DNA from: Celeribacter sp. HF31 | Lineage (GTDB): Bacteria > Pseudomonadota > Alphaproteobacteria > Rhodobacterales > Rhodobacteraceae | Assembly (NCBI RefSeq): GCF_011806455.1 | Contig: NZ_JAATOT010000006.1 | Coordinates: forward strand, 124,001-188,000 | Length of the DNA: 64,000 nt | Direction of reading: 5' to 3' | Part shown: one piece after another, positions 1-64,000 of the stretch | Position numbering within the stretch: position 1 is the first letter of the stretch | How the letters are laid out: the number at the start of each line of letters is the position of its first letter | Notes under the pieces: generated by a model | Databases searched by the model: none | Told to the model about the DNA's origin: nothing | The model's input: only the letters and a program-made list of their open reading frames with translations | Translations under genes and position numbers: made by a program

Positions 1-2
1 TT

Positions 3-314
3 GATGACATCCGGCGCGAGCAGGAGAGCCTCATCGGCCCTCCTGAGACCCCAATGGGGCACAAGATGCCGCGGAAGCCGACCGAGGCTGATGAAGCCTA
101 TGCAGATACATTGGCCACTTTGTCGGCAATCCGCTCCGCGCTTGAAGCTGGACGGCCAGTCGATCCAAGGCAACTCCCTGTAAGGCTTGTCAAAATCATT
201 GAGGCGAATTGCGTGTGCTCGAAAATGCCTATGGTGGATGGTCGGCCGCATTACAGGGTCGACGATGTCGTCAAGGCACTGGCCTTTCGTAGAGGCGAGA
301 CGACCGCTGAATAG
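3..314 (+). CDS. C-terminal part of an unknown protein (cut by window start)
   Basis: The reading frame is open from the window edge and ends at a TGA before the IS256 remnant, giving about 103 visible residues. An internal ATG at 54 could start an 86-residue version, but the frame upstream is open, so a longer protein is equally likely. The visible part is charged and mostly helical in character, with the pair MPRKPTEADEAYAD and a C-terminal VDDVVKAL segment. I recognise no domain. It lies about 95 bp from the presumed end of the insertion sequence, so it may belong to the sequence the element entered. Confidence 0.4.
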   Translation, partial: DDIRREQESLIGPPETPMGHKMPRKPTEADEAYADTLATLSAIRSALEAGRPVDPRQLPVRLVKIIEANCVCSKMPMVDGRPHYRVDDVVKALAFRRGETTAE

Positions 315-406
315 CACGATGTGCTTGGGAAAGCAGAAAGCCGGCTGATGCTTCTGCGGTTATCGACTGGGCACACCCTACACGAAGAGCGGACAACCGA
401 CCTTCG

Positions 407-430
407 GGGAGTGTCATGAACTTTGTGTAT
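407..430. repeat. Probable terminal inverted repeat end of the IS256-family remnant
   Basis: About 30 bp beyond the transposase stop codon lies GGGGAGTGTCATGAACTTTG followed by TGTA, which resembles the termini I remember for IS256-family elements (G-rich edge, then GTGTCA and an AACTTTGTGTA-like block). The partner end cannot be found because the 5' part of the element is missing, so neither the repeat nor a target duplication can be confirmed. Confidence 0.35.
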
Positions 431-458
431 CTGGCCCGGCCCATGCGGTTTCAGATAC

Positions 459-1427
459 TCAAGCGTCGAAGCGCTCGCCGAACATTACGGCGAACTGGTT
501 GCGGGCTGCAAACCATTCCCTGACATTTCTGCCATCCTTCTCGAATTTGCGGATGGCGAGGTAGATCAGCTTGGTTGCGGCTTCGTCGGTCGGGAAGGAG
601 CCGCGCGTCTTGATCGATTTCCGGATCACGCGGTTCAGGCTCTAGATGGCGTTCGTGGTGTATATGATCTTGCGGATCGCCGGATCGAAGGCGAAGAACG
701 GGATCACCTCCTGCCATGCCCGCCGCCAGGCCGGTGCGATGGACGCGTATTTTCCAGCCCATTTTTCCTCGAAGGCATCGAGCTCGGCCTCGGCCATCTC
801 GGCGGTCGGGGCGCTGTAAATCCGGCGCAGGTCGGCGGCCACGGCCTTGCGGTCCTTCCTGGAGCAGAAGTTCAGGCTGTGGCGCACCAGGTGAAAGATG
901 CAGGTTTGAACCATCGTTTCCGGGAACGCGGCGGTGATGGCCTCGGGGAAGCCCTTCAGCCCGTCCACAACGGCGATCAGGATGTCCTGGACGCCCCGGT
1001 TCTTCATCTCGTTCATCACCGAGAGCCAGAATTTAGCACCCTCGTTCTCGGCGATCCACAGTCCCAGAACCTCGCGCTGGCCATCGCGGGTGACGCCGAG
1101 GGCGACATAGACGGCCTTGTTCTTTACCGTCCGGCTGTCCGCGTCGCGGATATTCACCCGTAGCGCGTCGAAAAGCACGATGGGATACATCCGGTCCAGC
1201 GCCCGGGTCTGCTATTCCCGGACCTCGCCCAGCACCGCATCGGTGACCCGGCTGATCAGGTCGGGCGAGACCTTCAGGCCATAGAGGTCGAGCAGATGGG
1301 CCTGGATGTTCCGCACCGTCAGACCGGCGGCATAAAGGCCGACGATCTTGTCATCCATGCCGTCGATCCGGGTCTGGCCTTTCTTCACCAGCTCTGGCTC
1401 GAAGCTGCTGTCGCGGTCCCGGTCGCT
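459..1427 (-). pseudogene. IS256-family transposase remnant, 5'-truncated, two in-frame amber codons
   Basis: Read through on the minus strand, the product matches IS256 (Mutator-like, DDE) transposases: [11 protein letters not shown], then [32 protein letters not shown] with the first catalytic Asp, VDGLKGFPEAI with the second Asp region, FHLVRHSL, and IIYTTNAI followed by SLNRVIRK near the C-terminus. Two TAG codons interrupt it: one at 1212-1214, where the family has Trp (VRE-W-QTRALD), and one at 642-644, where it has Glu (NAI-E-SLNRV). The roughly 90 N-terminal residues are missing; the family match starts abruptly near 1427, exactly where the imuA-like frame loses its own similarity. 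It is a dead element. The final in-frame stop is TGA at 459-461. Confidence 0.85.
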
Positions 1428-1974
1428 CGCCAACCGGGGAAACCACATGCACACGACGCGTTTTTTGATCCCATCGAACATTCCAGGCCCCAATTGTTCC
1501 TGATTTGTTCTTTTTGATTTCCCATCGCATCAGAGTCGAGTCTTCGCTGTGTGTGTCAAAGATCGGCGCAGCATGCCAACGGGTCTCGGCGGCGTTTGAC
1601 CCCATGCCTTCGGGGATGAGGCAAAGCCCCGTGGTGCCACCTGCCTTGGCCGCGAGTTGCAACCGCCGCCCCTCGCGCAGGTTCAGCGGGCGGGTGATTT
1701 CGATGACGACAAAGGGCAGCGCGCCGTCTTTCAGCGCCTCTTCGGCGACGGCGAGCGCATCGGTCTGATCCTTGGGGCGGGCCAGCAACAGGCCCGCCGG
1801 GTCGACGATCGGCAAAAGCCCCTGAGGCATGAGTGTGTCCGTGCGCCAACTTTCGCGGATCCACAGGCACGCGCCTGCCGCGGCCATGGCGGCGAAGCTT
1901 AGTGCTCCCGGCCCATAAGCCTCATGCACCCGCGCACGGCGCAGGGGAAAGACGGTGTGAAAATCGACTCGCAT
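1351..1974 (-). CDS. imuA: ImuA-like SOS mutagenesis protein, 3' end fused into IS remnant
   Basis: Resembles alphaproteobacterial ImuA, a RecA/SulA-related partner of ImuB and DnaE2 in damage-induced translesion synthesis. Recognisable pieces are [58 protein letters not shown] and the C-terminal [19 protein letters not shown]. After about residue 183 (VVSPVGE) the frame enters the IS256 remnant and runs about 25 foreign residues to a chance stop. An ATG at 2010 is possible, but the LexA box lies between it and the ATG at 1974, so the inner start is preferred. No imuB or dnaE2 follows: the IS remnant sits where imuB would be expected. The core is almost complete, so a partly functional protein cannot be excluded. 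Confidence 0.7.
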
Positions 1975-1980
1975 GGGCAA

Positions 1981-1995
1981 GAACGTAAAGGGAAC
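1981..1995 (-). promoter_or_regulatory. LexA (SOS) box of imuA
   Basis: The plus strand reads GAACGTAAAGGGAAC, that is GAAC-N7-GAAC (GTTC-N7-GTTC on the coding strand). This is the known direct-repeat LexA operator of alphaproteobacteria. It ends 6 bp before the ATG at 1974 of the imuA-like gene, a family known to be SOS-induced, so the site and gene support each other. No clear ribosome-binding site fits between box and ATG. Confidence 0.75.
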
Positions 1996-2396
1996 AACGA
2001 TCCCGGGCAACGTTCATCTTCAAATGCTGGGTTGTGGTGATAGGTCAATCCCGCATCAGACGCGCGTATTGCCGTGTCGAGACGTCGTTCGTGGAAACGC
2101 CCGGGCCACAGGTATTCAGAACCGGTCAACAACGGCTCACTTATCCACCGCAGAAGCGATTTTCACGCACACGGAAAAGCATTTTGTGTCAGAGGCGTCT
2201 GCCTATCACCTTCTCAAGGCCTACGATCTGATCACCAGCTGCGCCTGCTCTTTTCGCTGGGGCTTATGATCGAACTGCTGATTTACGCTCTGGTGGAGGC
2301 GAGGCGGAGCAAGGACGTTGGGCTGGATACCTGTCATTTCTGTCGTGCGTTTCCCGACCGAAGGTCCTTGTCGCCGGAAACCCCTTTTTTCACAGA
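1996..2396. other. Intergenic region between imuA remnant and opp operon
   Basis: About 400 bp with no convincing gene. Short open frames exist on both strands, but none has a recognisable domain or a ribosome-binding site. It should contain the imuA promoter near its left end. At the right end is the long hairpin described separately. Confidence 0.5.
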
Positions 2397-2456
2397 CGCA
2401 GCGGCGGCAGGAAACGCTTCCGTTTGTGAGACGAGAAGCGTTTCCTGCCGCCTGCG
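2397..2456. terminator. Long perfect hairpin just past oppF
   Basis: An 18-bp perfect inverted repeat (2403-2420 with 2435-2452, GGCGGCAGGAAACGCTTC and its complement) encloses a 14-nt loop. Four more outer pairs, CGCA with TGCG, follow a 2-nt bulge. It starts 3 bp beyond the stop codon of oppF, so it probably ends the opp transcript, but there is no T-tract in the direction of transcription. It could instead be an mRNA 3'-stabilising stem. Confidence 0.55.
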
Positions 2457-2458
2457 GA

Positions 2459-3454
2459 TCATGCGGGTACGACAGTTTTCCCGGCGAAATGACAGCTTGT
2501 CTGATGTGTGCCGCACAGGTCCTCGGGCGGCGCGGTCTCGCAGATCGCCTGTGCATGGGGACAGCGGGTGCGAAAGACACAGCCCGACGGCGGCGCCATG
2601 GGGGAGGGCAGGTCGCCGTCGAGCGCGATGACCTTTTTGCCTTTTTCGACCTGCGGGTCGGGGATTGGCACCGCCGACAGGAGCGCCTGTGTGTAGGGGT
2701 GCCGTGGATCGGCGAAAAGCGCGTCCGAGCTGGCCTTTTCCATCATCCGTCCGAGATAGAGCACCATGACCTCGTCCGAGAGGTGTTTCACCACGGAAAG
2801 ATCATGCGCGATGAAAATGATCGTCAGACCCAGATCGCGGCGCAGCTCTTCCAGAAGGCCGATCACCTGCGCCTGAATCGACACGTCGAGGGCCGAGACC
2901 GGTTCGTCGCAGATCAACAGTTTCGGCTCCACCACCAGCGCGCGGGCGATGCCGATGCGTTGGCATTGGCCGCCGGAGAACTCATGCGGATAGCGGTTGA
3001 TCTGGTTGGGCAACAACCCCACGCGCTCCATCACCGCGCGGACTTTCTCTTTGCGCTCTTTGGAACTCATGTCGGGGCGATGAGTGCGGAGCGGTTCAGA
3101 GATGATGTCCCCCACGGTCATCCGCGGGTTCAGGGAGGCCAGAGGGTCCTGAAAAATCATCTGAATCTGTGAGCGGTATTTCAGCATCTGACGCGGCGAG
3201 AGCGTCAAAAGATCGGTGCCGTCTTCCCAGATCACTTGACCGCTCGCGGGCAGCATGCGGATCAGCGCGCGCGCCAAAGTGGATTTGCCACAGCCGGACT
3301 CGCCGACGATGCCAAGCGTCTGTCCCGGCTCCAGCGAGAAACTCACGCCGTTGACGGCATGCAGCTTTGCAGGCGGGGTCCAGGGCAAGTCGGAGGGGCG
3401 GTGAATGTCGAAACTGACCCGCACATCGCGGGCCTCGATCAGGGGATAGCTCAT
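2459..3454 (-). CDS. oppF: Oligopeptide ABC transporter ATP-binding protein OppF
   Basis: 331 residues, the second ATPase of a peptide importer. Visible are Walker A GESGCGKST near residues 51-59, the signature SGGQCQRIGIARAL, Walker B LLICDEPVSALD, and a C-terminal oligopeptide-type extension with the cysteine-containing PSGCVFRTRCPHA segment. It pairs with OppD to drive import through OppBC at the inner membrane. The start ATG overlaps the OppD stop (ATGA), and AGGAGG lies just upstream. It is last in a five-gene operon oppABCDF; the stop is followed by a strong hairpin. Confidence 0.92.
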   Translation of the reverse strand: MSYPLIEARDVRVSFDIHRPSDLPWTPPAKLHAVNGVSFSLEPGQTLGIVGESGCGKSTLARALIRMLPASGQVIWEDGTDLLTLSPRQMLKYRSQIQMIFQDPLASLNPRMTVGDIISEPLRTHRPDMSSKERKEKVRAVMERVGLLPNQINRYPHEFSGGQCQRIGIARALVVEPKLLICDEPVSALDVSIQAQVIGLLEELRRDLGLTIIFIAHDLSVVKHLSDEVMVLYLGRMMEKASSDALFADPRHPYTQALLSAVPIPDPQVEKGKKVIALDGDLPSPMAPPSGCVFRTRCPHAQAICETAPPEDLCGTHQTSCHFAGKTVVPA

Positions 3455-4422
3455 GCGGCGACCTCCTCAATGGGGCGGAAACAGGCGCGGGCGCGGCCTT
3501 CGGCGAACTCCATGAGTGCAGGTGTTTCCACCCGGCATCGGTCGTCGGCCAGAGCGCAGCGCGGTGCGAACGGGCAACCTTTCGGCGCGCCGGTCATGTT
3601 CGGCGGATTGCCCGGAATGGCGTGAAGCGACTCCTGATCCTCATCGACCCGCGGGATCGCGTCCAGAAGCCCGCGCGTATAAGGATGGGTTGGGGCCTCG
3701 AACAGCGGATCGACCGGCGCCTTCTCCATGATCCGCCCGCCATACATCACGATGGCGCGCTCGCAGAAGCCGGCCACGACGCCCAGATCATGGGTGATCA
3801 GGATCGTCGCCATGCCGAATTCGCGCTGCAACTCGGCCAGAAGCTCCATGATCTGCGCCTGCACCGTCACATCGAGCGCGGTGGTCGGCTCATCCGCGAT
3901 CAACACTTCCGGGTGGCACAAAAGCGACATGGCGATCATCACGCGCTGGCGCATGCCCCCGGAGAACTCATGCGGATACAGCCGCACGCGGGTCTTGGCG
4001 TCGGGGATTTTGACGGCGTCGAGCATGGCGACACTCTCGGCAATCGCCGCGCGTTTCGACAGGCCTTTGTGCAGCATGAGCACCTCCGCCATCTGGTCGG
4101 AAATGCGCATGTAGGGGTTCAAAGAGGTCATCGGGTCCTGAAACACCATCGCGATGCGATTGGCGCGGATTTGGTTCAACTTGCGCTCGGAGATCGACAG
4201 CAAATCCTGGCCATCGAACAGGGCCTGCCCGGTGGTGTGGCCGTTTTTCGCCAAAAGCCCCAAAAGCGCAAAGTTGAGCTGGCTTTTGCCGGAGCCGGAT
4301 TCGCCCACGATGCCAAGGGTTTCGCCCTTCTCAAGGCTGAAACTCACGCCGTTGACCGCGTGAATGTCGCCCTCGGGCGTGTCGAAGCGAACGGAAAGGT
4401 CTTTCACATCCAGAAGTGCCAT
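3451..4422 (-). CDS. oppD: Oligopeptide ABC transporter ATP-binding protein OppD
   Basis: 323 residues from the ATG one base beyond the OppC stop; an upstream ATG at 4470 would add 16 residues inside oppC and is less likely. Walker A GESGSGKS is at residues 40-47, with signature SGGMRQRVMIAMSLL and Walker B VLIADEPTTALD. The C-terminal oligopeptide/dipeptide extension (GNPPNMTGAPKGCPFAPRC) holds cysteines of the type seen in peptide-importer ATPases. It works with OppF as a heterodimeric motor. Confidence 0.92.
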   Translation of the reverse strand: MALLDVKDLSVRFDTPEGDIHAVNGVSFSLEKGETLGIVGESGSGKSQLNFALLGLLAKNGHTTGQALFDGQDLLSISERKLNQIRANRIAMVFQDPMTSLNPYMRISDQMAEVLMLHKGLSKRAAIAESVAMLDAVKIPDAKTRVRLYPHEFSGGMRQRVMIAMSLLCHPEVLIADEPTTALDVTVQAQIMELLAELQREFGMATILITHDLGVVAGFCERAIVMYGGRIMEKAPVDPLFEAPTHPYTRGLLDAIPRVDEDQESLHAIPGNPPNMTGAPKGCPFAPRCALADDRCRVETPALMEFAEGRARACFRPIEEVAA

Positions 4423-4423
4423 A

Positions 4424-5350
4424 TCAGCGATCCTTCGGGTCCAGAGCGTCCCGGAGCCCGTCGCCGACAAAGAAAAAGCCGAAGAGGGTGAGGACGAAGA
4501 AAAGAAGCGGGAAGGCCAGTTGCCAGAGCGTCCCGTAAGAGATGGTGCCGGAGCCCTCCGAGATCAGCGCGCCCAGAGAGGTCATCGGTTCCTGAACGCC
4601 CAGGCCCAGGAAAGAGATGAAACTTTCGGTCAGGATCATGTTGGGCACCAGAAGGGTCGCGAAGACCGTGACGACACCGATGAGATTGGGTAGGATATGA
4701 CGGCGGATGATCACGGGGGCAGGCACGCCGATGGCGCGCGCGGCCTCGATATATTCGCGCCCCTTGAGCGTAAGCGTCTGGCCGCGCACGATCCGGCTCA
4801 TTTCCAGCCATGAGATCAGGCCGACGCCCACGAACAACATTGTGATCGACCGGCCGTACATCACCAAGAGCAGGATCAGCACGAACATGTAAGGGATCGC
4901 CAAAAGAATATCGACGGCGCGCATCATTAAATTGTCGAGACGTCCGCCGAAATAGCCGGCGGTGGCGCCATAGATCGTGCCGACGATGACGGCGATGGCC
5001 GATCCGATGATGCCGACCGCGAGCGAGATTTGCGTGCCCTGCACGGTGCGCGCGAAAAGATCGCGGCCCAGATCGTCGGTGCCGAAATAATGCCCGTTGG
5101 CAAGCGAAGGCCCGCCTTGCTCGGCGACCATGCCCATGACGGAAAAGTCGATTTCCTCATTCGACCATTGCGCGATGGAATTGCCGAACAAGGCAAAGAG
5201 CGTGACGAAGACCAAGAGCACAAGCCCGAACATCGCCGCCTTGTTGCGGAAAAACCGGCGCCGGGCATCGGCCCAGAGGGAGCGGCCCGCCACATCCTCG
5301 CGCGAGGTGGCTTCGGCCAGTGACTTCATTTTCTGACTGTCGATGACCAT
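4424..5350 (-). CDS. oppC: Oligopeptide ABC transporter permease OppC
   Basis: About 308 residues with an N-terminal cytoplasmic stretch, a first membrane span (AAMFGLVLLVFVTLFALF) and five more spans, the usual DppC/OppC layout with the extra N-terminal OppC domain. The FGTDDLGRDLFAR segment and the cytoplasmic EAA loop (EYIEAARAIGVPAPVIIRRH) that docks the ATPases are both clear. The start at 5350 lies just after the oppB stop; an earlier ATG at 5404 would overlap oppB. It forms the channel with OppB. Confidence 0.92.
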   Translation of the reverse strand: MVIDSQKMKSLAEATSREDVAGRSLWADARRRFFRNKAAMFGLVLLVFVTLFALFGNSIAQWSNEEIDFSVMGMVAEQGGPSLANGHYFGTDDLGRDLFARTVQGTQISLAVGIIGSAIAVIVGTIYGATAGYFGGRLDNLMMRAVDILLAIPYMFVLILLLVMYGRSITMLFVGVGLISWLEMSRIVRGQTLTLKGREYIEAARAIGVPAPVIIRRHILPNLIGVVTVFATLLVPNMILTESFISFLGLGVQEPMTSLGALISEGSGTISYGTLWQLAFPLLFFVLTLFGFFFVGDGLRDALDPKDR

Positions 5351-5354
5351 GGCT

Positions 5355-6278
5355 TCAGTACCGGATTTTCGGGTCGATCCATCCGTAGACGATATCGACG
5401 ACAAGGTTGAACAGGATGGTGAGCGCGCCGACGAGGATCGTGACCCCCATCATCACCGCGTAATCGCGGTTCAGAGCACTGTCGACAAAGGCTTTGCCGA
5501 TGCCGCCCGTGGAGAAATAGATGTCCACGATCACCGAGCCGGTGATCATCGAAACGAAAGCCGGGCCGAGATAAGAGATCACCGGCAAAAGCGCGGGTTT
5601 CAACGCATGGCGCAGGATCACCCGATGCGCCGGGAGGCCCTTGGCCCGCGCGGTGCGGATGTGGTTGGAGTTCAACACCTCCAGCATCGAGGACCGCATG
5701 ATCCGGGCGATTGAGGCCATGTAGGAGGTGGAGAGCGCGATCACCGGCATGATCCAGTAACTTGGGTCCGAGAACCGCCAGCCGCCGCCCGGCAACCAGC
5801 CGAGGATCAGCGTGAAGACGATGACGAGGATCGGCGCCATGACGAAGTTCGGCAGCACCTGCGCGCCGATCGACACGCCGACCGCGAAATAGTCGATGAT
5901 CGTGTTGTGTTTGACGGCGGCGACGGCCCCCAAAGTGACGCCCGCGACCACCGCCACGAGGAAAGAGACGAAGCCATAGGTCAGCGTGACGGGAAAGCCC
6001 TGCGCGATGATCTCGTTGACGGTGCGGTCCTTGTAGACAAAGGACGGGCCGAAATCGAAATGCGCGACAATGCCCCAGATGTAACTGACGATCTGTTTCC
6101 ACAGAGGTTGGTCGAGACCGTATTTGGCGTTGAGATTGGCGAGCACCTGCGCGGGCAGCTCGCGTTCCTGCGTGAAGGGCCCACCGGGGGCCGCATGCAT
6201 CAGCAGGAATGAGAATATAATCAGCAGGAGCAGCGTCGGAATGGCAATCGCCAGACGCTTGAGAATGTAAACAATCAT
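5355..6278 (-). CDS. oppB: Oligopeptide ABC transporter permease OppB
   Basis: About 307 residues. MIVYILKRLAIAIPTLLLLI is the classic OppB/DppB N-terminus, which decides the start at 6278 over an upstream ATG at 6314. Six membrane spans and the EAA loop (IRTARAKGLPAHRVILRHALKP, shown here in part) identify a binding-protein-dependent permease. It lies about 70 bp downstream of oppA, a spacing that often allows higher expression of the binding protein than of the channel. Confidence 0.92.
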   Translation of the reverse strand: MIVYILKRLAIAIPTLLLLIIFSFLLMHAAPGGPFTQERELPAQVLANLNAKYGLDQPLWKQIVSYIWGIVAHFDFGPSFVYKDRTVNEIIAQGFPVTLTYGFVSFLVAVVAGVTLGAVAAVKHNTIIDYFAVGVSIGAQVLPNFVMAPILVIVFTLILGWLPGGGWRFSDPSYWIMPVIALSTSYMASIARIMRSSMLEVLNSNHIRTARAKGLPAHRVILRHALKPALLPVISYLGPAFVSMITGSVIVDIYFSTGGIGKAFVDSALNRDYAVMMGVTILVGALTILFNLVVDIVYGWIDPKIRY

Positions 6279-6347
6279 ATGGGGTGTCCCTATGGGTGGA
6301 CGCGGGAATTTCATGGCCCCCGCGTCCGGCCTGTTTTTAAGCCGAGA

Positions 6348-7958
6348 TCACTCAGCGACGCGGTAGAGGTCTTTGCCGTACCAGGTCTGCATCACGTTCT
6401 CTGTCGGCAGGCCCTTGATGTCGGATGCGATCATGTCGACCTTCGCATAGTGGTAGATCGGAACAAATGGCATCTCCGTCGCAAGAATTTGCTCGGCCTG
6501 GGTATAAAGCGGTTGCGGATCGGCCGCCGTCTTCGATTCTTTCATGATCGCATCGTAGTCGTCATTGAAGAATTCGCCGTTGTTGTGGCCCGAGTAGGAG
6601 GTGAAGAAATCGAGGTAGGTCGACGCTTCGTTGTAGTCACCGCACCAGGCATAGCGCGCCAGATCGAAGTCCTGGTTCTGCATGCGGTCGGTGTGCACCT
6701 TCCACTCCATGTTGTTGAGCGTCAGGTTGATGCCGAGCGGGCGATAGAACTGTTGTGCCGCGATGGCGATTTTCTTGTGGCTCTCATCCGTGTTGTAGTT
6801 GAGCGTCAGATCGAGCGGGTTGTCCGGCCCATAGCCCGCTTCGGCCAGAAGCTCTTTGGCCTTGGCCGTGCGCTCCTCTTGGGTCCAATGAGAATATTCG
6901 ATGTCCGGCATGACAAAACCGGCCGTCGCCCAATGGGTCCAGTTGTAGGAGGCGCGTTGGCCGCCCTGAAGGATGTTGTCCACCACGATGTCGCGGTTCA
7001 TCGCATAGGACAGCGCCTTGCGCACACGCACGTCCTTCAGCGCTTCCGGGCCCTTGTCCGACAGGTTCATGTTGTAGATGTAGGAACAGGAATAGGGCAG
7101 CGAGGTCGCCTCGTCCGGATATTCCGCTTTCAGGCGGGGATACTGGCCGGCGGGGATCTGCACCCGGTCCAGCTCACCGGCGAGGTAGCGGGTCAGCGCC
7201 TGATTGTTGTCATTGATGGTCAGCGCGGTCAGATGGGTCATCACCGTCTTGTCGGCATCCCAATAGGTGGCGGATTTATCCATCTCGACGCGTTCGCCAA
7301 GGATGTGCTCGGACAGCGTATAGGCGCCGTTCGACACCATGTTTTCGGGCTTCGTCCAGTCGGAACCGAATTCCTCGAGCACGTCCTGGCGTACCGGGAA
7401 GGTGGAGCCATGCACCAGCATCTGCGGGAAATAGGGCAGCGGCGTCTCGATCGTCACCTCAAGCGTGTGATCGTCGATGGCTTTCACGCCCAGATCGGAG
7501 GGTGGCAGCTCGCCCGCGGTGATTTTCGACGCGTTCACCACCTGCATGAGTTCCATGTACCAGGCATATTCCGACGCGGTCGCCGGATCGGCAAGGCGCT
7601 GCCAGGCGTAGACGAAATCTCCCGCCGTCACCGCTTTGCCGTCGGACCATTTCGCCTCCGGGCGCAGGTGGAAGGTGTAGGTCAGGCCGTCGTCGGACAG
7701 ATCATGGCTCAGCGCCACGCCCGGAATGAGATCGCCCTTGGCGTCTTCGTTATAGAGGCCTTCAAACAGGTTGCGCACAATGTCGGAGCCTTCGACATCC
7801 GTGTTGATCTGCGGGTCCATGGATTTGATCGCGTCCAGAAGCCAGAACGTATAGGTCTGGTTTTCCGAGAGCACCGTGCCTTCGGGAATATCGGCGGCAA
7901 AGGCCGCTGGCGTGGCGGCAAGCAGCGCCAGCGCGGACAAAGCGGTGGTGAGTTTCAT
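6348..7958 (-). CDS. oppA: Periplasmic oligopeptide-binding protein OppA
   Basis: 536 residues, SBP_bac_5 family. A Sec signal peptide (MKLTTALSALALLAATPAAFA, then AD) gives a soluble periplasmic protein; there is no lipobox. The start at 7958 is set by AGGAGG 7 nt upstream. Family pieces include NLFEGLYNEDAKGDLIPGVA, LTYTFHLRPEAKWSDGKAVT, YAMNRDIVVDNILQGG and a C-terminal FVPIYHYAKVDMI. The sequence is closer to OppA/MppA than to DppA, so tri- to pentapeptides (or murein peptides) are likely ligands; ligand choice is inferred. First gene of oppABCDF. Confidence 0.92.
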   Translation of the reverse strand: MKLTTALSALALLAATPAAFAADIPEGTVLSENQTYTFWLLDAIKSMDPQINTDVEGSDIVRNLFEGLYNEDAKGDLIPGVALSHDLSDDGLTYTFHLRPEAKWSDGKAVTAGDFVYAWQRLADPATASEYAWYMELMQVVNASKITAGELPPSDLGVKAIDDHTLEVTIETPLPYFPQMLVHGSTFPVRQDVLEEFGSDWTKPENMVSNGAYTLSEHILGERVEMDKSATYWDADKTVMTHLTALTINDNNQALTRYLAGELDRVQIPAGQYPRLKAEYPDEATSLPYSCSYIYNMNLSDKGPEALKDVRVRKALSYAMNRDIVVDNILQGGQRASYNWTHWATAGFVMPDIEYSHWTQEERTAKAKELLAEAGYGPDNPLDLTLNYNTDESHKKIAIAAQQFYRPLGINLTLNNMEWKVHTDRMQNQDFDLARYAWCGDYNEASTYLDFFTSYSGHNNGEFFNDDYDAIMKESKTAADPQPLYTQAEQILATEMPFVPIYHYAKVDMIASDIKGLPTENVMQTWYGKDLYRVAE

Positions 7959-8353
7959 ACGATAACCTCCTGTGGGTGTTTGTAAATTTCGGGCTCGGAC
8001 GCAAATGCTCCGGAAAGCCATTGGCGACTCCCGAATGACATTCAGGGAAATGCATCTTTTCCCGGAACACAAGTGTGACCTGACGTGTAGAAGCGTGAAA
8101 TGGCGGAAAGCCGCAAATAATTCTGAAATCCTGTTCTTTCCACCAGCTCAAAACAGGCTTTGGGCTCGTGTCGCTCAGATCGCAATTCCAGGTAAATTGG
8201 TCTTTCTGCGGCGTAAAACCGGAACCTTTGCCCGGGAAAGTTTCCGTTCCGTAGCCAAAGACCGTGGAGGACACAGGCATCGCATCCTCTTGAGATCGGT
8301 GCCGCGCGCTTCATATGATCTCTGTAGACAAAAGACCGCAGGAGGAGATGGCT
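7959..8353. promoter_or_regulatory. Divergent promoter region oppA / aldehyde dehydrogenase
   Basis: 395 bp between two divergently transcribed genes. It must carry promoters for the opp operon and for the dehydrogenase gene. It is less GC-rich than its flanks around 8100-8230. I found no copy of the ATCGTT/AACGAT operator seen before the catechol and TRAP operons, and no convincing small gene. Confidence 0.5.
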
Positions 8354-9799
8354 ATGAGCTTGGATTTGCTGATCGGAGGGGCGGATGTGCCCGCTGAAAC
8401 GGGGCGGACCTATGATCGGATCGACCCTGTGACGGGGATGATCGCGACACAGGCCGCCGCCGCTTCTGTCGCGGATGCGCTCAAAGCCGTGGCCTCTGCA
8501 CAGGCCGCTTTTGCGCAATGGTCGGCTATGGGGCCGGAGGCGCGGCGTAAGGTGCTTGTGGCGGCGGGCGACATCATGGAGGCGCGTGCGGGCGAGTTTG
8601 TCGAGGCCATGGTGACCGAGACCGGCGCGACCGAGGTCTGGGCCGGGTTCAACGTCCATCTCGCCTCCGGCATGCTGCGCGAAGCGGGCGCCATGACGAC
8701 ACAAGTGGGCGGCGAGGTGATCCCCTCGAACAAGCCGGGCAACCTGGCGATGGCGGTGGCAAAGCCGCGGGGCGTGTGCCTCGGGATTGCGCCGTGGAAC
8801 GCACCGGTGATTTTGGGCACGCGGGCGGTTGCGACGGCGCTGGCCTGTGGCAATACGGTGGTGCTGAAATCCTCGGAAATCTGCCCGAAAGTCCATCGTC
8901 TGATCGGCGAATGCCTGACCGAGGCGGGCTTGCCTGCCGGCGCGATCAACGTGATTTCCAATGCGCCCGAAGACGCTGCCGAGGTTGTGAAAGCCCTCAT
9001 TGGGGCGCCCGAAGTGCGCCATGTCAATTTCACCGGCTCGACCGCCGTGGGCAAAATCATCGGGCGTCTGGCGGGCGAAAACCTCAAGCCCGCGCTTTTG
9101 GAACTGGGTGGCAAGGCGCCTTTCGTGGTGCTCGAAGATGCCGATCTCGACGGTGCCGTGAACGCCGCCATCTTTGGCTCATTCATGAACCAAGGCCAGA
9201 TTTGCATGTCCACCGAACGCATCATCGTCGTCGAAGCCGTGGCCGATGCCTTCATCGAAAAACTCGCCGCCAAGGCCGCGGGCCTGCCCTATGGCAACCC
9301 GCGCGACAAAGTGGTGTTGGGCTCACTGGTGACGGAAAAAGCCGCTGAGAAAATGGACGCGCTGATTGCGGATGCCACCGCCAAAGGCGCGAAACTTGTG
9401 GCCGGCGGGATGCGCGAGGGGGCGATCCACGCGGCCACCTTGCTCGACGGCGTGACGCCAGAGATGCGGATTTATGGCGAAGAAAGCTTTGGTCCTGTCA
9501 AATCCATCATCCGCGTGAAAGACGCAGACGAGGCCATCGCGGTGGCCAATGACACGGAATACGGCCTATCGGCGGCGGTGTTTTCGCAGGACATCACCAA
9601 GGCGATGGAGGCCGCGCACCGCATTCAAAGCGGCATTTGTCATATCAACGGCCCGACCGTGTCGGACGAGCCGCAGATGCCCTTCGGTGGCGTGAAGGAC
9701 TCGGGCTTCGGGCGGTTCGGTGGCAAGCTGGGCATCCATGAATTCACGGTCACGCGCTGGATCACCATCGAAGACCCGAAGCAGCATTATCCCTTCTGA
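8354..9799 (+). CDS. NAD(P)-dependent aromatic aldehyde dehydrogenase (salicylaldehyde/vanillin type)
   Basis: 481 residues. AGGAGG lies 8 nt before the ATG at 8354, which is preferred to ATGs at 8315 and 8348. The catalytic Cys is residue 284 in NQGQICMSTER, the general base Glu sits in LELGGKAPF, and APWNAPVILGTRA and the C-terminal MPFGGVKDSGFGRFGG fit the subfamily of NahF salicylaldehyde and vanillin dehydrogenases. It would oxidise an aromatic aldehyde to its acid. The neighbouring catechol meta-cleavage genes suggest it feeds or detoxifies aldehydes for that route, but it is transcribed as its own unit with a terminator behind it, so the link is inferred. Confidence 0.85.
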   Translation: MSLDLLIGGADVPAETGRTYDRIDPVTGMIATQAAAASVADALKAVASAQAAFAQWSAMGPEARRKVLVAAGDIMEARAGEFVEAMVTETGATEVWAGFNVHLASGMLREAGAMTTQVGGEVIPSNKPGNLAMAVAKPRGVCLGIAPWNAPVILGTRAVATALACGNTVVLKSSEICPKVHRLIGECLTEAGLPAGAINVISNAPEDAAEVVKALIGAPEVRHVNFTGSTAVGKIIGRLAGENLKPALLELGGKAPFVVLEDADLDGAVNAAIFGSFMNQGQICMSTERIIVVEAVADAFIEKLAAKAAGLPYGNPRDKVVLGSLVTEKAAEKMDALIADATAKGAKLVAGGMREGAIHAATLLDGVTPEMRIYGEESFGPVKSIIRVKDADEAIAVANDTEYGLSAAVFSQDITKAMEAAHRIQSGICHINGPTVSDEPQMPFGGVKDSGFGRFGGKLGIHEFTVTRWITIEDPKQHYPF

Positions 9800-9808
9800 A
9801 ATACCTTG

Positions 9809-9830
9809 GGCCCGCGTCGGCGGGCCTTTT
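9809..9830 (+). terminator. Rho-independent terminator after the aldehyde dehydrogenase gene
   Basis: Perfect 7-bp GC stem GGCCCGC/GCGGGCC with a 4-nt loop, followed by TTTT, 9 bp past the stop codon. Confidence 0.85.
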
Positions 9831-9835
9831 CGATC

Positions 9836-10354
9836 TTATCCGCGCCCGCGCTCCGGGAATTTCATCGTCGTGTCGATGGCCTGGAGCAGATGGGTGGCGT
9901 CAGGCCAGAGGCTCGGCCCGGTTTGCACCGTTGAGAGCCCAATTTCTCCGCTCTGCAACACCCAGTATTGCGCGGGTTCTATGTGCATTTGCAGCGCGTC
10001 GGCCTCCCTGCTGTCGCGGGTCAGAAAGAGGCCCCACGCATGCGCCAGGGCCTCGGCATCAAGACCATAGCCCAAAGGCAGGCGGATCAATTGCATCCGC
10101 TCCTGAAGCGCTGCGGTCGCTTTTTGGGGTTCACAGGATACGGCGACGACACGCAGGCCGCGAATGGCGAAATCTCCGATGCGGTCGTCCAGCTCCTTGA
10201 GCAGGAGGCGGGTCCATTTGCAGTGGCCGCCGCGGTGAAACGCGACCAATGTGCCGCCCGCCGGGGCGTCGCGGGCGAGATCATAGGGACCATGGCCCAA
10301 AGTCTCGAAGCAAAGATCCGGTGCCATGACGCCCGGGGTCAGATGGTGTGTCAT
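9836..10354 (-). CDS. Peroxiredoxin-like (AhpC/TSA redoxin) protein
   Basis: 172 residues from the ATG preceded by GGAGGAG. The layout matches a redoxin family of the type RG-x-HCPIC: here VAFHRGGHCKWTRLLLKEL, then RGLRVVAVSCE, PLGYGLDAEALAHAWGLFL, and a late LSTVQTGPSLWP segment. The first cysteine (residue 45) is kept, but the second cysteine of the CPxC motif is replaced by Thr (CKWT), so it may act as a one-Cys peroxidase or have lost redox cycling. It is divergent from the ferredoxin/catechol dioxygenase operon across a shared 400-bp control region, which hints at protection of that oxygen-sensitive system. Function is otherwise unknown. Confidence 0.65.
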   Translation of the reverse strand: MTHHLTPGVMAPDLCFETLGHGPYDLARDAPAGGTLVAFHRGGHCKWTRLLLKELDDRIGDFAIRGLRVVAVSCEPQKATAALQERMQLIRLPLGYGLDAEALAHAWGLFLTRDSREADALQMHIEPAQYWVLQSGEIGLSTVQTGPSLWPDATHLLQAIDTTMKFPERGRG

Positions 10355-10752
10355 AGGGTCTCCTCCCAAAGTGCCCTGTCTAAAGTGTCCTGTCTGGTGT
10401 CGTCTTCCGTGTCGTCCTGAGATTCGCGCGCTGAGTGACAGATCGGCGCGGATGGCCCGATCTCAAAGCGGGGTGCGTCACTTTAGCCCAATGGGCCGTT
10501 TCGATGTCTGCGGTGTCCTGTCTCTGTCCTGCGCTTTTTAGGCTGTGGACGCTTATTTCAATGGGAAATCAGCACACTCCCCCTGTCTTGCGGCTTTGCG
10601 ATCCCAGGTCGATCTCCTGTGATCGTCATTGGGATAAAAATCGTTTTAAAAGTCAATCTTCAATAAAATATCGTTTTTATTTGACAGCAACGATTAATCC
10701 TCGCCATGATTTGGTCAGCGTGTGGAGGACGCGCAACCAAAGGAGGAGATCA
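10355..10752. promoter_or_regulatory. Divergent control region upstream of the catechol operon
   Basis: 398 bp without a supported gene. The right third (10621-10700) is strikingly AT-rich and holds an ATCGTT...AACGAT inverted repeat, an extra ATCGTT half-site at 10640-10645, and TTGACA at 10681-10686, which could serve as a -35 element with CATGAT at 10705-10710 as -10. Confidence 0.55.
10670..10694. promoter_or_regulatory. Putative GntR operator (copy 1), catechol operon promoter
   Basis: ATCGTT-N13-AACGAT. The spacer is TTTATTTGACAGC, so the operator overlaps a TTGACA promoter element. A nearly identical site with the same spacing lies before the TRAP transporter genes next to the gntR gene (19160-19184). 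This makes it a good candidate for the binding site of the local FadR-type regulator; binding itself is inferred. Confidence 0.65.
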
Positions 10753-11100
10753 ATGCCGGACGGAGCGATGTTTTCGGTCACGCACAGCATCCAGATCAAA
10801 GGGGCGGAGACCGACATCACCTGCGCCGAGGATCAGATGGTGCTGATGGCGATGGAACAGCAAATTCATGTGCCCAGCCCGCGTCCGGTGCGGGTCGGTT
10901 GCCGCAGAGGCGGCTGCGGGGCCTGCCGGGTCAAAGTCACAAAAGGCGACTACACGACCCAGAAATCCAGCCGTGTGCATGTCACCGAAGAGGAGGCCGC
11001 AGAGGGCTATGCGCTGGCCTGTCGCCTTTCGCCCTTGAGCGATCTTGAGCTGGAGCCGGCCTTTCTGGACCCGCGCCGACCGGCGGATCAGGACGGCTGA
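10753..11100 (+). CDS. xylT: 2Fe-2S ferredoxin of XylT/NahT type
   Basis: 115 residues from the ATG that follows AGGAGGAG. Cysteines at 50, 55, 58 and 90 form the CX4CX2C...C pattern of plant-type [2Fe-2S] ferredoxins (VGCRRGGCGACRV ... ALACRL). Ferredoxins of this type sit next to catechol 2,3-dioxygenase genes and re-reduce the active-site iron when it is oxidised by poor substrates such as methylcatechols. Its place directly before the dioxygenase gene (52 bp) supports that role. First gene of the catabolic operon. Confidence 0.9.
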   Translation: MPDGAMFSVTHSIQIKGAETDITCAEDQMVLMAMEQQIHVPSPRPVRVGCRRGGCGACRVKVTKGDYTTQKSSRVHVTEEEAAEGYALACRLSPLSDLELEPAFLDPRRPADQDG

Positions 11101-11152
11101 TCGCCCGCTTTAGACAAAGGCATTTCGACAGGGAACCAGAGGAGGAGAACCT

Positions 11153-12073
11153 ATGTCACAAGAAGGACTTTTACGCCCGGGGATCATCCAGCTTCGCGTG
11201 CTGGATATGGAGGAATCTCTCACCCATTACCGGGACCGGATCGGTCTCGATTACGTCTCGACCGGAGAGGACGGTCGCGTGTACCTCAAGGCTTTCGACG
11301 AATTCCATCGCCACTCCGTCGTGCTGCGCGAGGCCGACAGCGCGGGCATCGATTTCTTTGCCTTCAAGGCCGACGGGCAAGCGGCCGTCGACGGATTTCG
11401 CAAGCGGATCGAAGACTATGGCCTGGCCGTCGAGGACGTCGCCGAGGGCGAAATGCCGGGCACCGGAAAACGCATTGGCTTTACCATTCCCTCCGGCCAT
11501 CGCATCGAGATTTATGCGGATATGGAGCTGTCAGAGACCGCGCCCGAAATCCGCAACCCCTACATCTACAAAGACGAGCCGCGCGGCATGCGCGCGCAGC
11601 GGCTGGACCATTGCCTGCTCTACGGACCGAACCTGCCGGAGGTGGAAAAGTTCTTCACCGAGGTGCTCGATTTCCACATCCCGGAACGCGTCGACCTGCC
11701 GGACGGGACGCTGGCGATCTGGATGACCGTGTCGAACAAGGCGCATGACATCGCCTTTGTGAACCACCCGGAGCCCGGAAAGCTGCACCATGTCGCCTTC
11801 TTCCTCGAGGATTGGAACGACATCGGCCACGCCGCCGATGTGATGACACGCTACGACATTTCCCGCGACATCGGCCCGACCCGCCACGGCATCACCCGCG
11901 GCCAGACGATCTATTTCTTCGATCCGTCGGGCAACCGCAACGAGGTCTTCTGTGGTGGCTACACCGCCTACAAGGATCATCCGACACGGGTCTGGGACGG
12001 CAATCACGTGGGCCGCGGGATTTTCTACTACGAGCGCCAGATGAACGACGCCTTCCTCTCGGTGGTGACCTGA
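11153..12073 (+). CDS. dmpB: Catechol 2,3-dioxygenase (extradiol, meta-cleavage)
   Basis: 306 residues, the same length as XylE/DmpB. Opens the catechol ring next to the hydroxyls to give 2-hydroxymuconic semialdehyde. Fe(II) ligands are visible as His153 (RLDHCLLYG), His213 (KLHHVAFF) and Glu264 (GNRNEVFCGG). His198, His245 and Tyr254, equivalent to known second-sphere residues, are also present. Two vicinal-oxygen-chelate domains are clear. A strong GGAGGAG precedes the start. It lies between its reactivating ferredoxin and an HbpS-like gene. Confidence 0.96.
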   Translation: MSQEGLLRPGIIQLRVLDMEESLTHYRDRIGLDYVSTGEDGRVYLKAFDEFHRHSVVLREADSAGIDFFAFKADGQAAVDGFRKRIEDYGLAVEDVAEGEMPGTGKRIGFTIPSGHRIEIYADMELSETAPEIRNPYIYKDEPRGMRAQRLDHCLLYGPNLPEVEKFFTEVLDFHIPERVDLPDGTLAIWMTVSNKAHDIAFVNHPEPGKLHHVAFFLEDWNDIGHAADVMTRYDISRDIGPTRHGITRGQTIYFFDPSGNRNEVFCGGYTAYKDHPTRVWDGNHVGRGIFYYERQMNDAFLSVVT

Positions 12074-12074
12074 G

Positions 12075-12512
12075 ATGGAGGCGACCCGTCCCACCCGCAG
12101 ATTGACCGCCATGGCGGCCTTCGTGGCCGTGCGCAGTGCCGTGATCCGGGCCGAAGAGCTGGGCGTCACGGTCAACGCCAGCGTCGTGGACGCAGGCGGG
12201 CGCGAGATCGCGTTTTTGCGGGGGGACGGGGCGTTTTTGCCCTCGGGCCAGATCGCGCGGGACAAGGCCTATACCGCCTTGGGCTTCGGCCTGCCAACGG
12301 GCGATTTCTACAAGGCGTTGTCCGGCGCGCCGGCGGTGCTCGCGGGGATCACCGGCCAACCCAATATTGCGGCCTTTCCGGGCGGGCTGCCGATCCGTGT
12401 GGGCAACGAGGTGATCGGCGGCATCGGCGTGTCCGGTGCTTCGGCGGAACAAGATGACATTTGTGCAAGGGCCGGGCTGACCGCCATCGGCCTTGGCCAG
12501 GGAGAAGGATGA
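12075..12512 (+). CDS. GlcG/HbpS-family (DUF336) protein
   Basis: 145 residues. The GlcG/HbpS fold is indicated by NASVVDAGGREIAFLRGDGAF, SGQIARDKAYTALGFGLPT, and IRVGNEVIGGIGVSGASAEQDD. Members bind heme or small molecules and often sit inside meta-cleavage operons, where their role is not settled; stabilising or assisting a metalloenzyme has been suggested. The start codon is 1 bp past the dioxygenase stop, so it is translationally coupled to it. Confidence 0.8.
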   Translation: MEATRPTRRLTAMAAFVAVRSAVIRAEELGVTVNASVVDAGGREIAFLRGDGAFLPSGQIARDKAYTALGFGLPTGDFYKALSGAPAVLAGITGQPNIAAFPGGLPIRVGNEVIGGIGVSGASAEQDDICARAGLTAIGLGQGEG

Positions 12513-12519
12513 GTAAGAG

Positions 12520-14004
12520 ATGAGAGACGGGGTCATGACCTTCACACAAGAAGCGATGCATTTCATCAACGGGGGGTTCACGCCGGGGACGTCGGGGAAG
12601 ACCTTCGACAATATTTCGCCGGTGACCGGCAAGAAGATCGGCATCGTGCACGAGGGGCTCAAACCCGAGGTGGATGCGGCTGTGGCGGCGGCGCGGGCCG
12701 CACTTCGGGGGGAGTGGGGTTATCTGCCCATGGCGGAGCGTGCCGAGATGCTTCATGCCGTGGCCGATGAGATCAACCGCCGGTTCGACGATTTTCTGGA
12801 GGCGGAGATTTTGGACACCGGCAAGCCCAAGGGGCTGGCCTCTCACGTCGACATCCCGCGCGGGGCGGCGAATTTCAAAATCTTTGCGGATCTTGTGAAA
12901 AACGTTCCGACCGAGAGCTTCATGCTCGACACGCCGGACGGGTTCGGCGCGGTGAATTACGGCGTGCGCAAACCCAAAGGCGTGATCGCGGTGATCTCGC
13001 CCTGGAACCTGCCGCTTTTGCTGATGACGTGGAAGGTTGGTCCGGCGCTCGCGTGCGGCAACACGGTGATCGTGAAACCGTCCGAGGAAACGCCGCTGAC
13101 CACCACGCTTTTGGGCGAGGTGATGAACACCGTGGGCGTGCCGAAAGGCGTGTTCAACGTGGTGCATGGCTTTGGCCCGGACAGCGCGGGCGCTTATCTC
13201 ACCGCGCACCCGGATGTGGATGCGATCACCTTCACCGGCGAGACCCGCACTGGCGAGGTGATCATGCAATCTGCGGCCAAGGGCCTGCGTCAGGTGTCGA
13301 TGGAATGCGGCGGCAAGAACGCCGGGATCGTCTTTGCCGATTGCGACATGGATAAGGCGATCGAAGGCACCCTGCGCTCGGCTTTCGCCAACTGTGGTCA
13401 GGTCTGTTTGGGCACGGAACGGGTCTATGTCGAACGTCCGATTTTTGATGAATTTGTTTCGCGCCTCAAAGACGGTGTCGAAATGATGAAGCTCGGGCCG
13501 TCGGAGGACCCGGAAACCTCCATGGGGCCGCTGATTTCGCAAGAGCATAAGGACAAGGTGATGTCCTATTACAAGCTCGCCGTCGAGGAGGGTGCGACCG
13601 TTATCACTGGCGGCGGTGAACCCGAAATGCCGGACGATCTGAAAGGCGGCGCCTGGGTCGAGCCAACGATCTTCACGGGCCTCTCGGAAGATGCGCGCTG
13701 CATCAAGGAAGAGATTTTCGGCCCCGTCTGTCACATCGCACCGTTCGACACGGAAGACGAGGTGATCCGGCTCGCCAATGACACGACATACGGTCTCGCG
13801 ACCGCGATCTGGACCGAGAACCTCACGAAGGCGCACCGTGTGGCGCGTCAGATCGACGTGGGTCTGGCCTGGGTCAATTCGTGGTTCCTGCGCGATCTGC
13901 GCACGGCCTTTGGCGGCGCGAAACAGTCTGGCATCGGGCGCGAAGGTGGGGTGCATGGGTTGGAGTTCTATTCCGAACTGACCAACGTCTGCGTGAAACT
14001 CTGA
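12520..14004 (+). CDS. dmpC: 2-hydroxymuconic semialdehyde dehydrogenase
   Basis: 494 residues, ALDH superfamily. Oxidises the dioxygenase product to 2-hydroxymuconate (4-oxalocrotonate enol form) with NAD+. The catalytic Cys is residue 296 (FANCGQVCLGTER), with Glu in SMECGGKNAG, the NAD-binding ITFTGETRTGE, and the C-terminal AFGGAKQSGIGREGG typical of XylG/DmpC. A start at the second ATG (12535, MTFTQ) is possible. Its presence commits the pathway to the oxalocrotonate branch, since no HMS hydrolase gene is found here. Confidence 0.92.
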   Translation: MRDGVMTFTQEAMHFINGGFTPGTSGKTFDNISPVTGKKIGIVHEGLKPEVDAAVAAARAALRGEWGYLPMAERAEMLHAVADEINRRFDDFLEAEILDTGKPKGLASHVDIPRGAANFKIFADLVKNVPTESFMLDTPDGFGAVNYGVRKPKGVIAVISPWNLPLLLMTWKVGPALACGNTVIVKPSEETPLTTTLLGEVMNTVGVPKGVFNVVHGFGPDSAGAYLTAHPDVDAITFTGETRTGEVIMQSAAKGLRQVSMECGGKNAGIVFADCDMDKAIEGTLRSAFANCGQVCLGTERVYVERPIFDEFVSRLKDGVEMMKLGPSEDPETSMGPLISQEHKDKVMSYYKLAVEEGATVITGGGEPEMPDDLKGGAWVEPTIFTGLSEDARCIKEEIFGPVCHIAPFDTEDEVIRLANDTTYGLATAIWTENLTKAHRVARQIDVGLAWVNSWFLRDLRTAFGGAKQSGIGREGGVHGLEFYSELTNVCVKL

Positions 14005-14030
14005 AGGGCAGGAAGCTGAAGGGTAGGGAA

Positions 14031-14825
14031 ATGACAAGCGAAGCGAATATTCAAAAGGCAGCCGATCAGCTTTGGCAGGCCTGGCAAAGCGGCACGCCCG
14101 GCGGGCCAATCCGCGCGTTGCTGGACGAGGGCGACGTGGCGGCGGCCTATGCCGTGCAGGAGATCAACACCAAGCGCTGGCTGGGCGGCGAAGAACGCGT
14201 GCTCTCGGGCCGCAAGATCGGGCTGACGTCTGTGGCGGTACAAAAACAATTGGGCGTGGATCAGCCGGATTACGGCATGCTCTTTGCCGATATGGAATAT
14301 ATGGACGGCGAGGAAATCCCGGTCTCCGCCGTGCAACAGCCCAAGGTCGAGGCCGAGATCGCCTATGTGGTCGCGGCGCCCCTGACCGGCGGCCATATCA
14401 CCATGGTCGATCTGATGGCCTCCATCGGCTACGTCGTGCCGGCGCTCGAAATCGTCGGCTCGCGGGTCAAGGCGTGGGACATCCGCATCACCGACACCAT
14501 TGCCGACAACGCCTCGTCCGGCATCTACGTCTTGGGCCAGACCCCGAAACGCCCCGGCGATTTCGATCCGCGCCTGTGTGGCATGGTGATGACCAGGAAC
14601 AACGAGCCGGTGTCAGTCGGCGCGGGCGCGGCCTGTATGGGCAGCCCGCTCAACGCGTCCTTGTGGCTGGCGCGCACCATGGCCAAGGCGGGCCGTCCGC
14701 TGGGCCCTGGCGATGTCATTCTCTCCGGGGCGCTGGGCCCCTTTGTCTCGGCTGAGCCCGGCGATGTGTTCGAAGCCCGCATCAACGGTCTGGGCTCCGT
14801 CCGTGCCGCTTTCGCAAAGGAATAA
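14031..14825 (+). CDS. dmpE: 2-oxopent-4-enoate hydratase
   Basis: 264 residues of the hydratase/decarboxylase family related to fumarylacetoacetase. Adds water to 2-hydroxypenta-2,4-dienoate to give 4-hydroxy-2-oxovalerate. Key pieces are [31 protein letters not shown] with acidic metal ligands, PALEIVGSR and the [11 protein letters not shown] loop. The start at 14031 has GGGTAGGGAA just before it. In other bacteria the enzyme forms a complex with the decarboxylase DmpH, encoded four genes downstream here. Confidence 0.93.
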
Positions 14826-14829
14826 GACT

Positions 14830-15774
14830 ATGGAAAAGATCAAATGTGCCATCATCGGCTCGGGCAATATCGGCACCGACCTGATGATCAAGATCATGCG
14901 CACCTCCAAGGTGTTGGACATGGCCGCGATGGTCGGGGTCGACCCGAACTCTGACGGTCTGGCGCGGGCCAAACGGCTCAAGGTGGCGACGACGCATGAG
15001 GGCATCGACGGCTTGGTGAAGCTGCCGGAATATCAAGACATCCGCATCGTCTTTGATGCGACGTCTGCGGGCGCGCATAAGCGCCACAACGAGGTGCTGC
15101 AGCGTGACGGCAAGCAGGTGATCGACCTGACTCCCGCCGCCATCGGTCCCTTCACCATTCCGCCGGTCAATCTGGATGCGAACCTCAATCAGATGAACGT
15201 CAATATGGTGACTTGCGGCGGCCAGGCGACCATTCCGATGGTGGCCGCCGTCAACCGCGTCTCGCCGGTGATCTACGGCGAAATCGTCGCCTCGGTGTCG
15301 TCGAAATCCGCAGGGCCCGGGACGCGCGCCAACATCGACGAATTCACCGAAACCACCGCGCATGCCATTGAGGCCGTCGGCGGCGCGAAACGCGGTAAGG
15401 CGATCATCATCCTGAACCCGGCCGAGCCACCGGTGATCATGCGCGACACGGTCTATTGCCTCTGCGAAGAGGCCGACCAGGAGGCGATCCGCCAATCCAT
15501 CCTCGACATGGTCGCGGAGGTGCAAAACTACGTGCCGGGCTATCGCCTCAAGCAAGACATCCAGTTCGAGCATTTCGGCGACAACACCCCGCTGACCATC
15601 CCGGAAAGCGGGGGCACATTCACCGGCCTCAAGGTCTCGGTCTTCCTCGAAGTCGAAGGCGCCGCGCATTACCTGCCGGCCTATGCGGGCAACCTCGACA
15701 TCATGACCTCTGCGGCGATGAAAACCGCGGAAGCGCTCGTTCACAAACGCAATTGGATCAAGGAGGCCGCGTGA
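14830..15774 (+). CDS. dmpF: Acetaldehyde dehydrogenase (acylating)
   Basis: 314 residues. Converts acetaldehyde plus CoA to acetyl-CoA, receiving acetaldehyde through a channel from the DmpG aldolase. N-terminal NAD-binding motif [11 protein letters not shown], active-site Cys129 in [13 protein letters not shown], and the [16 protein letters not shown] and [13 protein letters not shown] segments are diagnostic for DmpF/XylQ. The length matches the family. It starts 4 bp after dmpE and ends 1 bp before dmpG. Confidence 0.95.
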
Positions 15775-15775
15775 G

Positions 15776-16795
15776 ATGACCAAGGTTTACATTCAGGACG
15801 TGACGCTGCGCGACGGCATGCATGCGATGCGCCACCAATACGATCTGGGCCATGTGCGCGCGATTGCTGAGGCGCTGGACGAGGCCGGTGTGGATGCCAT
15901 CGAAGTGACCCACGGCGATGGGGTGGCGGGGTCCACCTTTAACTACGGCTTCGGGCGCCAGACCGATGTGGCGTGGATTTCCGAGGCGGCGAAAGTGGTG
16001 AAAAACGCCAAGCTGACCTGTCTTTTGGTGCCGGGCATTGGCACTTTGGAAGACCTGAAAAAGGCGCATGACGCGGGGGTCGTCTCCGTGCGCGTGGCAA
16101 CCCATTGCACCGAGGCGGACGTCGCCGCGCAGCATATCCGGGCGGCGAAAGAGATGGGCATGGATGTCTCGGGCTTTCTGATGATGGCGCATATGACTCC
16201 GCCCGAAAAACTCGCCGAACAGGCCAAGCTGATGGAAAGCTATGGCGCGGATTGCGTCTATTGCACAGACTCTGGCGGGCGTCTCACGATGAAAGACGTC
16301 ATCGCGCGGATGGAGGCCTATAAGGCCGCGCTCAAACCCGAAACCCAGATCGGCGCGCATATGCACGAGAACCTGTCTTTGTCGGTGGCGAACTCGGTCG
16401 TGGCCGTTGAGCATGGCGCCTACCGGGTCGATGCTTCGCTGGCTGGCATGGGCGCAGGCGCGGGCAACACGCCGATCGAGGCCTTCGCCGCCGTCGCCGA
16501 CCTCTATGGCTGGGAGCATGGCTGTGACGTGTTCAAATTGCAGGACGCCGCCGAAGACCTCGTGCGCCCGCTACAGGACCGTCCGGTGCGGGTGGATCGC
16601 GAAACCATGACGCTGGGCTACGCGGGCGTCTACTCAAGCTTCCTGCGCCACGCCGAACGGGCCGCCGAGATGTACGGCCTCGACACGCGCGATATTTTGG
16701 TCGAACTGGGCAAACGCCACATGGTCGGCGGGCAGGAAGACATGATCGTCGATGTCGCCCTCGACATGGTCAAAGCCAAGGAGGCCGCAGCATGA
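15776..16795 (+). CDS. dmpG: 4-hydroxy-2-oxovalerate aldolase
   Basis: 339 residues, a DRE-TIM metallolyase. Splits 4-hydroxy-2-oxovalerate into pyruvate and acetaldehyde and forms the channelling complex with Dmp[15 protein letters not shown] carries the catalytic Arg and Asp; the metal-ligand HxH motif is in [16 protein letters not shown], where Glu replaces the more common His/Asn neighbour; [17 protein letters not shown] closes the barrel. Overlaps the next gene by 4 bp. Confidence 0.95.
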
Positions 16796-17559
16796 AAAGC
16801 CTCGCAGAGCTGGCAGACTACGTGGACGAAGCGGCGCGCACGGCCACAGAAATCCCGCAAATCTCCGACACCCGGCCGCTGAGCGTCGAGGACGCCTACG
16901 CGGTGCAGGCGCTCTCGATGCAGCGCCGTTACGCGCGCGGTGAAAAGCGCATCGGCATCAAGATGGGACTGACCTCGCGGGCCAAGATGATCCAGGTCGG
17001 CGTCTCTGACGTGACCTGGGGCCGACTGACCGACGCGATGCGCGAAGAAGAGGGCGGCGTGGTCTCCATGTCGCGCTTCGTCCACCCGCGCGTCGAACCG
17101 GAGATCGCGTTTTTGATCAAGACACCGCTGTCGGGCAAGGTTTCCGCTTTGGAGGCCATGTCGGCGGTGGAGGCCGTGGCGCCCGCGCTCGAAATCATCG
17201 ACAGCCGCTACAAGGCGTTCAAATTCGATGTCGGCGACGTGATCGCGGACAATTCGTCGTCGTCCGGTTTCGTGCTCGGCACATGGCACAGCCCGGAGAC
17301 GGACATCTCGAATTTGGGCATGGTGCTGTCGATCAACGGTCGCCCGCAAGAAATCGGGTCAACGGCTGCGATCCTTGGCCATCCGGTGCGCTCGCTTGTC
17401 TCGGCGGCGCGGATGGTGGCCTCGGCGGGCGAAGTGCTGAACCCCGGAGACATCGTTCTGGCGGGCGGCGCGACGGCGGCGATCCCGATGGAAGCGGGGC
17501 AATCCGTGCTGCTCGAGGTCGAAAGCCTCGGTCAGATCGGGTTCAACATCGGAGATTAG
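16792..17559 (+). CDS. dmpH: 4-oxalocrotonate (2-oxo-3-hexenedioate) decarboxylase
   Basis: 255 residues, same fold family as DmpE. Decarboxylates 2-oxo-3-hexenedioate to 2-hydroxypenta-2,4-dienoate. Visible are [19 protein letters not shown], the acidic ligand region [25 protein letters not shown] and [11 protein letters not shown]. Encoded in an ATGA overlap with dmpG. The two related enzymes dmpE and dmpH are distinguished by the LTSRAKM/SSSSG pattern here against LTSVAVQ/ASSG in dmpE. Confidence 0.93.
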
Positions 17560-17562
17560 GCC

Positions 17563-17754
17563 ATGCCGTTCATCGAAGTGACATTGGTCGAAGGCCGCAC
17601 GCCCGAGATGAAATCCAAGCTGATCGAAAAGGTGACGGAAGCCACTGTCGAGGCGATTGGCGCTCCAATCGAGGCCATTCGCGTCTGTATCCGCGAGGTG
17701 CCGCCGGAAAACTGGGGTGTCGCGGGGGAGCAAAAATTCGTCACCAAGGGGTAA
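17563..17754 (+). CDS. dmpI: 4-oxalocrotonate tautomerase
   Basis: 63 codons, 62 residues after Met removal. Interconverts 2-hydroxymuconate and 2-oxo-3-hexenedioate. After processing, Pro1 is the catalytic base, and Arg11 (EGRTPE) and Arg39 (IRVCI) are in the canonical positions. Trp50 replaces the usual Phe50 of the hydrophobic pocket. Lies 3 bp after dmpH. Confidence 0.95.
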   Translation: MPFIEVTLVEGRTPEMKSKLIEKVTEATVEAIGAPIEAIRVCIREVPPENWGVAGEQKFVTKG

Positions 17755-17763
17755 GGGGACAGC

Positions 17764-18345
17764 ATGTCCGAGCCGCTCATGTCCGAACCACTTGTGGAGC
17801 CGGGTCAGGAAGGCCCGGTCACCATCTCGATCTCGCGCCGCGTCAAACCCGGTTGCGAGGCGCACTACGAAGACTGGCTGCATGGCATCATCCATGCGGC
17901 CGGCGGTTTTCCCGGTCATATGGGGGTGAATGTTCTCAAACCTTCGGGCGCGACCGGCGGGCGCTATGTGCTGATTTACAGGTTCGCCACATGGGCGCAA
18001 TGTCAGGCCTGGGAGGACAGCGAAACGCGCGCCGATTGGGTCGCGAAACTTGGCGATCTGGTCGAAGGCGAGGGCGAACGCAAACGCGTCACCGGGCTTG
18101 AGGCCTGGTTCGAATTGCCGGAGGTGCCCGCCGCCAAACATGCGCCGCGCTGGAAAATGTCTCTCTTGTTGATCGTCGTGGTCTTTGCGCTGGTCTACCC
18201 GCTGCAACTCATCGTGCTGCCGCTGATCCCCGCCTGGCCGCATGGGCTCAAGACGCTGGTGATTGCCATCATTCAGGTGCTGTTGATGACCTATCTTGTC
18301 ATGCCGCGGGTGACCAAAGCGCTGAAAGCCTGGCTCTTTGTCTGA
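17764..18345 (+). CDS. ABM-domain protein with C-terminal membrane spans
   Basis: 193 residues. Residues about 18-110 form an antibiotic-biosynthesis-monooxygenase-like ferredoxin fold (VTISISRRVKPGCEAHYEDW, then GRYVLIYRFATWAQCQAWEDS). Two C-terminal hydrophobic segments follow (MSLLLIVVVFALVYPLQLIV and LKTLVIAIIQVLLMTYLVM). This architecture is known as an unassigned family. Here it closes the catabolic operon, 9 bp after dmpI, so it may tie an oxidative or quinone-handling step to the membrane. That role is a guess from position only. Confidence 0.75.
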   Translation: MSEPLMSEPLVEPGQEGPVTISISRRVKPGCEAHYEDWLHGIIHAAGGFPGHMGVNVLKPSGATGGRYVLIYRFATWAQCQAWEDSETRADWVAKLGDLVEGEGERKRVTGLEAWFELPEVPAAKHAPRWKMSLLLIVVVFALVYPLQLIVLPLIPAWPHGLKTLVIAIIQVLLMTYLVMPRVTKALKAWLFV

Positions 18346-18348
18346 GCT

Positions 18349-19062
18349 TTAGTCCGACAGGTCGTGTTGCTGCGTCAGGTCGGTGTAGGATTTTTCGATA
18401 TGCGCCTCAATGGCCGCGACGCAGGCCGCGATGTCGCCCGCAATCGCCGTGTCGAAAATCGCTTTATGCTCCACCCGAACATCGCGCGGCAGGGAACGGT
18501 CGTCGATCAGGCGGCGGTGATAGCGATAGGAATGTTGGTGCAACGTCCGGCGAAAGCGTTTCAGCCAGGCATTGTCGCAATTCTGCACGAGGCAATCGTG
18601 GAAATTTGAATTCCACTCGTCCCAGTCCGGCGCGAACTCCGGTTTGCCCTCGCCGATCAGCCGCTCCTCGATGCGCGACAGGCGGTGGTAGGCGGCGACC
18701 AGATCGGCCTCCCAGTCTTCGGTGCGATTGGCCAGAGAGACACGCAGCGCCTCGGCCTCGATCATCTTGCGCGCGTCGGTGATGTCGCGAAAATCCTTGA
18801 GCGTCAGAGGGGCGACGCGAAAGCCGCGCTGTTGTTCCGAGGTCACCAGATCGTCGATCAACAGCCGCGAGATCGCCTCGCGCATGGTCGAGGTCGAGAC
18901 GCCGAATTCGAGGCGTAATTTGTCGACATGCAGCCGCTCGCCGGGCCCGAGCGCGCCGGAAATCACCCGTTCGCGGATCTGTTCCTGAACCGTTTCGATG
19001 GCGGTCTTTTTGCTTGTGCCCTGGGTTTTATCGCCTGTGGCGAGGGGGTGTGGCTTGTTCAT
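18349..19062 (-). CDS. GntR-family (FadR/FCD) transcriptional regulator
   Basis: 237 residues. Residues about 25-85 hold the winged helix (IRERVISGALGPGERLHVDK, VSTSTMREAISRL, EQQRGFRVAPL). The rest is an FCD effector domain with three histidines in FHDCLV, RVEHKAIF and EAHIEKS, the pattern of metal-binding FCD proteins that sense carboxylic acids. It is convergent with the catabolic operon (3-bp gap) and divergent from the TRAP genes. The inverted repeat shared by both promoters makes it the likely local regulator, probably a repressor released by an aromatic or ring-cleavage acid. Confidence 0.88.
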   Translation of the reverse strand: MNKPHPLATGDKTQGTSKKTAIETVQEQIRERVISGALGPGERLHVDKLRLEFGVSTSTMREAISRLLIDDLVTSEQQRGFRVAPLTLKDFRDITDARKMIEAEALRVSLANRTEDWEADLVAAYHRLSRIEERLIGEGKPEFAPDWDEWNSNFHDCLVQNCDNAWLKRFRRTLHQHSYRYHRRLIDDRSLPRDVRVEHKAIFDTAIAGDIAACVAAIEAHIEKSYTDLTQQHDLSD

Positions 19063-19159
19063 ATCGCTTTGGCTTCAAGATGTGCGGGGTTTGTCTAGAA
19101 ATGGCACCCCCTCGTCGAAATGTCGAGGATTTGCTGTCTGGGCAGGCATGGAAAAAATA

Positions 19160-19184
19160 ATCGTTTTTTATTTGACCCAACGAT
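19160..19184. promoter_or_regulatory. Putative GntR operator (copy 2), gntR / TRAP intergenic
   Basis: ATCGTT-N13-AACGAT with spacer TTTTATTTGACCC, matching the copy at 10670-10694 in both half-sites, spacing and the embedded TTGAC. It lies about 100 bp upstream of gntR and 85 bp upstream of the TRAP binding-protein gene, so it could control both directions. Confidence 0.65.
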
Positions 19185-19269
19185 TTTACTCGTTAATCTC
19201 TTTTACAGAGGAGGAGTCGCGGGCGCTGGGGAGGCCGGTGTTGGCGGCCAATTTTGGAGGAGGAACATC

Positions 19270-20298
19270 ATGAAACAGAGGCTGACCGGCGCAGTTTGCG
19301 CCGCGATCATGGCTGGCGGCTTTGCGGGGACCGCTCTGGCGGAGGATAAGGTGGTGGAGATGAGTTTCTCGCACGATCTGCCGACGCAACACCCGCTGCA
19401 TTCCCAGGGCTTTCAGGTCTGGGCCGACAGCATCCGCGCGGCCTCGAATGGCACGCTGGACATCAGTTTCTTTCCCGCCGGTCAGCTCGGCAAGGCCGAG
19501 GACGAATATGACATCGCCAAATTCGGCATCGCCGATTTCGTCTGGGCCAACCCGGGTCACACGCCGGGCCGCTTCCCGATCATGGCTTTGGGCGAGCTGC
19601 CTTTTTTCATCAAATCCGGCCTTGGTGGCACAGAGGCGATGAACGAATGGTATGCAGCGTATAAAGATCAGGAAATGAGCGACGTGAAATTCTGCGTCGT
19701 GCACCTGCATGATCCGGGCACCTTGCATTCCACCTCGGAAATCCGCACGCCTGCGGAGATGAAGGGCAAGACGATCCGTCCGGCGAATGGCACCATCGGG
19801 CGTCTGGTACAGAGCATGGGCGGCTCCTCCGTGCAGGTCGGCCCGTCAGAGGCGCGCGAAGTTCTGGAACGCGGGGCGGCGGATGGCATCACCTTCCCGT
19901 GGCGCTCGATCTCGATTTTCGGCATGGATGACGTGGTGCATTATCACCCCGACATGCCGCTCTACGTGACCAATTTCATCATCGCGATGAACAAGGACCG
20001 CTACGACAGCCTGTCGGAAAGCCAGCAAGGTGTGATCGACGATCATTGCTCGCCTGAATGGGGGGCCAAGATCGCCGCCGGTTGGGTGGCCTTCGACAAT
20101 GAAGGCAAGCGCCTGTTTCAGGAGAGCCCTGAGCACCATGTGCTTGAGCTGAGCGACGAGGAGCTTCAGCAGTGGAAAGACGCCTCTGCCTTCCTGTTGG
20201 ACGATTGGAAAGCCAATGTGAGCGCCAAGGGTCTCGATGCGGATGCGATCTATGATGCCTTTGTGGAGCGGCTCGAAGCCCATGACGCAAAATTCTGA
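19270..20298 (+). CDS. TRAP transporter substrate-binding protein (DctP family)
   Basis: 342 residues. GGAGGAGG precedes the ATG at 19270. A Sec signal peptide (MKQRLTGAVCAAIMAGGFAG then TALA) directs it to the periplasm. The DctP fold is shown by FSHDLPTQHPLHSQGFQVWAD, FFPAGQLGKAEDEYDI, and MKGKTIRPANGTIGRLVQ with the Arg that usually grips a substrate carboxylate. The substrate is therefore an organic acid. The shared operator with the catechol operon suggests an aromatic acid or a related ring-derived acid. Confidence 0.88.
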   Translation: MKQRLTGAVCAAIMAGGFAGTALAEDKVVEMSFSHDLPTQHPLHSQGFQVWADSIRAASNGTLDISFFPAGQLGKAEDEYDIAKFGIADFVWANPGHTPGRFPIMALGELPFFIKSGLGGTEAMNEWYAAYKDQEMSDVKFCVVHLHDPGTLHSTSEIRTPAEMKGKTIRPANGTIGRLVQSMGGSSVQVGPSEAREVLERGAADGITFPWRSISIFGMDDVVHYHPDMPLYVTNFIIAMNKDRYDSLSESQQGVIDDHCSPEWGAKIAAGWVAFDNEGKRLFQESPEHHVLELSDEELQQWKDASAFLLDDWKANVSAKGLDADAIYDAFVERLEAHDAKF

Positions 20299-20839
20299 CA
20301 CATCCGCTGGCGGGGCCTTCGGGCTCCGCCGTTTCGCCACATGGGTCGAATTCGCGGCCGCCTTTCTGATGGGGCTGGTGACGCTTTTGGCCTTTGGCTC
20401 CGCTGTGATGCGCTATGCCTTCTCCGCGCCGATCCCGGACAGCCACGACATCGGGCGGCTGGCGCTTGGTGTGGCGATTTTCTGGGGTGTGGCGACGGTG
20501 AATTATACCGGCACGCATATCTCCGTCGATCTGCTCTATGAGATGCTGGGCAAAACCTGGCGCCGGGCGATGGATTTCATTTCCACCTTGCTCGTCCTGC
20601 TGTCCTTCGCGGTGCTGACCGTGATGATGTCCAAAAATGCGCAGGATGTGTTCGCGACCGGCGAGCATTCCTATGATCTCAGGTTTCAGATCTGGCCGGC
20701 CTATTGGCTGATGGTCATCGGGGCGGGGCTTGCGACGCTGACGACGGCTTTGCGGCTTTGGCTCATTGTCAAAGATGAGACGCCGCATGCGCATGAGGAC
20801 CATCATGAGGGCGAGCCGGCCCTCGCGGTTGAAGAATAA
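20282..20839 (+). CDS. TRAP transporter small permease (DctQ family)
   Basis: 185 residues with four hydrophobic spans (FAAAFLMGLVTLLAFGSAVM, IGRLALGVAIFWGVATVNY, MDFISTLLVLLSFAVLTVMM, and YWLMVIGAGLATLTTALRLW). The start at 20282 overlaps the end of dctP by 17 bp, which couples the two. An earlier ATG at 20237 would overlap further and lacks a rationale. The cytoplasmic tail is His/Glu-rich (HAHEDHHEGE). Confidence 0.85.
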   Translation: MTQNSDTSAGGAFGLRRFATWVEFAAAFLMGLVTLLAFGSAVMRYAFSAPIPDSHDIGRLALGVAIFWGVATVNYTGTHISVDLLYEMLGKTWRRAMDFISTLLVLLSFAVLTVMMSKNAQDVFATGEHSYDLRFQIWPAYWLMVIGAGLATLTTALRLWLIVKDETPHAHEDHHEGEPALAVEE

Positions 20840-20858
20840 GATAGAATAAGAGGGTAAC

Positions 20859-22157
20859 ATGGACCGGGAAACGGTGATGATCGTGGGCTTTGTCGCCCTG
20901 TTCTTCATGATGGCCATTCGCGTGCCGATTGCCATCGCGATGAGCCTTGTTGGCATCGGGGGCTTTGCCGCCGTGGTCGGCCCGACGCAGGCGCTGCGCC
21001 TCGTGTCTCTGTCGCCTTTGTCGACGGCGACCACCTATCACTTGGGGATGATCCCCATGTTCATCCTGATGGGTGCCTTTGCGACCCGATCGGGCATGAG
21101 CCACGAATTGTTCCGAGCCGCAGGCGCCTGGCTCGGGCACCGGCGCGGCGGGCTTGCGCTCTCGACGATTGCGTCTTGCGCGGGGTTTGCCGCCATCTCA
21201 GGCTCCTCCATCGCCACGGCGGCGACGCTCACCAAAGTGGCTTTGCCGGAAATGCGCCGGGCGGGATATGCCGATTCTGTCTCCTCCGGCGTGATCGCTG
21301 CGGGCGGCACGGTGGGCATCCTGATCCCGCCCTCCATCGTGCTCGCGGTCTATGGCATCATCACGGAACAGGACATTGGCAAGCTCTTCATTGCCGGTCT
21401 CGTGCCGGGGCTTCTGGCGGTCGCGCTTTACATGCTGACCGTGTCGATCATCGCCTATCTGCGGCCGGATGACATGCCTGTGGGGCCGCGTCAGGGTTGG
21501 GGCGAGCGTTTCAAATCCCTGCGTGATGTCTGGGCCATCGCCTTGCTGTTTTTGCTTGTGGTCGGCGGCATCTACGCCGGTGTCGTGACCCCGACCGAGG
21601 CCGCCTCTCTGGGGGCCGTGGGGGCTTTGGCCATCGGGGTGGCACGTCGACGCCTGTCTTGGACGGACATCAAATTCTGCCTCGTCGACAGCCTGCGCAT
21701 CTCGATCTCGATCTTTTTCGTCTTTATCGGCGCGCTGCTGTTCTCTTATTTCCTCGCCATCACCCGCGCACCACAACAGGTGGCGGAATATCTCACCGCC
21801 CTGCCTTTGGGTCCGATGGGCATCATGGTTCTGATCCTGATCCTCTATCTGGTGCTGGGCTGTGTGCTGGACTCGATGGCGATGGTGGTGCTGACCGTGC
21901 CGATCCTGTTCCCGGTCGTGACCAGCCTCGGCTTCGATCCGATCTGGTTCGGTGTCATGGTGGTCATGGCGATTGAGCTGGGCCTGATCACGCCGCCCAT
22001 CGGGATGAATGTCTTCGTCATCAACTCGGTCGAACGCAACATCGGTCTGACGACGATTTACAAGGGCCTCTTGCCCTTCATCGCCATCGACGTGGTGCGG
22101 ATCGGGGTGCTGCTGTTCTTCCCCTCCATCGCGCTGTTCCTGCCAAGCTTGATGTAG
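20859..22157 (+). CDS. TRAP transporter large permease (DctM family)
   Basis: 432 residues, about 12 membrane spans. Typical DctM pieces are IPMFILMGAFATRSGMSHEL, GFAAISGSSIATAATLTKVALPEM, AGGTVGILIPPSIVLAVYGI and ITPPIGMNVFVINSV. It carries the ion-coupled transport step for the solute delivered by the DctP protein. It ends 9 bp from the convergent hmuV stop codon with no visible terminator between. Confidence 0.92.
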   Translation: MDRETVMIVGFVALFFMMAIRVPIAIAMSLVGIGGFAAVVGPTQALRLVSLSPLSTATTYHLGMIPMFILMGAFATRSGMSHELFRAAGAWLGHRRGGLALSTIASCAGFAAISGSSIATAATLTKVALPEMRRAGYADSVSSGVIAAGGTVGILIPPSIVLAVYGIITEQDIGKLFIAGLVPGLLAVALYMLTVSIIAYLRPDDMPVGPRQGWGERFKSLRDVWAIALLFLLVVGGIYAGVVTPTEAASLGAVGALAIGVARRRLSWTDIKFCLVDSLRISISIFFVFIGALLFSYFLAITRAPQQVAEYLTALPLGPMGIMVLILILYLVLGCVLDSMAMVVLTVPILFPVVTSLGFDPIWFGVMVVMAIELGLITPPIGMNVFVINSVERNIGLTTIYKGLLPFIAIDVVRIGVLLFFPSIALFLPSLM

Positions 22158-22166
22158 GTCGTGCCC

Positions 22167-22967
22167 TCAGGCGGGCAGGGCGGCGCTGGCTTGGGGGAGA
22201 ATCCACGGACCGCCGCAAGGCGGCGGCGTGTTGGTCCGTAGCGCACAGCCGTAGCAGGCCGAGAGCGCATGGTCGGTCAGCACCTCGCGTGGGGTGCCCT
22301 CCGCGCGGAGTTTCCCTTCACTCAAAAGCGTCACCCGATCCGCGAACATCGAGGTCAGGTTCAGGTCATGCATCACGGCGATCACCCCGCCGCCACGCCG
22401 GGCGTAGTCGCGGGCGATCTCCATGACGGTGAGCTGGTGCCCGATGTCGAGCGCAGAGACCGGTTCGTCGAGAATGAGCCAGCGCGGATGGCCATCCAGC
22501 ACCGGCTCCCAGATCTGCACCAAGACACGGGCGAGCTGCGCCCGCTGGCGTTCGCCACCCGACAGTTCCTGCACCATGCGGCCCTCGAAGCCATCAAGCC
22601 CGACGCGGGCAAGAGCCTCATGGGGCAGATGATCAAGGCCTTGTGCCCGTCCGGTCGACAGCCCTGCGGTCAGGCCCAGACGCACGAGTTCCAGAACGGT
22701 GAAAGGAAAGGCGATGTTCCCGGATTGCGGCAGAACGGCCCGGCGCTGCGCCAGATCGAGCGCAGAAAGCTGTGACAAAGACGTGCCATCGAGGCTGACC
22801 TCGCCGGTGAACGCCTGTTCCCCGGTCATGGCGCGCAGAAGCGTGGTTTTGCCGGACCCGTTGGGGCCGACAATGGCGGTCACCTCGCCCGCGCGGGCGG
22901 AAAAATCGACCGTATCGAGCACTTTGCGCGCCCCGAACTGCACGGTGATGTCTGAGGCCACAATCAT
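22167..22967 (-). CDS. hmuV: Heme ABC transporter ATP-binding protein HmuV
   Basis: 266 residues. Walker A GPNGSGKTT near residues 34-42, Q-loop LPQSGNIAFPF, signature LSGGERQRAQLARVL, Walker B WLILDEPVSALD and the switch HDLNL. The insert ARVLVQIWEP before Walker B is typical of HmuV. Energises heme import across the inner membrane. Last gene of hmuSTUV; the Cys-rich C-terminus (CYGCALRTNTPPPCGG) is an oddity of this copy. Confidence 0.92.
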   Translation of the reverse strand: MIVASDITVQFGARKVLDTVDFSARAGEVTAIVGPNGSGKTTLLRAMTGEQAFTGEVSLDGTSLSQLSALDLAQRRAVLPQSGNIAFPFTVLELVRLGLTAGLSTGRAQGLDHLPHEALARVGLDGFEGRMVQELSGGERQRAQLARVLVQIWEPVLDGHPRWLILDEPVSALDIGHQLTVMEIARDYARRGGGVIAVMHDLNLTSMFADRVTLLSEGKLRAEGTPREVLTDHALSACYGCALRTNTPPPCGGPWILPQASAALPA

Positions 22968-22968
22968 C

Positions 22969-24048
22969 TCAACTCTCCAAAAGTGCGCGGTTTTTCAAGA
23001 GGATCCAGAGGAAGAACGGTCCACCGAGACAGGCGGTGACAATGCCTATGGGAAGCTCGGCGGGGGAAACAGCCAAACGGCTGACCATATCCGCAAGCAA
23101 AAGCATGATAGCGCCCAGAAGTGCGGCGTTGGGCAAGAGGTTGCGATGCTCCGGCCCTTGGACCAGCCGCAAAAGATGCGGCACGACGATGCCGATAAAG
23201 CCGATCCCGCCGGTGATCGCGACCGACGCCCCGACGGAGCCCGCCACAGACAGGATCGCGATGCGTTTCATCCGCTGCGTATCGATGCCCATGTGCGAAG
23301 CGACCGCTTCGCCCAGCGCCAGAGCGTCCAAAGCGCGGGCCAGAAACGGCGCGGTGATCAGCGCCAGCGCGATGATCGGCCCTGCTGTCAGAAGCTTCGC
23401 CCAAGTGGCCCCCGCCACCGATCCCATGCCCCAGAACGTCAAATCGCGGAGCTGATCGTCGGTGGCTTTGTAGACGATGAACCCGGTGAGCGCGCCGGTC
23501 AGCGCACCCAAAGCAATGCCCGCGAGCAACATGGTGGCGACCGAGGTCCGCCCGCCGCGCGTGGCGATTTTATAGAGCACCAAAGTGGAGACCCAACCGC
23601 CGAAGAACGCCGCAACAGGCACCAGATAGGCGCCAACGAGATTTTGCAGCGCCAAGGGCAAAAGCCCGCCCAAAACAATCGCCGCCACCGCGCCAAAACC
23701 CGCGCCCGCCGAGACGCCTACAAGGCCCGGATCGGCCAGAGGGTTGCGAAACAGCCCCTGCATCACCGCGCCTGCGACGGCCAGTGCCGCGCCGACCAAA
23801 GCGCCAGTCAACACACGCGGCATGCGGATGTCCCAGACCACGGTCATATCGACCAGACGCGCCTCGCCGATGCCGAATTTGGCCAAAAGGGCCGCGATCA
23901 CATCCGTGTCGCCCGCCGCGCCCCAGCCCAGCCCCATGAGCATGGTGAGCACCAAAAGCGCGATGAGCCCGAGGCGCAAAAGACGCGCTTTGGCGCGACG
24001 GTCCCCGGCGAGAGGCGGGATCACGGGGCGGGTTTCGGCGATGGCCAT
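22969..24048 (-). CDS. hmuU: Heme ABC transporter permease HmuU
   Basis: 359 residues, FecCD/BtuC family with about ten membrane spans. Diagnostic segments are DIRMPRVLTGALVGAALAVAG, GLFRNPLADPGLVGVSAGAG, and GGIGFIGIVVPHLLRLVQGP. The N-terminal 25 residues are cytoplasmic and basic. The spacing of 1-3 bp on both sides places it in one transcript with hmuT and hmuV. Confidence 0.92.
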   Translation of the reverse strand: MAIAETRPVIPPLAGDRRAKARLLRLGLIALLVLTMLMGLGWGAAGDTDVIAALLAKFGIGEARLVDMTVVWDIRMPRVLTGALVGAALAVAGAVMQGLFRNPLADPGLVGVSAGAGFGAVAAIVLGGLLPLALQNLVGAYLVPVAAFFGGWVSTLVLYKIATRGGRTSVATMLLAGIALGALTGALTGFIVYKATDDQLRDLTFWGMGSVAGATWAKLLTAGPIIALALITAPFLARALDALALGEAVASHMGIDTQRMKRIAILSVAGSVGASVAITGGIGFIGIVVPHLLRLVQGPEHRNLLPNAALLGAIMLLLADMVSRLAVSPAELPIGIVTACLGGPFFLWILLKNRALLES

Positions 24049-24051
24049 GGC

Positions 24052-24912
24052 TTACTCTGTCCCTTTCGCGGCCCAAAGCGCGTCATGCAGTTCCTGGGCA
24101 AAGAGCGCCGTGCGCGGGCCAAAGCCCAAAGCGGCGGGGGAAATTTCCACGAAAGCGCCGTTTTGACCGGCAGGCGTGTGGGCGAGCGCGGGCAGGTCGA
24201 GAATGTCGGCGCGGTTGCCGTCATGTTCGGCCTCGCCTGTCGGCTCCATCATCAACACCACATCGGGGGCGGCGGCGATGATCGCCTCGTCGCTCATGAT
24301 TTTGTAGCCCTGATATGCGGAGGCCATGACGTTTTCGGCGCCCGCGAGCGTGATGATGCCATCTGCGCCGGTGCCTGCGCCTGCCACGTTCAGCCGCCCG
24401 CCCTGGTTGGACAGAATGAACAACACGCGGGGCGGGGTGCCTGCGCTTTCGATGGACTGATGCAGGCTGTCGAATTGCTCTTGGACTTCAGTCGCGAAAA
24501 CGTCGGAGCGTTCGGGCACACCCAAGGCCGTGCCCACGGCGTGGATGGCGTCGATCACCGAGCTTTCGGAAAACCCGTCCTTCACCGCCACCATCGGTAC
24601 GGCGGCCTTGCGCAACTGGTCCAGCACCTCGGGCGGCCCGGCAGTGTCGCGGGTGACGATTAGGTCGGGGCCAACGGAGAGCACGCCCTCCGCCGACAAT
24701 TGCCGCATGTACCCGACGTCGGGCAGGGCGGAGACCTCTCCGGGGTAAAGCGAGGTGGTGTCGCGGGCGACGATGCGCGCGCCCTGGCCCAGAGCGTAGA
24801 TGATCTCGGTCACTGGCCCGCCGATGGAGACAATGGCGCTGGCCTCCGGATAGGCTTCAGCATGGGCCGAGAAGGGAGAGAGAAGCGCAGCACTCAGCAG
24901 AAGATGTCTCAT
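24052..24912 (-). CDS. hmuT: Periplasmic heme-binding protein HmuT
   Basis: 286 residues with a short Sec signal (MRHLLLSAALLSPFSAHA). Class III binding protein: IVSIGGPVTEIIYALG, RIVARDTTSLYPGEVSALPD (the Tyr is the likely heme-iron ligand), VGYMRQLSAEGVLSVGPDLI and GPRTALFAQELHDAL. It delivers heme to HmuUV. Lies directly next to hmuS. Confidence 0.92.
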   Translation of the reverse strand: MRHLLLSAALLSPFSAHAEAYPEASAIVSIGGPVTEIIYALGQGARIVARDTTSLYPGEVSALPDVGYMRQLSAEGVLSVGPDLIVTRDTAGPPEVLDQLRKAAVPMVAVKDGFSESSVIDAIHAVGTALGVPERSDVFATEVQEQFDSLHQSIESAGTPPRVLFILSNQGGRLNVAGAGTGADGIITLAGAENVMASAYQGYKIMSDEAIIAAAPDVVLMMEPTGEAEHDGNRADILDLPALAHTPAGQNGAFVEISPAALGFGPRTALFAQELHDALWAAKGTE

Positions 24913-25956
24913 TCACGCCCCCGGCAGATCAGCGAGGATCTGATGCCATTGCGCGAGATCGTCACTGTCCCCGTCGCGCTGGCCGAAGCATTGGAAAATC
25001 AGCCCGCCTTCGGCGTCAAAAGCCTCCAGCGACATCGCAGGGCCGCGTTTGGTCGGTTTCTCGACCACATAAACCTCGGCGAGATGATCGCCACGCAGGT
25101 GCAGGTTGAAACGCGGGTCGAGCACATTGAGCCACGGCCCCATCGGTTTGACAGTGTCGAGCGTGCCCCAGTGAATTTGGATATTGCCGCGATTGCCGAC
25201 GAAGAGGATCACCTTTTGATGCGCCTCGGAGGTGGCATTCAGGAAGCTCTCGACAGACGAAGGCGCGACCCTGCGCACGAAAGGTTCTCCCGCGAGGCGA
25301 TAGGCGCCGAGGCGGTTCATGCCGAGTTTCGCGGCCAGCCGGTTGAACTGATGCGTGTCGGTCATGCGCGCCCATTCTTCGACCAGGATGTCGCGCTTGT
25401 CGGCGTTGATCTTGGCGCTCTCGGTGGGCTGGCGCGGGTCGACCTCGATTTCGGGGGTTTGATCCTCAAGGCGCAGCCCCTCGATCAGAGGCTGCCAGGC
25501 GTCATGGTTGGAGCTGTCGCGCAGAAAGACTTTCTGAAGCGCATCGCCCGCGTGATCGAAAAACTGCAAGGTGCGGCGCAGGCCTTTTTCGGTTTCATTC
25601 TCGATGGCAAAGCCGAAAGCCCAATGCTTCGGGAAAATCCGCGTGTCGATCTCCTTGCCCAGAACCATCGAGGCATGCGGCCCGGATTTATACTCTTCAA
25701 AGGTGCCGACGCGCTCATGGACGCAAGACAGATTGCGGGTCAGCGACATCACCTCGCCCAAGGCGGTCAGCCGCGGCATGACATCGTCAGGGTTGGCCGA
25801 AATGCGGGTGACACTCATGGTATCGGAGGCCCCAACGTGGGCGGCCACCAATTCGGCCTCGGAAATGCCGAGGCTGTCGGCCAGATCGCGGTCGCGCTTT
25901 TGGGTGTTTTCGGATTTCGCGGCGCGGATGTCGGCCGACGTGAGAGGTTTGTTCAT
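24913..25956 (-). CDS. hmuS: Hemin-degrading/heme-transfer factor HmuS
   Basis: 347 residues made of two related ChuS/HemS halves (the first around GISEAELVAAHVGASDTMSV, the second around MTDTHQFNRLAAKLGMNRLG). Cytoplasmic protein that binds imported heme and, in the family, breaks it down or hands it on. VGNRGNIQIHWGTLDTVKPM and LNVLDPRFNLHLRGD are strongly conserved family segments. First gene of the operon. No TonB-dependent heme receptor gene lies next to it. Confidence 0.92.
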   Translation of the reverse strand: MNKPLTSADIRAAKSENTQKRDRDLADSLGISEAELVAAHVGASDTMSVTRISANPDDVMPRLTALGEVMSLTRNLSCVHERVGTFEEYKSGPHASMVLGKEIDTRIFPKHWAFGFAIENETEKGLRRTLQFFDHAGDALQKVFLRDSSNHDAWQPLIEGLRLEDQTPEIEVDPRQPTESAKINADKRDILVEEWARMTDTHQFNRLAAKLGMNRLGAYRLAGEPFVRRVAPSSVESFLNATSEAHQKVILFVGNRGNIQIHWGTLDTVKPMGPWLNVLDPRFNLHLRGDHLAEVYVVEKPTKRGPAMSLEAFDAEGGLIFQCFGQRDGDSDDLAQWHQILADLPGA

Positions 25957-26324
25957 GGCATGGCCTCATGAAAAGGAATGAAAGGGGCGCGCGGGACACG
26001 AAGGAAAACCCCGCGCGCGGGCTTGGGTCAGAGGACCTTGGCAATCGAAGGGAGACGGGATGTGCGGGGCGCGCGACCGAAGGCGCAGCGGAAAGGCAAA
26101 TATATGGGCTGTCGTGGCAAGGCCGGGCTCCCAAAGTCAGGTGTTTCAGACGATGAGCTGGCTGCCGAAGCGCTTGCGGTTTGGCGTTGGGTATAATGCC
26201 TTAGTTATTTTGTCAAGATTGACTCTGTGCGTTTCGCGCGCCGCCCTTGCGTCAGCTTCGCTCTTTCTCTGCACGGAGGTGGCGGTATAAAGATGAGCGA
26301 TGACAAAGCGCTAAGAGAGCCGTT
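25957..26324. promoter_or_regulatory. Divergent promoter region hmuS / ybaK
   Basis: 368 bp with no supported gene; I looked for a small hemP-type reading frame upstream of hmuS and did not find one. The AT-rich stretch 26190-26222 contains TTGACA on the minus strand (26210-26215), a possible -35 for the hmu operon, though the best -10 at normal spacing is weak. No clear Fur, Irr or RirA consensus was recognised. Confidence 0.4.
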
Positions 26325-26804
26325 ATGAGCACTGCCACGCCCGCGACCGGATTTTTGGACCGCCAGACCCTAAGCTATGAGGTCTTCGAATATGACTATG
26401 GCGGCGGCGATGGGCCGATCGGGTTGCAGGCGGCAGAGGCGATCGGCTGGGCGCCGGAGCGGGTGTTCAAGACCTTGATGGTTGAGCTGGACGGCAAGCC
26501 CGCCTGTGCGGTGATCCCCTCGGATCGGTCGCTGTCGATGAAGAAATTCGCCAAGGCGTTGAAAGGCAAATCTGCGGAGATGATGGCACCGGTGAAGGCC
26601 GAACGTCTGACCGGGTTTCACACCGGCGGGATCAGTCCTTTTGGTCAGAAAAAAGCGGTGCCGACGGTGTTCGACGACACGATCCTGGCGGTGGAGTCCC
26701 CCGTGGTGATCAATGGCGGCAAACGTGGGTTGATGGTCTGTCTCGACCCGGCTCCGGCGATTGAAGCTCTGCGGGCGCGCGTGGCGTCGATTTCGGTCGA
26801 ATAG
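26325..26804 (+). CDS. ybaK: Cys-tRNA(Pro)/Cys-tRNA(Cys) deacylase YbaK
   Basis: 159 residues, YbaK/ProX editing family. Hydrolyses mischarged Cys-tRNA(Pro) in trans. VFKTLMVELDGKPACAVIPSD contains the conserved Lys-Thr pair, then MKKFAKALKGKSAEMM, and GGISPFGQKKAVPTVFD is the family's GG-x-SP-x-G motif. Length fits the E. coli protein. Stands alone. Confidence 0.93.
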   Translation: MSTATPATGFLDRQTLSYEVFEYDYGGGDGPIGLQAAEAIGWAPERVFKTLMVELDGKPACAVIPSDRSLSMKKFAKALKGKSAEMMAPVKAERLTGFHTGGISPFGQKKAVPTVFDDTILAVESPVVINGGKRGLMVCLDPAPAIEALRARVASISVE

Positions 26805-26928
26805 GGTGCTGGCGGTTTGGTGAGTGGGCGATGCGTCCCTCTGCCGCTTCGCATTCTGCGAAAAAGCGTCAAAAAAACATTAACACGGCGAATCGCCTGT
26901 GTTAGCCTGCCCCCAATAAAAAAGAACT

Positions 26929-28008
26929 ATGGCAGGCATACAGGCAATGAGAACGGGCTTTTCCGGCACGTTTGTCATCGCGTGGACGCAGGGGGAGCTC
27001 GACGGGCTTCGATCTGCACCGCTTTCGGCATTGACGGTCGGCGCTGCGTGGCGCTGGACCGGCGAGGCCGTCTGCGTCGATGGGGCACGCGATGTCTACG
27101 TCTTAGAGAACGCAATCGGGCAGGCTGAGTTGCATCAGCGGGCGGCGCACTCGGTGCGTCGGCTGATCGGGGCGGCTTTGGCGGGCGCGCCCGCGTATCA
27201 CGACCTCGAGACCCGCGCGCGACTGTTCGATGGCGGGTTTGACGTCACCGATGGCCTCAAGCGCTATGAAATCACGCTGATCGATATGCCCGAACTGGGC
27301 ACGCCTTTGTTGATGTTCCTGGGCGAGGTGCCGCCTGCGGATACGGATCTTTGGGTGGTCTCCACCCATGTCGCCGCGGCGCGTGAAGCGAAAGAGGCCA
27401 CGCCCGGTGGTGTGATCTGTTTCACGCCCGGCACGAAAATCCTGACGCCCAATGGGGCACGGCCCGTCGAAGACCTGTGCGAAGGCGATGCGGTTCAGAC
27501 CAAGGACGACGGCGTGCAAAAGCTGCGCTGGATCGGGCGGCGTCACATCACGGGCGCGCGGCTTTACGCGATGCCTGAGCTCCGCCCGGTGCGGTTCCGG
27601 GCCGATGCTTTGGGGATGGGTGAGCCGGACGAGGACCTGATCGTCTCGCCGCAACACCGGATGGTGCTTCGGGGGCAGGCGGCGCGCGACCTCTATAATG
27701 CCGATGAGGTGCTGGTCTGCGCCAAGGATTTGGTGAATGACCGCTCGATCACGACGGAGCGGCATCTCAAGGGGCTCGATTACATCCACCTCTTGTTCGA
27801 TGCGCATCAGGTGATCTTTGCCAACGGCTTGGAGACCGAAAGCTTTCATCCCGGCTTTGCCGATCTGGGCGAGGTGGCGGAAGACCAGCGGACCAGCCTC
27901 TTGGAGCGCTTCCCGCATCTTCTGGATCAGACCGAAGGCTACGGCCCCGCGGCGCGCCGGACCTTGTCGGCGGCGGAAACGGCGATCCTTTTGCATAAGG
28001 TCGCTTGA
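26929..28008 (+). CDS. Hint (Hedgehog/intein) domain protein
   Basis: 359 residues. The N-terminal half is unassigned. From residue 165, VICFTPGTKILTPNGARPVE begins a Hint module with the nucleophilic Cys, followed by DLCEGDAVQTKDDGVQKLRW, VSPQHRMVLRG with the block-B-like His, and DYIHLLFDAHQVIFANG. Such proteins are common in Rhodobacteraceae; self-cleavage has not been assigned a physiological role. A start at the second ATG (26947) is possible. No secretion signal is seen. Confidence 0.75.
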   Translation: MAGIQAMRTGFSGTFVIAWTQGELDGLRSAPLSALTVGAAWRWTGEAVCVDGARDVYVLENAIGQAELHQRAAHSVRRLIGAALAGAPAYHDLETRARLFDGGFDVTDGLKRYEITLIDMPELGTPLLMFLGEVPPADTDLWVVSTHVAAAREAKEATPGGVICFTPGTKILTPNGARPVEDLCEGDAVQTKDDGVQKLRWIGRRHITGARLYAMPELRPVRFRADALGMGEPDEDLIVSPQHRMVLRGQAARDLYNADEVLVCAKDLVNDRSITTERHLKGLDYIHLLFDAHQVIFANGLETESFHPGFADLGEVAEDQRTSLLERFPHLLDQTEGYGPAARRTLSAAETAILLHKVA

Positions 28009-28033
28009 GGCCCCCAAGAAAACACAACCCGCG

Positions 28034-28062
28034 CTTGACTCCCCCGGTTTCGGCTGTATAAG
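28034..28062 (+). promoter_or_regulatory. Sigma-70-type promoter of rpsD
   Basis: CTTGAC (28034-28039), a 17-bp spacer and TATAAG (28057-28062) form a near-ideal housekeeping promoter about 140 bp upstream of the rpsD start, leaving a long 5' leader. Confidence 0.7.
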
Positions 28063-28202
28063 CCCGCCATCCGGTGTGCAGCGATGCGCGCCGGTTGACT
28101 ATTTGGTGTTGGTGGCCCCCGCAAGGGGATGACCTGTCGCCCGAGGGGATAAGCCCGACGGAAAGGACAGCACCTTTCATACAAACTGAAAGGATCCAGA
28201 TC

Positions 28203-28823
28203 GTGACCAAACGCACGTCTGCCAAGTACAAACTCGACCGCCGCATGGGCGAAAACATCTGGGGCCGTCCGAAGTCCCCGGTCAACCGTCGTGAATATGG
28301 CCCGGGCCAGCACGGTCAGCGCCGCAAGGGCAAACTGTCCGACTTCGGTCTGCAGCTCCGCGCCAAGCAGAAGCTGAAAGGCTACTACGGCGACCTGACC
28401 GAGAAACAATTCCGTCGCATCTTTGCCGACGCCGAGCGGATCAAAGGCGACACCGGTGAAAACCTCATCGGCCTGCTGGAATCCCGTCTCGACGCCGTCG
28501 TCTACCGCGCGAAATTCGTGCCGACCGTCTTTGCGGCCCGTCAGTTCGTGAACCACGGCCACGTCCTCGTGAACGGCAAGCGCGTCAACATCCCCTCCTA
28601 CCGTGTGAAAGAGGGTGACGTTATCGAAGTGCGTGACAAATCCAAACAGCTCGCCATCGTGCTCGAAGCTGTGGGTCTCGCCGAGCGTGACGTGCCGGAT
28701 TACATCGACGCCGATCACTCCAAAATGACCGCGACCTACGTGCGCAAGCCGGGCCTCTCCGATGTGCCCTACGCTGTGCAGATGGAACCGAACCTCGTCA
28801 TCGAATTCTACGCTCAGAACTAA
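28203..28823 (+). CDS. rpsD: 30S ribosomal protein S4
   Basis: 206 residues from a GTG start. [20 protein letters not shown] is the usual alphaproteobacterial N-terminus, and the in-frame ATG further upstream lies in the leader. The S4 RNA-binding domain is at residues about 94-160 ([40 protein letters not shown]). AAAGGA lies 9 nt before the GTG. S4 nucleates 16S rRNA folding in the small subunit. Single-gene unit with its own promoter and terminator. Confidence 0.97.
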
Positions 28824-28862
28824 GTCACGCGCTTTTCTGAGCCGATCTTCGAAGATTTGCGA

Positions 28863-28889
28863 AAGGCCGTCCCTTGGGGCGGCCTTTTT
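28863..28889 (+). terminator. Rho-independent terminator of rpsD
   Basis: Stem AAGGCCGTCCC/GGGGCGGCCTT (one G-T pair) with a tight loop, followed by TTTTT, 40 bp after the rpsD stop codon. Confidence 0.85.
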
Positions 28890-28963
28890 CTTTGCCAATA
28901 CTTCACCTGAACCGAATCCCGTTTTGCGCTAAGCTGGGCCTGTGTTTCAGGAGGGCCTCGGGT

Positions 28964-29995
28964 ATGGCAGCACGTGATATTTCTTTTGCATCTTTCAATC
29001 TCTACAATCTGCAATCCCCCGGTGCTGCGATGTATTCCGGTTCGACATGGTCGGAAGAGCAATATGACGCAAAGATTTTCTACACCGCCGCCGTACTCAA
29101 ACGCATCGCGGCGGATGTGGTCGGGTTTCAGGAGCTTTGGGCCGAGGAGGCCCTGCAAGAGGCGATACAGATGGCCGGGCTCGATACCACGCATCAGGCA
29201 CTTGTCCCGCCCGGTCATCCCGGCAACCGCATCGTCTGTGCGGGGCTGGTGCGTCAGGATATTCTGGTTGACGACCCCGAGTGGATCACCGCATTCCCTG
29301 AGGAGATGATGCTGGCCTCAGGCGGGGACGATCCGCAACAGGATCGCATCGCGGTGGCGCTGACCAGCTTTTCGCGCCCGGTCCTGCATCTCACCGTTCA
29401 GCCGCACCCGGACACGCCGGTCATTCATGTCTTTGTCTGCCATTTCAAATCCCGCCGCCCGACCGAGCTTTGGCGCGAGGAGTGGTACGAGCGTGACACC
29501 CACAAGGATCACCTGACGGCGCTGGGCTATGCCGTCTCGACCATCCGCCGCACGGCGGAGGCAACGGCTTTGCGCATAATCATCACCAATCTGACCAAGG
29601 GCACGAACACCCCCGTGGTGGTGATCGGCGATATGAACGACAGCAAATTGTCCAATACGCTCAACATCTTGTCTGAGCAGCCGCAATATCTGACGGGGCT
29701 GTCCGAGGGCGGCGGCGACAATGCGCTCTACACCGCGCAGACGCTTCAGGAATACCGCTCGACGCGGGATGTGTACTACACGCATGTCTATAAAAAGGAG
29801 CGCGAGAGCCTCGATCACATCCTGTTTTCGCAGGAGTTCTACGATCACTCCAAACGCCGCCTCTGGGCCTTTGACGAGATGACGGTGGACAACGATCACC
29901 TCAACATCATTGATCACAAGGCGACGGGCACCAACGATCACGGCATCATTCGCGCCGGGTTCAAATGGAAACCGGCGGCGGGGGCCGTGGGGTGA
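28964..29995 (+). CDS. Endonuclease/exonuclease/phosphatase (EEP) family hydrolase
   Basis: 343 residues; CAGGAGGG lies about 10 nt before the ATG at 28964. EEP-fold motifs appear in order: ISFASFNLYNL, ADVVGFQELWAEEAL with the metal-binding Glu, VFVCHFKSRRPT, VVVIGDMNDSKLSNTL with the catalytic Asp and Asn, SLDHILFSQEF and the final NDHGIIRAGF with the Asp-His pair. The enzyme should cut a phosphodiester or phosphomonoester bond; substrate unknown (nucleic acid, lipid or nucleotide). No signal peptide, so cytoplasmic. Confidence 0.8.
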   Translation: MAARDISFASFNLYNLQSPGAAMYSGSTWSEEQYDAKIFYTAAVLKRIAADVVGFQELWAEEALQEAIQMAGLDTTHQALVPPGHPGNRIVCAGLVRQDILVDDPEWITAFPEEMMLASGGDDPQQDRIAVALTSFSRPVLHLTVQPHPDTPVIHVFVCHFKSRRPTELWREEWYERDTHKDHLTALGYAVSTIRRTAEATALRIIITNLTKGTNTPVVVIGDMNDSKLSNTLNILSEQPQYLTGLSEGGGDNALYTAQTLQEYRSTRDVYYTHVYKKERESLDHILFSQEFYDHSKRRLWAFDEMTVDNDHLNIIDHKATGTNDHGIIRAGFKWKPAAGAVG

Positions 29996-30140
29996 GCCGC
30001 CATTTGCGCGGGTCCAATGCGTGGCGATGGGGGCACACACCGACGCCACAACGCAACATCTGCACAGAGGTTGCTCATCTGTCTGGCAATGTTCCGCGCG
30101 CGGCGCTAAGAGAGGCGGACAATTCTAAGCGAGTGGATTC

Positions 30141-31235
30141 ATGACCCGTTTGATCGAACCGCAACCCGGCATTCTTGACATCACCCTCTATCAGGGCGGC
30201 GCCAGCCATGTGCAAGGCGTTGACAACGTGATCAAGCTGTCGTCGAACGAAAACCCGTTCGGCGCGCCCGAAAGCGCCAAGACAGCTTTTGCCAAGGCGG
30301 TTCACACCCTTCATCGCTACCCGAACACCGATCACACCGGCCTGCGCAAAGCCATCGCCGAGGTGCACGGATTGGATGCCGGGCGCATCATCTGCGGTGT
30401 CGGCTCAGACGAGATCATCACCTTCCTCTGTCAGGCCTATGCAGGCGTCGGCGATGAGGTGATCTACACGGAACACGGCTTTTCCATGTATAAAATCTCC
30501 GCCCGTGCCGCGGGCGCGCAGCCGGTTTGTGTGCCGGAGCGCGAGCGTGTGGTCGATGTGGATGCGATCCTCGCGGCCTGTAACGAGAAGACCAAGCTGA
30601 TCTTCATCGCCAACCCGGCGAACCCGACCGGCACCATGATCGGCCAACGCGACATCGCGCGTCTGGCCTCGGAGATTCCGTCGCAGGCGATCCTCGTGCT
30701 CGATGGTGCCTATGCCGAATTCGTCGAAGGCTTCGATGGCGGTGCGGCTCTGGTCGAGGCGCGGGACAATGTGGTGATGACACGGACGTTTTCGAAGATT
30801 TACGGTCTGGGCGGCGTGCGCGTCGGCTGGGGCTATGGTCCGCAGGAAATCATCGACGTGCTGAACCGGGTGCGCGGTCCGTTCAACCTGTCGGAGGCGC
30901 AACTGGCCGCCGCCGAAGCCGCCGTGAAAGACCGCGACTGGGTCGAGAAATGCCGCGAAGACAACACCCGTCTGCGCGCCTGGTTGGCCGAGGCACTGAT
31001 GGAGCTGGGGGTGCCTTCTGACACGTCCTGCGCCAACTTCATTCTCGCCCGGTTTCAGGACGAAGATGAGGCCGCGGCCTGCGATGAGTTCCTCAAGCAA
31101 AACGGCATCATCGTGCGCCGCGTGGCGGGCTATGGCTTGCCGAATTGCCTGCGGATCACCGTGGGCGACGAGGCCTCTTGCCGTCGCGTGGCGCATGTGA
31201 TCGGCCAGTTCCGCGGGGAACAGGCCGGTGTCTGA
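30141..31235 (+). CDS. hisC: Histidinol-phosphate aminotransferase
   Basis: 364 residues, PLP class I/II fold. Transfers an amino group from glutamate to imidazole-acetol phosphate in histidine synthesis; in this gene context it probably also serves aromatic amino acids. The PLP lysine is Lys219 ([17 protein letters not shown]), with [11 protein letters not shown] near residue 36 and ANPANPTGT at 158. Overlaps tyrC by 8 bp. The hisC-tyrC pairing is a known alphaproteobacterial arrangement. Confidence 0.93.
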
Positions 31236-32163
31236 GACGGGGTCTAAAGTGATCTACAATCGCGTCGCGCTGATCGGTCTTGGCCTGATCGCCGGCTCGA
31301 TGTCTTTGGCCATGCGTCGGGCGGGCGTTGCGGGCGAGATCACGGGCTATGCCCGGTCTCAGGCGACGCGGGACACGGCGCGCGAGATCGGCCTTGTGGA
31401 TCGGGTCTGTGACACAGCCTCTGAGGCCGTGGCTGACGCCGACCTCATCGTTCTGGCCGTGCCCGTCGGTGCGATGGGGCCGGTGATGGAAGAGATCCAG
31501 AGCACGCTGAAACCGGGCGCGGTGGTCACCGATGTGGGCTCGGTCAAGAAATCCGTGCTCGAGGCGGTGATGCCGCATATCCCCGAGGGTGTGCAGTTCA
31601 TCGGCACCCACCCGATGGCAGGGACCGAACATTCCGGTCCGCGTTCGGGTTTTGCCGAGCTGTTCGACAACCGCTGGTGCCTGATCGTGCCGCCCGAGGG
31701 CGCGGACGAAGGCGAGGTCAAGAAGCTCGAAGATTTCTGGGCCGAACTTGGCGCCACCACCGAACGGATGGATCCGGAGCATCACGACACGGTCTGCGCC
31801 GTGGTGTCCCACGTGCCGCACCTGATCGCCTACACCATGGTGGGTGTTGCCGACGACCTGCGTCGGGTGACCGATCAAGAAGTCATCAAATTCTCCGCCG
31901 CAGGGTTCCGTGACTTCACCCGGATCGCGGCCTCCGATCCGACGATGTGGCGCGATGTGTTTTTGACCAACAAAGACGCCGCATTGGAAATTCTCGGGCG
32001 TTTCACCGAAGAGCTGTTCGCCCTGCAGCGCGCGATCCGCACCGGCGATGGTGACACGTTGCACGATTATTTCACCCGCACCCGCGCCATTCGTCGCGGC
32101 ATCATCGAGGCGGGTCAGGACACGGATGCGCCGGATTTCGGGCGTGTGAAGAAGGGCGGATGA
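31228..32163 (+). CDS. tyrC: Prephenate/arogenate dehydrogenase (cyclohexadienyl dehydrogenase)
   Basis: 311 residues from a GTG. Rossmann motif [26 protein letters not shown], and the substrate-binding [18 protein letters not shown] with its catalytic His. Oxidatively decarboxylates prephenate or arogenate on the way to tyrosine. Middle gene of hisC-tyrC-extensin, coupled on both sides by short overlaps. Confidence 0.92.
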
Positions 32164-32912
32164 GGCGCCGGGCGGTCATATGCGCCCTTGCTCTTTGTGC
32201 CCTCAGCCTGTCCGCCGGGCCCGGTTTCGCGCTTGACAGCTCCCCGATCCCTTTGCCGCGTCCGGGCACGGTTGCGCCGGTTTCCGTGGTGACCTCTGAA
32301 ACCTCGACGGTTGCCACCGCTTTGGCCTCGCCTGTCCCAAAACCGCGTCCCAAAGCCCCCGTTGTGACGCAGGTGCGCTACCCGCGCAAAGGCTCTGTCT
32401 GTGGTGTCAATGCGATCCGGGGGCAAAGATTGAAAGCCATTTCCGGACGCATTTCCGGCTGCGGCCTCAAGGAACCGGTGCAAATCACAGAGGTTGCGGG
32501 TGTGACGCTGTCGACGCCTGCGGTGGTCGATTGCACGACGGCCAAGGCCCTGCACTCTTGGATCGAAAAGGGCGCCAAGCCGACATTCGGGCGCTTGGGC
32601 GGCGGGATTGCGCAGTTGGATGTGGCGGCGAGCTATGCCTGCCGCACGCGCAACAATCGGCCAGGGGCAAAAATTTCGGAACACGGGCGCGGGCATGCGA
32701 TAGATATTTCGGCGGTGCGTCTGGAAAACGGCACGCGTATGACCGTTCTCAAAGGCTGGAACGATCCGGTGCAGGGGCGACTTTTGCGCAAATTGCATCG
32801 TGCAGCCTGTGGACCGTTCGGGACAGTTTTGGGACCGGATAGCGATGTCTATCATCGCGATCACTTCCATTTCGACACGGCACGCTATCGTTCCGGCAGC
32901 TATTGCCGCTGA
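32160..32912 (+). CDS. Extensin-like C-terminal domain protein, exported
   Basis: 250 residues. Signal peptide ([20 protein letters not shown]) followed by a Pro-rich linker (SSPIPLPRPGTVAPV), then the extensin-like domain with paired cysteines and the metal-site-like motifs SEHGRGHAIDIS and YHRDHFHFDTARY, reminiscent of D-Ala-D-Ala carboxypeptidases. Likely works on the cell wall in the periplasm; activity of the family is unproven. ATGA overlap with tyrC. Confidence 0.82.
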   Translation: MRRRAVICALALCALSLSAGPGFALDSSPIPLPRPGTVAPVSVVTSETSTVATALASPVPKPRPKAPVVTQVRYPRKGSVCGVNAIRGQRLKAISGRISGCGLKEPVQITEVAGVTLSTPAVVDCTTAKALHSWIEKGAKPTFGRLGGGIAQLDVAASYACRTRNNRPGAKISEHGRGHAIDISAVRLENGTRMTVLKGWNDPVQGRLLRKLHRAACGPFGTVLGPDSDVYHRDHFHFDTARYRSGSYCR

Positions 32913-32945
32913 GGTTTTCCGTAGAGCCTCTCTCTTTCTCACACG

Positions 32946-32974
32946 TTAAGGTTAATCAGATTAAGGTTAACGCG
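32946..32974. repeat. 29-bp dispersed intergenic repeat, copy 1
   Basis: Contains two direct copies of TTAAGGTTAA separated by TCAGA, ending in CGCG. The identical 29 bases occur in opposite orientation at 53539-53567. Outer bases (CACACG and CGCGTG) can form an imperfect stem. Lies between the convergent extensin and DUF2125 genes, so it may act as a bidirectional transcript end. Confidence 0.75.
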
Positions 32975-33064
32975 TGGGGGAAAGCCATGAGATAGCTGAT
33001 GTCCGTCAGGTAAATGGAGCGTTAAAGCTGACGAAAGTCAGACAACTAGCATGCTCTGCCATAT

Positions 33065-34066
33065 TCAACGGATCACAATGCGCGGTGCCGGTCCCAAGGG
33101 AATAAACCCCAGAGAAATCATCCCATCTTTCAGCGTCAACTCCGCGTCAATCGTATCCTTGCGCCCCGACAGTCCCGCCAGCATTTCGCCTGCGCGCAGC
33201 GACAGTTTGCTCATATTCTCCGGGATCGCTCCCATGGAAATCGCGAGCTCGATCATCTCGCGCCAGTTCTCGGCCTTCACCGCCAGTTTGCCCACCGGAT
33301 AGCCGCGTGCGTCTATATCGAAGCTGCCGGCAAGTTTCAGATCAAGTTCGCCCCAATGCGCCGCAAGGGTGGTCAATTCGATTTTCGTGGGCTGCGGGCG
33401 CGGGCCTTCGAGGGCGTGGATGTTCCACGGCTCATCGAACGTCGCGCTCATATCGAGATTGAGCGTCTCGAATTCATCCGACAAAAGTCCTTTGGGATCA
33501 ATCTCTTCGATCAATCCACCTGTGGGGGCAAAGCCTGCCACATGCATCTTGATGTCATGGGTGAGCGGATCGTCCTCCTGACGCTGCGTCGTGATCTCGC
33601 CCGTGTCCAGAGACAGGCCCCAAGTGGCGGTCGAGACAATGCGCAGGTCTTTGAGCGTCAAAGCCGCATGATCGAGTGTCAAATTCGGCCCTGCATCGAC
33701 GAACAGCTGGGCTTCGGCCAGCTCCTGCGTGATGTCGAGGCGTTGATAGGGCGATGCGAGGGTGACCTCAGGCGCCATGCGCAGGGTAAATCGCGTGGGG
33801 CGGTGGCTTTGGCTCAAAATCTCGATTTTGGGCGTGGACAGCGCCACACCGCTGCGCGGGTCGGCCAGATGAGGATCACGGATTTCTGTGTCGAAGCGGG
33901 TCGGAAAACCGCGCGTCTTGATGCTGGACACCTCGGCTTGCCACCCCTCAGCCCCCCGTGCGTTCACCCAGGCGGCAATGGCGCTTTCCGTGCCCTTCGC
34001 ACCGATCATCCAATAGCCCGCGTAAATCACGACGGCGGCCAGAACGAGCCAGAACAGTTTGCGCAT
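33065..34066 (-). CDS. DUF2125 domain protein
   Basis: About 333 residues. AGAGG lies 5 nt before the ATG at 34066 (a second ATG is immediately upstream at 34069). A single N-terminal span (MRKLFWLVLAAVVIYAGYWM) anchors a large domain built of repeating beta-strand segments (VALSTPKIEILSQSHRPTRF, TLKDLRIVSTATWGLSLDTG, KLAVKAENWREMIELAISMG), like other AsmA-related or lipid-transfer-like periplasmic proteins. The function is not known. Divergent from the chaC-like gene. Confidence 0.75.
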   Translation of the reverse strand: MRKLFWLVLAAVVIYAGYWMIGAKGTESAIAAWVNARGAEGWQAEVSSIKTRGFPTRFDTEIRDPHLADPRSGVALSTPKIEILSQSHRPTRFTLRMAPEVTLASPYQRLDITQELAEAQLFVDAGPNLTLDHAALTLKDLRIVSTATWGLSLDTGEITTQRQEDDPLTHDIKMHVAGFAPTGGLIEEIDPKGLLSDEFETLNLDMSATFDEPWNIHALEGPRPQPTKIELTTLAAHWGELDLKLAGSFDIDARGYPVGKLAVKAENWREMIELAISMGAIPENMSKLSLRAGEMLAGLSGRKDTIDAELTLKDGMISLGFIPLGPAPRIVIR

Positions 34067-34157
34067 CATCACCTCTTGTGAAAAGGATCGGGTCAGTTTG
34101 TCCCCCGTGTTTACCTGTGGGGCGGACGAGTGAAAAGACGGCAATGAGGAAAAGGCG

Positions 34158-34718
34158 ATGACAGGCGATCACGCGTTGGTGCGAGATGGATTTTGGGTCT
34201 TTGGCTATGGGTCTTTGATGTGGAATCCGGGCTTTGCCTTTGTCGAACGCCGTCCTGCGACGCTGTCGGGCTATGCACGCACGTTTTGCATGTGGTCGAT
34301 CCACCATCGGGGCACGCCGGAGAAGCCCGGTCTGGTTCTGGCGCTCGATGAGGATGAGGGCGCACAATGTCGCGGGTTGGCATTTCGCGTTGCCCCGGAG
34401 GCGGCGGCGGAGACGCTGGCCTATCTGCGTGAGCGCGAACTGGTATCGTCGGCCTATCTCGAACGCGAGGTGATCTTGCGGTTGGAGGACGGGCGCGAAG
34501 AGACGGCGCTGGCCTATGTCGTCGATGCCGAACACGCGCAATACACCGGTGCGCTGAGCCTTGAGCGCCAAGCCGAGGTCATCGCGGCGGCGGTTGGCGG
34601 GCGGGGCCCCAACAGCGAGTATCTTTTTTCGACCGCACTGCATCTGGCCGAGCTTGGCATGGAAGATATGGAACTGACTGAGCTGTCAGAGATGGTCCGT
34701 CATCGCCTAAATCCGTAA
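34158..34718 (+). CDS. ChaC-like gamma-glutamylcyclotransferase
   Basis: 186 residues. FWVFGYGSLMWNPGFAFVER is the glycine-rich substrate loop of the ChaC family; YLRERELVSSAYLEREVI contains the expected acidic active-site region. Members release 5-oxoproline from glutathione. The length and motif order match ChaC rather than plant-type GGCT. It stands upstream of the MotA-like gene but with a 190-bp gap. Confidence 0.85.
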   Translation: MTGDHALVRDGFWVFGYGSLMWNPGFAFVERRPATLSGYARTFCMWSIHHRGTPEKPGLVLALDEDEGAQCRGLAFRVAPEAAAETLAYLRERELVSSAYLEREVILRLEDGREETALAYVVDAEHAQYTGALSLERQAEVIAAAVGGRGPNSEYLFSTALHLAELGMEDMELTELSEMVRHRLNP

Positions 34719-34907
34719 ACCTTCTGGAACTCACCTGAGGCAGGCATCTGACGCGAAAGGCCCGCAGAAAATCGGCGTTGCTCGGTGTTTCGCGATCAAC
34801 ACGGGCCCATGTTTTTCGTAAAACGCTTTGAGCACACGAAATCGCGTGTTGGCAGAGGGGGGCGCTGCCCCTATCGTGGCCGTAACAGGACAAAAAGGTC
34901 AGGGTCC

Positions 34908-36107
34908 ATGCATCACCCAGCGCCCCAACACGTGCCCCAACCCGCGCGTGAGGCCGAGCTTAAATTCTTTTCCCAACCCGTACGCCAGATCACCTTGATG
35001 GTGATCGTGCTTGGGCTGGTCGTGGCCGGTCTGGTCATGGCCCTGCCACGGGTCGGGCCGGTGTTCTTGGCCAACCCCTATCTCAACGGATTCATCGCCG
35101 TCGTCTTTATCATCGGCATCCTCGCCTGTTTCTTGCAGGTGGTCCAACTCGTCGCCTCCGTGAACTGGATCGAACGCTTCACCGGCCAGCGACCGAAAGT
35201 TCCCGGTAAAACCGCGCCGCGTCTTCTGGCGCCTTTGGCCGCTTTGCTGCGGGATCGCAATTCGCGGACACAGATTTCTTCGACCTCGGCGCGCTCCATT
35301 TTGGATTCTGTTGCCACGCGGATCGATGAAGCGCGCGACATCACGCGATATATCGCCAACCTCCTGATTTTCCTTGGCCTTTTGGGGACATTCTACGGTC
35401 TCGCCACCACGGTGCCTGCGCTTGTGGACACCATCCGTTCGCTCTCTCCGTCCGAGGGCGAAGGCGCAGGCGACGTGTTGACCCAGCTCATGAGCGGCCT
35501 TGAGAGCCAGTTGGGCGGCATGGGCACGGCCTTTGCTTCCTCGCTTTTGGGTCTGGCGGGCTCGCTGGTCGTGGGCATGCTCGAACTCTTCGCCTCGCAT
35601 GGTCAAAACCGGTTTTTCCGCGAGCTTGAAGAATGGCTCTCGACCATCACGCGTCTCGGTGTCGCGGGGGATGGCGACGGCGGGGATGACCTGTCGGGGG
35701 CGGTTGCGGTGCTCGATCACATGGGCCGTCAGATGGATGAGTTGCAGACTCTGTTTGCGCGTGCGGAAGCGGGGCGGATGGAGACCGACGGGCGTCTTGC
35801 GCGGCTCACCGAGTCCCTTGATCAGATGAACCTGCGGCAAAGCCGGGAAGACGACACCGTCGATGTTCTGGCACGTGTGGCCGACGGGCAGGAGCGGCTG
35901 GTGGAGGTTCTGAGCAAACGCGATCCGGATCAGGACGGGCTCGACGCCGAATCCCGGATGCGGTTGCGCTCCATCGACGTGCAATTGTTGCGTATTCTCG
36001 AGGAACTTTCCGCCGGGCGTCAGGAAAGCCTCGCCGAGCTTCGTGCTGAGATCGCGGGTCTGACGCGGACGCTCCGCGAGCTGGGCCAAGACGACCGGGG
36101 CGCCTGA
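34908..36107 (+). CDS. MotA/TolQ/ExbB-like membrane protein with coiled tail
   Basis: 399 residues from the ATG at 34908. Spans: QITLMVIVLGLVVAGLVMAL, GFIAVVFIIGILACFLQVVQ, then after a long cytoplasmic loop YIANLLIFLGLLGTFYGLAT and GTAFASSLLGLAGSLVVGML, the last two matching the MotA/TolQ/ExbB proton-channel core. The 150-residue C-terminal tail is rich in heptad-like helices. The next gene, 1 bp away, encodes a MotB-like partner, so the two should form an ion-driven stator-type complex linking the inner membrane to peptidoglycan. Not a flagellar MotA by context, and lacks TolR/ExbD. Confidence 0.8.
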   Translation: MHHPAPQHVPQPAREAELKFFSQPVRQITLMVIVLGLVVAGLVMALPRVGPVFLANPYLNGFIAVVFIIGILACFLQVVQLVASVNWIERFTGQRPKVPGKTAPRLLAPLAALLRDRNSRTQISSTSARSILDSVATRIDEARDITRYIANLLIFLGLLGTFYGLATTVPALVDTIRSLSPSEGEGAGDVLTQLMSGLESQLGGMGTAFASSLLGLAGSLVVGMLELFASHGQNRFFRELEEWLSTITRLGVAGDGDGGDDLSGAVAVLDHMGRQMDELQTLFARAEAGRMETDGRLARLTESLDQMNLRQSREDDTVDVLARVADGQERLVEVLSKRDPDQDGLDAESRMRLRSIDVQLLRILEELSAGRQESLAELRAEIAGLTRTLRELGQDDRGA

Positions 36108-36108
36108 C

Positions 36109-37731
36109 ATGGCCGTGTTGCGCCGATCCTCTCATCGCATGTCCGGCTCGATCTGGCCGGGGTTTGTCGATGCGATGACGGCGCTTTTGCTGGTTCTGAT
36201 GTTCGTCCTGACGATTTTCATGGTCGTGCAATCCATGCTGCGTGATCAGATTTCCGGGCAGGAACACGAGCTCGACGCTTTGAGCGCGGAGCTGAATGCG
36301 CTGGCCGATGCGCTTGGCATGGAGCAACAGAAAAATCTTGGCCTTGAGACCCAGATCGGCACGTTGAGCGCCACTTTGTCCGACCTGCGTGGTCGAGCGG
36401 AGGCACAGGCGGAGACCATCGCGGGGCTTCAGGCCGAGAATACGACGCTGACCGGCCGGATCGCGTCCTTCGAGGACCAAGTCGCAAGTCTGATCGCGGA
36501 ACGCGACGCGGCGCTGACCGAAGGCGCGCAACTGGCCGCGCAAATCGACGATCTCGAGGCCGCGAAAGCGCAGTTGATCACGGATCAAGAGGCGGCGCAG
36601 TTGGCGCTTGCGAAAGCGCGCGATGAGATCGACGCAGCCACCGAGGAGGCCCGACTGGCGGCGGCGCGTCGTGAGGCGCTGGACGCTTTGGTCGCAGATT
36701 TGCGTGCAGAGGCGGCGGATCGTCAGGCCGCTTTGGACGCCGCGCAAACCGAGGTGTCGCAGGCGGAGCAAGACCGCTTGGCCGATGCCGCGGCGATGCA
36801 GGCGCTCAAAGAGCGGTTTTCGGGCGCGGATGAGGAGCTGACGGCGATGAGCCTCGCGCTGGAAGAGGCGCGCAAGGACGCCGAGGAGACCCTGACGCTT
36901 TTGGCAGCAAGCCGCACCGCGCGCGACGAGATGCAGGCACAGCTTGATCAGGAGATGTCCGAGCGCGAAAAACAGGCCGCATTGTTGGCAACGGCGCAGG
37001 CAGCGCTCTCTGAGGAAGAGGCCAAATCGGCAGAAGCCGAGCGCAAGCTGGCGCTGTTGAATGCGCAGGTGGCGCAGATGCGTGAGCAATTGGCCGCGCT
37101 GCAATCGACGCTCGATGTGCGTGCGGCGTCGGATACTGAAAATCAGGTTCAAATCGACAGCCTGACCCAACGGCTGAACGCCGCTCTGGCGCAGGTCGCC
37201 GCCGAAGAGCGCGCCCGTGCGGCCTTGGAAGAGGCCGAGCGCAAGCGCTTGGAGGAAGAGGCCCGGTCGCTGCAAAATTACCGTTCCGAATTCTTCGGTC
37301 GGATGCGCGAAATCCTGGGCGACCGCGAAGGCGTGCGCATCGTGGGCGACCGTTTTGTGTTCTCTTCCGAGGTGCTGTTCGAGCCGGCCTCTGCGGAACT
37401 CGGGCCTTTGGGCAAGACACAAATCGCACGTGTGGCGCGGATTCTGTCGGAGGTGGCGGCGGAGATTCCGCCTGAAATTGATTGGGTCATTCGCGTCGAT
37501 GGACATACCGACAAGACGGCCTTGTCCGGCACCGGCGAGTACCGCGACAATTGGGAGCTGTCGCAGGCGCGCGCACTGTCCGTGGTGCGCTATATGTCCG
37601 AAGATTTGGGTTTTGATCCCTCGCGTCTGGTGGCAGCGGGCTTTGGCGAATATCAACCGGTGGCTGAGGGCGACAGCCCGGAGGCTCTGGCGCAGAACCG
37701 GCGTATCGAGTTGAAATTGACGGAGAAATAA
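36109..37731 (+). CDS. MotB/OmpA-like peptidoglycan-anchoring partner with long coiled coil
   Basis: 540 residues. One N-terminal span (GFVDAMTALLLVLMFVLTIF) carries Asp21 at the place of the proton-accepting Asp of MotB. Residues about 45-395 are an Ala/Glu/Leu-rich coiled coil, far longer than in MotB. The C-terminus (about 410-540) is an OmpA-like peptidoglycan-binding domain: LFEPASAELGPLGKTQIARV, VDGHTDKTALSGTGEYRDNW, LSQARALSVVRYM, and AQNRRIELKL. The long rod could span the periplasm. Functions with the upstream MotA-like protein. Confidence 0.83.
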   Translation: MAVLRRSSHRMSGSIWPGFVDAMTALLLVLMFVLTIFMVVQSMLRDQISGQEHELDALSAELNALADALGMEQQKNLGLETQIGTLSATLSDLRGRAEAQAETIAGLQAENTTLTGRIASFEDQVASLIAERDAALTEGAQLAAQIDDLEAAKAQLITDQEAAQLALAKARDEIDAATEEARLAAARREALDALVADLRAEAADRQAALDAAQTEVSQAEQDRLADAAAMQALKERFSGADEELTAMSLALEEARKDAEETLTLLAASRTARDEMQAQLDQEMSEREKQAALLATAQAALSEEEAKSAEAERKLALLNAQVAQMREQLAALQSTLDVRAASDTENQVQIDSLTQRLNAALAQVAAEERARAALEEAERKRLEEEARSLQNYRSEFFGRMREILGDREGVRIVGDRFVFSSEVLFEPASAELGPLGKTQIARVARILSEVAAEIPPEIDWVIRVDGHTDKTALSGTGEYRDNWELSQARALSVVRYMSEDLGFDPSRLVAAGFGEYQPVAEGDSPEALAQNRRIELKLTEK

Positions 37732-37734
37732 GCC

Positions 37735-38715
37735 CTAAGGCGCGATCTGAAACCGGGTTTCACGCTGGTCGATCATGGTGCCGTCGCGGAGCATCTGCAC
37801 CGTCGCGCTATAGCCGCCGACGGGCCATGAACCGGGATTGCGTTTGCCGATGGCGCGGAACAGTTGGGCCTGAGATTTGTCAAGTTCGGCGTCTTGGCTG
37901 ATCACTTCGCCCTCGGGACCAAAGATCGACAGGCGCAGTACATCGCCCGCGCGGCCGCCGTAGGCAAAGCCATAAACGACAAGCGCGGGGCTTTGGGCGG
38001 TGAGCGCGGTGGCGCCCGCCGTGCCCGCCTTGATCGCCTCATATTCGGGGACTTTCGTGTCGATGCCCACGTCCAGAAGGCCGCCCGCCTGATAGATCAT
38101 GTCGCGGTCCCAAAGCGTGCCGCTCATGATCGCATCCGGCCCGCAGGCGACGGTGCCTGTGGGATTGAACGGGTCGACGATTTTGCCGTTGTGGCGCACG
38201 GAGAGGTGGACATGCGGGAATTGCGTCATGCCCGACAGGCCGACTTGGCCGAGGACTGTGGCGGAGGAGACCCGGTCGCCTTCCTTGACCGAGATGCTGT
38301 CTTTCATCATGTGGCAGTATTGCGTGACCCAGCCGTCGCCATGATCGACCACAACGCCGTTGCCGCATTCCTTGCCGGTGATGTCGGGCGCGCCTTCGAG
38401 GCCTTGCGGGAAATCCTCCATGCCGTCGCGGGTGCCGATGACTGTACCGGGGGCGGAGGCGAGAACGTTCACGCCATTCCAGAGATCCACCACAGCGGGC
38501 AGGGCGAAATCCGTGCCTTTGTGACCATCGTAAGACAGCATTCCGCAGGTGAAATCCGCAGCGCCCGGGCCCGGGTCCGTGTCGACATAGCTTTGGATGT
38601 AGCAGGTGTCGCCCAGCGTGCAGTCAATGGGCGGCGACAGCACTGGATCGCGCGCCAGCGCGGGCGCGGCGAACAGGGGCGCTATAAGGCCTAGAAAGAA
38701 AAGCGGTTTCGTCAT
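37735..38715 (-). CDS. M23-family metallopeptidase, exported
   Basis: 326 residues from the inner ATG at 38715, giving a good signal peptide (MTKPLFFLGLIAPLFAAPAL). LytM-type motifs: MLSYDGHKGTDFALP (His and Asp zinc ligands), VVVDHGDGWVTQYCHM, and TQFPHVHLSVRHNGK with HxH. A C-terminal 100-residue beta-rich domain is unassigned. Likely cuts or senses peptidoglycan cross-links; VVDHGDGWVTQYCH is intact, so activity is plausible. Convergent with the MotB-like gene, 3 bp apart. Confidence 0.85.
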   Translation of the reverse strand: MTKPLFFLGLIAPLFAAPALARDPVLSPPIDCTLGDTCYIQSYVDTDPGPGAADFTCGMLSYDGHKGTDFALPAVVDLWNGVNVLASAPGTVIGTRDGMEDFPQGLEGAPDITGKECGNGVVVDHGDGWVTQYCHMMKDSISVKEGDRVSSATVLGQVGLSGMTQFPHVHLSVRHNGKIVDPFNPTGTVACGPDAIMSGTLWDRDMIYQAGGLLDVGIDTKVPEYEAIKAGTAGATALTAQSPALVVYGFAYGGRAGDVLRLSIFGPEGEVISQDAELDKSQAQLFRAIGKRNPGSWPVGGYSATVQMLRDGTMIDQRETRFQIAP

Positions 38716-38737
38716 GAGGGCCAAGCTGACGGCAATA

Positions 38738-38773
38738 AAAAGCCCCGTCAAGACATCTCAAGACGGGGCTTTT
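38738..38773 (-). terminator. Terminator of clpA (usable in both directions)
   Basis: A 12-bp perfect stem, AAAAGCCCCGTC with GACGGGGCTTTT, and a 12-nt loop lie 14 bp beyond the clpA stop. T-runs flank it on both strands. Confidence 0.88.
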
Positions 38774-38787
38774 GTTTTGTTTTCAAA

Positions 38788-41121
<2,334 letters not shown>

Positions 41122-41374
41122 GTTGGGGGTGCTCCTTCGCATTCGGGGTCTCTAAGGGGGCATGTTTTGCGGCCCGCTCCCTAAGTTTTGGCCTGATACT
41201 CTTAAAGTTCGATTGAAACGCGCGCGCTTCAAGCAAAAAAATGGTTAACGGGGGTAAATTTTTGTGAGGCGTCAAGTTTTGGGCGCTTTATTTGGGGAGA
41301 TCCCCTGTTTTCCTTGAAACCATGTAAGTTTACTTGACAGGAAAACAAGGGGGCCAAAAAGACCTGAGAGCGGC

Positions 41375-42139
41375 TTAAAACGAGTCCTTTCGGGCGCGGA
41401 TTTCGGCGAAAACTTCGGCGTCTGTGGCGTCCTCCATGCCCAGAACCCGCTTAACGGGCGACAGGCCTGCGCGCAGGAATGGATTGGTTGCAAGCTCCAG
41501 AGACAGCAGTGAGGGCACGGTGGCCTCGCCCTTTTCGCGGGCCGCTTCGATGGCTTTGGCACGGTTTTGGAGCGCCGTGTTGTCGGGCTCAATGGTGAGC
41601 GCAAAGCGCGCATTCGAGGCGGTATATTCGTGGCCGGAGTAGACCATGGTGTCTTCGGGCAGAGCCGCAAAGCGCGAGAGCGTGTCCCACATTTGCGCGG
41701 GCGTGCCTTCGAACAGGCGTCCGCAACCGAGAGCCATGAGACTGTCGGCAGAGAACAGCGCTTTGGCCGAAGGAATATGATAGGCGATGTGGCCCAATGT
41801 GTGACCATCGGCGGCGAGAACTTGCACCTCGTGGCCGGCGAAGTCAAAGCTCTGCCCCGGTTCCACGACGCGGGTGAGCGGCGGCAGGCGGTATTGATCG
41901 GCTTTGGCGCCGGTCACTGTGGCGCCGGTCGCCTCGACCAGCCCCGCCGTGCCGTCGACATGATCCCAATGGTGATGGGTGAGCCAGATTTCATCGAGCG
42001 TCCAGCCACGCGCGGAGAGCGCATCGAGCACCGGCGCCGGATCGGCGGCATCGACCAGAGCGGTGCGCCCGCTGGCCCGATCGTGGACAAGAAAATCGTA
42101 ATTGTCCGACAGGGCGGCAAGGGTGACGATCTCTAGCAT
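41375..42139 (-). CDS. gloB: Hydroxyacylglutathione hydrolase (glyoxalase II)
   Basis: 254 residues, metallo-beta-lactamase fold. The metal-binding HHHWDH is at residues 55-60, with further ligands in [15 protein letters not shown] and [19 protein letters not shown]. Splits S-lactoylglutathione to lactate and glutathione in methylglyoxal detoxification. Divergent from the methyltransferase-like gene. About 250 bp of apparently non-coding DNA separates it from clpA and should hold the clpA promoter. Confidence 0.94.
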
Positions 42140-42202
42140 GGCGTTCTCCGGTATCTTGCGTCTATGGTGTCTCTAACATTTGGGGAAGGCCCGCGGATTG
42201 CA

Positions 42203-42952
42203 ATGCATCTCGACGTCGTTGAGCTGAGAAATTTCTACTACCGGACCGGATTGGGCCGTGCAGCACAGCGCGCGATCCGTGATCAGGTCGTGGCCTTCTG
42301 GCCCGATGCCGAACGTCAGACCGTGGCGGGCTTTGGCTTTGCCGTGCCGTTGCTCAGACCTTATCTCACGGATGCGCGTCGGGTGATCGGATTGATGCCC
42401 GAGCAGCAGGGCGTGATGCATTGGCCGGCGGGGATGCCGAATGTCTCGGCGCTTTGCCCGGAGACGCGTTGGCCGCTTCAGACCGGATTCGTCGATAAGC
42501 TGGTGGTGATGCATGGGCTTGAGACCTCGGACGCGCCGGATGCCCTTTTGGAGGAATGCTGGCGGGTGCTGGGGCCGGGGGGGAAAGCGCTTTTCGTGGT
42601 GCCGAACCGGGGCGGATTGTGGTCGCGTTCCGATAGTACGCCGTTTGGCTACGGGCGGCCCTACAGTCTCAGCCAGCTTGAGCTGCAACTGCGGCGCGCG
42701 CGGTTTCTGCCGGAACGCCACGCCGCCGTGCTCTTTCAACCGCCGTCCCATAAGCGGTTCTGGAAGCGCTGGGGGCCAGTCTGGGAGCGCATCGGGCGGC
42801 AAATGCCGACGGCGCTTGCGGGCGGTGTTCTGGTGGTTGAGGTGTCGAAGCAGGTCTATGCCCAGACCGGCTCCGGCACGCCCGAAGCGGTGCGGCGCAA
42901 GGGGGGCGTGCTTGAAGGGCTGCGCCCCGTGCCCGAGGCGAAGCCTGTTTAG
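42203..42952 (+). CDS. SAM-dependent methyltransferase-like protein
   Basis: 249 residues if started at 42203 ([20 protein letters not shown]); an ATG at 42164 adds 13 residues. Class I methyltransferase pieces are weak at the SAM glycine loop ([15 protein letters not shown]) but clear later: [40 protein letters not shown]. This family is often adjacent to gloB in alphaproteobacteria. Substrate unknown. Confidence 0.72.
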
Positions 42953-42990
42953 AGAGGTGTTGCGAAGCCGCTCTAAACCTTGCGAGTGGC

Positions 42991-44250
42991 TCAGGTAACC
43001 GTCACTGTGCCGTAGTTGTCATTAAAGTCGTAGTCGTCAGCGTTGGTGTCGTAGATTTCACTATGCGTGCCGACCACGACGAGGGGGGTGATGCTCTCAT
43101 CGGTGATCTCGAGGTGAATCAGGGAATCATTGGTCATGAGATAGAGGACATCGTCGGCGCTCAGGTCGGTTTGATCGGTCAGCACGTAGAGGGTGAACTC
43201 CGCATAATTGTACCCTTCTGTGCCAATAGAGAAGTCGAGGGCGATGATATTGCCGTCCAGATCGTCCGGGAAGTCCAAGGTGACATTTTCACCATTCGTG
43301 AGGGAATAGATCTCGACGGTCGTTCGGTCTTCGGTCAGCGTGTCGATGTCATCTTGAGTGAAGGTAACGACTTCGCCGTCGGACAGTGTCGAGGTCTCAA
43401 AATCCCAAGTGCTGAAAAGATTTTGCCCCGTGGCCAGATCATCGGGCGAGGTCCAGTGGTAGCCCTCCGGATTGTTGAGCACGTCTTCGAGGTCTTCAGC
43501 GTTGTGCAGATAATCCGTCCAGGGGTCGTCGAGCGTTTCCCTGTCCAGAATGAGATATTGATCAGCTCCCATTTCGATGCCATCGGGCAAGGTCGGCTGC
43601 GCTTCAAAGCTCTCGAAGTCGGACGGGTCGAGGATCACCTGATCGAAATCGACGTCCACTTCGTAGAGGTCTTCCCACGATCCGTTCTCTTGTGTCGAAA
43701 GCCTGATCGTGGTCGCCTCGAAGAGGAAGTGAGGATCGTCTCCCTCCTCGGCATCATCCGGCGTGTAGTAGATATTGGAGGACAGAGTGGCTGTTTCGAT
43801 TCCCCATCCTTCGCCCCCCTCCGACGTGCTGCTTGACTCCGTCGCGTTCGAAAGTGCGCCCTCAAGGTCATCGGCAAAATTGATCGTGAGCTGGGCATCC
43901 CCGACAATCTCGAAAACAGGGCCGGGGTCCGGGTTGTCCGGCGTATCCGGCAGGCTGTCGAGAGAGGCGCGATACTCCGCGATGGCATCAATGTCGGCTT
44001 GCGACAGGGTGATCGTGGTGTCTTCGGTGATCACATGGGTTTCGGACCAATCCCAGATCGGCTCCTCGCCCTCGCCCTCGTCTATGTCGTCCTCGTCGCC
44101 GTCATCGTCCCCACCCACATCATCAGGGGGCGGCGTGTCGTCGCCGGAGTCGTGATCATCCTCATGATCGTCATCATCGTCGGGAAAAGCTTCGTACAGT
44201 CCCCAGGCCATAGCAGGTCCGGCCAAACCCATTAAAAGCATCCAAATCAT
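42991..44250 (-). CDS. Very acidic membrane-anchored or secreted protein with internal repeats
   Basis: 419 residues. The N-terminus MIWMLLMGLAGPAMAWGLYE is a signal or anchor, followed by an Asp/Glu-rich linker (FPDDDDDHEDDHDSGDD). Two related blocks can be aligned: TITLSQADIDAIAEYRASL ... LTINFADDLEGAL near residues 75-135, and EVVTFTQDDIDTLTEDRTTV ... VTLDFPDDLDGNI near 290-340. No known domain; the composition suggests calcium binding or adhesion on the cell surface. GC content is visibly lower than in neighbouring genes, so it may be a recent arrival. No partner genes are evident. Confidence 0.65.
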   Translation of the reverse strand: MIWMLLMGLAGPAMAWGLYEAFPDDDDDHEDDHDSGDDTPPPDDVGGDDDGDEDDIDEGEGEEPIWDWSETHVITEDTTITLSQADIDAIAEYRASLDSLPDTPDNPDPGPVFEIVGDAQLTINFADDLEGALSNATESSSTSEGGEGWGIETATLSSNIYYTPDDAEEGDDPHFLFEATTIRLSTQENGSWEDLYEVDVDFDQVILDPSDFESFEAQPTLPDGIEMGADQYLILDRETLDDPWTDYLHNAEDLEDVLNNPEGYHWTSPDDLATGQNLFSTWDFETSTLSDGEVVTFTQDDIDTLTEDRTTVEIYSLTNGENVTLDFPDDLDGNIIALDFSIGTEGYNYAEFTLYVLTDQTDLSADDVLYLMTNDSLIHLEITDESITPLVVVGTHSEIYDTNADDYDFNDNYGTVTVT

Positions 44251-44866
44251 TTCAAAAAACTTCCTAACGGGCCCTGTAAACGGTCACGATCATGGTTGAA
44301 AATCGGGACGACTTTATGACGATACCGTGAAGTTTCAAGGGTTTTCAATGGGGCGGGATGCCACGGTTCGGGACGGTTTCGAGATTGGTTTGTCCTGCGC
44401 GTCAATGCTTGTGGCGGCCCTGAGATTGTTGCCAACTCCGGGCGTAATTCCGAAGGGCGCGGGGCTGATCGGCGGCTTTGGCCCAAAGCGCCACTCACGT
44501 TACCGCCACGTCAGTTGCGTGAGCATGCGGTTGAGCCGCCTCTCAGGGCCTTCGAAAGGAATCACACGGTTTCGTGAGGCGAATCCGCAACCCGACAGCA
44601 ACTTTTTTGCGCCCCGCCACAGAGGTGGAAAGCGGAAATCCCATAACGCCCTGAAAACTCTGGCCGGAGATTGGCCCGAGAGTTTCAATCTGTTGGCGCT
44701 AAACTGGCGCAACAAGGTTGCGACAAGGATGAGGCTCTGCTACATCCACGCTGATTTTGTTGCCTGCGCGGTTCGCGTGCGGGTCAATCAAGCTGCTCTA
44801 CCTCCATGAATGACCTCGAAAACGGGGCGCACGGGGGGAGGGCCCTAAGACATCGGAAGGGTGGAC
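44251..44866. other. Long intergenic region upstream of the atp operon
   Basis: 616 bp with no supported gene. A 160-codon plus-strand frame (44327-44809) has Arg-rich, unpatterned translation and no ribosome-binding site, so I regard it as chance. The region should hold the atpH promoter and possibly regulatory RNA structure. Confidence 0.5.
44718..44746 (+). promoter_or_regulatory. Possible promoter of atpHAGDC
   Basis: TTGCGA (44718-44723), 17-bp spacer, TACATC (44741-44746), about 120 bp before atpH. Both hexamers differ from the sigma-70 consensus by two or more bases, so this is tentative. Confidence 0.35.
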
Positions 44867-45426
44867 GTGTCCGAACCAGCTTCGATCTCCAGCGGCATCG
44901 CCGCACGCTACGCAAAGGCCGTTTTCGAACTGGCCAAAGAAAGCAATGCCATCGCGGCACTTGAGGGGGACGTGGCGACGCTGTCGACAGCGCTCTCCGA
45001 GAGTGACGATCTCAAGGCTCTCATCACTTCGCCCGTGTATTCGCGTGAAGAGATGGAAGCCGCGATCACCGCAATTGCCAAAAAGGCCGGTCTGACGGAC
45101 TTCGTGTCCAGCACGCTGGCCCTCATGGCGCAAAACCGCCGTCTCTTTGCCTTGCCGCAGCTCGTCGCGGCACTGAGCGCCCTTCTTGCCGAAGAGCGTG
45201 GCGAAGTGACCGCCGAGGTCGTGTCCGCAAAAGCGCTGACCAAGACCCAGACCACCAAACTTGCCAAGACCCTCTCCGAGACATTTGGCAAGGACGTGAA
45301 CATCAATGCGACCGTGGATGAAGCTCTCATCGGCGGTCTTGTCGTTAAGGTGGGCTCGAAGATGATCGACACCTCGATCGCCTCCAAGCTCAACTCCCTC
45401 CAGAATGTAATGAAAGAGGTCGGATA

Positions 45427-45427
<1 letters not shown>
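44867..45427 (+). CDS. atpH: ATP synthase subunit delta
   Basis: 186 residues from the GTG at 44867. GGAAGG lies 6 nt upstream; the GTG at 44861 directly abuts that site and is unlikely. [20 protein letters not shown] is the usual N-terminus in this group. Subunit delta (OSCP) links the F1 head to the peripheral stalk b subunits; the C-terminal [20 protein letters not shown] is conserved. First gene of an F1-only operon; the F0 genes lie elsewhere, as usual in alphaproteobacteria. Confidence 0.95.
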
Positions 45428-46965
<1,538 letters not shown>

Positions 46966-46983
46966 TCCTGAAGGACAGCTTTA

Positions 46984-47856
46984 ATGCCCAACCTCAAGGA
47001 TCTCAAAAACCGGATCGCGAGCGTGAAATCCACGCGCAAGATCACCAAGGCCATGCAGATGGTGGCCGCCGCGAAACTGCGGCGGGCACAGGATGCGGCT
47101 GAGGCCTCGCGTCCCTATGCAGAGCGTTTCAACGCTGTGCTCGGGTCGCTGTCGGCTTCGGTTGGTGGCTCCGATACCGCGCCCCGGCTTCTCGCCGGGA
47201 CCGGAAAAGACGATGTGCATCTGCTCGTTGTCATGACCTCTGAAAAGGGTCTGTGTGGTGGCTTTAACACCAACATCGTGAAACTGGCGAAAACCCGGAT
47301 CACTGAGCTGAAAGGCCAAGGCAAGACGGTGAAAATCATCACCGTCGGCAAGAAAGGCCGTGAACAGCTCAAGCGTGATTATGCGGATCTCTTCGTCGCT
47401 CACGTGGACCTGACCGAGGTGAAGAAAATCGGTTACGCCAATGCGCAGGACATCGCGAAGGACCTTTTGGCCCGTTTCGATGCCGGTGAATTTGACGTGG
47501 CGACGATCTTCTATGCCAAATTCCAAAACGTCGTGACCCAGGTCCCGACGGCGCAACAGATCATCCCGGCGGCCTATGAGACCGACGAGGATGCCGGTGG
47601 CTCGCTCTATGACTATGAGCCCTCCGAGGAAGGCATTCTGGCCGACCTTCTGCCGCGCGGTGTGGCGACGCAGATCTTCTCGGCGTTGCTGGAAAATGGT
47701 GCCTCCGAACAGGGCGCGCGGATGTCCGCTATGGACAACGCCACCCGCAACGCAGGCGACATGATCGACAAGCTGACGATCGAATACAACCGTTCGCGTC
47801 AGGCCGTCATCACCAACGAGCTTATCGAAATCATCTCGGGCGCTGAAGCGCTCTAA
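46984..47856 (+). CDS. atpG: ATP synthase subunit gamma
   Basis: 290 residues. Central rotor shaft of F1. [20 protein letters not shown] and [16 protein letters not shown] form the N-terminal helix; the C-terminal helix is [20 protein letters not shown]. The [11 protein letters not shown] segment is conserved. Located between atpA and atpD with 18-bp gaps. Confidence 0.97.
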
Positions 47857-47868
47857 GACCCGGAGTAA

Positions 47869-49299
<1,431 letters not shown>

Positions 49300-49323
49300 T
49301 ATTAACCCGGAAGGAGGCCTCTG

Positions 49324-49731
49324 ATGGCTACAGTCCAATTTGATCTCGTCTCTCCCGAGCGCAAACTTGCGTCTCTCCAAGTGGAGCAGGTCCAGATCCC
49401 GGGTTCCGAAGGCCGTTTGACAGCGATGGCGGGCCACGAGCCCACCATCCTCACCCTGCGTCCCGGTCGTTTGATCGTGAACGGGCCGGAAGGTGAGATG
49501 GAATTCATCGTGACGGGCGGGTTTGCCGAACTGGCGCCGGAGAACATCTCCGTGCTGGCTGAGGTGGCTTTGCCGCGTGGGGAAATGTCGCAAGAGATCG
49601 TCACCGATCTCATCGCGAAAGCCCGCGCCGAACATGACAAGGCGTCGCAAGAAGATCAGGCAGAGACCCACACGTTCCTGTCCGATCTCTTCCACATCGC
49701 CGAAGACCTCGGGTTCCACACCAATCTCTGA
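49324..49731 (+). CDS. atpC: ATP synthase subunit epsilon
   Basis: 135 residues. The N-terminal beta-sandwich ([35 protein letters not shown]) is complete, and the C-terminal helical part is short and unusual in sequence. Regulates ATP hydrolysis by F1 and joins gamma to the c-ring. GGAGG precedes the ATG. Last gene of the operon. Confidence 0.95.
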
Positions 49732-49757
49732 TTGGTTGTGACATGTGAATTGGAAAG

Positions 49758-49783
49758 GCCCCGCCGAAACGCGGGGCTTTTTT
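49758..49783 (+). terminator. Rho-independent terminator of atpHAGDC
   Basis: GCCCCGC/GCGGGGC stem with a 6-nt loop and TTTTTT, 26 bp after the atpC stop. Confidence 0.9.
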
Positions 49784-49805
49784 ATTGGCTTCAAGGAGAG
49801 TGATG

Positions 49806-50159
49806 ATGGATGACGCGTTCCAACCCCGTGTGCACGACTGGGTCGTGACCTGTTTCGGCGAAGAGATCGCGATGGACGCGGCGGAACGCAACCGGCGGTT
49901 TTTGGAGGAAGCTCTGGAGTTGGTGCAATCTCTGGGCATGACACAGGCCTCGGTGCATGAGCTGGTCGATTACGTCTTCTCCCGTCCCAGAGGCGACGCG
50001 GCGCAGGAAGCCGGCGGCGTCATGGTCACGCTGGCCTCGCTCTGCGCCACCCATGGCATGGATATGGCGGGGGAGGCGGACAAGGAACTGACCCGCATCG
50101 AAGTCCCCGACGTGATCGCCAAAATCCGCACCAAACATGCGGGCAAGCCGAAGGTCTGA
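49806..50159 (+). CDS. MazG-like all-alpha NTP pyrophosphohydrolase-type protein
   Basis: About 117 residues. AAGGAG lies 7 nt before the ATG at 49806 (another ATG at 49803). The pattern RNRRFLEEALELVQSLG with the EExxE-like acidic helix, followed by AAQEAGGVMVTLASLCATHG and a third helix with DKELTRIE, fits small MazG/phage NTP-PPase-like folds, with some acidic positions changed. Would hydrolyse non-canonical NTPs if active. Stands alone after the atp terminator. Confidence 0.6.
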   Translation: MDDAFQPRVHDWVVTCFGEEIAMDAAERNRRFLEEALELVQSLGMTQASVHELVDYVFSRPRGDAAQEAGGVMVTLASLCATHGMDMAGEADKELTRIEVPDVIAKIRTKHAGKPKV

Positions 50160-50237
50160 GGCGACCCATCACGTCATCTTTATGCCCAAATCTCTCAGTA
50201 GTTTCCGAGGGATAGACATAAAGGATTGCAAATAAAG

Positions 50238-50699
50238 ATGCTTTGGCGACGTGAGTTCAGTGATATTTCCGCCTGGTTGACCGGGCTTGTGAGTCTCTTG
50301 GTGGCCTCTGTGTTGCTGGGTATAAGCGGCGGTCATCTTTTATCTGGAAATTTGTCCAAGGCTCTTTTCGGCGGCGGTATTGCAACCGTTCTCGCTGTTT
50401 TCGCCTTTTCGCTCTTGCTGCGGAAAGGGCTCTATTGGTTCGAGCGCCTTTTTCAATTTTGGCTGATGCGTATCGCTTTGGCTCCTTGTCTTTGGCTCTG
50501 GGGGCTTATCGTCCTATTGTGTTTTCGCTCCTACATCTTTCGCTCTCTCTTTGGCGAGATGCCTTCCAACGTGCAGATCATGGTACCGGTCTGTGTTGGT
50601 GTTTTCTTCTTTATCAGCCATGTCTTCCCGGGGCTTGCATATGAAAATGCTTCAGATGCTCAACAAGAAACGGTCAGCCGGGTGCCGGAGGTTCGATAA
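50238..50699 (+). CDS. Small multi-span membrane protein of unknown function
   Basis: About 153 residues if started at the ATG 50238; a TTG at 50226 is the alternative, and neither has a well-placed ribosome-binding site. Four hydrophobic segments: WLTGLVSLLVASVLLGISGG, LFGGGIATVLAVFAFSLLLR, LMRIALAPCLWLWGLIVLLC, and IMVPVCVGVFFFISHVFPGL. The tail is soluble. GC content is lower than in the flanking genes. No family recognised. Confidence 0.5.
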   Translation: MLWRREFSDISAWLTGLVSLLVASVLLGISGGHLLSGNLSKALFGGGIATVLAVFAFSLLLRKGLYWFERLFQFWLMRIALAPCLWLWGLIVLLCFRSYIFRSLFGEMPSNVQIMVPVCVGVFFFISHVFPGLAYENASDAQQETVSRVPEVR

Positions 50700-50783
50700 G
50701 GGACTAAGCCGTTAACTCTTTCCCTCTTCCCTTCTCTGCGCATTTCGGGGCAATCTGGCTCTCGGGGGACAAGAAAAAGACCC

Positions 50784-51131
50784 ATGCTTAGAATAGACAG
50801 TCATCAGATCGGGATCACGCAAGGGTCCTTTGTACTTTTTTCAGATTTCCAGGACGGCGGCGCGATGTGGACCGGCAAAGGCCCGCGCGAGCTGCGCCGT
50901 GTGGTCGAATTCGACGAGCCGTTTCTGCGCCCGCCTCTGGTGCAGGTGAGCCTCTCGATGCTCGACATCGACCAAAGCACCAACCACCGCGTCGATATTT
51001 CCGCGGAGATGGTGACGGAGGAGGGCTTTGTCATCGTCTTCCGGACCTGGGGGGACACCAAAATCGCGCGTGTGCGCTCTGATTGGACCGCCTTCGGGCC
51101 GGTGCGACATGAGGACGACTGGGAGGTCTGA
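50784..51131 (+). CDS. H-type lectin domain protein
   Basis: 115 residues. From about residue 45, PPLVQVSLSMLDIDQSTNHR, VDISAEMVTEEGFVIVFRTW and ARVRSDWTAFG match the H-type lectin fold, a six-stranded sugar-binding domain (GalNAc-binding in snail agglutinin). No signal peptide is visible. The domain occurs sporadically in alphaproteobacteria, where its ligand is unknown. It lies between two orphan genes. Confidence 0.72.
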   Translation: MLRIDSHQIGITQGSFVLFSDFQDGGAMWTGKGPRELRRVVEFDEPFLRPPLVQVSLSMLDIDQSTNHRVDISAEMVTEEGFVIVFRTWGDTKIARVRSDWTAFGPVRHEDDWEV

Positions 51132-51161
51132 TGGGGCATTGGTCCCGGGGAAAGCGACGTC

Positions 51162-51653
51162 ATGTATACCTATGACAAGGAAACCAAAACCGCGCGCAAT
51201 ACAGAGACCGGGTCGTCGATCACCTATCTGCGCACGGAGGGGATGCGCGCGGATGCGATTGACGACTACCGATATCGCAGTGCCACACAGGATTTCGAGT
51301 TTGGTATCCGTGTTGATCCAGGAGACCGTCAGGCAGCGGCAAAGTTCCCGATGCCGGATTGGAGCAAATCAACAAGCCAAGAGCGGAATGAAATACGCCG
51401 TCGGCAGTGGGATTGGCAGCGAGAGCAGAAGATTCACCACTCTGAAATTAGAGAGGTGTCTCGCAAGATGCCGCTCAAGGTGGATGTGGCCGAGGACTTG
51501 ATGCGATTGGTTTGGGTTCGCGTGCAGGTGGTATACCCTTGGAAGAAATCCAATGTGGGGTTTCTGAATGCGGTGCCCCCTTACAAGGAATTGCCCTATT
51601 TGAAATTGGATGAAGACCAGAATTTTAGTGTGAATATGAGTGGGACCTGGTGA
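51162..51653 (+). CDS. Hypothetical soluble protein
   Basis: 163 residues, not recognised. It has a Tyr/Thr-rich start (MYTYDKETKTARNTETGSSI), a charged middle helix (SQERNEIRRRQWDWQREQKI) and a Trp/Pro-rich end. It lies 30 bp after the H-type lectin gene in the same direction and shares the downstream terminator, so the two may act together. No signal peptide or membrane span. Confidence 0.55.
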   Translation: MYTYDKETKTARNTETGSSITYLRTEGMRADAIDDYRYRSATQDFEFGIRVDPGDRQAAAKFPMPDWSKSTSQERNEIRRRQWDWQREQKIHHSEIREVSRKMPLKVDVAEDLMRLVWVRVQVVYPWKKSNVGFLNAVPPYKELPYLKLDEDQNFSVNMSGTW

Positions 51654-51676
51654 ACCGGGTGTGACCCGTCAAAAAG

Positions 51677-51704
51677 AAAGGCGCAGGTTCTGCCCTGCGC
51701 CTTT
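51677..51704. terminator. Bidirectional terminator between hypothetical gene and prs
   Basis: Perfect 11-bp stem AAAGGCGCAGG/CCTGCGCCTTT with a 6-nt loop, between two convergent genes, 24 and 34 bp from their stops. Confidence 0.85.
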
Positions 51705-51737
51705 GTCATGTTCAATGTGTCCCGAAGCTGTCGCGGA

Positions 51738-52754
51738 TCACGGGTGATACACACCCTCATAGAGCGGCACGAGCGTCTTGTCTTCGAACAGGGATGACAC
51801 GGAGGTGCCGTTCCAGGTGTTGATGATCGCCTGCGCAAAGAGCGGCGCGGTCGGCACGATGCGGATGTTCTTGCAGGCGGCGACGGCCTCATTGGCCTCG
51901 ATCGAATCGGTGATCACCAGAGACGACAGCTTGGAATTGGTCACACGCTCCACGGCCGGGCCGGACAGCACGCCGTGGGAGATATAGGCGTGCACTTCGG
52001 CGGCGCCGTGATCCATCAACAGGTCCGCCGCTTTGCAGAGCGTGCCCGCAGTGTCCACAAGGTCATCGACGATGATACATTTCTTGCCTTCGACGGAGCC
52101 GATGACGGTCATTTCGGCCACTTCACCCGGCTTCTCGCGGCGTTTGTCGACAATGGACAGCGGCGCGTCGATGCGTTTTGCCAGCTCGCGGGCACGGGCC
52201 ACGCCGCCGACGTCCGGGGAGACGACCATGATGTCCTCAAGCCCGTCCTTGAAGTGATGTTTGATGTCGAGCGCGAAGACCGGCGAGGCGTAGAGGTTAT
52301 CGACCGGAATGTCGAAGAACCCCTGAATCTGCGTCGCATGCAGATCGAGGGTCAGAACGCGCTCGATACCCGCTTCGACCATCATATTGGCAACGAGTTT
52401 CGCGGTGATCGGCGTGCGGGCCTTGGTGCGGCGGTCCTGACGGGCGTAGCCGAAATAGGGGATCACGGCGGTGATGCGACCGGCCGACGAGCGGCGCAGC
52501 GCATCTGTGATGATCAACAATTCCATGAGGTTGTCGTTGGCCGGGTTGGACGTCGGCTGAACCACGAACATGTCTTCGCCCCGCACGTTCTCATAGACCT
52601 CGACGAAAATCTCGCCGTCGTTGAACCGCTCCACGCGCGCGTCGCACAGGTCGATCGACATGCCGCGGTGCATCGACAGGCGACGGGCAATGGAATTCGC
52701 CAGCGTGCGGTTGGCATTGCCGGAGATGAGTTTCGGTTCATGAGATGTGGGCAT
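51738..52754 (-). CDS. prs: Ribose-phosphate pyrophosphokinase
   Basis: 338 residues from the ATG at 52754 ([20 protein letters not shown]). Makes PRPP from ribose 5-phosphate and ATP for purine, pyrimidine, histidine and NAD synthesis. Motifs: [37 protein letters not shown] (flexible loop), [37 protein letters not shown] and the PRPP loop [14 protein letters not shown]. Complete and of normal length, with about 15 extra residues at the N-terminus relative to E. coli. Confidence 0.96.
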
Positions 52755-52879
52755 GGCAGCTTTTCCCAGAGTGTTTGGCGAATGTGGCGCGGGGATCGTC
52801 ACGGAATCGTAACGTTGACACCGCTTACCACCCGGCTAGGTTTTTGGAAACATCCCGCACGTCCCGAGGAGGGGGCAAA

Positions 52880-53479
52880 ATGGCACATATCGATTATTAT
52901 TTCTCGCTTCTGTCCTCATTCACCTATCTGGCGGGAGATCGCTTTGCGGAGATCGCGGAAAAACATGGGGCGAGCGTGCGTTACAAACCCTTTGATATTC
53001 TCACCATGTTCGACCGCCTGGGCGCGCCACGCCCGGCTGAGCGTCCGCAAGGTCGGCAAGAGTACCGCATGCAGGAACTGAAACGGTTTGCCGCCAAGGC
53101 CGGTAAGCCGATGACCTTCCAACCCGCCCATTGGCCGACCAACGCCGCACCCGCGTCCTATGCGGTGATCGCGGCGCAAGAGGCCGGTGGCGGCGATCTC
53201 GACGGGCTGGTGCAGCGGCTTTTGAAAGCGGTCTGGGAAGAGGATCGTGACATCGCCGATGACGCGGTGATCACCGAGGCGCTCGCAGAGTCGGGGTTCG
53301 ATCCGATGCTGTCGATGACCGGCATGCTTAAGGGCGCCGAAATCTATGCGCAGAACCTCGAAGAGGGTCTGAAAGCCGGGATTTTCGGTGCGCCGTTCTA
53401 CATCGTGACGGACACAGATGAGCGGTTTTGGGGTCAGGATCGTCTGGACATGCTGGACGACTATCTCGGGACATTGTGA
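52880..53479 (+). CDS. DsbA-family protein (2-hydroxychromene-2-carboxylate isomerase type)
   Basis: 199 residues; GAGGAGGGGG precedes the ATG at 52880. The kappa-GST/HCCA-isomerase fold is shown by DYYFSLLSSFTYLAGDRF with Ser at the position of the catalytic Ser/Cys, KPMTFQPAHWPTNAAPASY, and AGIFGAPFYIV with the cis-Pro. HCCA isomerases act in naphthalene-type degradation, but in Rhodobacteraceae close homologues sit in housekeeping regions and their substrate is unknown; no PAH genes are next to it. Confidence 0.75.
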   Translation: MAHIDYYFSLLSSFTYLAGDRFAEIAEKHGASVRYKPFDILTMFDRLGAPRPAERPQGRQEYRMQELKRFAAKAGKPMTFQPAHWPTNAAPASYAVIAAQEAGGGDLDGLVQRLLKAVWEEDRDIADDAVITEALAESGFDPMLSMTGMLKGAEIYAQNLEEGLKAGIFGAPFYIVTDTDERFWGQDRLDMLDDYLGTL

Positions 53480-53538
53480 AGGCGAGAGAGTGAGCGTTTC
53501 AGGCCTTGGAACAGGGGCGGCTCTCTGCCCCTTTCTCT

Positions 53539-53567
53539 CGCGTTAACCTTAATCTGATTAACCTTAA
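53539..53567. repeat. 29-bp dispersed intergenic repeat, copy 2
   Basis: Exact reverse complement of the repeat at 32946-32974. The flanks differ, but again pair: CTCGCGTTAA on the left with TTAATGCGAG on the right, one mismatch. CTTTC and GAAAG lie further out. It sits between the convergent DsbA-family and ltaE genes. Confidence 0.75.
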
Positions 53568-53614
53568 TGCGAGGTGAAAGAGGGCGAAGAGGGGCGCCTT
53601 GGGTCTGGTGCGAT

Positions 53615-54649
53615 TCAGTCCGTAAATGCCGCCAATAGCGCGTCCACATCGGCCACGGTTGTCGACCAGCTCGCCACGAAACGTGCCAAGAGCGGCTCCT
53701 CGGGATCACCCGACAGAGCCGTGTTCGGCCCCCAGAGGTGATAGACCGCCCCTTTCGCTTTGGCTTTGACATGGAGCTTGCGGGGCAGGCGGGCGAAGAC
53801 CAGATTGCCCTCGACGGTATAGGCCAGCTCGCCCCCGATCTCGGCCAGACCTTGCGCCAGACGCGCGCCCATCGCATTGGCCTGTGTCGCGAGCTCCAGC
53901 CAGAGATCTCCCTCCAGCCAAGCCAAAATCTGCGCCGAAATATAACGCGCTTTCGAGAGGTTATGCCCGCCGCGCATGCGTTGGCTCTCGAACGCCTCTT
54001 GATAAGCGGGATCGAAGAGCACCGCGGCCTCGGCGCCCATCGCACCGGTTTTCGTGGCCCCCAGCGAAAGCGCCGACAGCTCACGCGTCATTTCCCAGGG
54101 CGTCGCGCCACTGGCGGCCATGGCGTTGGCAAATCGTGCCCCGTCGAGATGCAGTGGCAGGCGCGCGGCCTCGGCCAATGCGGCAATGTCGGTCGGGCGA
54201 TAAAGTTCACCAAACTCGGTGAGGTTGGTCAGCGAGACGGCGGCGGGCGGACTGGCGTGGATGTCTTCGCCGCTGTCTCTGATCACGGCCTCGCGCAGCT
54301 CAGCCGGTTCCAGTCGACTGCCAACACCTGTGAGCAATTTAAGCTTCGCCCCGCCCGAATAAAACGGCACGGAATTGCGCTCATCCACCTCGATATGCGC
54401 GGTCTTTTGGCAATAGATAATACCCCAAGGCGGCGTCATCGCGGCCAAAAGCGCGGCGTTCGTTCCGGTGCCAGACACCATCGGATAGACCAGCGCATCG
54501 GGCGCCTGAAACAGATCACGCAAACGTTCCGTCAACTCCGCCGTCCAACGATCCCCGGCATAGGGCGCGGCGTATCCGTCGTTGGCCCTGACCAAGGCCT
54601 CCATGATTTTCGGATGCACGCCGGAGGTGTTGTCAGATCCGAAAAACAT
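53615..54649 (-). CDS. ltaE: Low-specificity L-threonine aldolase
   Basis: 344 residues, PLP-dependent. Splits threonine/allo-threonine to glycine and acetaldehyde. PLP lysine is Lys200 in LSLGATKTGAMGAEA; MFFGSDNTSGVHPKIMEAL, YPMVSGTGTNAALLA and LPLHLDGARFANA are family-specific. Starts inside the last codon of the ycgN gene (ATGA), the third gene of ribF-ycgN-ltaE. Confidence 0.9.
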   Translation of the reverse strand: MFFGSDNTSGVHPKIMEALVRANDGYAAPYAGDRWTAELTERLRDLFQAPDALVYPMVSGTGTNAALLAAMTPPWGIIYCQKTAHIEVDERNSVPFYSGGAKLKLLTGVGSRLEPAELREAVIRDSGEDIHASPPAAVSLTNLTEFGELYRPTDIAALAEAARLPLHLDGARFANAMAASGATPWEMTRELSALSLGATKTGAMGAEAAVLFDPAYQEAFESQRMRGGHNLSKARYISAQILAWLEGDLWLELATQANAMGARLAQGLAEIGGELAYTVEGNLVFARLPRKLHVKAKAKGAVYHLWGPNTALSGDPEEPLLARFVASWSTTVADVDALLAAFTD

Positions 54650-55098
54650 CAGGTGGGTTCCTCGATGATATGATCTTCCCAATCGTCCTCATCGACCTCG
54701 AATTCCGGCACGGTCCTGCCCCGCACGGAGACGCCTGCGGTGTGCACGCTCTCTGGGTCGCCGGTCAAAAGCGGGTGCCAATCGGGCAGGGGGCGGCCTT
54801 TCCACAACAGCCGGTAAGCGCAGGTGGTGGGCATCCAATATGCGTGGCTGTCGATATTCTCCGGCGTCAGGCGGATGCATTCGGGGACGAGGTTTTTGCG
54901 AATCTCATATTGCCCGCATTGGCAGGACTGATCATCGAGCAACCGGCAGGCGACACGAGTCAGATAGACTTCGCCTGTGTCTGCATCCTCGATCTTATTG
55001 AGGCAACATTTGCCACAACCGTCACAGAGCGCTTCCCATTCCTCCTCCGACATTTTCGCCAGAGGCACGGTTTCCCAAAAGCGCTCCCGTTTGCTCAT
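54649..55098 (-). CDS. ycgN: YcgN/UPF0260-family cysteine-cluster protein
   Basis: 149 residues. EEEWEALCDGCGKCCLNKIE, CRLLDDQSCQCGQYEIR and VPECIRLTPENI hold the conserved cysteines of the YkgJ-type metal/Fe-S cluster family. Function unproven. Coupled by ATGA overlaps to ribF upstream and ltaE downstream. Confidence 0.88.
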   Translation of the reverse strand: MSKRERFWETVPLAKMSEEEWEALCDGCGKCCLNKIEDADTGEVYLTRVACRLLDDQSCQCGQYEIRKNLVPECIRLTPENIDSHAYWMPTTCAYRLLWKGRPLPDWHPLLTGDPESVHTAGVSVRGRTVPEFEVDEDDWEDHIIEEPT

Positions 55099-56021
55099 TC
55101 CAAGGCCTCAAGGATCGCGCGGGCCTGGGCGCAATCGAGATCCATTTGATCAATGAGCGGTTGAAGCCCGGTGAACACAAGTTCAGGACGCAGATATTCG
55201 ACGAAAGCGACCGAGAGGTGTTCGTCGTAAAGCGAGCCGGAAAAGTCGAAGATAAAGGTCTCGAGACAGGGCATATTGGCGCCGAAGGTCGGTTTGACGC
55301 CCAAAGAGGCCGCGCCCTGATAGGTGCCTGTGTGCGGCCCTGTCAGCACATCGACCAACACCGCATAGACACCGAATTTCGGCGCATGCAGCCCTTCGAT
55401 CGACATGTTCGCGGTCGGATATCCCAACTCGCGGCCACGTTTGTCGCCATGGCCGACTTTGCCCTCGATCCGGTGCCAATGCCCCAGCATCTCGGCGGCT
55501 TTTTCCGGCGCTCCTTCGGTCAGCGCGACACGGATCGCCGAGGACGAAGAAATCCCGCTGTCGGTTTCCAAAAGCTCGGCGACGGTGACGCCAAAGCCCA
55601 TCTCTTCGCCAAAACGTTGAAGATCGGCCACTTTGCCGGCGCGCTTGGCGCCAAAACAGAAATCGGCGCCAACGACCACATGTTTGAGACCCAGCCCCTC
55701 GACAATGATCTCACGGGCAAAGGCTTCGGGAGTCATGGCGGCCAAGTCTGCATTGAACGGAAGTTGGAACAATTGCTCGACGCCGAGTTTCGCCAGACGG
55801 CTGGCTTTTGAGTCAGCATTCATCAGCCGAAAGGGCGGGGCGCCCGGCGCAAAAAACTCGCGGGGATGCGGCTCGAATGTGACGATGCCCAACGGGCCAT
55901 GCGCACGGGCCAGATCAATCACATGGCGATGGCCACGGTGAACGCCGTCAAAATTGCCAATCGCGGCGGCACAGCCTTTGGCCTCTTCGGGAATGTCGGT
56001 CCAGTGCGTGTAAATCTGCAT
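55095..56021 (-). CDS. ribF: Bifunctional riboflavin kinase/FAD synthetase
   Basis: 308 residues. N-terminal FAD synthetase with AAIGNFDGVHRGHRHVIDLA (nucleotidyltransferase HxGH-like motif) and VVVGADFCFGAKRAGKVADL; the C-terminal flavokinase begins near GKVGHGDKRGRELGYPTANM with the PTAN motif, ending in VEYLRPELVFTGLQPLIDQM. Makes FMN and FAD. First gene of a three-gene unit. Confidence 0.95.
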   Translation of the reverse strand: MQIYTHWTDIPEEAKGCAAAIGNFDGVHRGHRHVIDLARAHGPLGIVTFEPHPREFFAPGAPPFRLMNADSKASRLAKLGVEQLFQLPFNADLAAMTPEAFAREIIVEGLGLKHVVVGADFCFGAKRAGKVADLQRFGEEMGFGVTVAELLETDSGISSSSAIRVALTEGAPEKAAEMLGHWHRIEGKVGHGDKRGRELGYPTANMSIEGLHAPKFGVYAVLVDVLTGPHTGTYQGAASLGVKPTFGANMPCLETFIFDFSGSLYDEHLSVAFVEYLRPELVFTGLQPLIDQMDLDCAQARAILEALE

Positions 56022-56053
56022 GGGGCTCCTCGCGAGAGGCGCCCCTCGCGTCG

Positions 56054-56497
56054 TCAGTCGAATTTACGGCTCGGCGCAAGCACCATGGCCTCGCCTTTCA
56101 GGACTACGGTATCGCCCACGGTGCAGCGACATTCAAGGGCAACACGGCGTTTTGCGTGGATGATGTCGGTCACTGTGACCTCGGCCAGAACCGTATCGCC
56201 GGGACGCACGGGCGCCAGAAACTTGAGCGTTTGGCCCATGTAAATCGTGCCATGCCCCGGAAGCTGCTCGCCGATGACGGCGGAAATCAGACCGGCGGTC
56301 AGCATGCCATGGGCAATGCGGCCTTCGAAAATCGTGTCATTGGCGTAGGCATCGTCGAAATGCACAGGGTTGCGGTCGGTGGACACCTCACCGAACAACT
56401 CAATGTCATGATCGGTGAGGGTCTTGCGCAAAGAGCGCGTCATGCCGATCTCGATGTCTTCGATGCAGATGGTTCCGCGGGGCTGATTGTCCAACAT
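56054..56497 (-). CDS. MaoC-like (R)-specific enoyl-CoA hydratase
   Basis: 147 residues from the ATG at 56497. Single hot-dog domain with the hydratase 2 motif: DRNPVHFDDAYANDTIFEGR then IAHGMLTAGLIS, in which Asp and His are the catalytic pair. Similar to PhaJ, which supplies (R)-3-hydroxyacyl-CoA to PHA synthesis, but no phaC lies nearby, so the role is open (acyl-CoA hydration, or similar). Confidence 0.85.
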   Translation of the reverse strand: MLDNQPRGTICIEDIEIGMTRSLRKTLTDHDIELFGEVSTDRNPVHFDDAYANDTIFEGRIAHGMLTAGLISAVIGEQLPGHGTIYMGQTLKFLAPVRPGDTVLAEVTVTDIIHAKRRVALECRCTVGDTVVLKGEAMVLAPSRKFD

Positions 56498-56633
56498 GCG
56501 CTCCGATTCCTTCTTGATATTGCAGTGCAGCATAGCTGAAGATTGAACGGGAAACAATATTGCGCGCAAGAAAATTTTTATGTTGGCGCAAATATTGGAA
56601 ATAAGTTTCGTGATGATGTCGTGCGGGTGTAAA

Positions 56634-56661
56634 AAAGGCGCCAGATCCCTCCCGCGCCTTT
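56634..56661 (-). terminator. Terminator of the HAD phosphatase gene
   Basis: Stem GCGCCTTT/AAAGGCGC with a 12-nt loop. On the minus strand it is followed by TTTTTT, 29 bp past the stop of the HAD gene. Confidence 0.85.
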
Positions 56662-56689
56662 GTTTTCATTGCAGCAAAATACTCACGTC

Positions 56690-57565
56690 TCAGCGCAAGA
56701 AAGAAATCGCCGCCGTCGGCGACAGGTTCTGTTCCGCCAGCCACATCTTGAGCCGCGCCGGGTCCGGGTTCACCGGATCGGGGCCGAATTCCTTCGCCGC
56801 CAACCCACCGGTGATGAACAAAACATCCAGCCCCTCGCCAATACCGCCCATCACGTCGGTGCCAATGCCATCGCCGATGCAGAGGATGCGGTTGTCGTCG
56901 ATGGGTGCCAGTTGGGCCAGACGGCGGCGGGCCAGATCGTAGATCGGCGGATGCGGCTTGCCGAAATAGAGGCTCACGCCGCCCATCTCGGTATAAAGCG
57001 CGGCTAAGGCCCCCGCGCACCATTCCCGCACTTCGCCCCGATCCACCACGATGTCGGGGTTGGCGCACAAAAGTTTCAGGCCCTTTTGTTTCGCGTAGAG
57101 GAACTGCGGGCGGTAAATCTCCGGGTCGGCCAGCGGGTCTTCGGGGCCGGAACACACAATGCCCTCGGCGTCTTCAAGCGGCACTTCGGTGATCTCGACG
57201 GCCTCATCCATGACGATATCCATCGGCTGCATGAAGTCGTCTTTGAACATATCGCCGATGTGATGCACCTTCTCGCCGACAACGCCCAGATACATCGCCA
57301 TGCGTGCGGAATCGCCGGAGGTGGCGATGGCGTCATAGGCGTCATCGGGCACGCCGAACTCCTTGATCTGCTGCGCGACCGAGCGCCACGGGCGCGGCGA
57401 ATTGGTCACGAGGACGACTTTGCCGCCGCCTGCACGGTAGGTCTGAAGCGCGGCACAGGCCTCGGGAAACGCCGTGACGCCATTGTGGACACAGCCCCAA
57501 AGGTCGACGAAAAGCGCATCGTAATCGGTCGAAATCTCGGACAGGGTTTGGATCAGGCGGGTCAT
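56690..57565 (-). CDS. HAD-superfamily subclass IIA hydrolase (TIGR01459-like)
   Basis: 291 residues. HAD motifs: ALFVDLWGCVHNGVTAFPEA (motif I, with Leu-Trp-Gly where many have Asp-Gly-Val), VVLVTNSPRPW (motif II), FGKPHPPIYDLARRRL (motif III Lys) and ILCIGDGIGTDVMGGIGEGL (motif IV). Phosphatase of NagD type, substrate unknown. The DLWG variation replaces the second Asp of the DxD motif with Trp, which is characteristic of this subgroup. Confidence 0.85.
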   Translation of the reverse strand: MTRLIQTLSEISTDYDALFVDLWGCVHNGVTAFPEACAALQTYRAGGGKVVLVTNSPRPWRSVAQQIKEFGVPDDAYDAIATSGDSARMAMYLGVVGEKVHHIGDMFKDDFMQPMDIVMDEAVEITEVPLEDAEGIVCSGPEDPLADPEIYRPQFLYAKQKGLKLLCANPDIVVDRGEVREWCAGALAALYTEMGGVSLYFGKPHPPIYDLARRRLAQLAPIDDNRILCIGDGIGTDVMGGIGEGLDVLFITGGLAAKEFGPDPVNPDPARLKMWLAEQNLSPTAAISFLR

Positions 57566-57692
57566 ATCGGCTCCTCATGCATCGCTGCCCTTTAGCTATC
57601 CTGTGAGGGTCTGAAAGGAAAGCGTCAGAATGCCCCCTTGCGGCTGGACTGCGGGCTGATATGACCGAAAGGAGCCATCGAAGGAGTGAAGC

Positions 57693-58124
57693 ATGAACCC
57701 GACCAAACGCCGTTTTCTCGTCTACGGAGGCGCTGCCGTTGTGGCGCTGGGGTTCGGTCTGTTGCGTGCCTCGCAAACCCGCGCTGTGGGCGGCGAGGGG
57801 ATCGAGCACAAGATCATGACGGTCGCCGAGATGCAGGCCGAGGGCGGTCTGATCGTCGACATTCGCACGCCCGAGGAATGGGCCGACACCGGGGTGATCG
57901 AGGGGGCGGAGCTTGTGACCTTTGAAGGGGCCGACAGTTTCCTGGCCGAAGTTGGCCCGAAGCTCTCCGAGGGGCAGGATCTCATCCTGATCTGTCGCTC
58001 GGGTAACCGCACGGCGCGCGCGGCGCAGGCCTTGGCGGGGAAGCTGCCGAACCGGATCGTCTCCATCGACGGCGGCATGAAGGCACAGATCGCCAGCGGC
58101 TATCGCCCGGTCGCGGTCAACTGA
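57693..58124 (+). CDS. Membrane-anchored or exported rhodanese-like sulfurtransferase
   Basis: 143 residues. MNPTKRRFLVYGGAAVVALG suggests an exported or Tat-like N-terminus. Rhodanese domain: LIVDIRTPEEWADTGVIEGA and LILICRSGNRTARAAQAL with catalytic Cys101 in the CRSGNRT loop. Likely handles sulfane sulfur in the periplasm. Ends directly against the stop of the convergent YeeE/YedE gene; the shared theme is sulfur. Confidence 0.85.
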   Translation: MNPTKRRFLVYGGAAVVALGFGLLRASQTRAVGGEGIEHKIMTVAEMQAEGGLIVDIRTPEEWADTGVIEGAELVTFEGADSFLAEVGPKLSEGQDLILICRSGNRTARAAQALAGKLPNRIVSIDGGMKAQIASGYRPVAVN

Positions 58125-59189
58125 TCAACAGGCTAGCGCCGGATCGGCCTCGCGGTCCACGACGAGCGTCGTGACAATCGCGCCGATCCACATGCAAAAC
58201 AGCGCAAGCCAGGCGGTCGCGGCAAAGACCGAGCTGCCGGTGACACCATTGCCGATGGCGCAGCCGCCCGCCAACATGGCGCCAAAGCCCATGAGCACCG
58301 CCCCGATCATGGATTTGCGCATGACGGGCACGGAATCAAAGCTCTGCCAACGGAACTCACCGGAGAGAAGCGAGGCGGCAAAGGCGCCCACGACCACGCC
58401 GGGGACGAGGCCCACGTCGAATTCCAACACCGCGTTGCGGTCGAGAAAGAACATGAGCGTGTTGGCCGAAGGGCCGGAGAAGGTGACGGAGGTCACCGGC
58501 ACCGGATCAAAAGCCACCTGCGCCAAGGACCATGTGAGCCCCCAGCCGACCGCGACGGCAAAGCCGACACCCGAGGCGAAAATCCAGGTTTTCGGGCCGA
58601 TCTGGTTCTTGACCGCGAGGACCAAGGCCAGAGCTGCAAAGCCAAGACCCAATGCGAGGCCGGTGCCCTCCGGGAGATGCAGAGCATTCAGAAGATTGAC
58701 GTTTTCACCGCCGGGCGTGATCGACAGGGACGCAAGTTTATCGCGGTAAGGCGCCAAGACGCCATGGAGACTCATCTGCGCGGTGACGGCAAAGATCAGG
58801 CCTGAGACGACGGAGCGCAGATTGCCGGTCGAAGCCAGAACCAAAAGCCGTCCGGAGCAGCCGCGCGACAGCACCATGCCTGCGCCAAACATCAACCCGC
58901 CGATCACCGCGCCCGACCATGATCCCGGCACCGCCATGACGCGCGCGTCGGCACCGCGAAACAGCCCGAGCATCTGCGCGCCCTGCACCCAGACGATGGC
59001 CGTGGAAAGCGTCAGGAACCAGACGGCAACTTTCGGACCGAGGCGCCCACGGGCAAACTCGACCGTCGCCGCGCGCAGACAGAATTGCGAGCGCTGGGCG
59101 GAGACGCCGAAAATCACCCCGGTGATCAGGCCGAAAATCGCCGCAGAGGGGCTTTCGCCGATCCCCTCGACGAGGGTCAAAATATCCAT
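58125..59189 (-). CDS. YeeE/YedE (TsuA-type) thiosulfate/sulfur transporter
   Basis: 354 residues from the ATG preceded by GGGAGGAG. About ten spans arranged as two similar halves. The conserved cysteines used for thiosulfate relay are seen in QRSQFCLRAA, VLSRGCSGRLL and MLAGGCAIGNGVTGSS. Imports thiosulfate or related sulfur compounds. The adjacent rhodanese would be a natural partner. Confidence 0.87.
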   Translation of the reverse strand: MDILTLVEGIGESPSAAIFGLITGVIFGVSAQRSQFCLRAATVEFARGRLGPKVAVWFLTLSTAIVWVQGAQMLGLFRGADARVMAVPGSWSGAVIGGLMFGAGMVLSRGCSGRLLVLASTGNLRSVVSGLIFAVTAQMSLHGVLAPYRDKLASLSITPGGENVNLLNALHLPEGTGLALGLGFAALALVLAVKNQIGPKTWIFASGVGFAVAVGWGLTWSLAQVAFDPVPVTSVTFSGPSANTLMFFLDRNAVLEFDVGLVPGVVVGAFAASLLSGEFRWQSFDSVPVMRKSMIGAVLMGFGAMLAGGCAIGNGVTGSSVFAATAWLALFCMWIGAIVTTLVVDREADPALAC

Positions 59190-59281
59190 GATCTGCTCCT
59201 CCCACAGGCAAATCTCGCGCAAATCCCAGCGCAAATTCCGGCTATTTTAGAGGAGGAGTATAACCGCGCCTTGATATGAGT

Positions 59282-59299
59282 CACATGGTTTTGCATGTG
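59282..59299. promoter_or_regulatory. Palindrome between yeeE-like and MFS genes
   Basis: CACATG-N6-CATGTG, in the AT-rich 206-bp gap between the divergent sulfur-transporter and MFS genes. Shape fits a dimeric regulator site; the regulator is not known. Confidence 0.4.
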
Positions 59300-59395
59300 T
59301 GAATGTTTTGGGCATATCTCTGCTCGGCTGTGTTGGAAGGGGGTGTGCGGGAATTTTGGCTATTCAAAATCGTTTTCTCGCCCTAAAGCAGATTT

Positions 59396-60649
59396 ATGAA
59401 AAACGCCCCGATCCCCCTGTCCGAAACCTCGACCCTGCCGCTCTGGCGCAGGCCTGAGGGCCTGTTGTTCCTGATGGCTTTCGCGATGCCGGTGGCCTTT
59501 GCCACGTGGAACGCGCTGTTGAACAATTTCGTCATCGAGGTGGCGGGGTTCACAGGCGTCGAGATCGGTTGGCTGCATACGATCCGCGAAATTCCGGGGT
59601 TTCTCGCCATCGGGGTGATCGCGCTGATCATGATCATTCGTGAGCAGGTGCTGGGCGTAGTGTCGCTTTTGCTCTTGGGTGTGGCGACTGCTGTGACGGC
59701 CTATTTTCCTTCGCTGGGCGGCATTTTGACGGTGACCATGCTGTCCTCCATCGGGTTTCACTACTTTGAAACGGTGAACCAGTCGCTGCAATTGCAATGG
59801 CTCTCGAAAGACCGTGCGCCGATCGTCATCGGGCGGTTGATGGCGGCGGGGTCGGCGGCCTCTTTGGTGGCCTATGGTGTTCTGGTTCTGACCTGGAAGA
59901 CCTTCGATCTGTCCTATGCGCTGGTCTATATGGTCTCGGGTGGCTTCACGGCAGCGGTCGCGATTTTCGCGCTCACCGCCTATCCGCAGTTCGAGGCGCC
60001 CAATCCGCAGGCCAAAAAGATCATCCTCAAGCGCCGCTACGGGCTCTATTACGCGCTGCAATTCATGGCGGGTGCACGGCGGCAGATTTTCGTCGTCTTT
60101 GCCGCCTTCATGATGGTCGAGAAATTCGGCTTCGAGGTGCATGAGATCACCGCGCTGTTCCTGATCAACTACGTCGCCAATATGGTGATCGCGCCTTTCA
60201 TGGGCAAAGTGGTGCACCGCAATGGCGAGCGCTTTGTTCTGATGCTCGAATATATCGGCCTGACGCTGGTGTTCCTGGCCTATGGCGGGATTTACTGGCT
60301 GGGCTGGGGCGTTGTCATCGCCGCGGGCCTTTACGTGATCGACCATATGCTCTTTGGCCTCGCCTTCGCGCTCAAGACCTATTTTCAGAAAATCTCCGAT
60401 CCCGAAGACATCGCACCCACCGCCGCCGTGGCCTTTACCATCAACCATATCGCGGCGGTCTTCCTGCCGGCTCTGTTGGGCTATCTCTGGGTCGCCTCTC
60501 CGGGCGGGGTGTTTGCGCTGGCCGCCGGGATGGCGATGGCCTCTCTGGGTTTGGCTGCGCTGATCCCGCGTCACCCGGAAAAGGGCAATGAATGGCGCTT
60601 TCTGCCGCTGGTGCGCGAAAGCGCTGCGATGACCAAGCCCGCCGAATAA
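59396..60649 (+). CDS. Major facilitator superfamily transporter
   Basis: 417 residues, about 12 hydrophobic spans (for example GLLFLMAFAMPVAFATWNAL, LGVVSLLLLGVATAVTAYFP, and LGWGVVIAAGLYVIDHMLFG). MFS-type loops with KDRAPIVIGRLMAAGSAASL are seen. Substrate unknown. No clear ribosome-binding site is seen before its ATG. Confidence 0.78.
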   Translation: MKNAPIPLSETSTLPLWRRPEGLLFLMAFAMPVAFATWNALLNNFVIEVAGFTGVEIGWLHTIREIPGFLAIGVIALIMIIREQVLGVVSLLLLGVATAVTAYFPSLGGILTVTMLSSIGFHYFETVNQSLQLQWLSKDRAPIVIGRLMAAGSAASLVAYGVLVLTWKTFDLSYALVYMVSGGFTAAVAIFALTAYPQFEAPNPQAKKIILKRRYGLYYALQFMAGARRQIFVVFAAFMMVEKFGFEVHEITALFLINYVANMVIAPFMGKVVHRNGERFVLMLEYIGLTLVFLAYGGIYWLGWGVVIAAGLYVIDHMLFGLAFALKTYFQKISDPEDIAPTAAVAFTINHIAAVFLPALLGYLWVASPGGVFALAAGMAMASLGLAALIPRHPEKGNEWRFLPLVRESAAMTKPAE

Positions 60650-60720
60650 CGAGAGAGCGGATTTGGTGCTTCGGGGTTCGCACTCTATATTGAGAGCGAA
60701 CCGCTATGATGGAGCCCGCC

Positions 60721-61422
60721 ATGTTCTCTGCCCTGACCAAGAAACTCACCATGCCCACGCCCGACGCCGCCCTGCCGGGGCGTCCCGATCCGATCCCCAC
60801 GGCGGCGGAGCATTTCGTGTTGCACGTGCCGCTTGAGGGGGATGTGCCGGAGGGCTGCGAGGAAGCGATTTTTGGCATGGGCTGTTTTTGGGGTGTCGAG
60901 CGCAAGTTCTGGCAGGTGCCGGGCGTGGTCAACACCGCCGTCGGCTATGCGGCGGGTTACACGCCGAACCCGACCTATGAAGAGGTCTGCACCGGAAAGA
61001 CCGGCCACAATGAAGTGGTGCGCGTGATTTTCGATCCGTCGAAAGTCAGCTACGCCGAGCTGCTCAAGGTCTTTTGGGAGGGCCACAACCCGACCCAGGG
61101 CATGCAGCAGGGCAATGATCGCGGCACGCAATATCGTTCCGGCATCTACTATACGTCGGAGGCCCAACGTGCAGCGGCGGAGGCCTCCTTGGCGGGCTAT
61201 AACGTGTTGTTGCAGGACAAAGGGTTCGGTGCGATCACGACCGAAGTGCTGCCTGCTGGCGAATTCTACTATGCCGAAGACTACCACCAGCAATATCTGG
61301 CGAAGAACCCGAACGGCTATTGTGGCATTGGCGGCACGGGCGTGAATTGTCCCGTGGGCCTGTCGATGGAGCGCTCGATTGAATGGACCGATCCGGTCGA
61401 GCCGCAGGGCCATAGCGAATAA
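60721..61422 (+). CDS. msrA: Peptide-methionine (S)-S-oxide reductase MsrA
   Basis: 233 residues from the ATG that follows GGAGCCCGCC. Catalytic Cys55 in [15 protein letters not shown], then [20 protein letters not shown] and [20 protein letters not shown]; resolving cysteines in the C-terminal [15 protein letters not shown]. Repairs oxidised methionine with thioredoxin. Architecture like E. coli MsrA, including the long N-terminal arm. Confidence 0.95.
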
Positions 61423-61509
61423 GTCGTATCGGGCAAAATCCAGAGCCGCGCTTGAGTAAAGCGCGGCTTCGCTTTATGGCGAAGGCAAAGCCCATTTCGG
61501 AGTGCAGCC

Positions 61510-62382
61510 ATGACCACTTTCACCGCCTTCACCAAGACCCGCGGCAAAGCCCCCGCCGAAGCCATTGGCGAGGCGCTGGAATTTCTCGACCCGGAACCCA
61601 CCGGCGTGGGCGTCTTCGAGATCGAGGACGGCTCGGGCCTCTGGGAAGTCGGCGCCTATTTCACCGAGGCGCCCGACGAGATCGCGCTCGCACTTTTGGC
61701 GGCGGCCAACGATGCGCCGGATTTCGTCATCTCCGAGCTGCCGGAAACCGATTGGGTCGCCAAGGTCCGCCGCGATCTGGCCCCCGTCGAGGCCGGTCGT
61801 TTCTTTGTCTACGGCTCGCATGACGCCGACAAACTGCCCGCCGACAAGATCGGGCTTTTGATTGAGGCCGCCATGGCCTTTGGCACCGGACATCACGGCA
61901 CGACTTTGGGCTGTCTCAAGGCGCTCGACCGTCTGATGGGCGAGGGCAAGAGCTTTGACAATGTGGCCGACATCGGCTGCGGCACCGCCGTTCTGGCGAT
62001 GGCGGCGGCGAAAATTTCGGACCAGATCGTCTATGCCTCCGACATCGACGAGGTCGCCGTTGAGGTGGCGCAGTCCAATGTCGATGCCAACGATCTCTCG
62101 GGCCGCGTCATCTGTCTCGAGGCCGCGGGGTTCAACCATCCTGATCTGGCCGAAAAAGCGCCCTTCGATCTCGTCTTCGCCAACATCCTCAAAGGTCCTC
62201 TGGTGGCGCTCGCCCCCGACATGGCGCGCAACGTCAAAGAGGGTGGCCATGTGATTCTCTCCGGGATTCTCAATCCGCAGGCCGATGAGGTCGTCGAGGT
62301 TTATACACGCTCCGGGTTCAATCTTGTGGATCGTCAGGAGATTGTTGACTGGACGACGTTGACCATGGCGCGAACTGCCTAA
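61510..62382 (+). CDS. prmA: Ribosomal protein L11 methyltransferase
   Basis: 290 residues. An N-terminal L11-recognition domain, linker, and class I methyltransferase: MAFGTGHHGTTLGCLKALDR, VADIGCGTAVLAMAAAKISD (SAM motif I), ASDIDEVAVEVAQSNV and DLVFANILKGPLVALAPDM (NILK motif). Trimethylates L11 of the large ribosomal subunit. Close behind msrA. Confidence 0.95.
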   Translation: MTTFTAFTKTRGKAPAEAIGEALEFLDPEPTGVGVFEIEDGSGLWEVGAYFTEAPDEIALALLAAANDAPDFVISELPETDWVAKVRRDLAPVEAGRFFVYGSHDADKLPADKIGLLIEAAMAFGTGHHGTTLGCLKALDRLMGEGKSFDNVADIGCGTAVLAMAAAKISDQIVYASDIDEVAVEVAQSNVDANDLSGRVICLEAAGFNHPDLAEKAPFDLVFANILKGPLVALAPDMARNVKEGGHVILSGILNPQADEVVEVYTRSGFNLVDRQEIVDWTTLTMARTA

Positions 62383-62486
62383 AATCAAAGGCAAAAACCG
62401 CCTTCTTGCCGTGTTTGCCCCAATTTTGCCACATTTCGCCACAATCATGTCATGGTCGGTGGGGGCCGATGTATGAGGAGGCTGCT

Positions 62487-62834
62487 ATGGCTTACGCCGG
62501 TTCGCAGCAATTGAATAAACGGTTGACCCGGATCGAAGCGCGGCGTCGTGCTTTGAGTAAGGGTGTCATTTATTCCGTTAACCAGGATGGGCTGATCATC
62601 GCCCGCCCGCGTCGCCGCGGTTTGCGGCGTCCGATCCACCTGTTGTTCGTGGCCATCGCAGGGGTCATGCTGTTCAAGGCGGTGCTCTATGCGACGCTTG
62701 GCGCCTCGACCTATGTCGCGCGAGTCGCCGAACTGGCCGAGGGCACGGCAATCGAACGCGCTGGCGCTTGGGTCATGCATGCCGACGATCTCACGATCTG
62801 GCTGGCGCTTCAGGGCAAGATGCTCCTGAACTGA
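62487..62834 (+). CDS. Small single-span membrane protein of unknown function
   Basis: 115 residues from the ATG that follows GAGGAGG. A basic N-terminus (NKRLTRIEARRRALSKGVIY), one span (PIHLLFVAIAGVMLFKAVLY) and a C-terminal periplasmic part (AWVMHADDLTIWLALQGKML). Not recognised as a known domain; such genes recur next to prmA or ruvC in related genomes as far as I recall. Confidence 0.65.
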   Translation: MAYAGSQQLNKRLTRIEARRRALSKGVIYSVNQDGLIIARPRRRGLRRPIHLLFVAIAGVMLFKAVLYATLGASTYVARVAELAEGTAIERAGAWVMHADDLTIWLALQGKMLLN

Positions 62835-62895
62835 AGATATATTCCGGGAGTGAACGGCTGTTTCCCACTTTGCCGCTTTTCATCCCGTCCACGTC

Positions 62896-62925
62896 AAAAC
62901 CCGCACCCCCTCCGGTGCGGGTTTT
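62896..62925. terminator. Strong terminator after the small membrane protein gene
   Basis: 12-bp perfect stem AAAACCCGCACC/GGTGCGGGTTTT with a 6-nt loop, 61 bp past the stop. Confidence 0.88.
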
Positions 62926-62973
62926 CACTTTTTTATCTGCTCACGGCGTGGCCTCCGCAGGGGGCGGCCTAAA

Positions 62974-63014
62974 GCGTTTTTCTTTTTATCTGAGCCAGGG
63001 AAAAAGAAAAACGC
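62974..63014. repeat. Perfect 14-bp inverted repeat
   Basis: GCGTTTTTCTTTTT and its complement AAAAAGAAAAACGC, 13-nt loop. Long homopurine/homopyrimidine arms make it unlike an ordinary GC-rich terminator. Confidence 0.8.
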
Positions 63015-63048
63015 AGTGCAACATATAAACGTTGTGAGCGCTTCACAC

Positions 63049-63069
63049 CAAATCTGTGATTCAGATTTG
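63049..63069. repeat. 8-bp inverted repeat
   Basis: CAAATCTG and CAGATTTG with a 5-nt loop, about 160 bp upstream of ruvC. Confidence 0.55.
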
Positions 63070-63178
63070 ATGCGAAACGCTTTGACCGGCCGGTCCCGCA
63101 GTCGTGTGACTCGCTGCCCTCGGCAGCGTAGCAGCGTTTCGGTGAAAACGAGGGGCGCAGAAACCAGCCTTGGCAAAT

Positions 63179-63193
63179 GTTCTCGTTTCGTGC
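63179..63193 (+). promoter_or_regulatory. Degenerate LexA-like site upstream of ruvC
   Basis: GTTC-N7-GTGC, one mismatch from GTTC-N7-GTTC, 38 bp before the ruvC start. ruv genes are SOS genes in many bacteria, so the position is reasonable, but the mismatch keeps this tentative. Confidence 0.35.
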
Positions 63194-63231
63194 TAACTCT
63201 TTGCTAACGAATAAAACGAGCAGGTGAGACC

Positions 63232-63741
63232 ATGCGTGTGATGGGCATCGACCCCGGGCTGCGCAATATGGGCTGGGGCATCATTGATGTCGCGGGGCCC
63301 CGTATCAGCCATGTCGCCAACGGCATCTGCCGCTCGGCCTCTTCCGACGATCTCGCCACGCGGCTTTTGTCGCTCTTCGATCAGCTCACCGCCATTGTCG
63401 AGACCTATCGCCCCGACAGCGCCGCCGTTGAGCAGACCTTTGTCAACAAGGACGCCGTCGCGACGCTCAAACTCGGGCAGGCGCGCTCGGTTGCGCTTTT
63501 GGTCCCGGCGCGCGCGGGCATTCCCATCGGCGAATACGCCCCCAACGCGGTGAAAAAGACCGTCGTCGGCGTGGGACACGCCGCCAAGCAACAGGTCGAA
63601 CATATGATCAAGCTGCAACTGCCCGGCGCCAAACTCGAAGGCCCGGATGCGGTCGACGCCTTGGCTATCGCGATCACGCACTCCTATCACGCGCAATCCT
63701 CGTCTCGACTGCAAGACGCGCTGAGAAAGGCCGCCTCATGA
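63232..63741 (+). CDS. ruvC: Crossover junction endodeoxyribonuclease RuvC
   Basis: 169 residues, RNase H fold. Asp7 in [13 protein letters not shown], Glu in [20 protein letters not shown], and the C-terminal acidic pair in [14 protein letters not shown] are the catalytic carboxylates. Resolves Holliday junctions with RuvAB. Starts an operon with ruvA through an ATGA overlap. Confidence 0.95.
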
Positions 63742-64000
63742 TCGGCAAACTGACGGGTGTCATCGACTATATCGGCACGGATCACGTTCTGATCGACGTG
63801 CGCGGTGTCGGCTATATCGTCTATATTTCCGAGCGCACGCGGATGTCCTTGCCGGGGCGCGGCGCGCCGGTCGCGCTCTATACCGATATGCTGGTGCAAG
63901 AGACCAACCTGCAACTCTTCGGCTTTACCTCCTTGTTGGAAAAGGAATGGTATCGCCTGCTGATCTCCGTGCAGGGCATCGGGTCGAAAGCCGCCATGGC
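63738..64000 (+). CDS. ruvA: Holliday junction helicase subunit RuvA (cut by window end)
   Basis: The first 87 residues are visible: [31 protein letters not shown], then [20 protein letters not shown] and [11 protein letters not shown], the first helix-hairpin-helix. Domain I (OB fold) is complete. RuvA binds four-way junctions and loads RuvB. The rest lies outside the window. Confidence 0.95.

Follow-up and report, generated by a model that had tools for sequence, protein, structure and literature searches.

The question raised by this locus is whether a single regulator governs both a catechol meta-cleavage operon and a TRAP importer through one kind of operator. The gene for a GntR-family protein lies between the two sets of genes (Table 1) in the window, by which we mean the whole 64,000-nucleotide stretch of DNA that was analysed; the species is a marine bacterium. 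Comparison of the sequence with those of relatives makes it quite probable that the GntR/FCD protein represses both operons via paired boxes, and that a pathway intermediate releases it, giving joint induction.

Table 1. Features of the window at the gntR locus
Feature	Position	Strand	Remarks
Catechol-operon operator	10670..10694	+	boxes 10670-10675 and 10689-10694, centres 19 bp apart
TRAP-operon operator	19160..19184	+	boxes 19160-19165 and 19179-19184, centres 19 bp apart
Auxiliary AWCGWT box (ATCGTT)	10640..10645		30 bp upstream of catechol-operon pair
gntR-proximal box AAATGTCGAGGATT	19118..19131		38 bp from left TRAP box
-35 TTGACA, within catechol operator	10681..10686	+	TTGAC at operator position 12 in 8/8 catechol-type sites
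-10 CATGAT, probable	10705..10710	+	gap 18; 4/6 to consensus
-35 TTGACC, within TRAP operator	19172..19177	+	TTGAC at position 13 in 7/7 TRAP-type sites
-10 TAATCT, probable	19194..19199	+	gap 16; 3/6 to consensus
2Fe-2S ferredoxin	10753..11100	+	Pfam Fer2; presumably XylT-like, by position
Catechol 2,3-dioxygenase (C23O)	11153..12073	+	TIGR03211, 402 bits (cut-off 320)
HbpS-like protein	12075..12512	+	PF03928
2-hydroxymuconic semialdehyde dehydrogenase	12520..14004	+	TIGR03216, above cut-off
2-oxopent-4-enoate hydratase	14031..14825	+	best NCBIfam PRK11342, under cut-off
Acylating acetaldehyde dehydrogenase	14830..15774	+	TIGR03215, above cut-off
4-hydroxy-2-oxovalerate aldolase	15776..16795	+	TIGR03217, above cut-off
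2-oxo-3-hexenedioate (4-oxalocrotonate) decarboxylase	16792..17559	+	best NCBIfam TIGR03218, under cut-off
4-oxalocrotonate tautomerase	17563..17754	+	TIGR00013, above cut-off
ABM-domain protein	17764..18345	+	PF03992; C-terminal hydrophobic stretch read from translation
GntR/FCD regulator	18349..19062	-	converges on catechol operon, divergent from TRAP genes; Pfam GntR and FCD
TRAP substrate-binding protein DctP	19270..20298	+	PF03480; conserved arginine Arg170
TRAP small permease DctQ	20282..20839	+	PF04290
TRAP large permease DctM	20859..22157	+	PF06808

The pattern ATCGTT-N13-AACGAT is matched exactly at both operators (ATCGTTTTTATTTGACAGCAACGAT before the catechol operon and ATCGTTTTTTATTTGACCCAACGAT before the TRAP genes), where a sequence-only reading of this DNA had placed two sites of identical spacing. 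Shuffled windows gave a mean of 0.01 matches, with at least two in none of 100, and the same two places were the sole exact matches in the organism's own assembly (3.6 Mb in 13 contigs, 96% complete), in which the reversed-pattern control gave none. The likeness claimed for the spacers held for a core common to both sites, TTTATTTGAC, but not for its position, which is shifted by one base, with TTGAC at position 12 in one site and 13 in the other. A genome-wide scan for the motif, as that reading had proposed, thus confined the exact form to two sites, but the loosened palindrome was widespread. With up to two mismatches the bare palindrome occurred at 52 places in the own genome (control 18), and with up to one mismatch at 25 places in seven relatives (control 1), 10 at the gntR cluster and 15 elsewhere, one of the latter being exact (G201:C54:3587). 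Because of this frequency the loosened palindrome was dropped as a scan motif. With up to three mismatches, a fuller pattern, ATCGTTTTTWWTTKRMNNNAACGAT, which was built from already-known sites, had 15 matches across 8 genomes and none in the control; every match fell in the gntR/catechol/TRAP cluster or, in C. neptunius, at the relocated TRAP genes. Frequency at unrelated promoters, which by the earlier reading would refute its claim, is therefore seen by count alone for the loosened palindrome, but not for the fuller motif.

A corresponding gntR was present in seven relatives, six Celeribacter genomes and Salipiger pentaromativorans (L033-L039). The site at the catabolic operon is kept in all seven, as an exact palindrome in six and with one mismatch in L039, and the site between gntR and the TRAP genes in five; next to gntR, L035 and L036 retain the left box alone. 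L036 is C. persicus, where the locus lies at a contig end. The TRAP genes of C. neptunius lie away from gntR, and the relocated dctP (94% identical, 322 residues) has a site in front of it, which the scan had located before the region was retrieved. Salipiger has a third site, ahead of an operon for an extradiol dioxygenase, HpaB and a flavin reductase, and in the more distant G031 paired boxes lie between a homologous ferredoxin-C23O operon, whose C23O is 80% identical, and the divergently oriented gene of a GntR at 44% identity. The site counts are not independent events, since the nearest relatives share descent; the GntRs of L033 and L034 are nearly identical. Because sites are kept at both operons and one was found at the relocated TRAP genes, the earlier proposal that GntR, the catechol meta-cleavage operon and the TRAP importer form one regulon is strongly supported by these comparisons. 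It offers a testable regulon for aromatic-degrading marine Rhodobacterales, and connects ring cleavage with a TRAP importer that is as yet uncharacterised.

In the form AWCGWT-N13-AWCGWT, the motif was found at 25 places in 11 genomes (reversed control 2): 17 in the regulon, one before a 37%-identical gntR (G017) and seven elsewhere, the own genome contributing the two window sites alone. The 19-bp spacing accounted for 15 of the 36 AWCGWT pairs within 60 bp at ten relative loci, the runner-up spacing for three. Positions 1, 3, 4 and 6 of both boxes are invariably A, C, G and T in the 17 compiled sites. Around 29 other gntR loci (L004-L032), N13 box pairs scored above all 40 shuffles at five: L004 (G049; the same as L061), L005 (G031; L060), L011 (G017; L063), L014 (box pair score 4.0) and L018. 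In genomes lacking C23O, the surroundings of extradiol dioxygenases 31-32% identical to it (L065-L067) held no paired box.

Both operators straddle a -35 element, as the sequence-only reading had stated in saying that each covers a TTGAC promoter element. N13 stays constant while TTGAC sits at position 12 in every catechol-type site and at 13 in every TRAP-type site. The -10 of the catechol promoter is CATGAT in six of the eight sites, CATGTT in L038 and diverged in L039, and that of the TRAP promoter is TANNNT at a gap of 16 in all seven; the window -10 elements are weak (3-4/6 to the E. coli consensus), and the third Salipiger site has a match of just 2/6. Natural variants (flipped boxes, a shifted -35, moved or lost genes) separate operator from promoter without experiment. 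In the mechanism that we propose, the GntR/FCD protein would repress the two operons through one operator type, probably with one dimer per AWCGWT box and both dimers bound together. Since the boxes lie on either side of the -35 and extend into the -35/-10 spacer, bound protein should exclude RNA polymerase from both promoters; promoter occlusion fits this geometry. A meta-cleavage intermediate would probably bind the FCD domain and free the operator, and the C23O/2-hydroxymuconate operon and the importer, presumably for an aromatic acid, would then be induced jointly. We infer both the binding of the boxes by this GntR and the repression. A wider version, in which two self-palindromic boxes form a rigid 19-bp 'ruler' for a GntR/FCD repressor, the -35 shifts within it, and the TRAP importer would make up one regulon with ring-cleavage modules that can be exchanged (C23O; HpaB with a different extradiol dioxygenase; none at the locus) across Celeribacter, Salipiger and related Rhodobacterales, is put forward tentatively, as an idea somewhat more apt to fail than to hold.

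The long inverted repeat that the earlier reading took for the operator is perfect in both window sites and in nine cluster sites of six relatives, with N13 fixed, as expected if a single GntR dimer reads all 25 bp with ATCGTT and AACGAT as half-sites. However, the TRAP-type sites of L038, L039 and L068, and also the L060 site, have one box or both turned round, which counts against a single inverted repeat, since reversal breaks the long palindrome but leaves two self-palindromic boxes intact. Most FadR-subfamily sites, moreover, are described as holding GT and AC 2-3 nt apart (PMC4494728), as against 13 nt here. A single dimer on the whole repeat is thus unlikely, and two self-palindromic AWCGWT boxes, set 19 bp apart, describe the operator better than one 25-bp palindrome does. 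The GntR regulators of bph operons are reported to act either way according to operator position (PMC10282184), and the window protein might be an activator or dual regulator, as is reported of BphR1 from strain KF707; the boxes flanking the -35 and entering the -35/-10 spacer are a repressor arrangement, however, and make this quite improbable. It is by co-occurrence that the motif was assigned to GntR, so that a regulator encoded elsewhere might bind the paired boxes while the neighbouring GntR serves other targets. We consider this very improbable, as an orthologous or homologous gntR accompanies the boxes in all seven named relatives as well as in G031 and G049, and the 37%-identical gntR of G017 also has a box pair ahead of it.

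What the importer carries is less settled than its place in the proposed regulon. The solved binding protein nearest to DctP is PDB 7nqg (E 8.9e-91; 138 of 318 aligned residues identical, 43%), with Arg170 opposite residue 149 of that chain. We take 7nqg to be the Rhodopseudomonas palustris aromatic-acid binder TarP and, provided that this is so, the 43% identity is a likeness to the TarPQM system. Mature TarP has Arg149 as its conserved arginine, and the protein takes coumarate, caffeate, ferulate and cinnamate as ligands (PMC3610893). DctP shares the TarP-type combination of the DctP family with a conserved carboxylate-binding arginine, and thus looks like an aromatic-acid binder; the importer is probably one for aromatic acids. 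The sequence-only reading had gone further and predicted import of a catechol precursor, which is partly supported: the match to 7nqg favours it, but four relatives (L033, L034, L038 and L039) count against it, their genomes keeping the TRAP genes with no C23O-like protein above 32% identity. Cargo of another kind (for example a phenylpropanoid acid, indole-3-acetate or a product of ring cleavage), with the importer co-induced for some other reason, is only slightly less probable than its opposite. In keeping with other cargo, the nearest solved relative, assumed above to be TarP, is a coumarate/cinnamate-type binder, and an iac-like cluster elsewhere in the own genome has a separate TRAP binding protein. 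A single aromatic route is suggested, however, by the regulation that the importer shares with catechol cleavage in the window species and, in Salipiger, with HpaB-type hydroxylation.

Possible sources of catechol were sought among eight oxygenases of the own genome, both of its ring-hydroxylating-oxygenase matches and the best six of 20 FAD_binding_3 matches. None of the eight passed the cut-offs for the salicylate, benzoate or anthranilate routes to catechol, which likewise tells against a catechol precursor as cargo, and those for PobA and 3-hydroxybenzoate 6-monooxygenase were passed. At E 1e-30 the Salipiger HpaB matched nothing in the own genome, G198 or G201. An IacC-like oxygenase occurs in all four Celeribacter genomes with C23O and in one of four relatives without it; neither G049 nor the C23O-bearing G031 has one, and the genomes compared are too few to conclude whether it marks a catechol source.

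The regulator belongs to the FCD (FadR-type) branch of the GntR family, passing both cut-offs (PF00392, 59.5 bits; PF07729, 70.2 bits). An identity as CsiR/GlaR was rejected (104 bits against an NCBIfam equivalog cut-off of 218). In a tree built without any experimentally named AphS or BphS sequence, a 22-row group joins rhodobacteral GntRs with betaproteobacterial plasmid meta/bph regulators (support 83/78), and nine of the 22 rows lie outside the meta-cleavage label; placement near those regulators is weakly supported. The AlphaFold model, made with 8 sequences, had a mean pLDDT of 73.6 and a pTM of 0.47.

Among the closest known systems, the AphS/BphS repressors of Betaproteobacteria (phenol, biphenyl) offer a partial set of likenesses: a GntR regulator tied to a meta-cleavage operon, its gene adjoining meta-cleavage genes in the window also, several short, CG-centred palindromes at the promoter, and a pathway intermediate that lifts repression, as it probably does in the window system (PMC6449761, PMC11448139, PMC10282184). 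The metabolite that releases BphS is HOPDA (PMC6449761, PMC11448139). Aromatic regulators are described as usually divergent from their operons (PMC6449761), whereas the window gntR converges with the catechol operon. The window host belongs to the Rhodobacterales, and its regulon includes a TRAP importer, whereas AphS regulons hold COG3181 transporter proteins and TRAP goes unmentioned in the main text of that source (PMC6449761). The CouR/TarPQM regulon of R. palustris likewise combines an aromatic-acid TRAP importer with catabolic enzymes (PMC3610893), but there the regulator differs, as does the pathway (non-beta-oxidation of coumarate). NanR of E. coli is also a GntR repressor that places several cooperative dimers on repeated short boxes and controls import and catabolism together (PMC8012715); its own traits are direct GGTATA repeats, sialic acid and a 32-residue N-terminal extension. 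BusR, of the GntR family, reads a bipartite motif at a fixed distance, in its case 22 bp (PMC8517857), and differs by an RCK_C effector domain, a tetrameric coiled coil and c-di-AMP, where the window protein has an FCD domain. A literature search for a Rhodobacterales GntR regulon with a TRAP transporter and aromatic meta-cleavage returned no paper, and we make no wider claim. The proposed regulon, if true, would aid in annotating AphS/BphS-type regulators, and in locating their importers, beyond Betaproteobacteria.

The AphS/BphS repressors bind multiple short palindromes, AAATmTCGAkATTT (PMC6449761, PMC11448139), and the window operator resembles in kind these multiple boxes more than one 25-bp palindrome. 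Theirs are TCGA-centred 14-mers, whereas those of the window have an AWCGWT core in rigid 19-bp pairs. Against the published consensus the window boxes centred at 10672.5, 19124.5 and 19162.5 match at 11, 11 and 10 of 14 positions, and the others at fewer than 10. As many or more AphS/BphS-like boxes arose in one of 300 shuffles upstream of gntR; at the catechol promoter 40 of 300 shuffles gave as many, which is chance level. The box at 19124.5 is the gntR-proximal one, where TGTCGAGG is found in seven of eight species, Salipiger being the exception; it may serve autoregulation or be a piece of gntR's own promoter. The auxiliary box of the catechol operon is not at the corresponding place in L036-L039, and has a counterpart 29 bp upstream in L033 and L034 and 30 bp upstream in L035.

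The palindrome ATCGTT-N13-AACGAT, which the sequence-only reading had placed before the catechol operon and in the gntR/TRAP interval, is present exactly at both positions in the window, and two copies were reached in none of 100 window shuffles. In the Celeribacter sp. HF31 genome (3,595,678 bases) these were the only exact copies, with none for the reversed control. Taken with the comparative data below, this indicates that a regulon of the GntR regulator, the catechol operon and the TRAP importer is real and conserved; GntR action, the inducer and the imported acid are its predicted parts.

Features of the window
Feature	Position	Strand	Remark
Aldehyde dehydrogenase	8315-9799		below cut-off for all 25 NCBIfam models listed
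Paired boxes, catechol operon	10670-10694		exact palindrome
Catechol meta-cleavage gene run, ten genes	10753-18345	+	profile matches
GntR/FCD regulator	18349-19062	-	directly after the ABM-domain gene, opposite strand
Paired boxes, gntR/TRAP interval	19160-19184		exact palindrome
dctPQM of TRAP transporter	19270-22157	+	next after gntR
Hemin uptake-like set (ABC ATPase, permease, binding protein, HmuS-like)	22167-25956		resemblance judged by eye

The catechol run comprises ferredoxin, catechol 2,3-dioxygenase (C23O; TIGR03211 above cut-off), an HbpS-like protein, 2-hydroxymuconic semialdehyde dehydrogenase, hydratase, acylating acetaldehyde dehydrogenase, 4-hydroxy-2-oxovalerate aldolase, 4-oxalocrotonate decarboxylase, tautomerase and an ABM-domain protein, where the best models for the hydratase and the decarboxylase were matched below cut-off. 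The nearest named relatives of the regulator are from Celeribacter, the C. naphthalenivorans protein being 93% identical. At two relative loci, L033 and L034, the hemin-uptake-like genes likewise adjoin the TRAP genes, and the ortholog of the upstream aldehyde dehydrogenase directly adjoins the operator.

Specificity depended on how the motif was defined. The palindrome with up to two mismatches occurred at 52 places in the HF31 genome versus 18 for the control, and with up to one mismatch at 25 places in seven relatives, 10 at the cluster and 15 elsewhere (one of these exact); the bare palindrome is thus undiagnostic once loosened. A fuller motif, built from sites already known, gave 15 places in eight genomes at up to three mismatches, all 15 within the regulon, and none for the control. 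Genome-wide scanning, proposed with the sequence-only reading, found the fuller motif to be specific but the loosened palindrome frequent elsewhere. A scan of 11 genomes with AWCGWT-N13-AWCGWT gave 25 places (17 in the regulon, one before a 37%-identical gntR, seven elsewhere) and two for the reversed control.

Conservation was assessed at the gntR loci of seven named relatives (L033-L039), leaving out an eighth locus, L040, whose regulator is 31% identical along part of its length. All seven carry the catabolic-operon site, exact in six and with one mismatch in Salipiger pentaromativorans (L039). The interval site is present in all five relatives with TRAP genes there, exact in L033, L034 and L037 and with boxes reversed in L038 and L039, while C. 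neptunius and C. persicus (the latter locus starting at a contig end), which lack TRAP genes beside gntR, keep the left box alone. Scanning C. neptunius with the fuller motif gave one extra site, on another contig (L068:7669), 84 bp upstream of the start of a dctP that is 94% identical to the window gene and accompanied by dctQ and dctM; the site was found before its region was examined, as a prediction that was able to fail. More distantly, in genome G031 (GntR 44% identical) paired boxes separate gntR from a homologous ferredoxin-C23O operon, and in G049 (GntR 54% identical) they occur both at the meta operon (N14) and at gntR (N13). In G017, paired boxes lie directly before the 37%-identical gntR (contig 75, L063:6160-6184), and the 17 kb examined there held no window-type meta-cleavage genes, suggesting that the box pair predates the regulon.

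The catabolic genes behind the operator vary. At the locus, L033, L034 and L038 are without the ferredoxin, C23O, HbpS-like and ABM genes, the operator standing before the semialdehyde dehydrogenase, and the only extradiol dioxygenases in these genomes and in Salipiger are 28-32% identical to the window C23O. Within L039:940-4994, Salipiger has a third site (L039:4970-4994) before genes for an extradiol dioxygenase, an HpaB-type oxygenase, a FAD-synthetase-domain protein and a flavin reductase. In both Salipiger and C. neptunius, an alpha/beta hydrolase comes after the TRAP genes.

In 17 compiled sites, A1, C3, G4 and T6 are invariant in both boxes, which read ATCGTT, AACGAT or AACGTT (AACGCT once) and occur in both orientations. 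Since AWCGWT is its own reverse complement, flipping a box would do no harm if every box is a full site by itself. Among AWCGWT pairs within 60 bp at ten relative loci, mostly picked via gntR and not independent, 15 of 36 have centres 19 bp apart, the next commonest spacing occurring three times. TTGAC is at position 12 in all eight catechol sites, six with CATGAT at gap 18, and at position 13 in all seven TRAP sites, each with TANNNT at gap 16; the third Salipiger site has it at 13 and the G031 site at 14, neither showing a convincing -10. As TTGAC shifts within a fixed box pair, it behaves as a promoter element and the paired boxes as the predicted operator. A further box, AAATGTCGAGGATT, sits 62 bp ahead of the start of gntR and is kept as TGTCGAGG in seven of eight species, including those without TRAP genes beside gntR. 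AAATGTCGAGGATT may serve autoregulation, or the same box could belong to the promoter of gntR itself.

The importer had been proposed to bring in a catechol precursor. Window DctP matches PDB entry 7nqg, which we take to be TarP of R. palustris, with E 8.9e-91. Of 318 aligned residues 138 are identical, and Arg170 is aligned to residue 149 of the 7nqg chain; because of this resemblance the cargo is likely an aromatic carboxylate, and the narrower proposal of a catechol precursor is partly supported. At E 1e-90, DctP matches occurred in 21 other genomes among 394 of the same family, all 43-48% identical. Of eight HF31 oxygenases scanned, PobA and 3-hydroxybenzoate 6-monooxygenase were above cut-offs, and none passed a salicylate, benzoate or anthranilate cut-off. 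Elsewhere in this genome (G000:C13:41000-53000), a cluster syntenic with a Sagittula stellata plasmid runs amidase, acyl-CoA-dehydrogenase-like monooxygenase, ring-hydroxylating oxygenase, SDR, reductase and TRAP binding protein, an order like that of iac genes, by which the cluster is presumed to be iac-like. PMC6624763 describes an iac cluster as encoding conversion of indole-3-acetate to catechol, and the HF31 cluster may do the same. The iac-like oxygenase gene occurs in four of four Celeribacter genomes with C23O and in one of four relatives without it, and is absent from G031 (C23O present) and G049.

The arrangement resembles that of AphS and BphS, two GntR-type repressors that control phenol and biphenyl operons and whose targets are several 14-nt palindromes AAATmTCGAkATTT, with cooperative binding taken as implied (PMC6449761); BphS represses the bph pE promoter until the metabolite HOPDA releases it (PMC11448139, PMC10282184). 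In a tree, the window GntR falls near plasmid-borne meta/bph GntRs of Sphingobium, Simplicispira, Cupriavidus and Paraburkholderia (support 83/78), in a group of 22 of which nine regulators fall outside the meta label. At least 10 of 14 consensus positions matched in only three window boxes, and at the catechol promoter this was no better than chance. By analogy, the window GntR is a candidate member of this repressor group. A Simplicispira suum plasmid (NZ_CP027671.1) carries a meta-cleavage cluster whose FCD regulator shares 37% identity with that of the window; TRAP genes and a second FCD regulator lie nearby. On a Cupriavidus campinensis plasmid, a bph-like cluster has several ATCGAT/ATCGTT-type boxes (L101:7755-7817) before its alpha/beta hydrolase, and an FCD regulator sharing 41% identity with that of the window lies close by.
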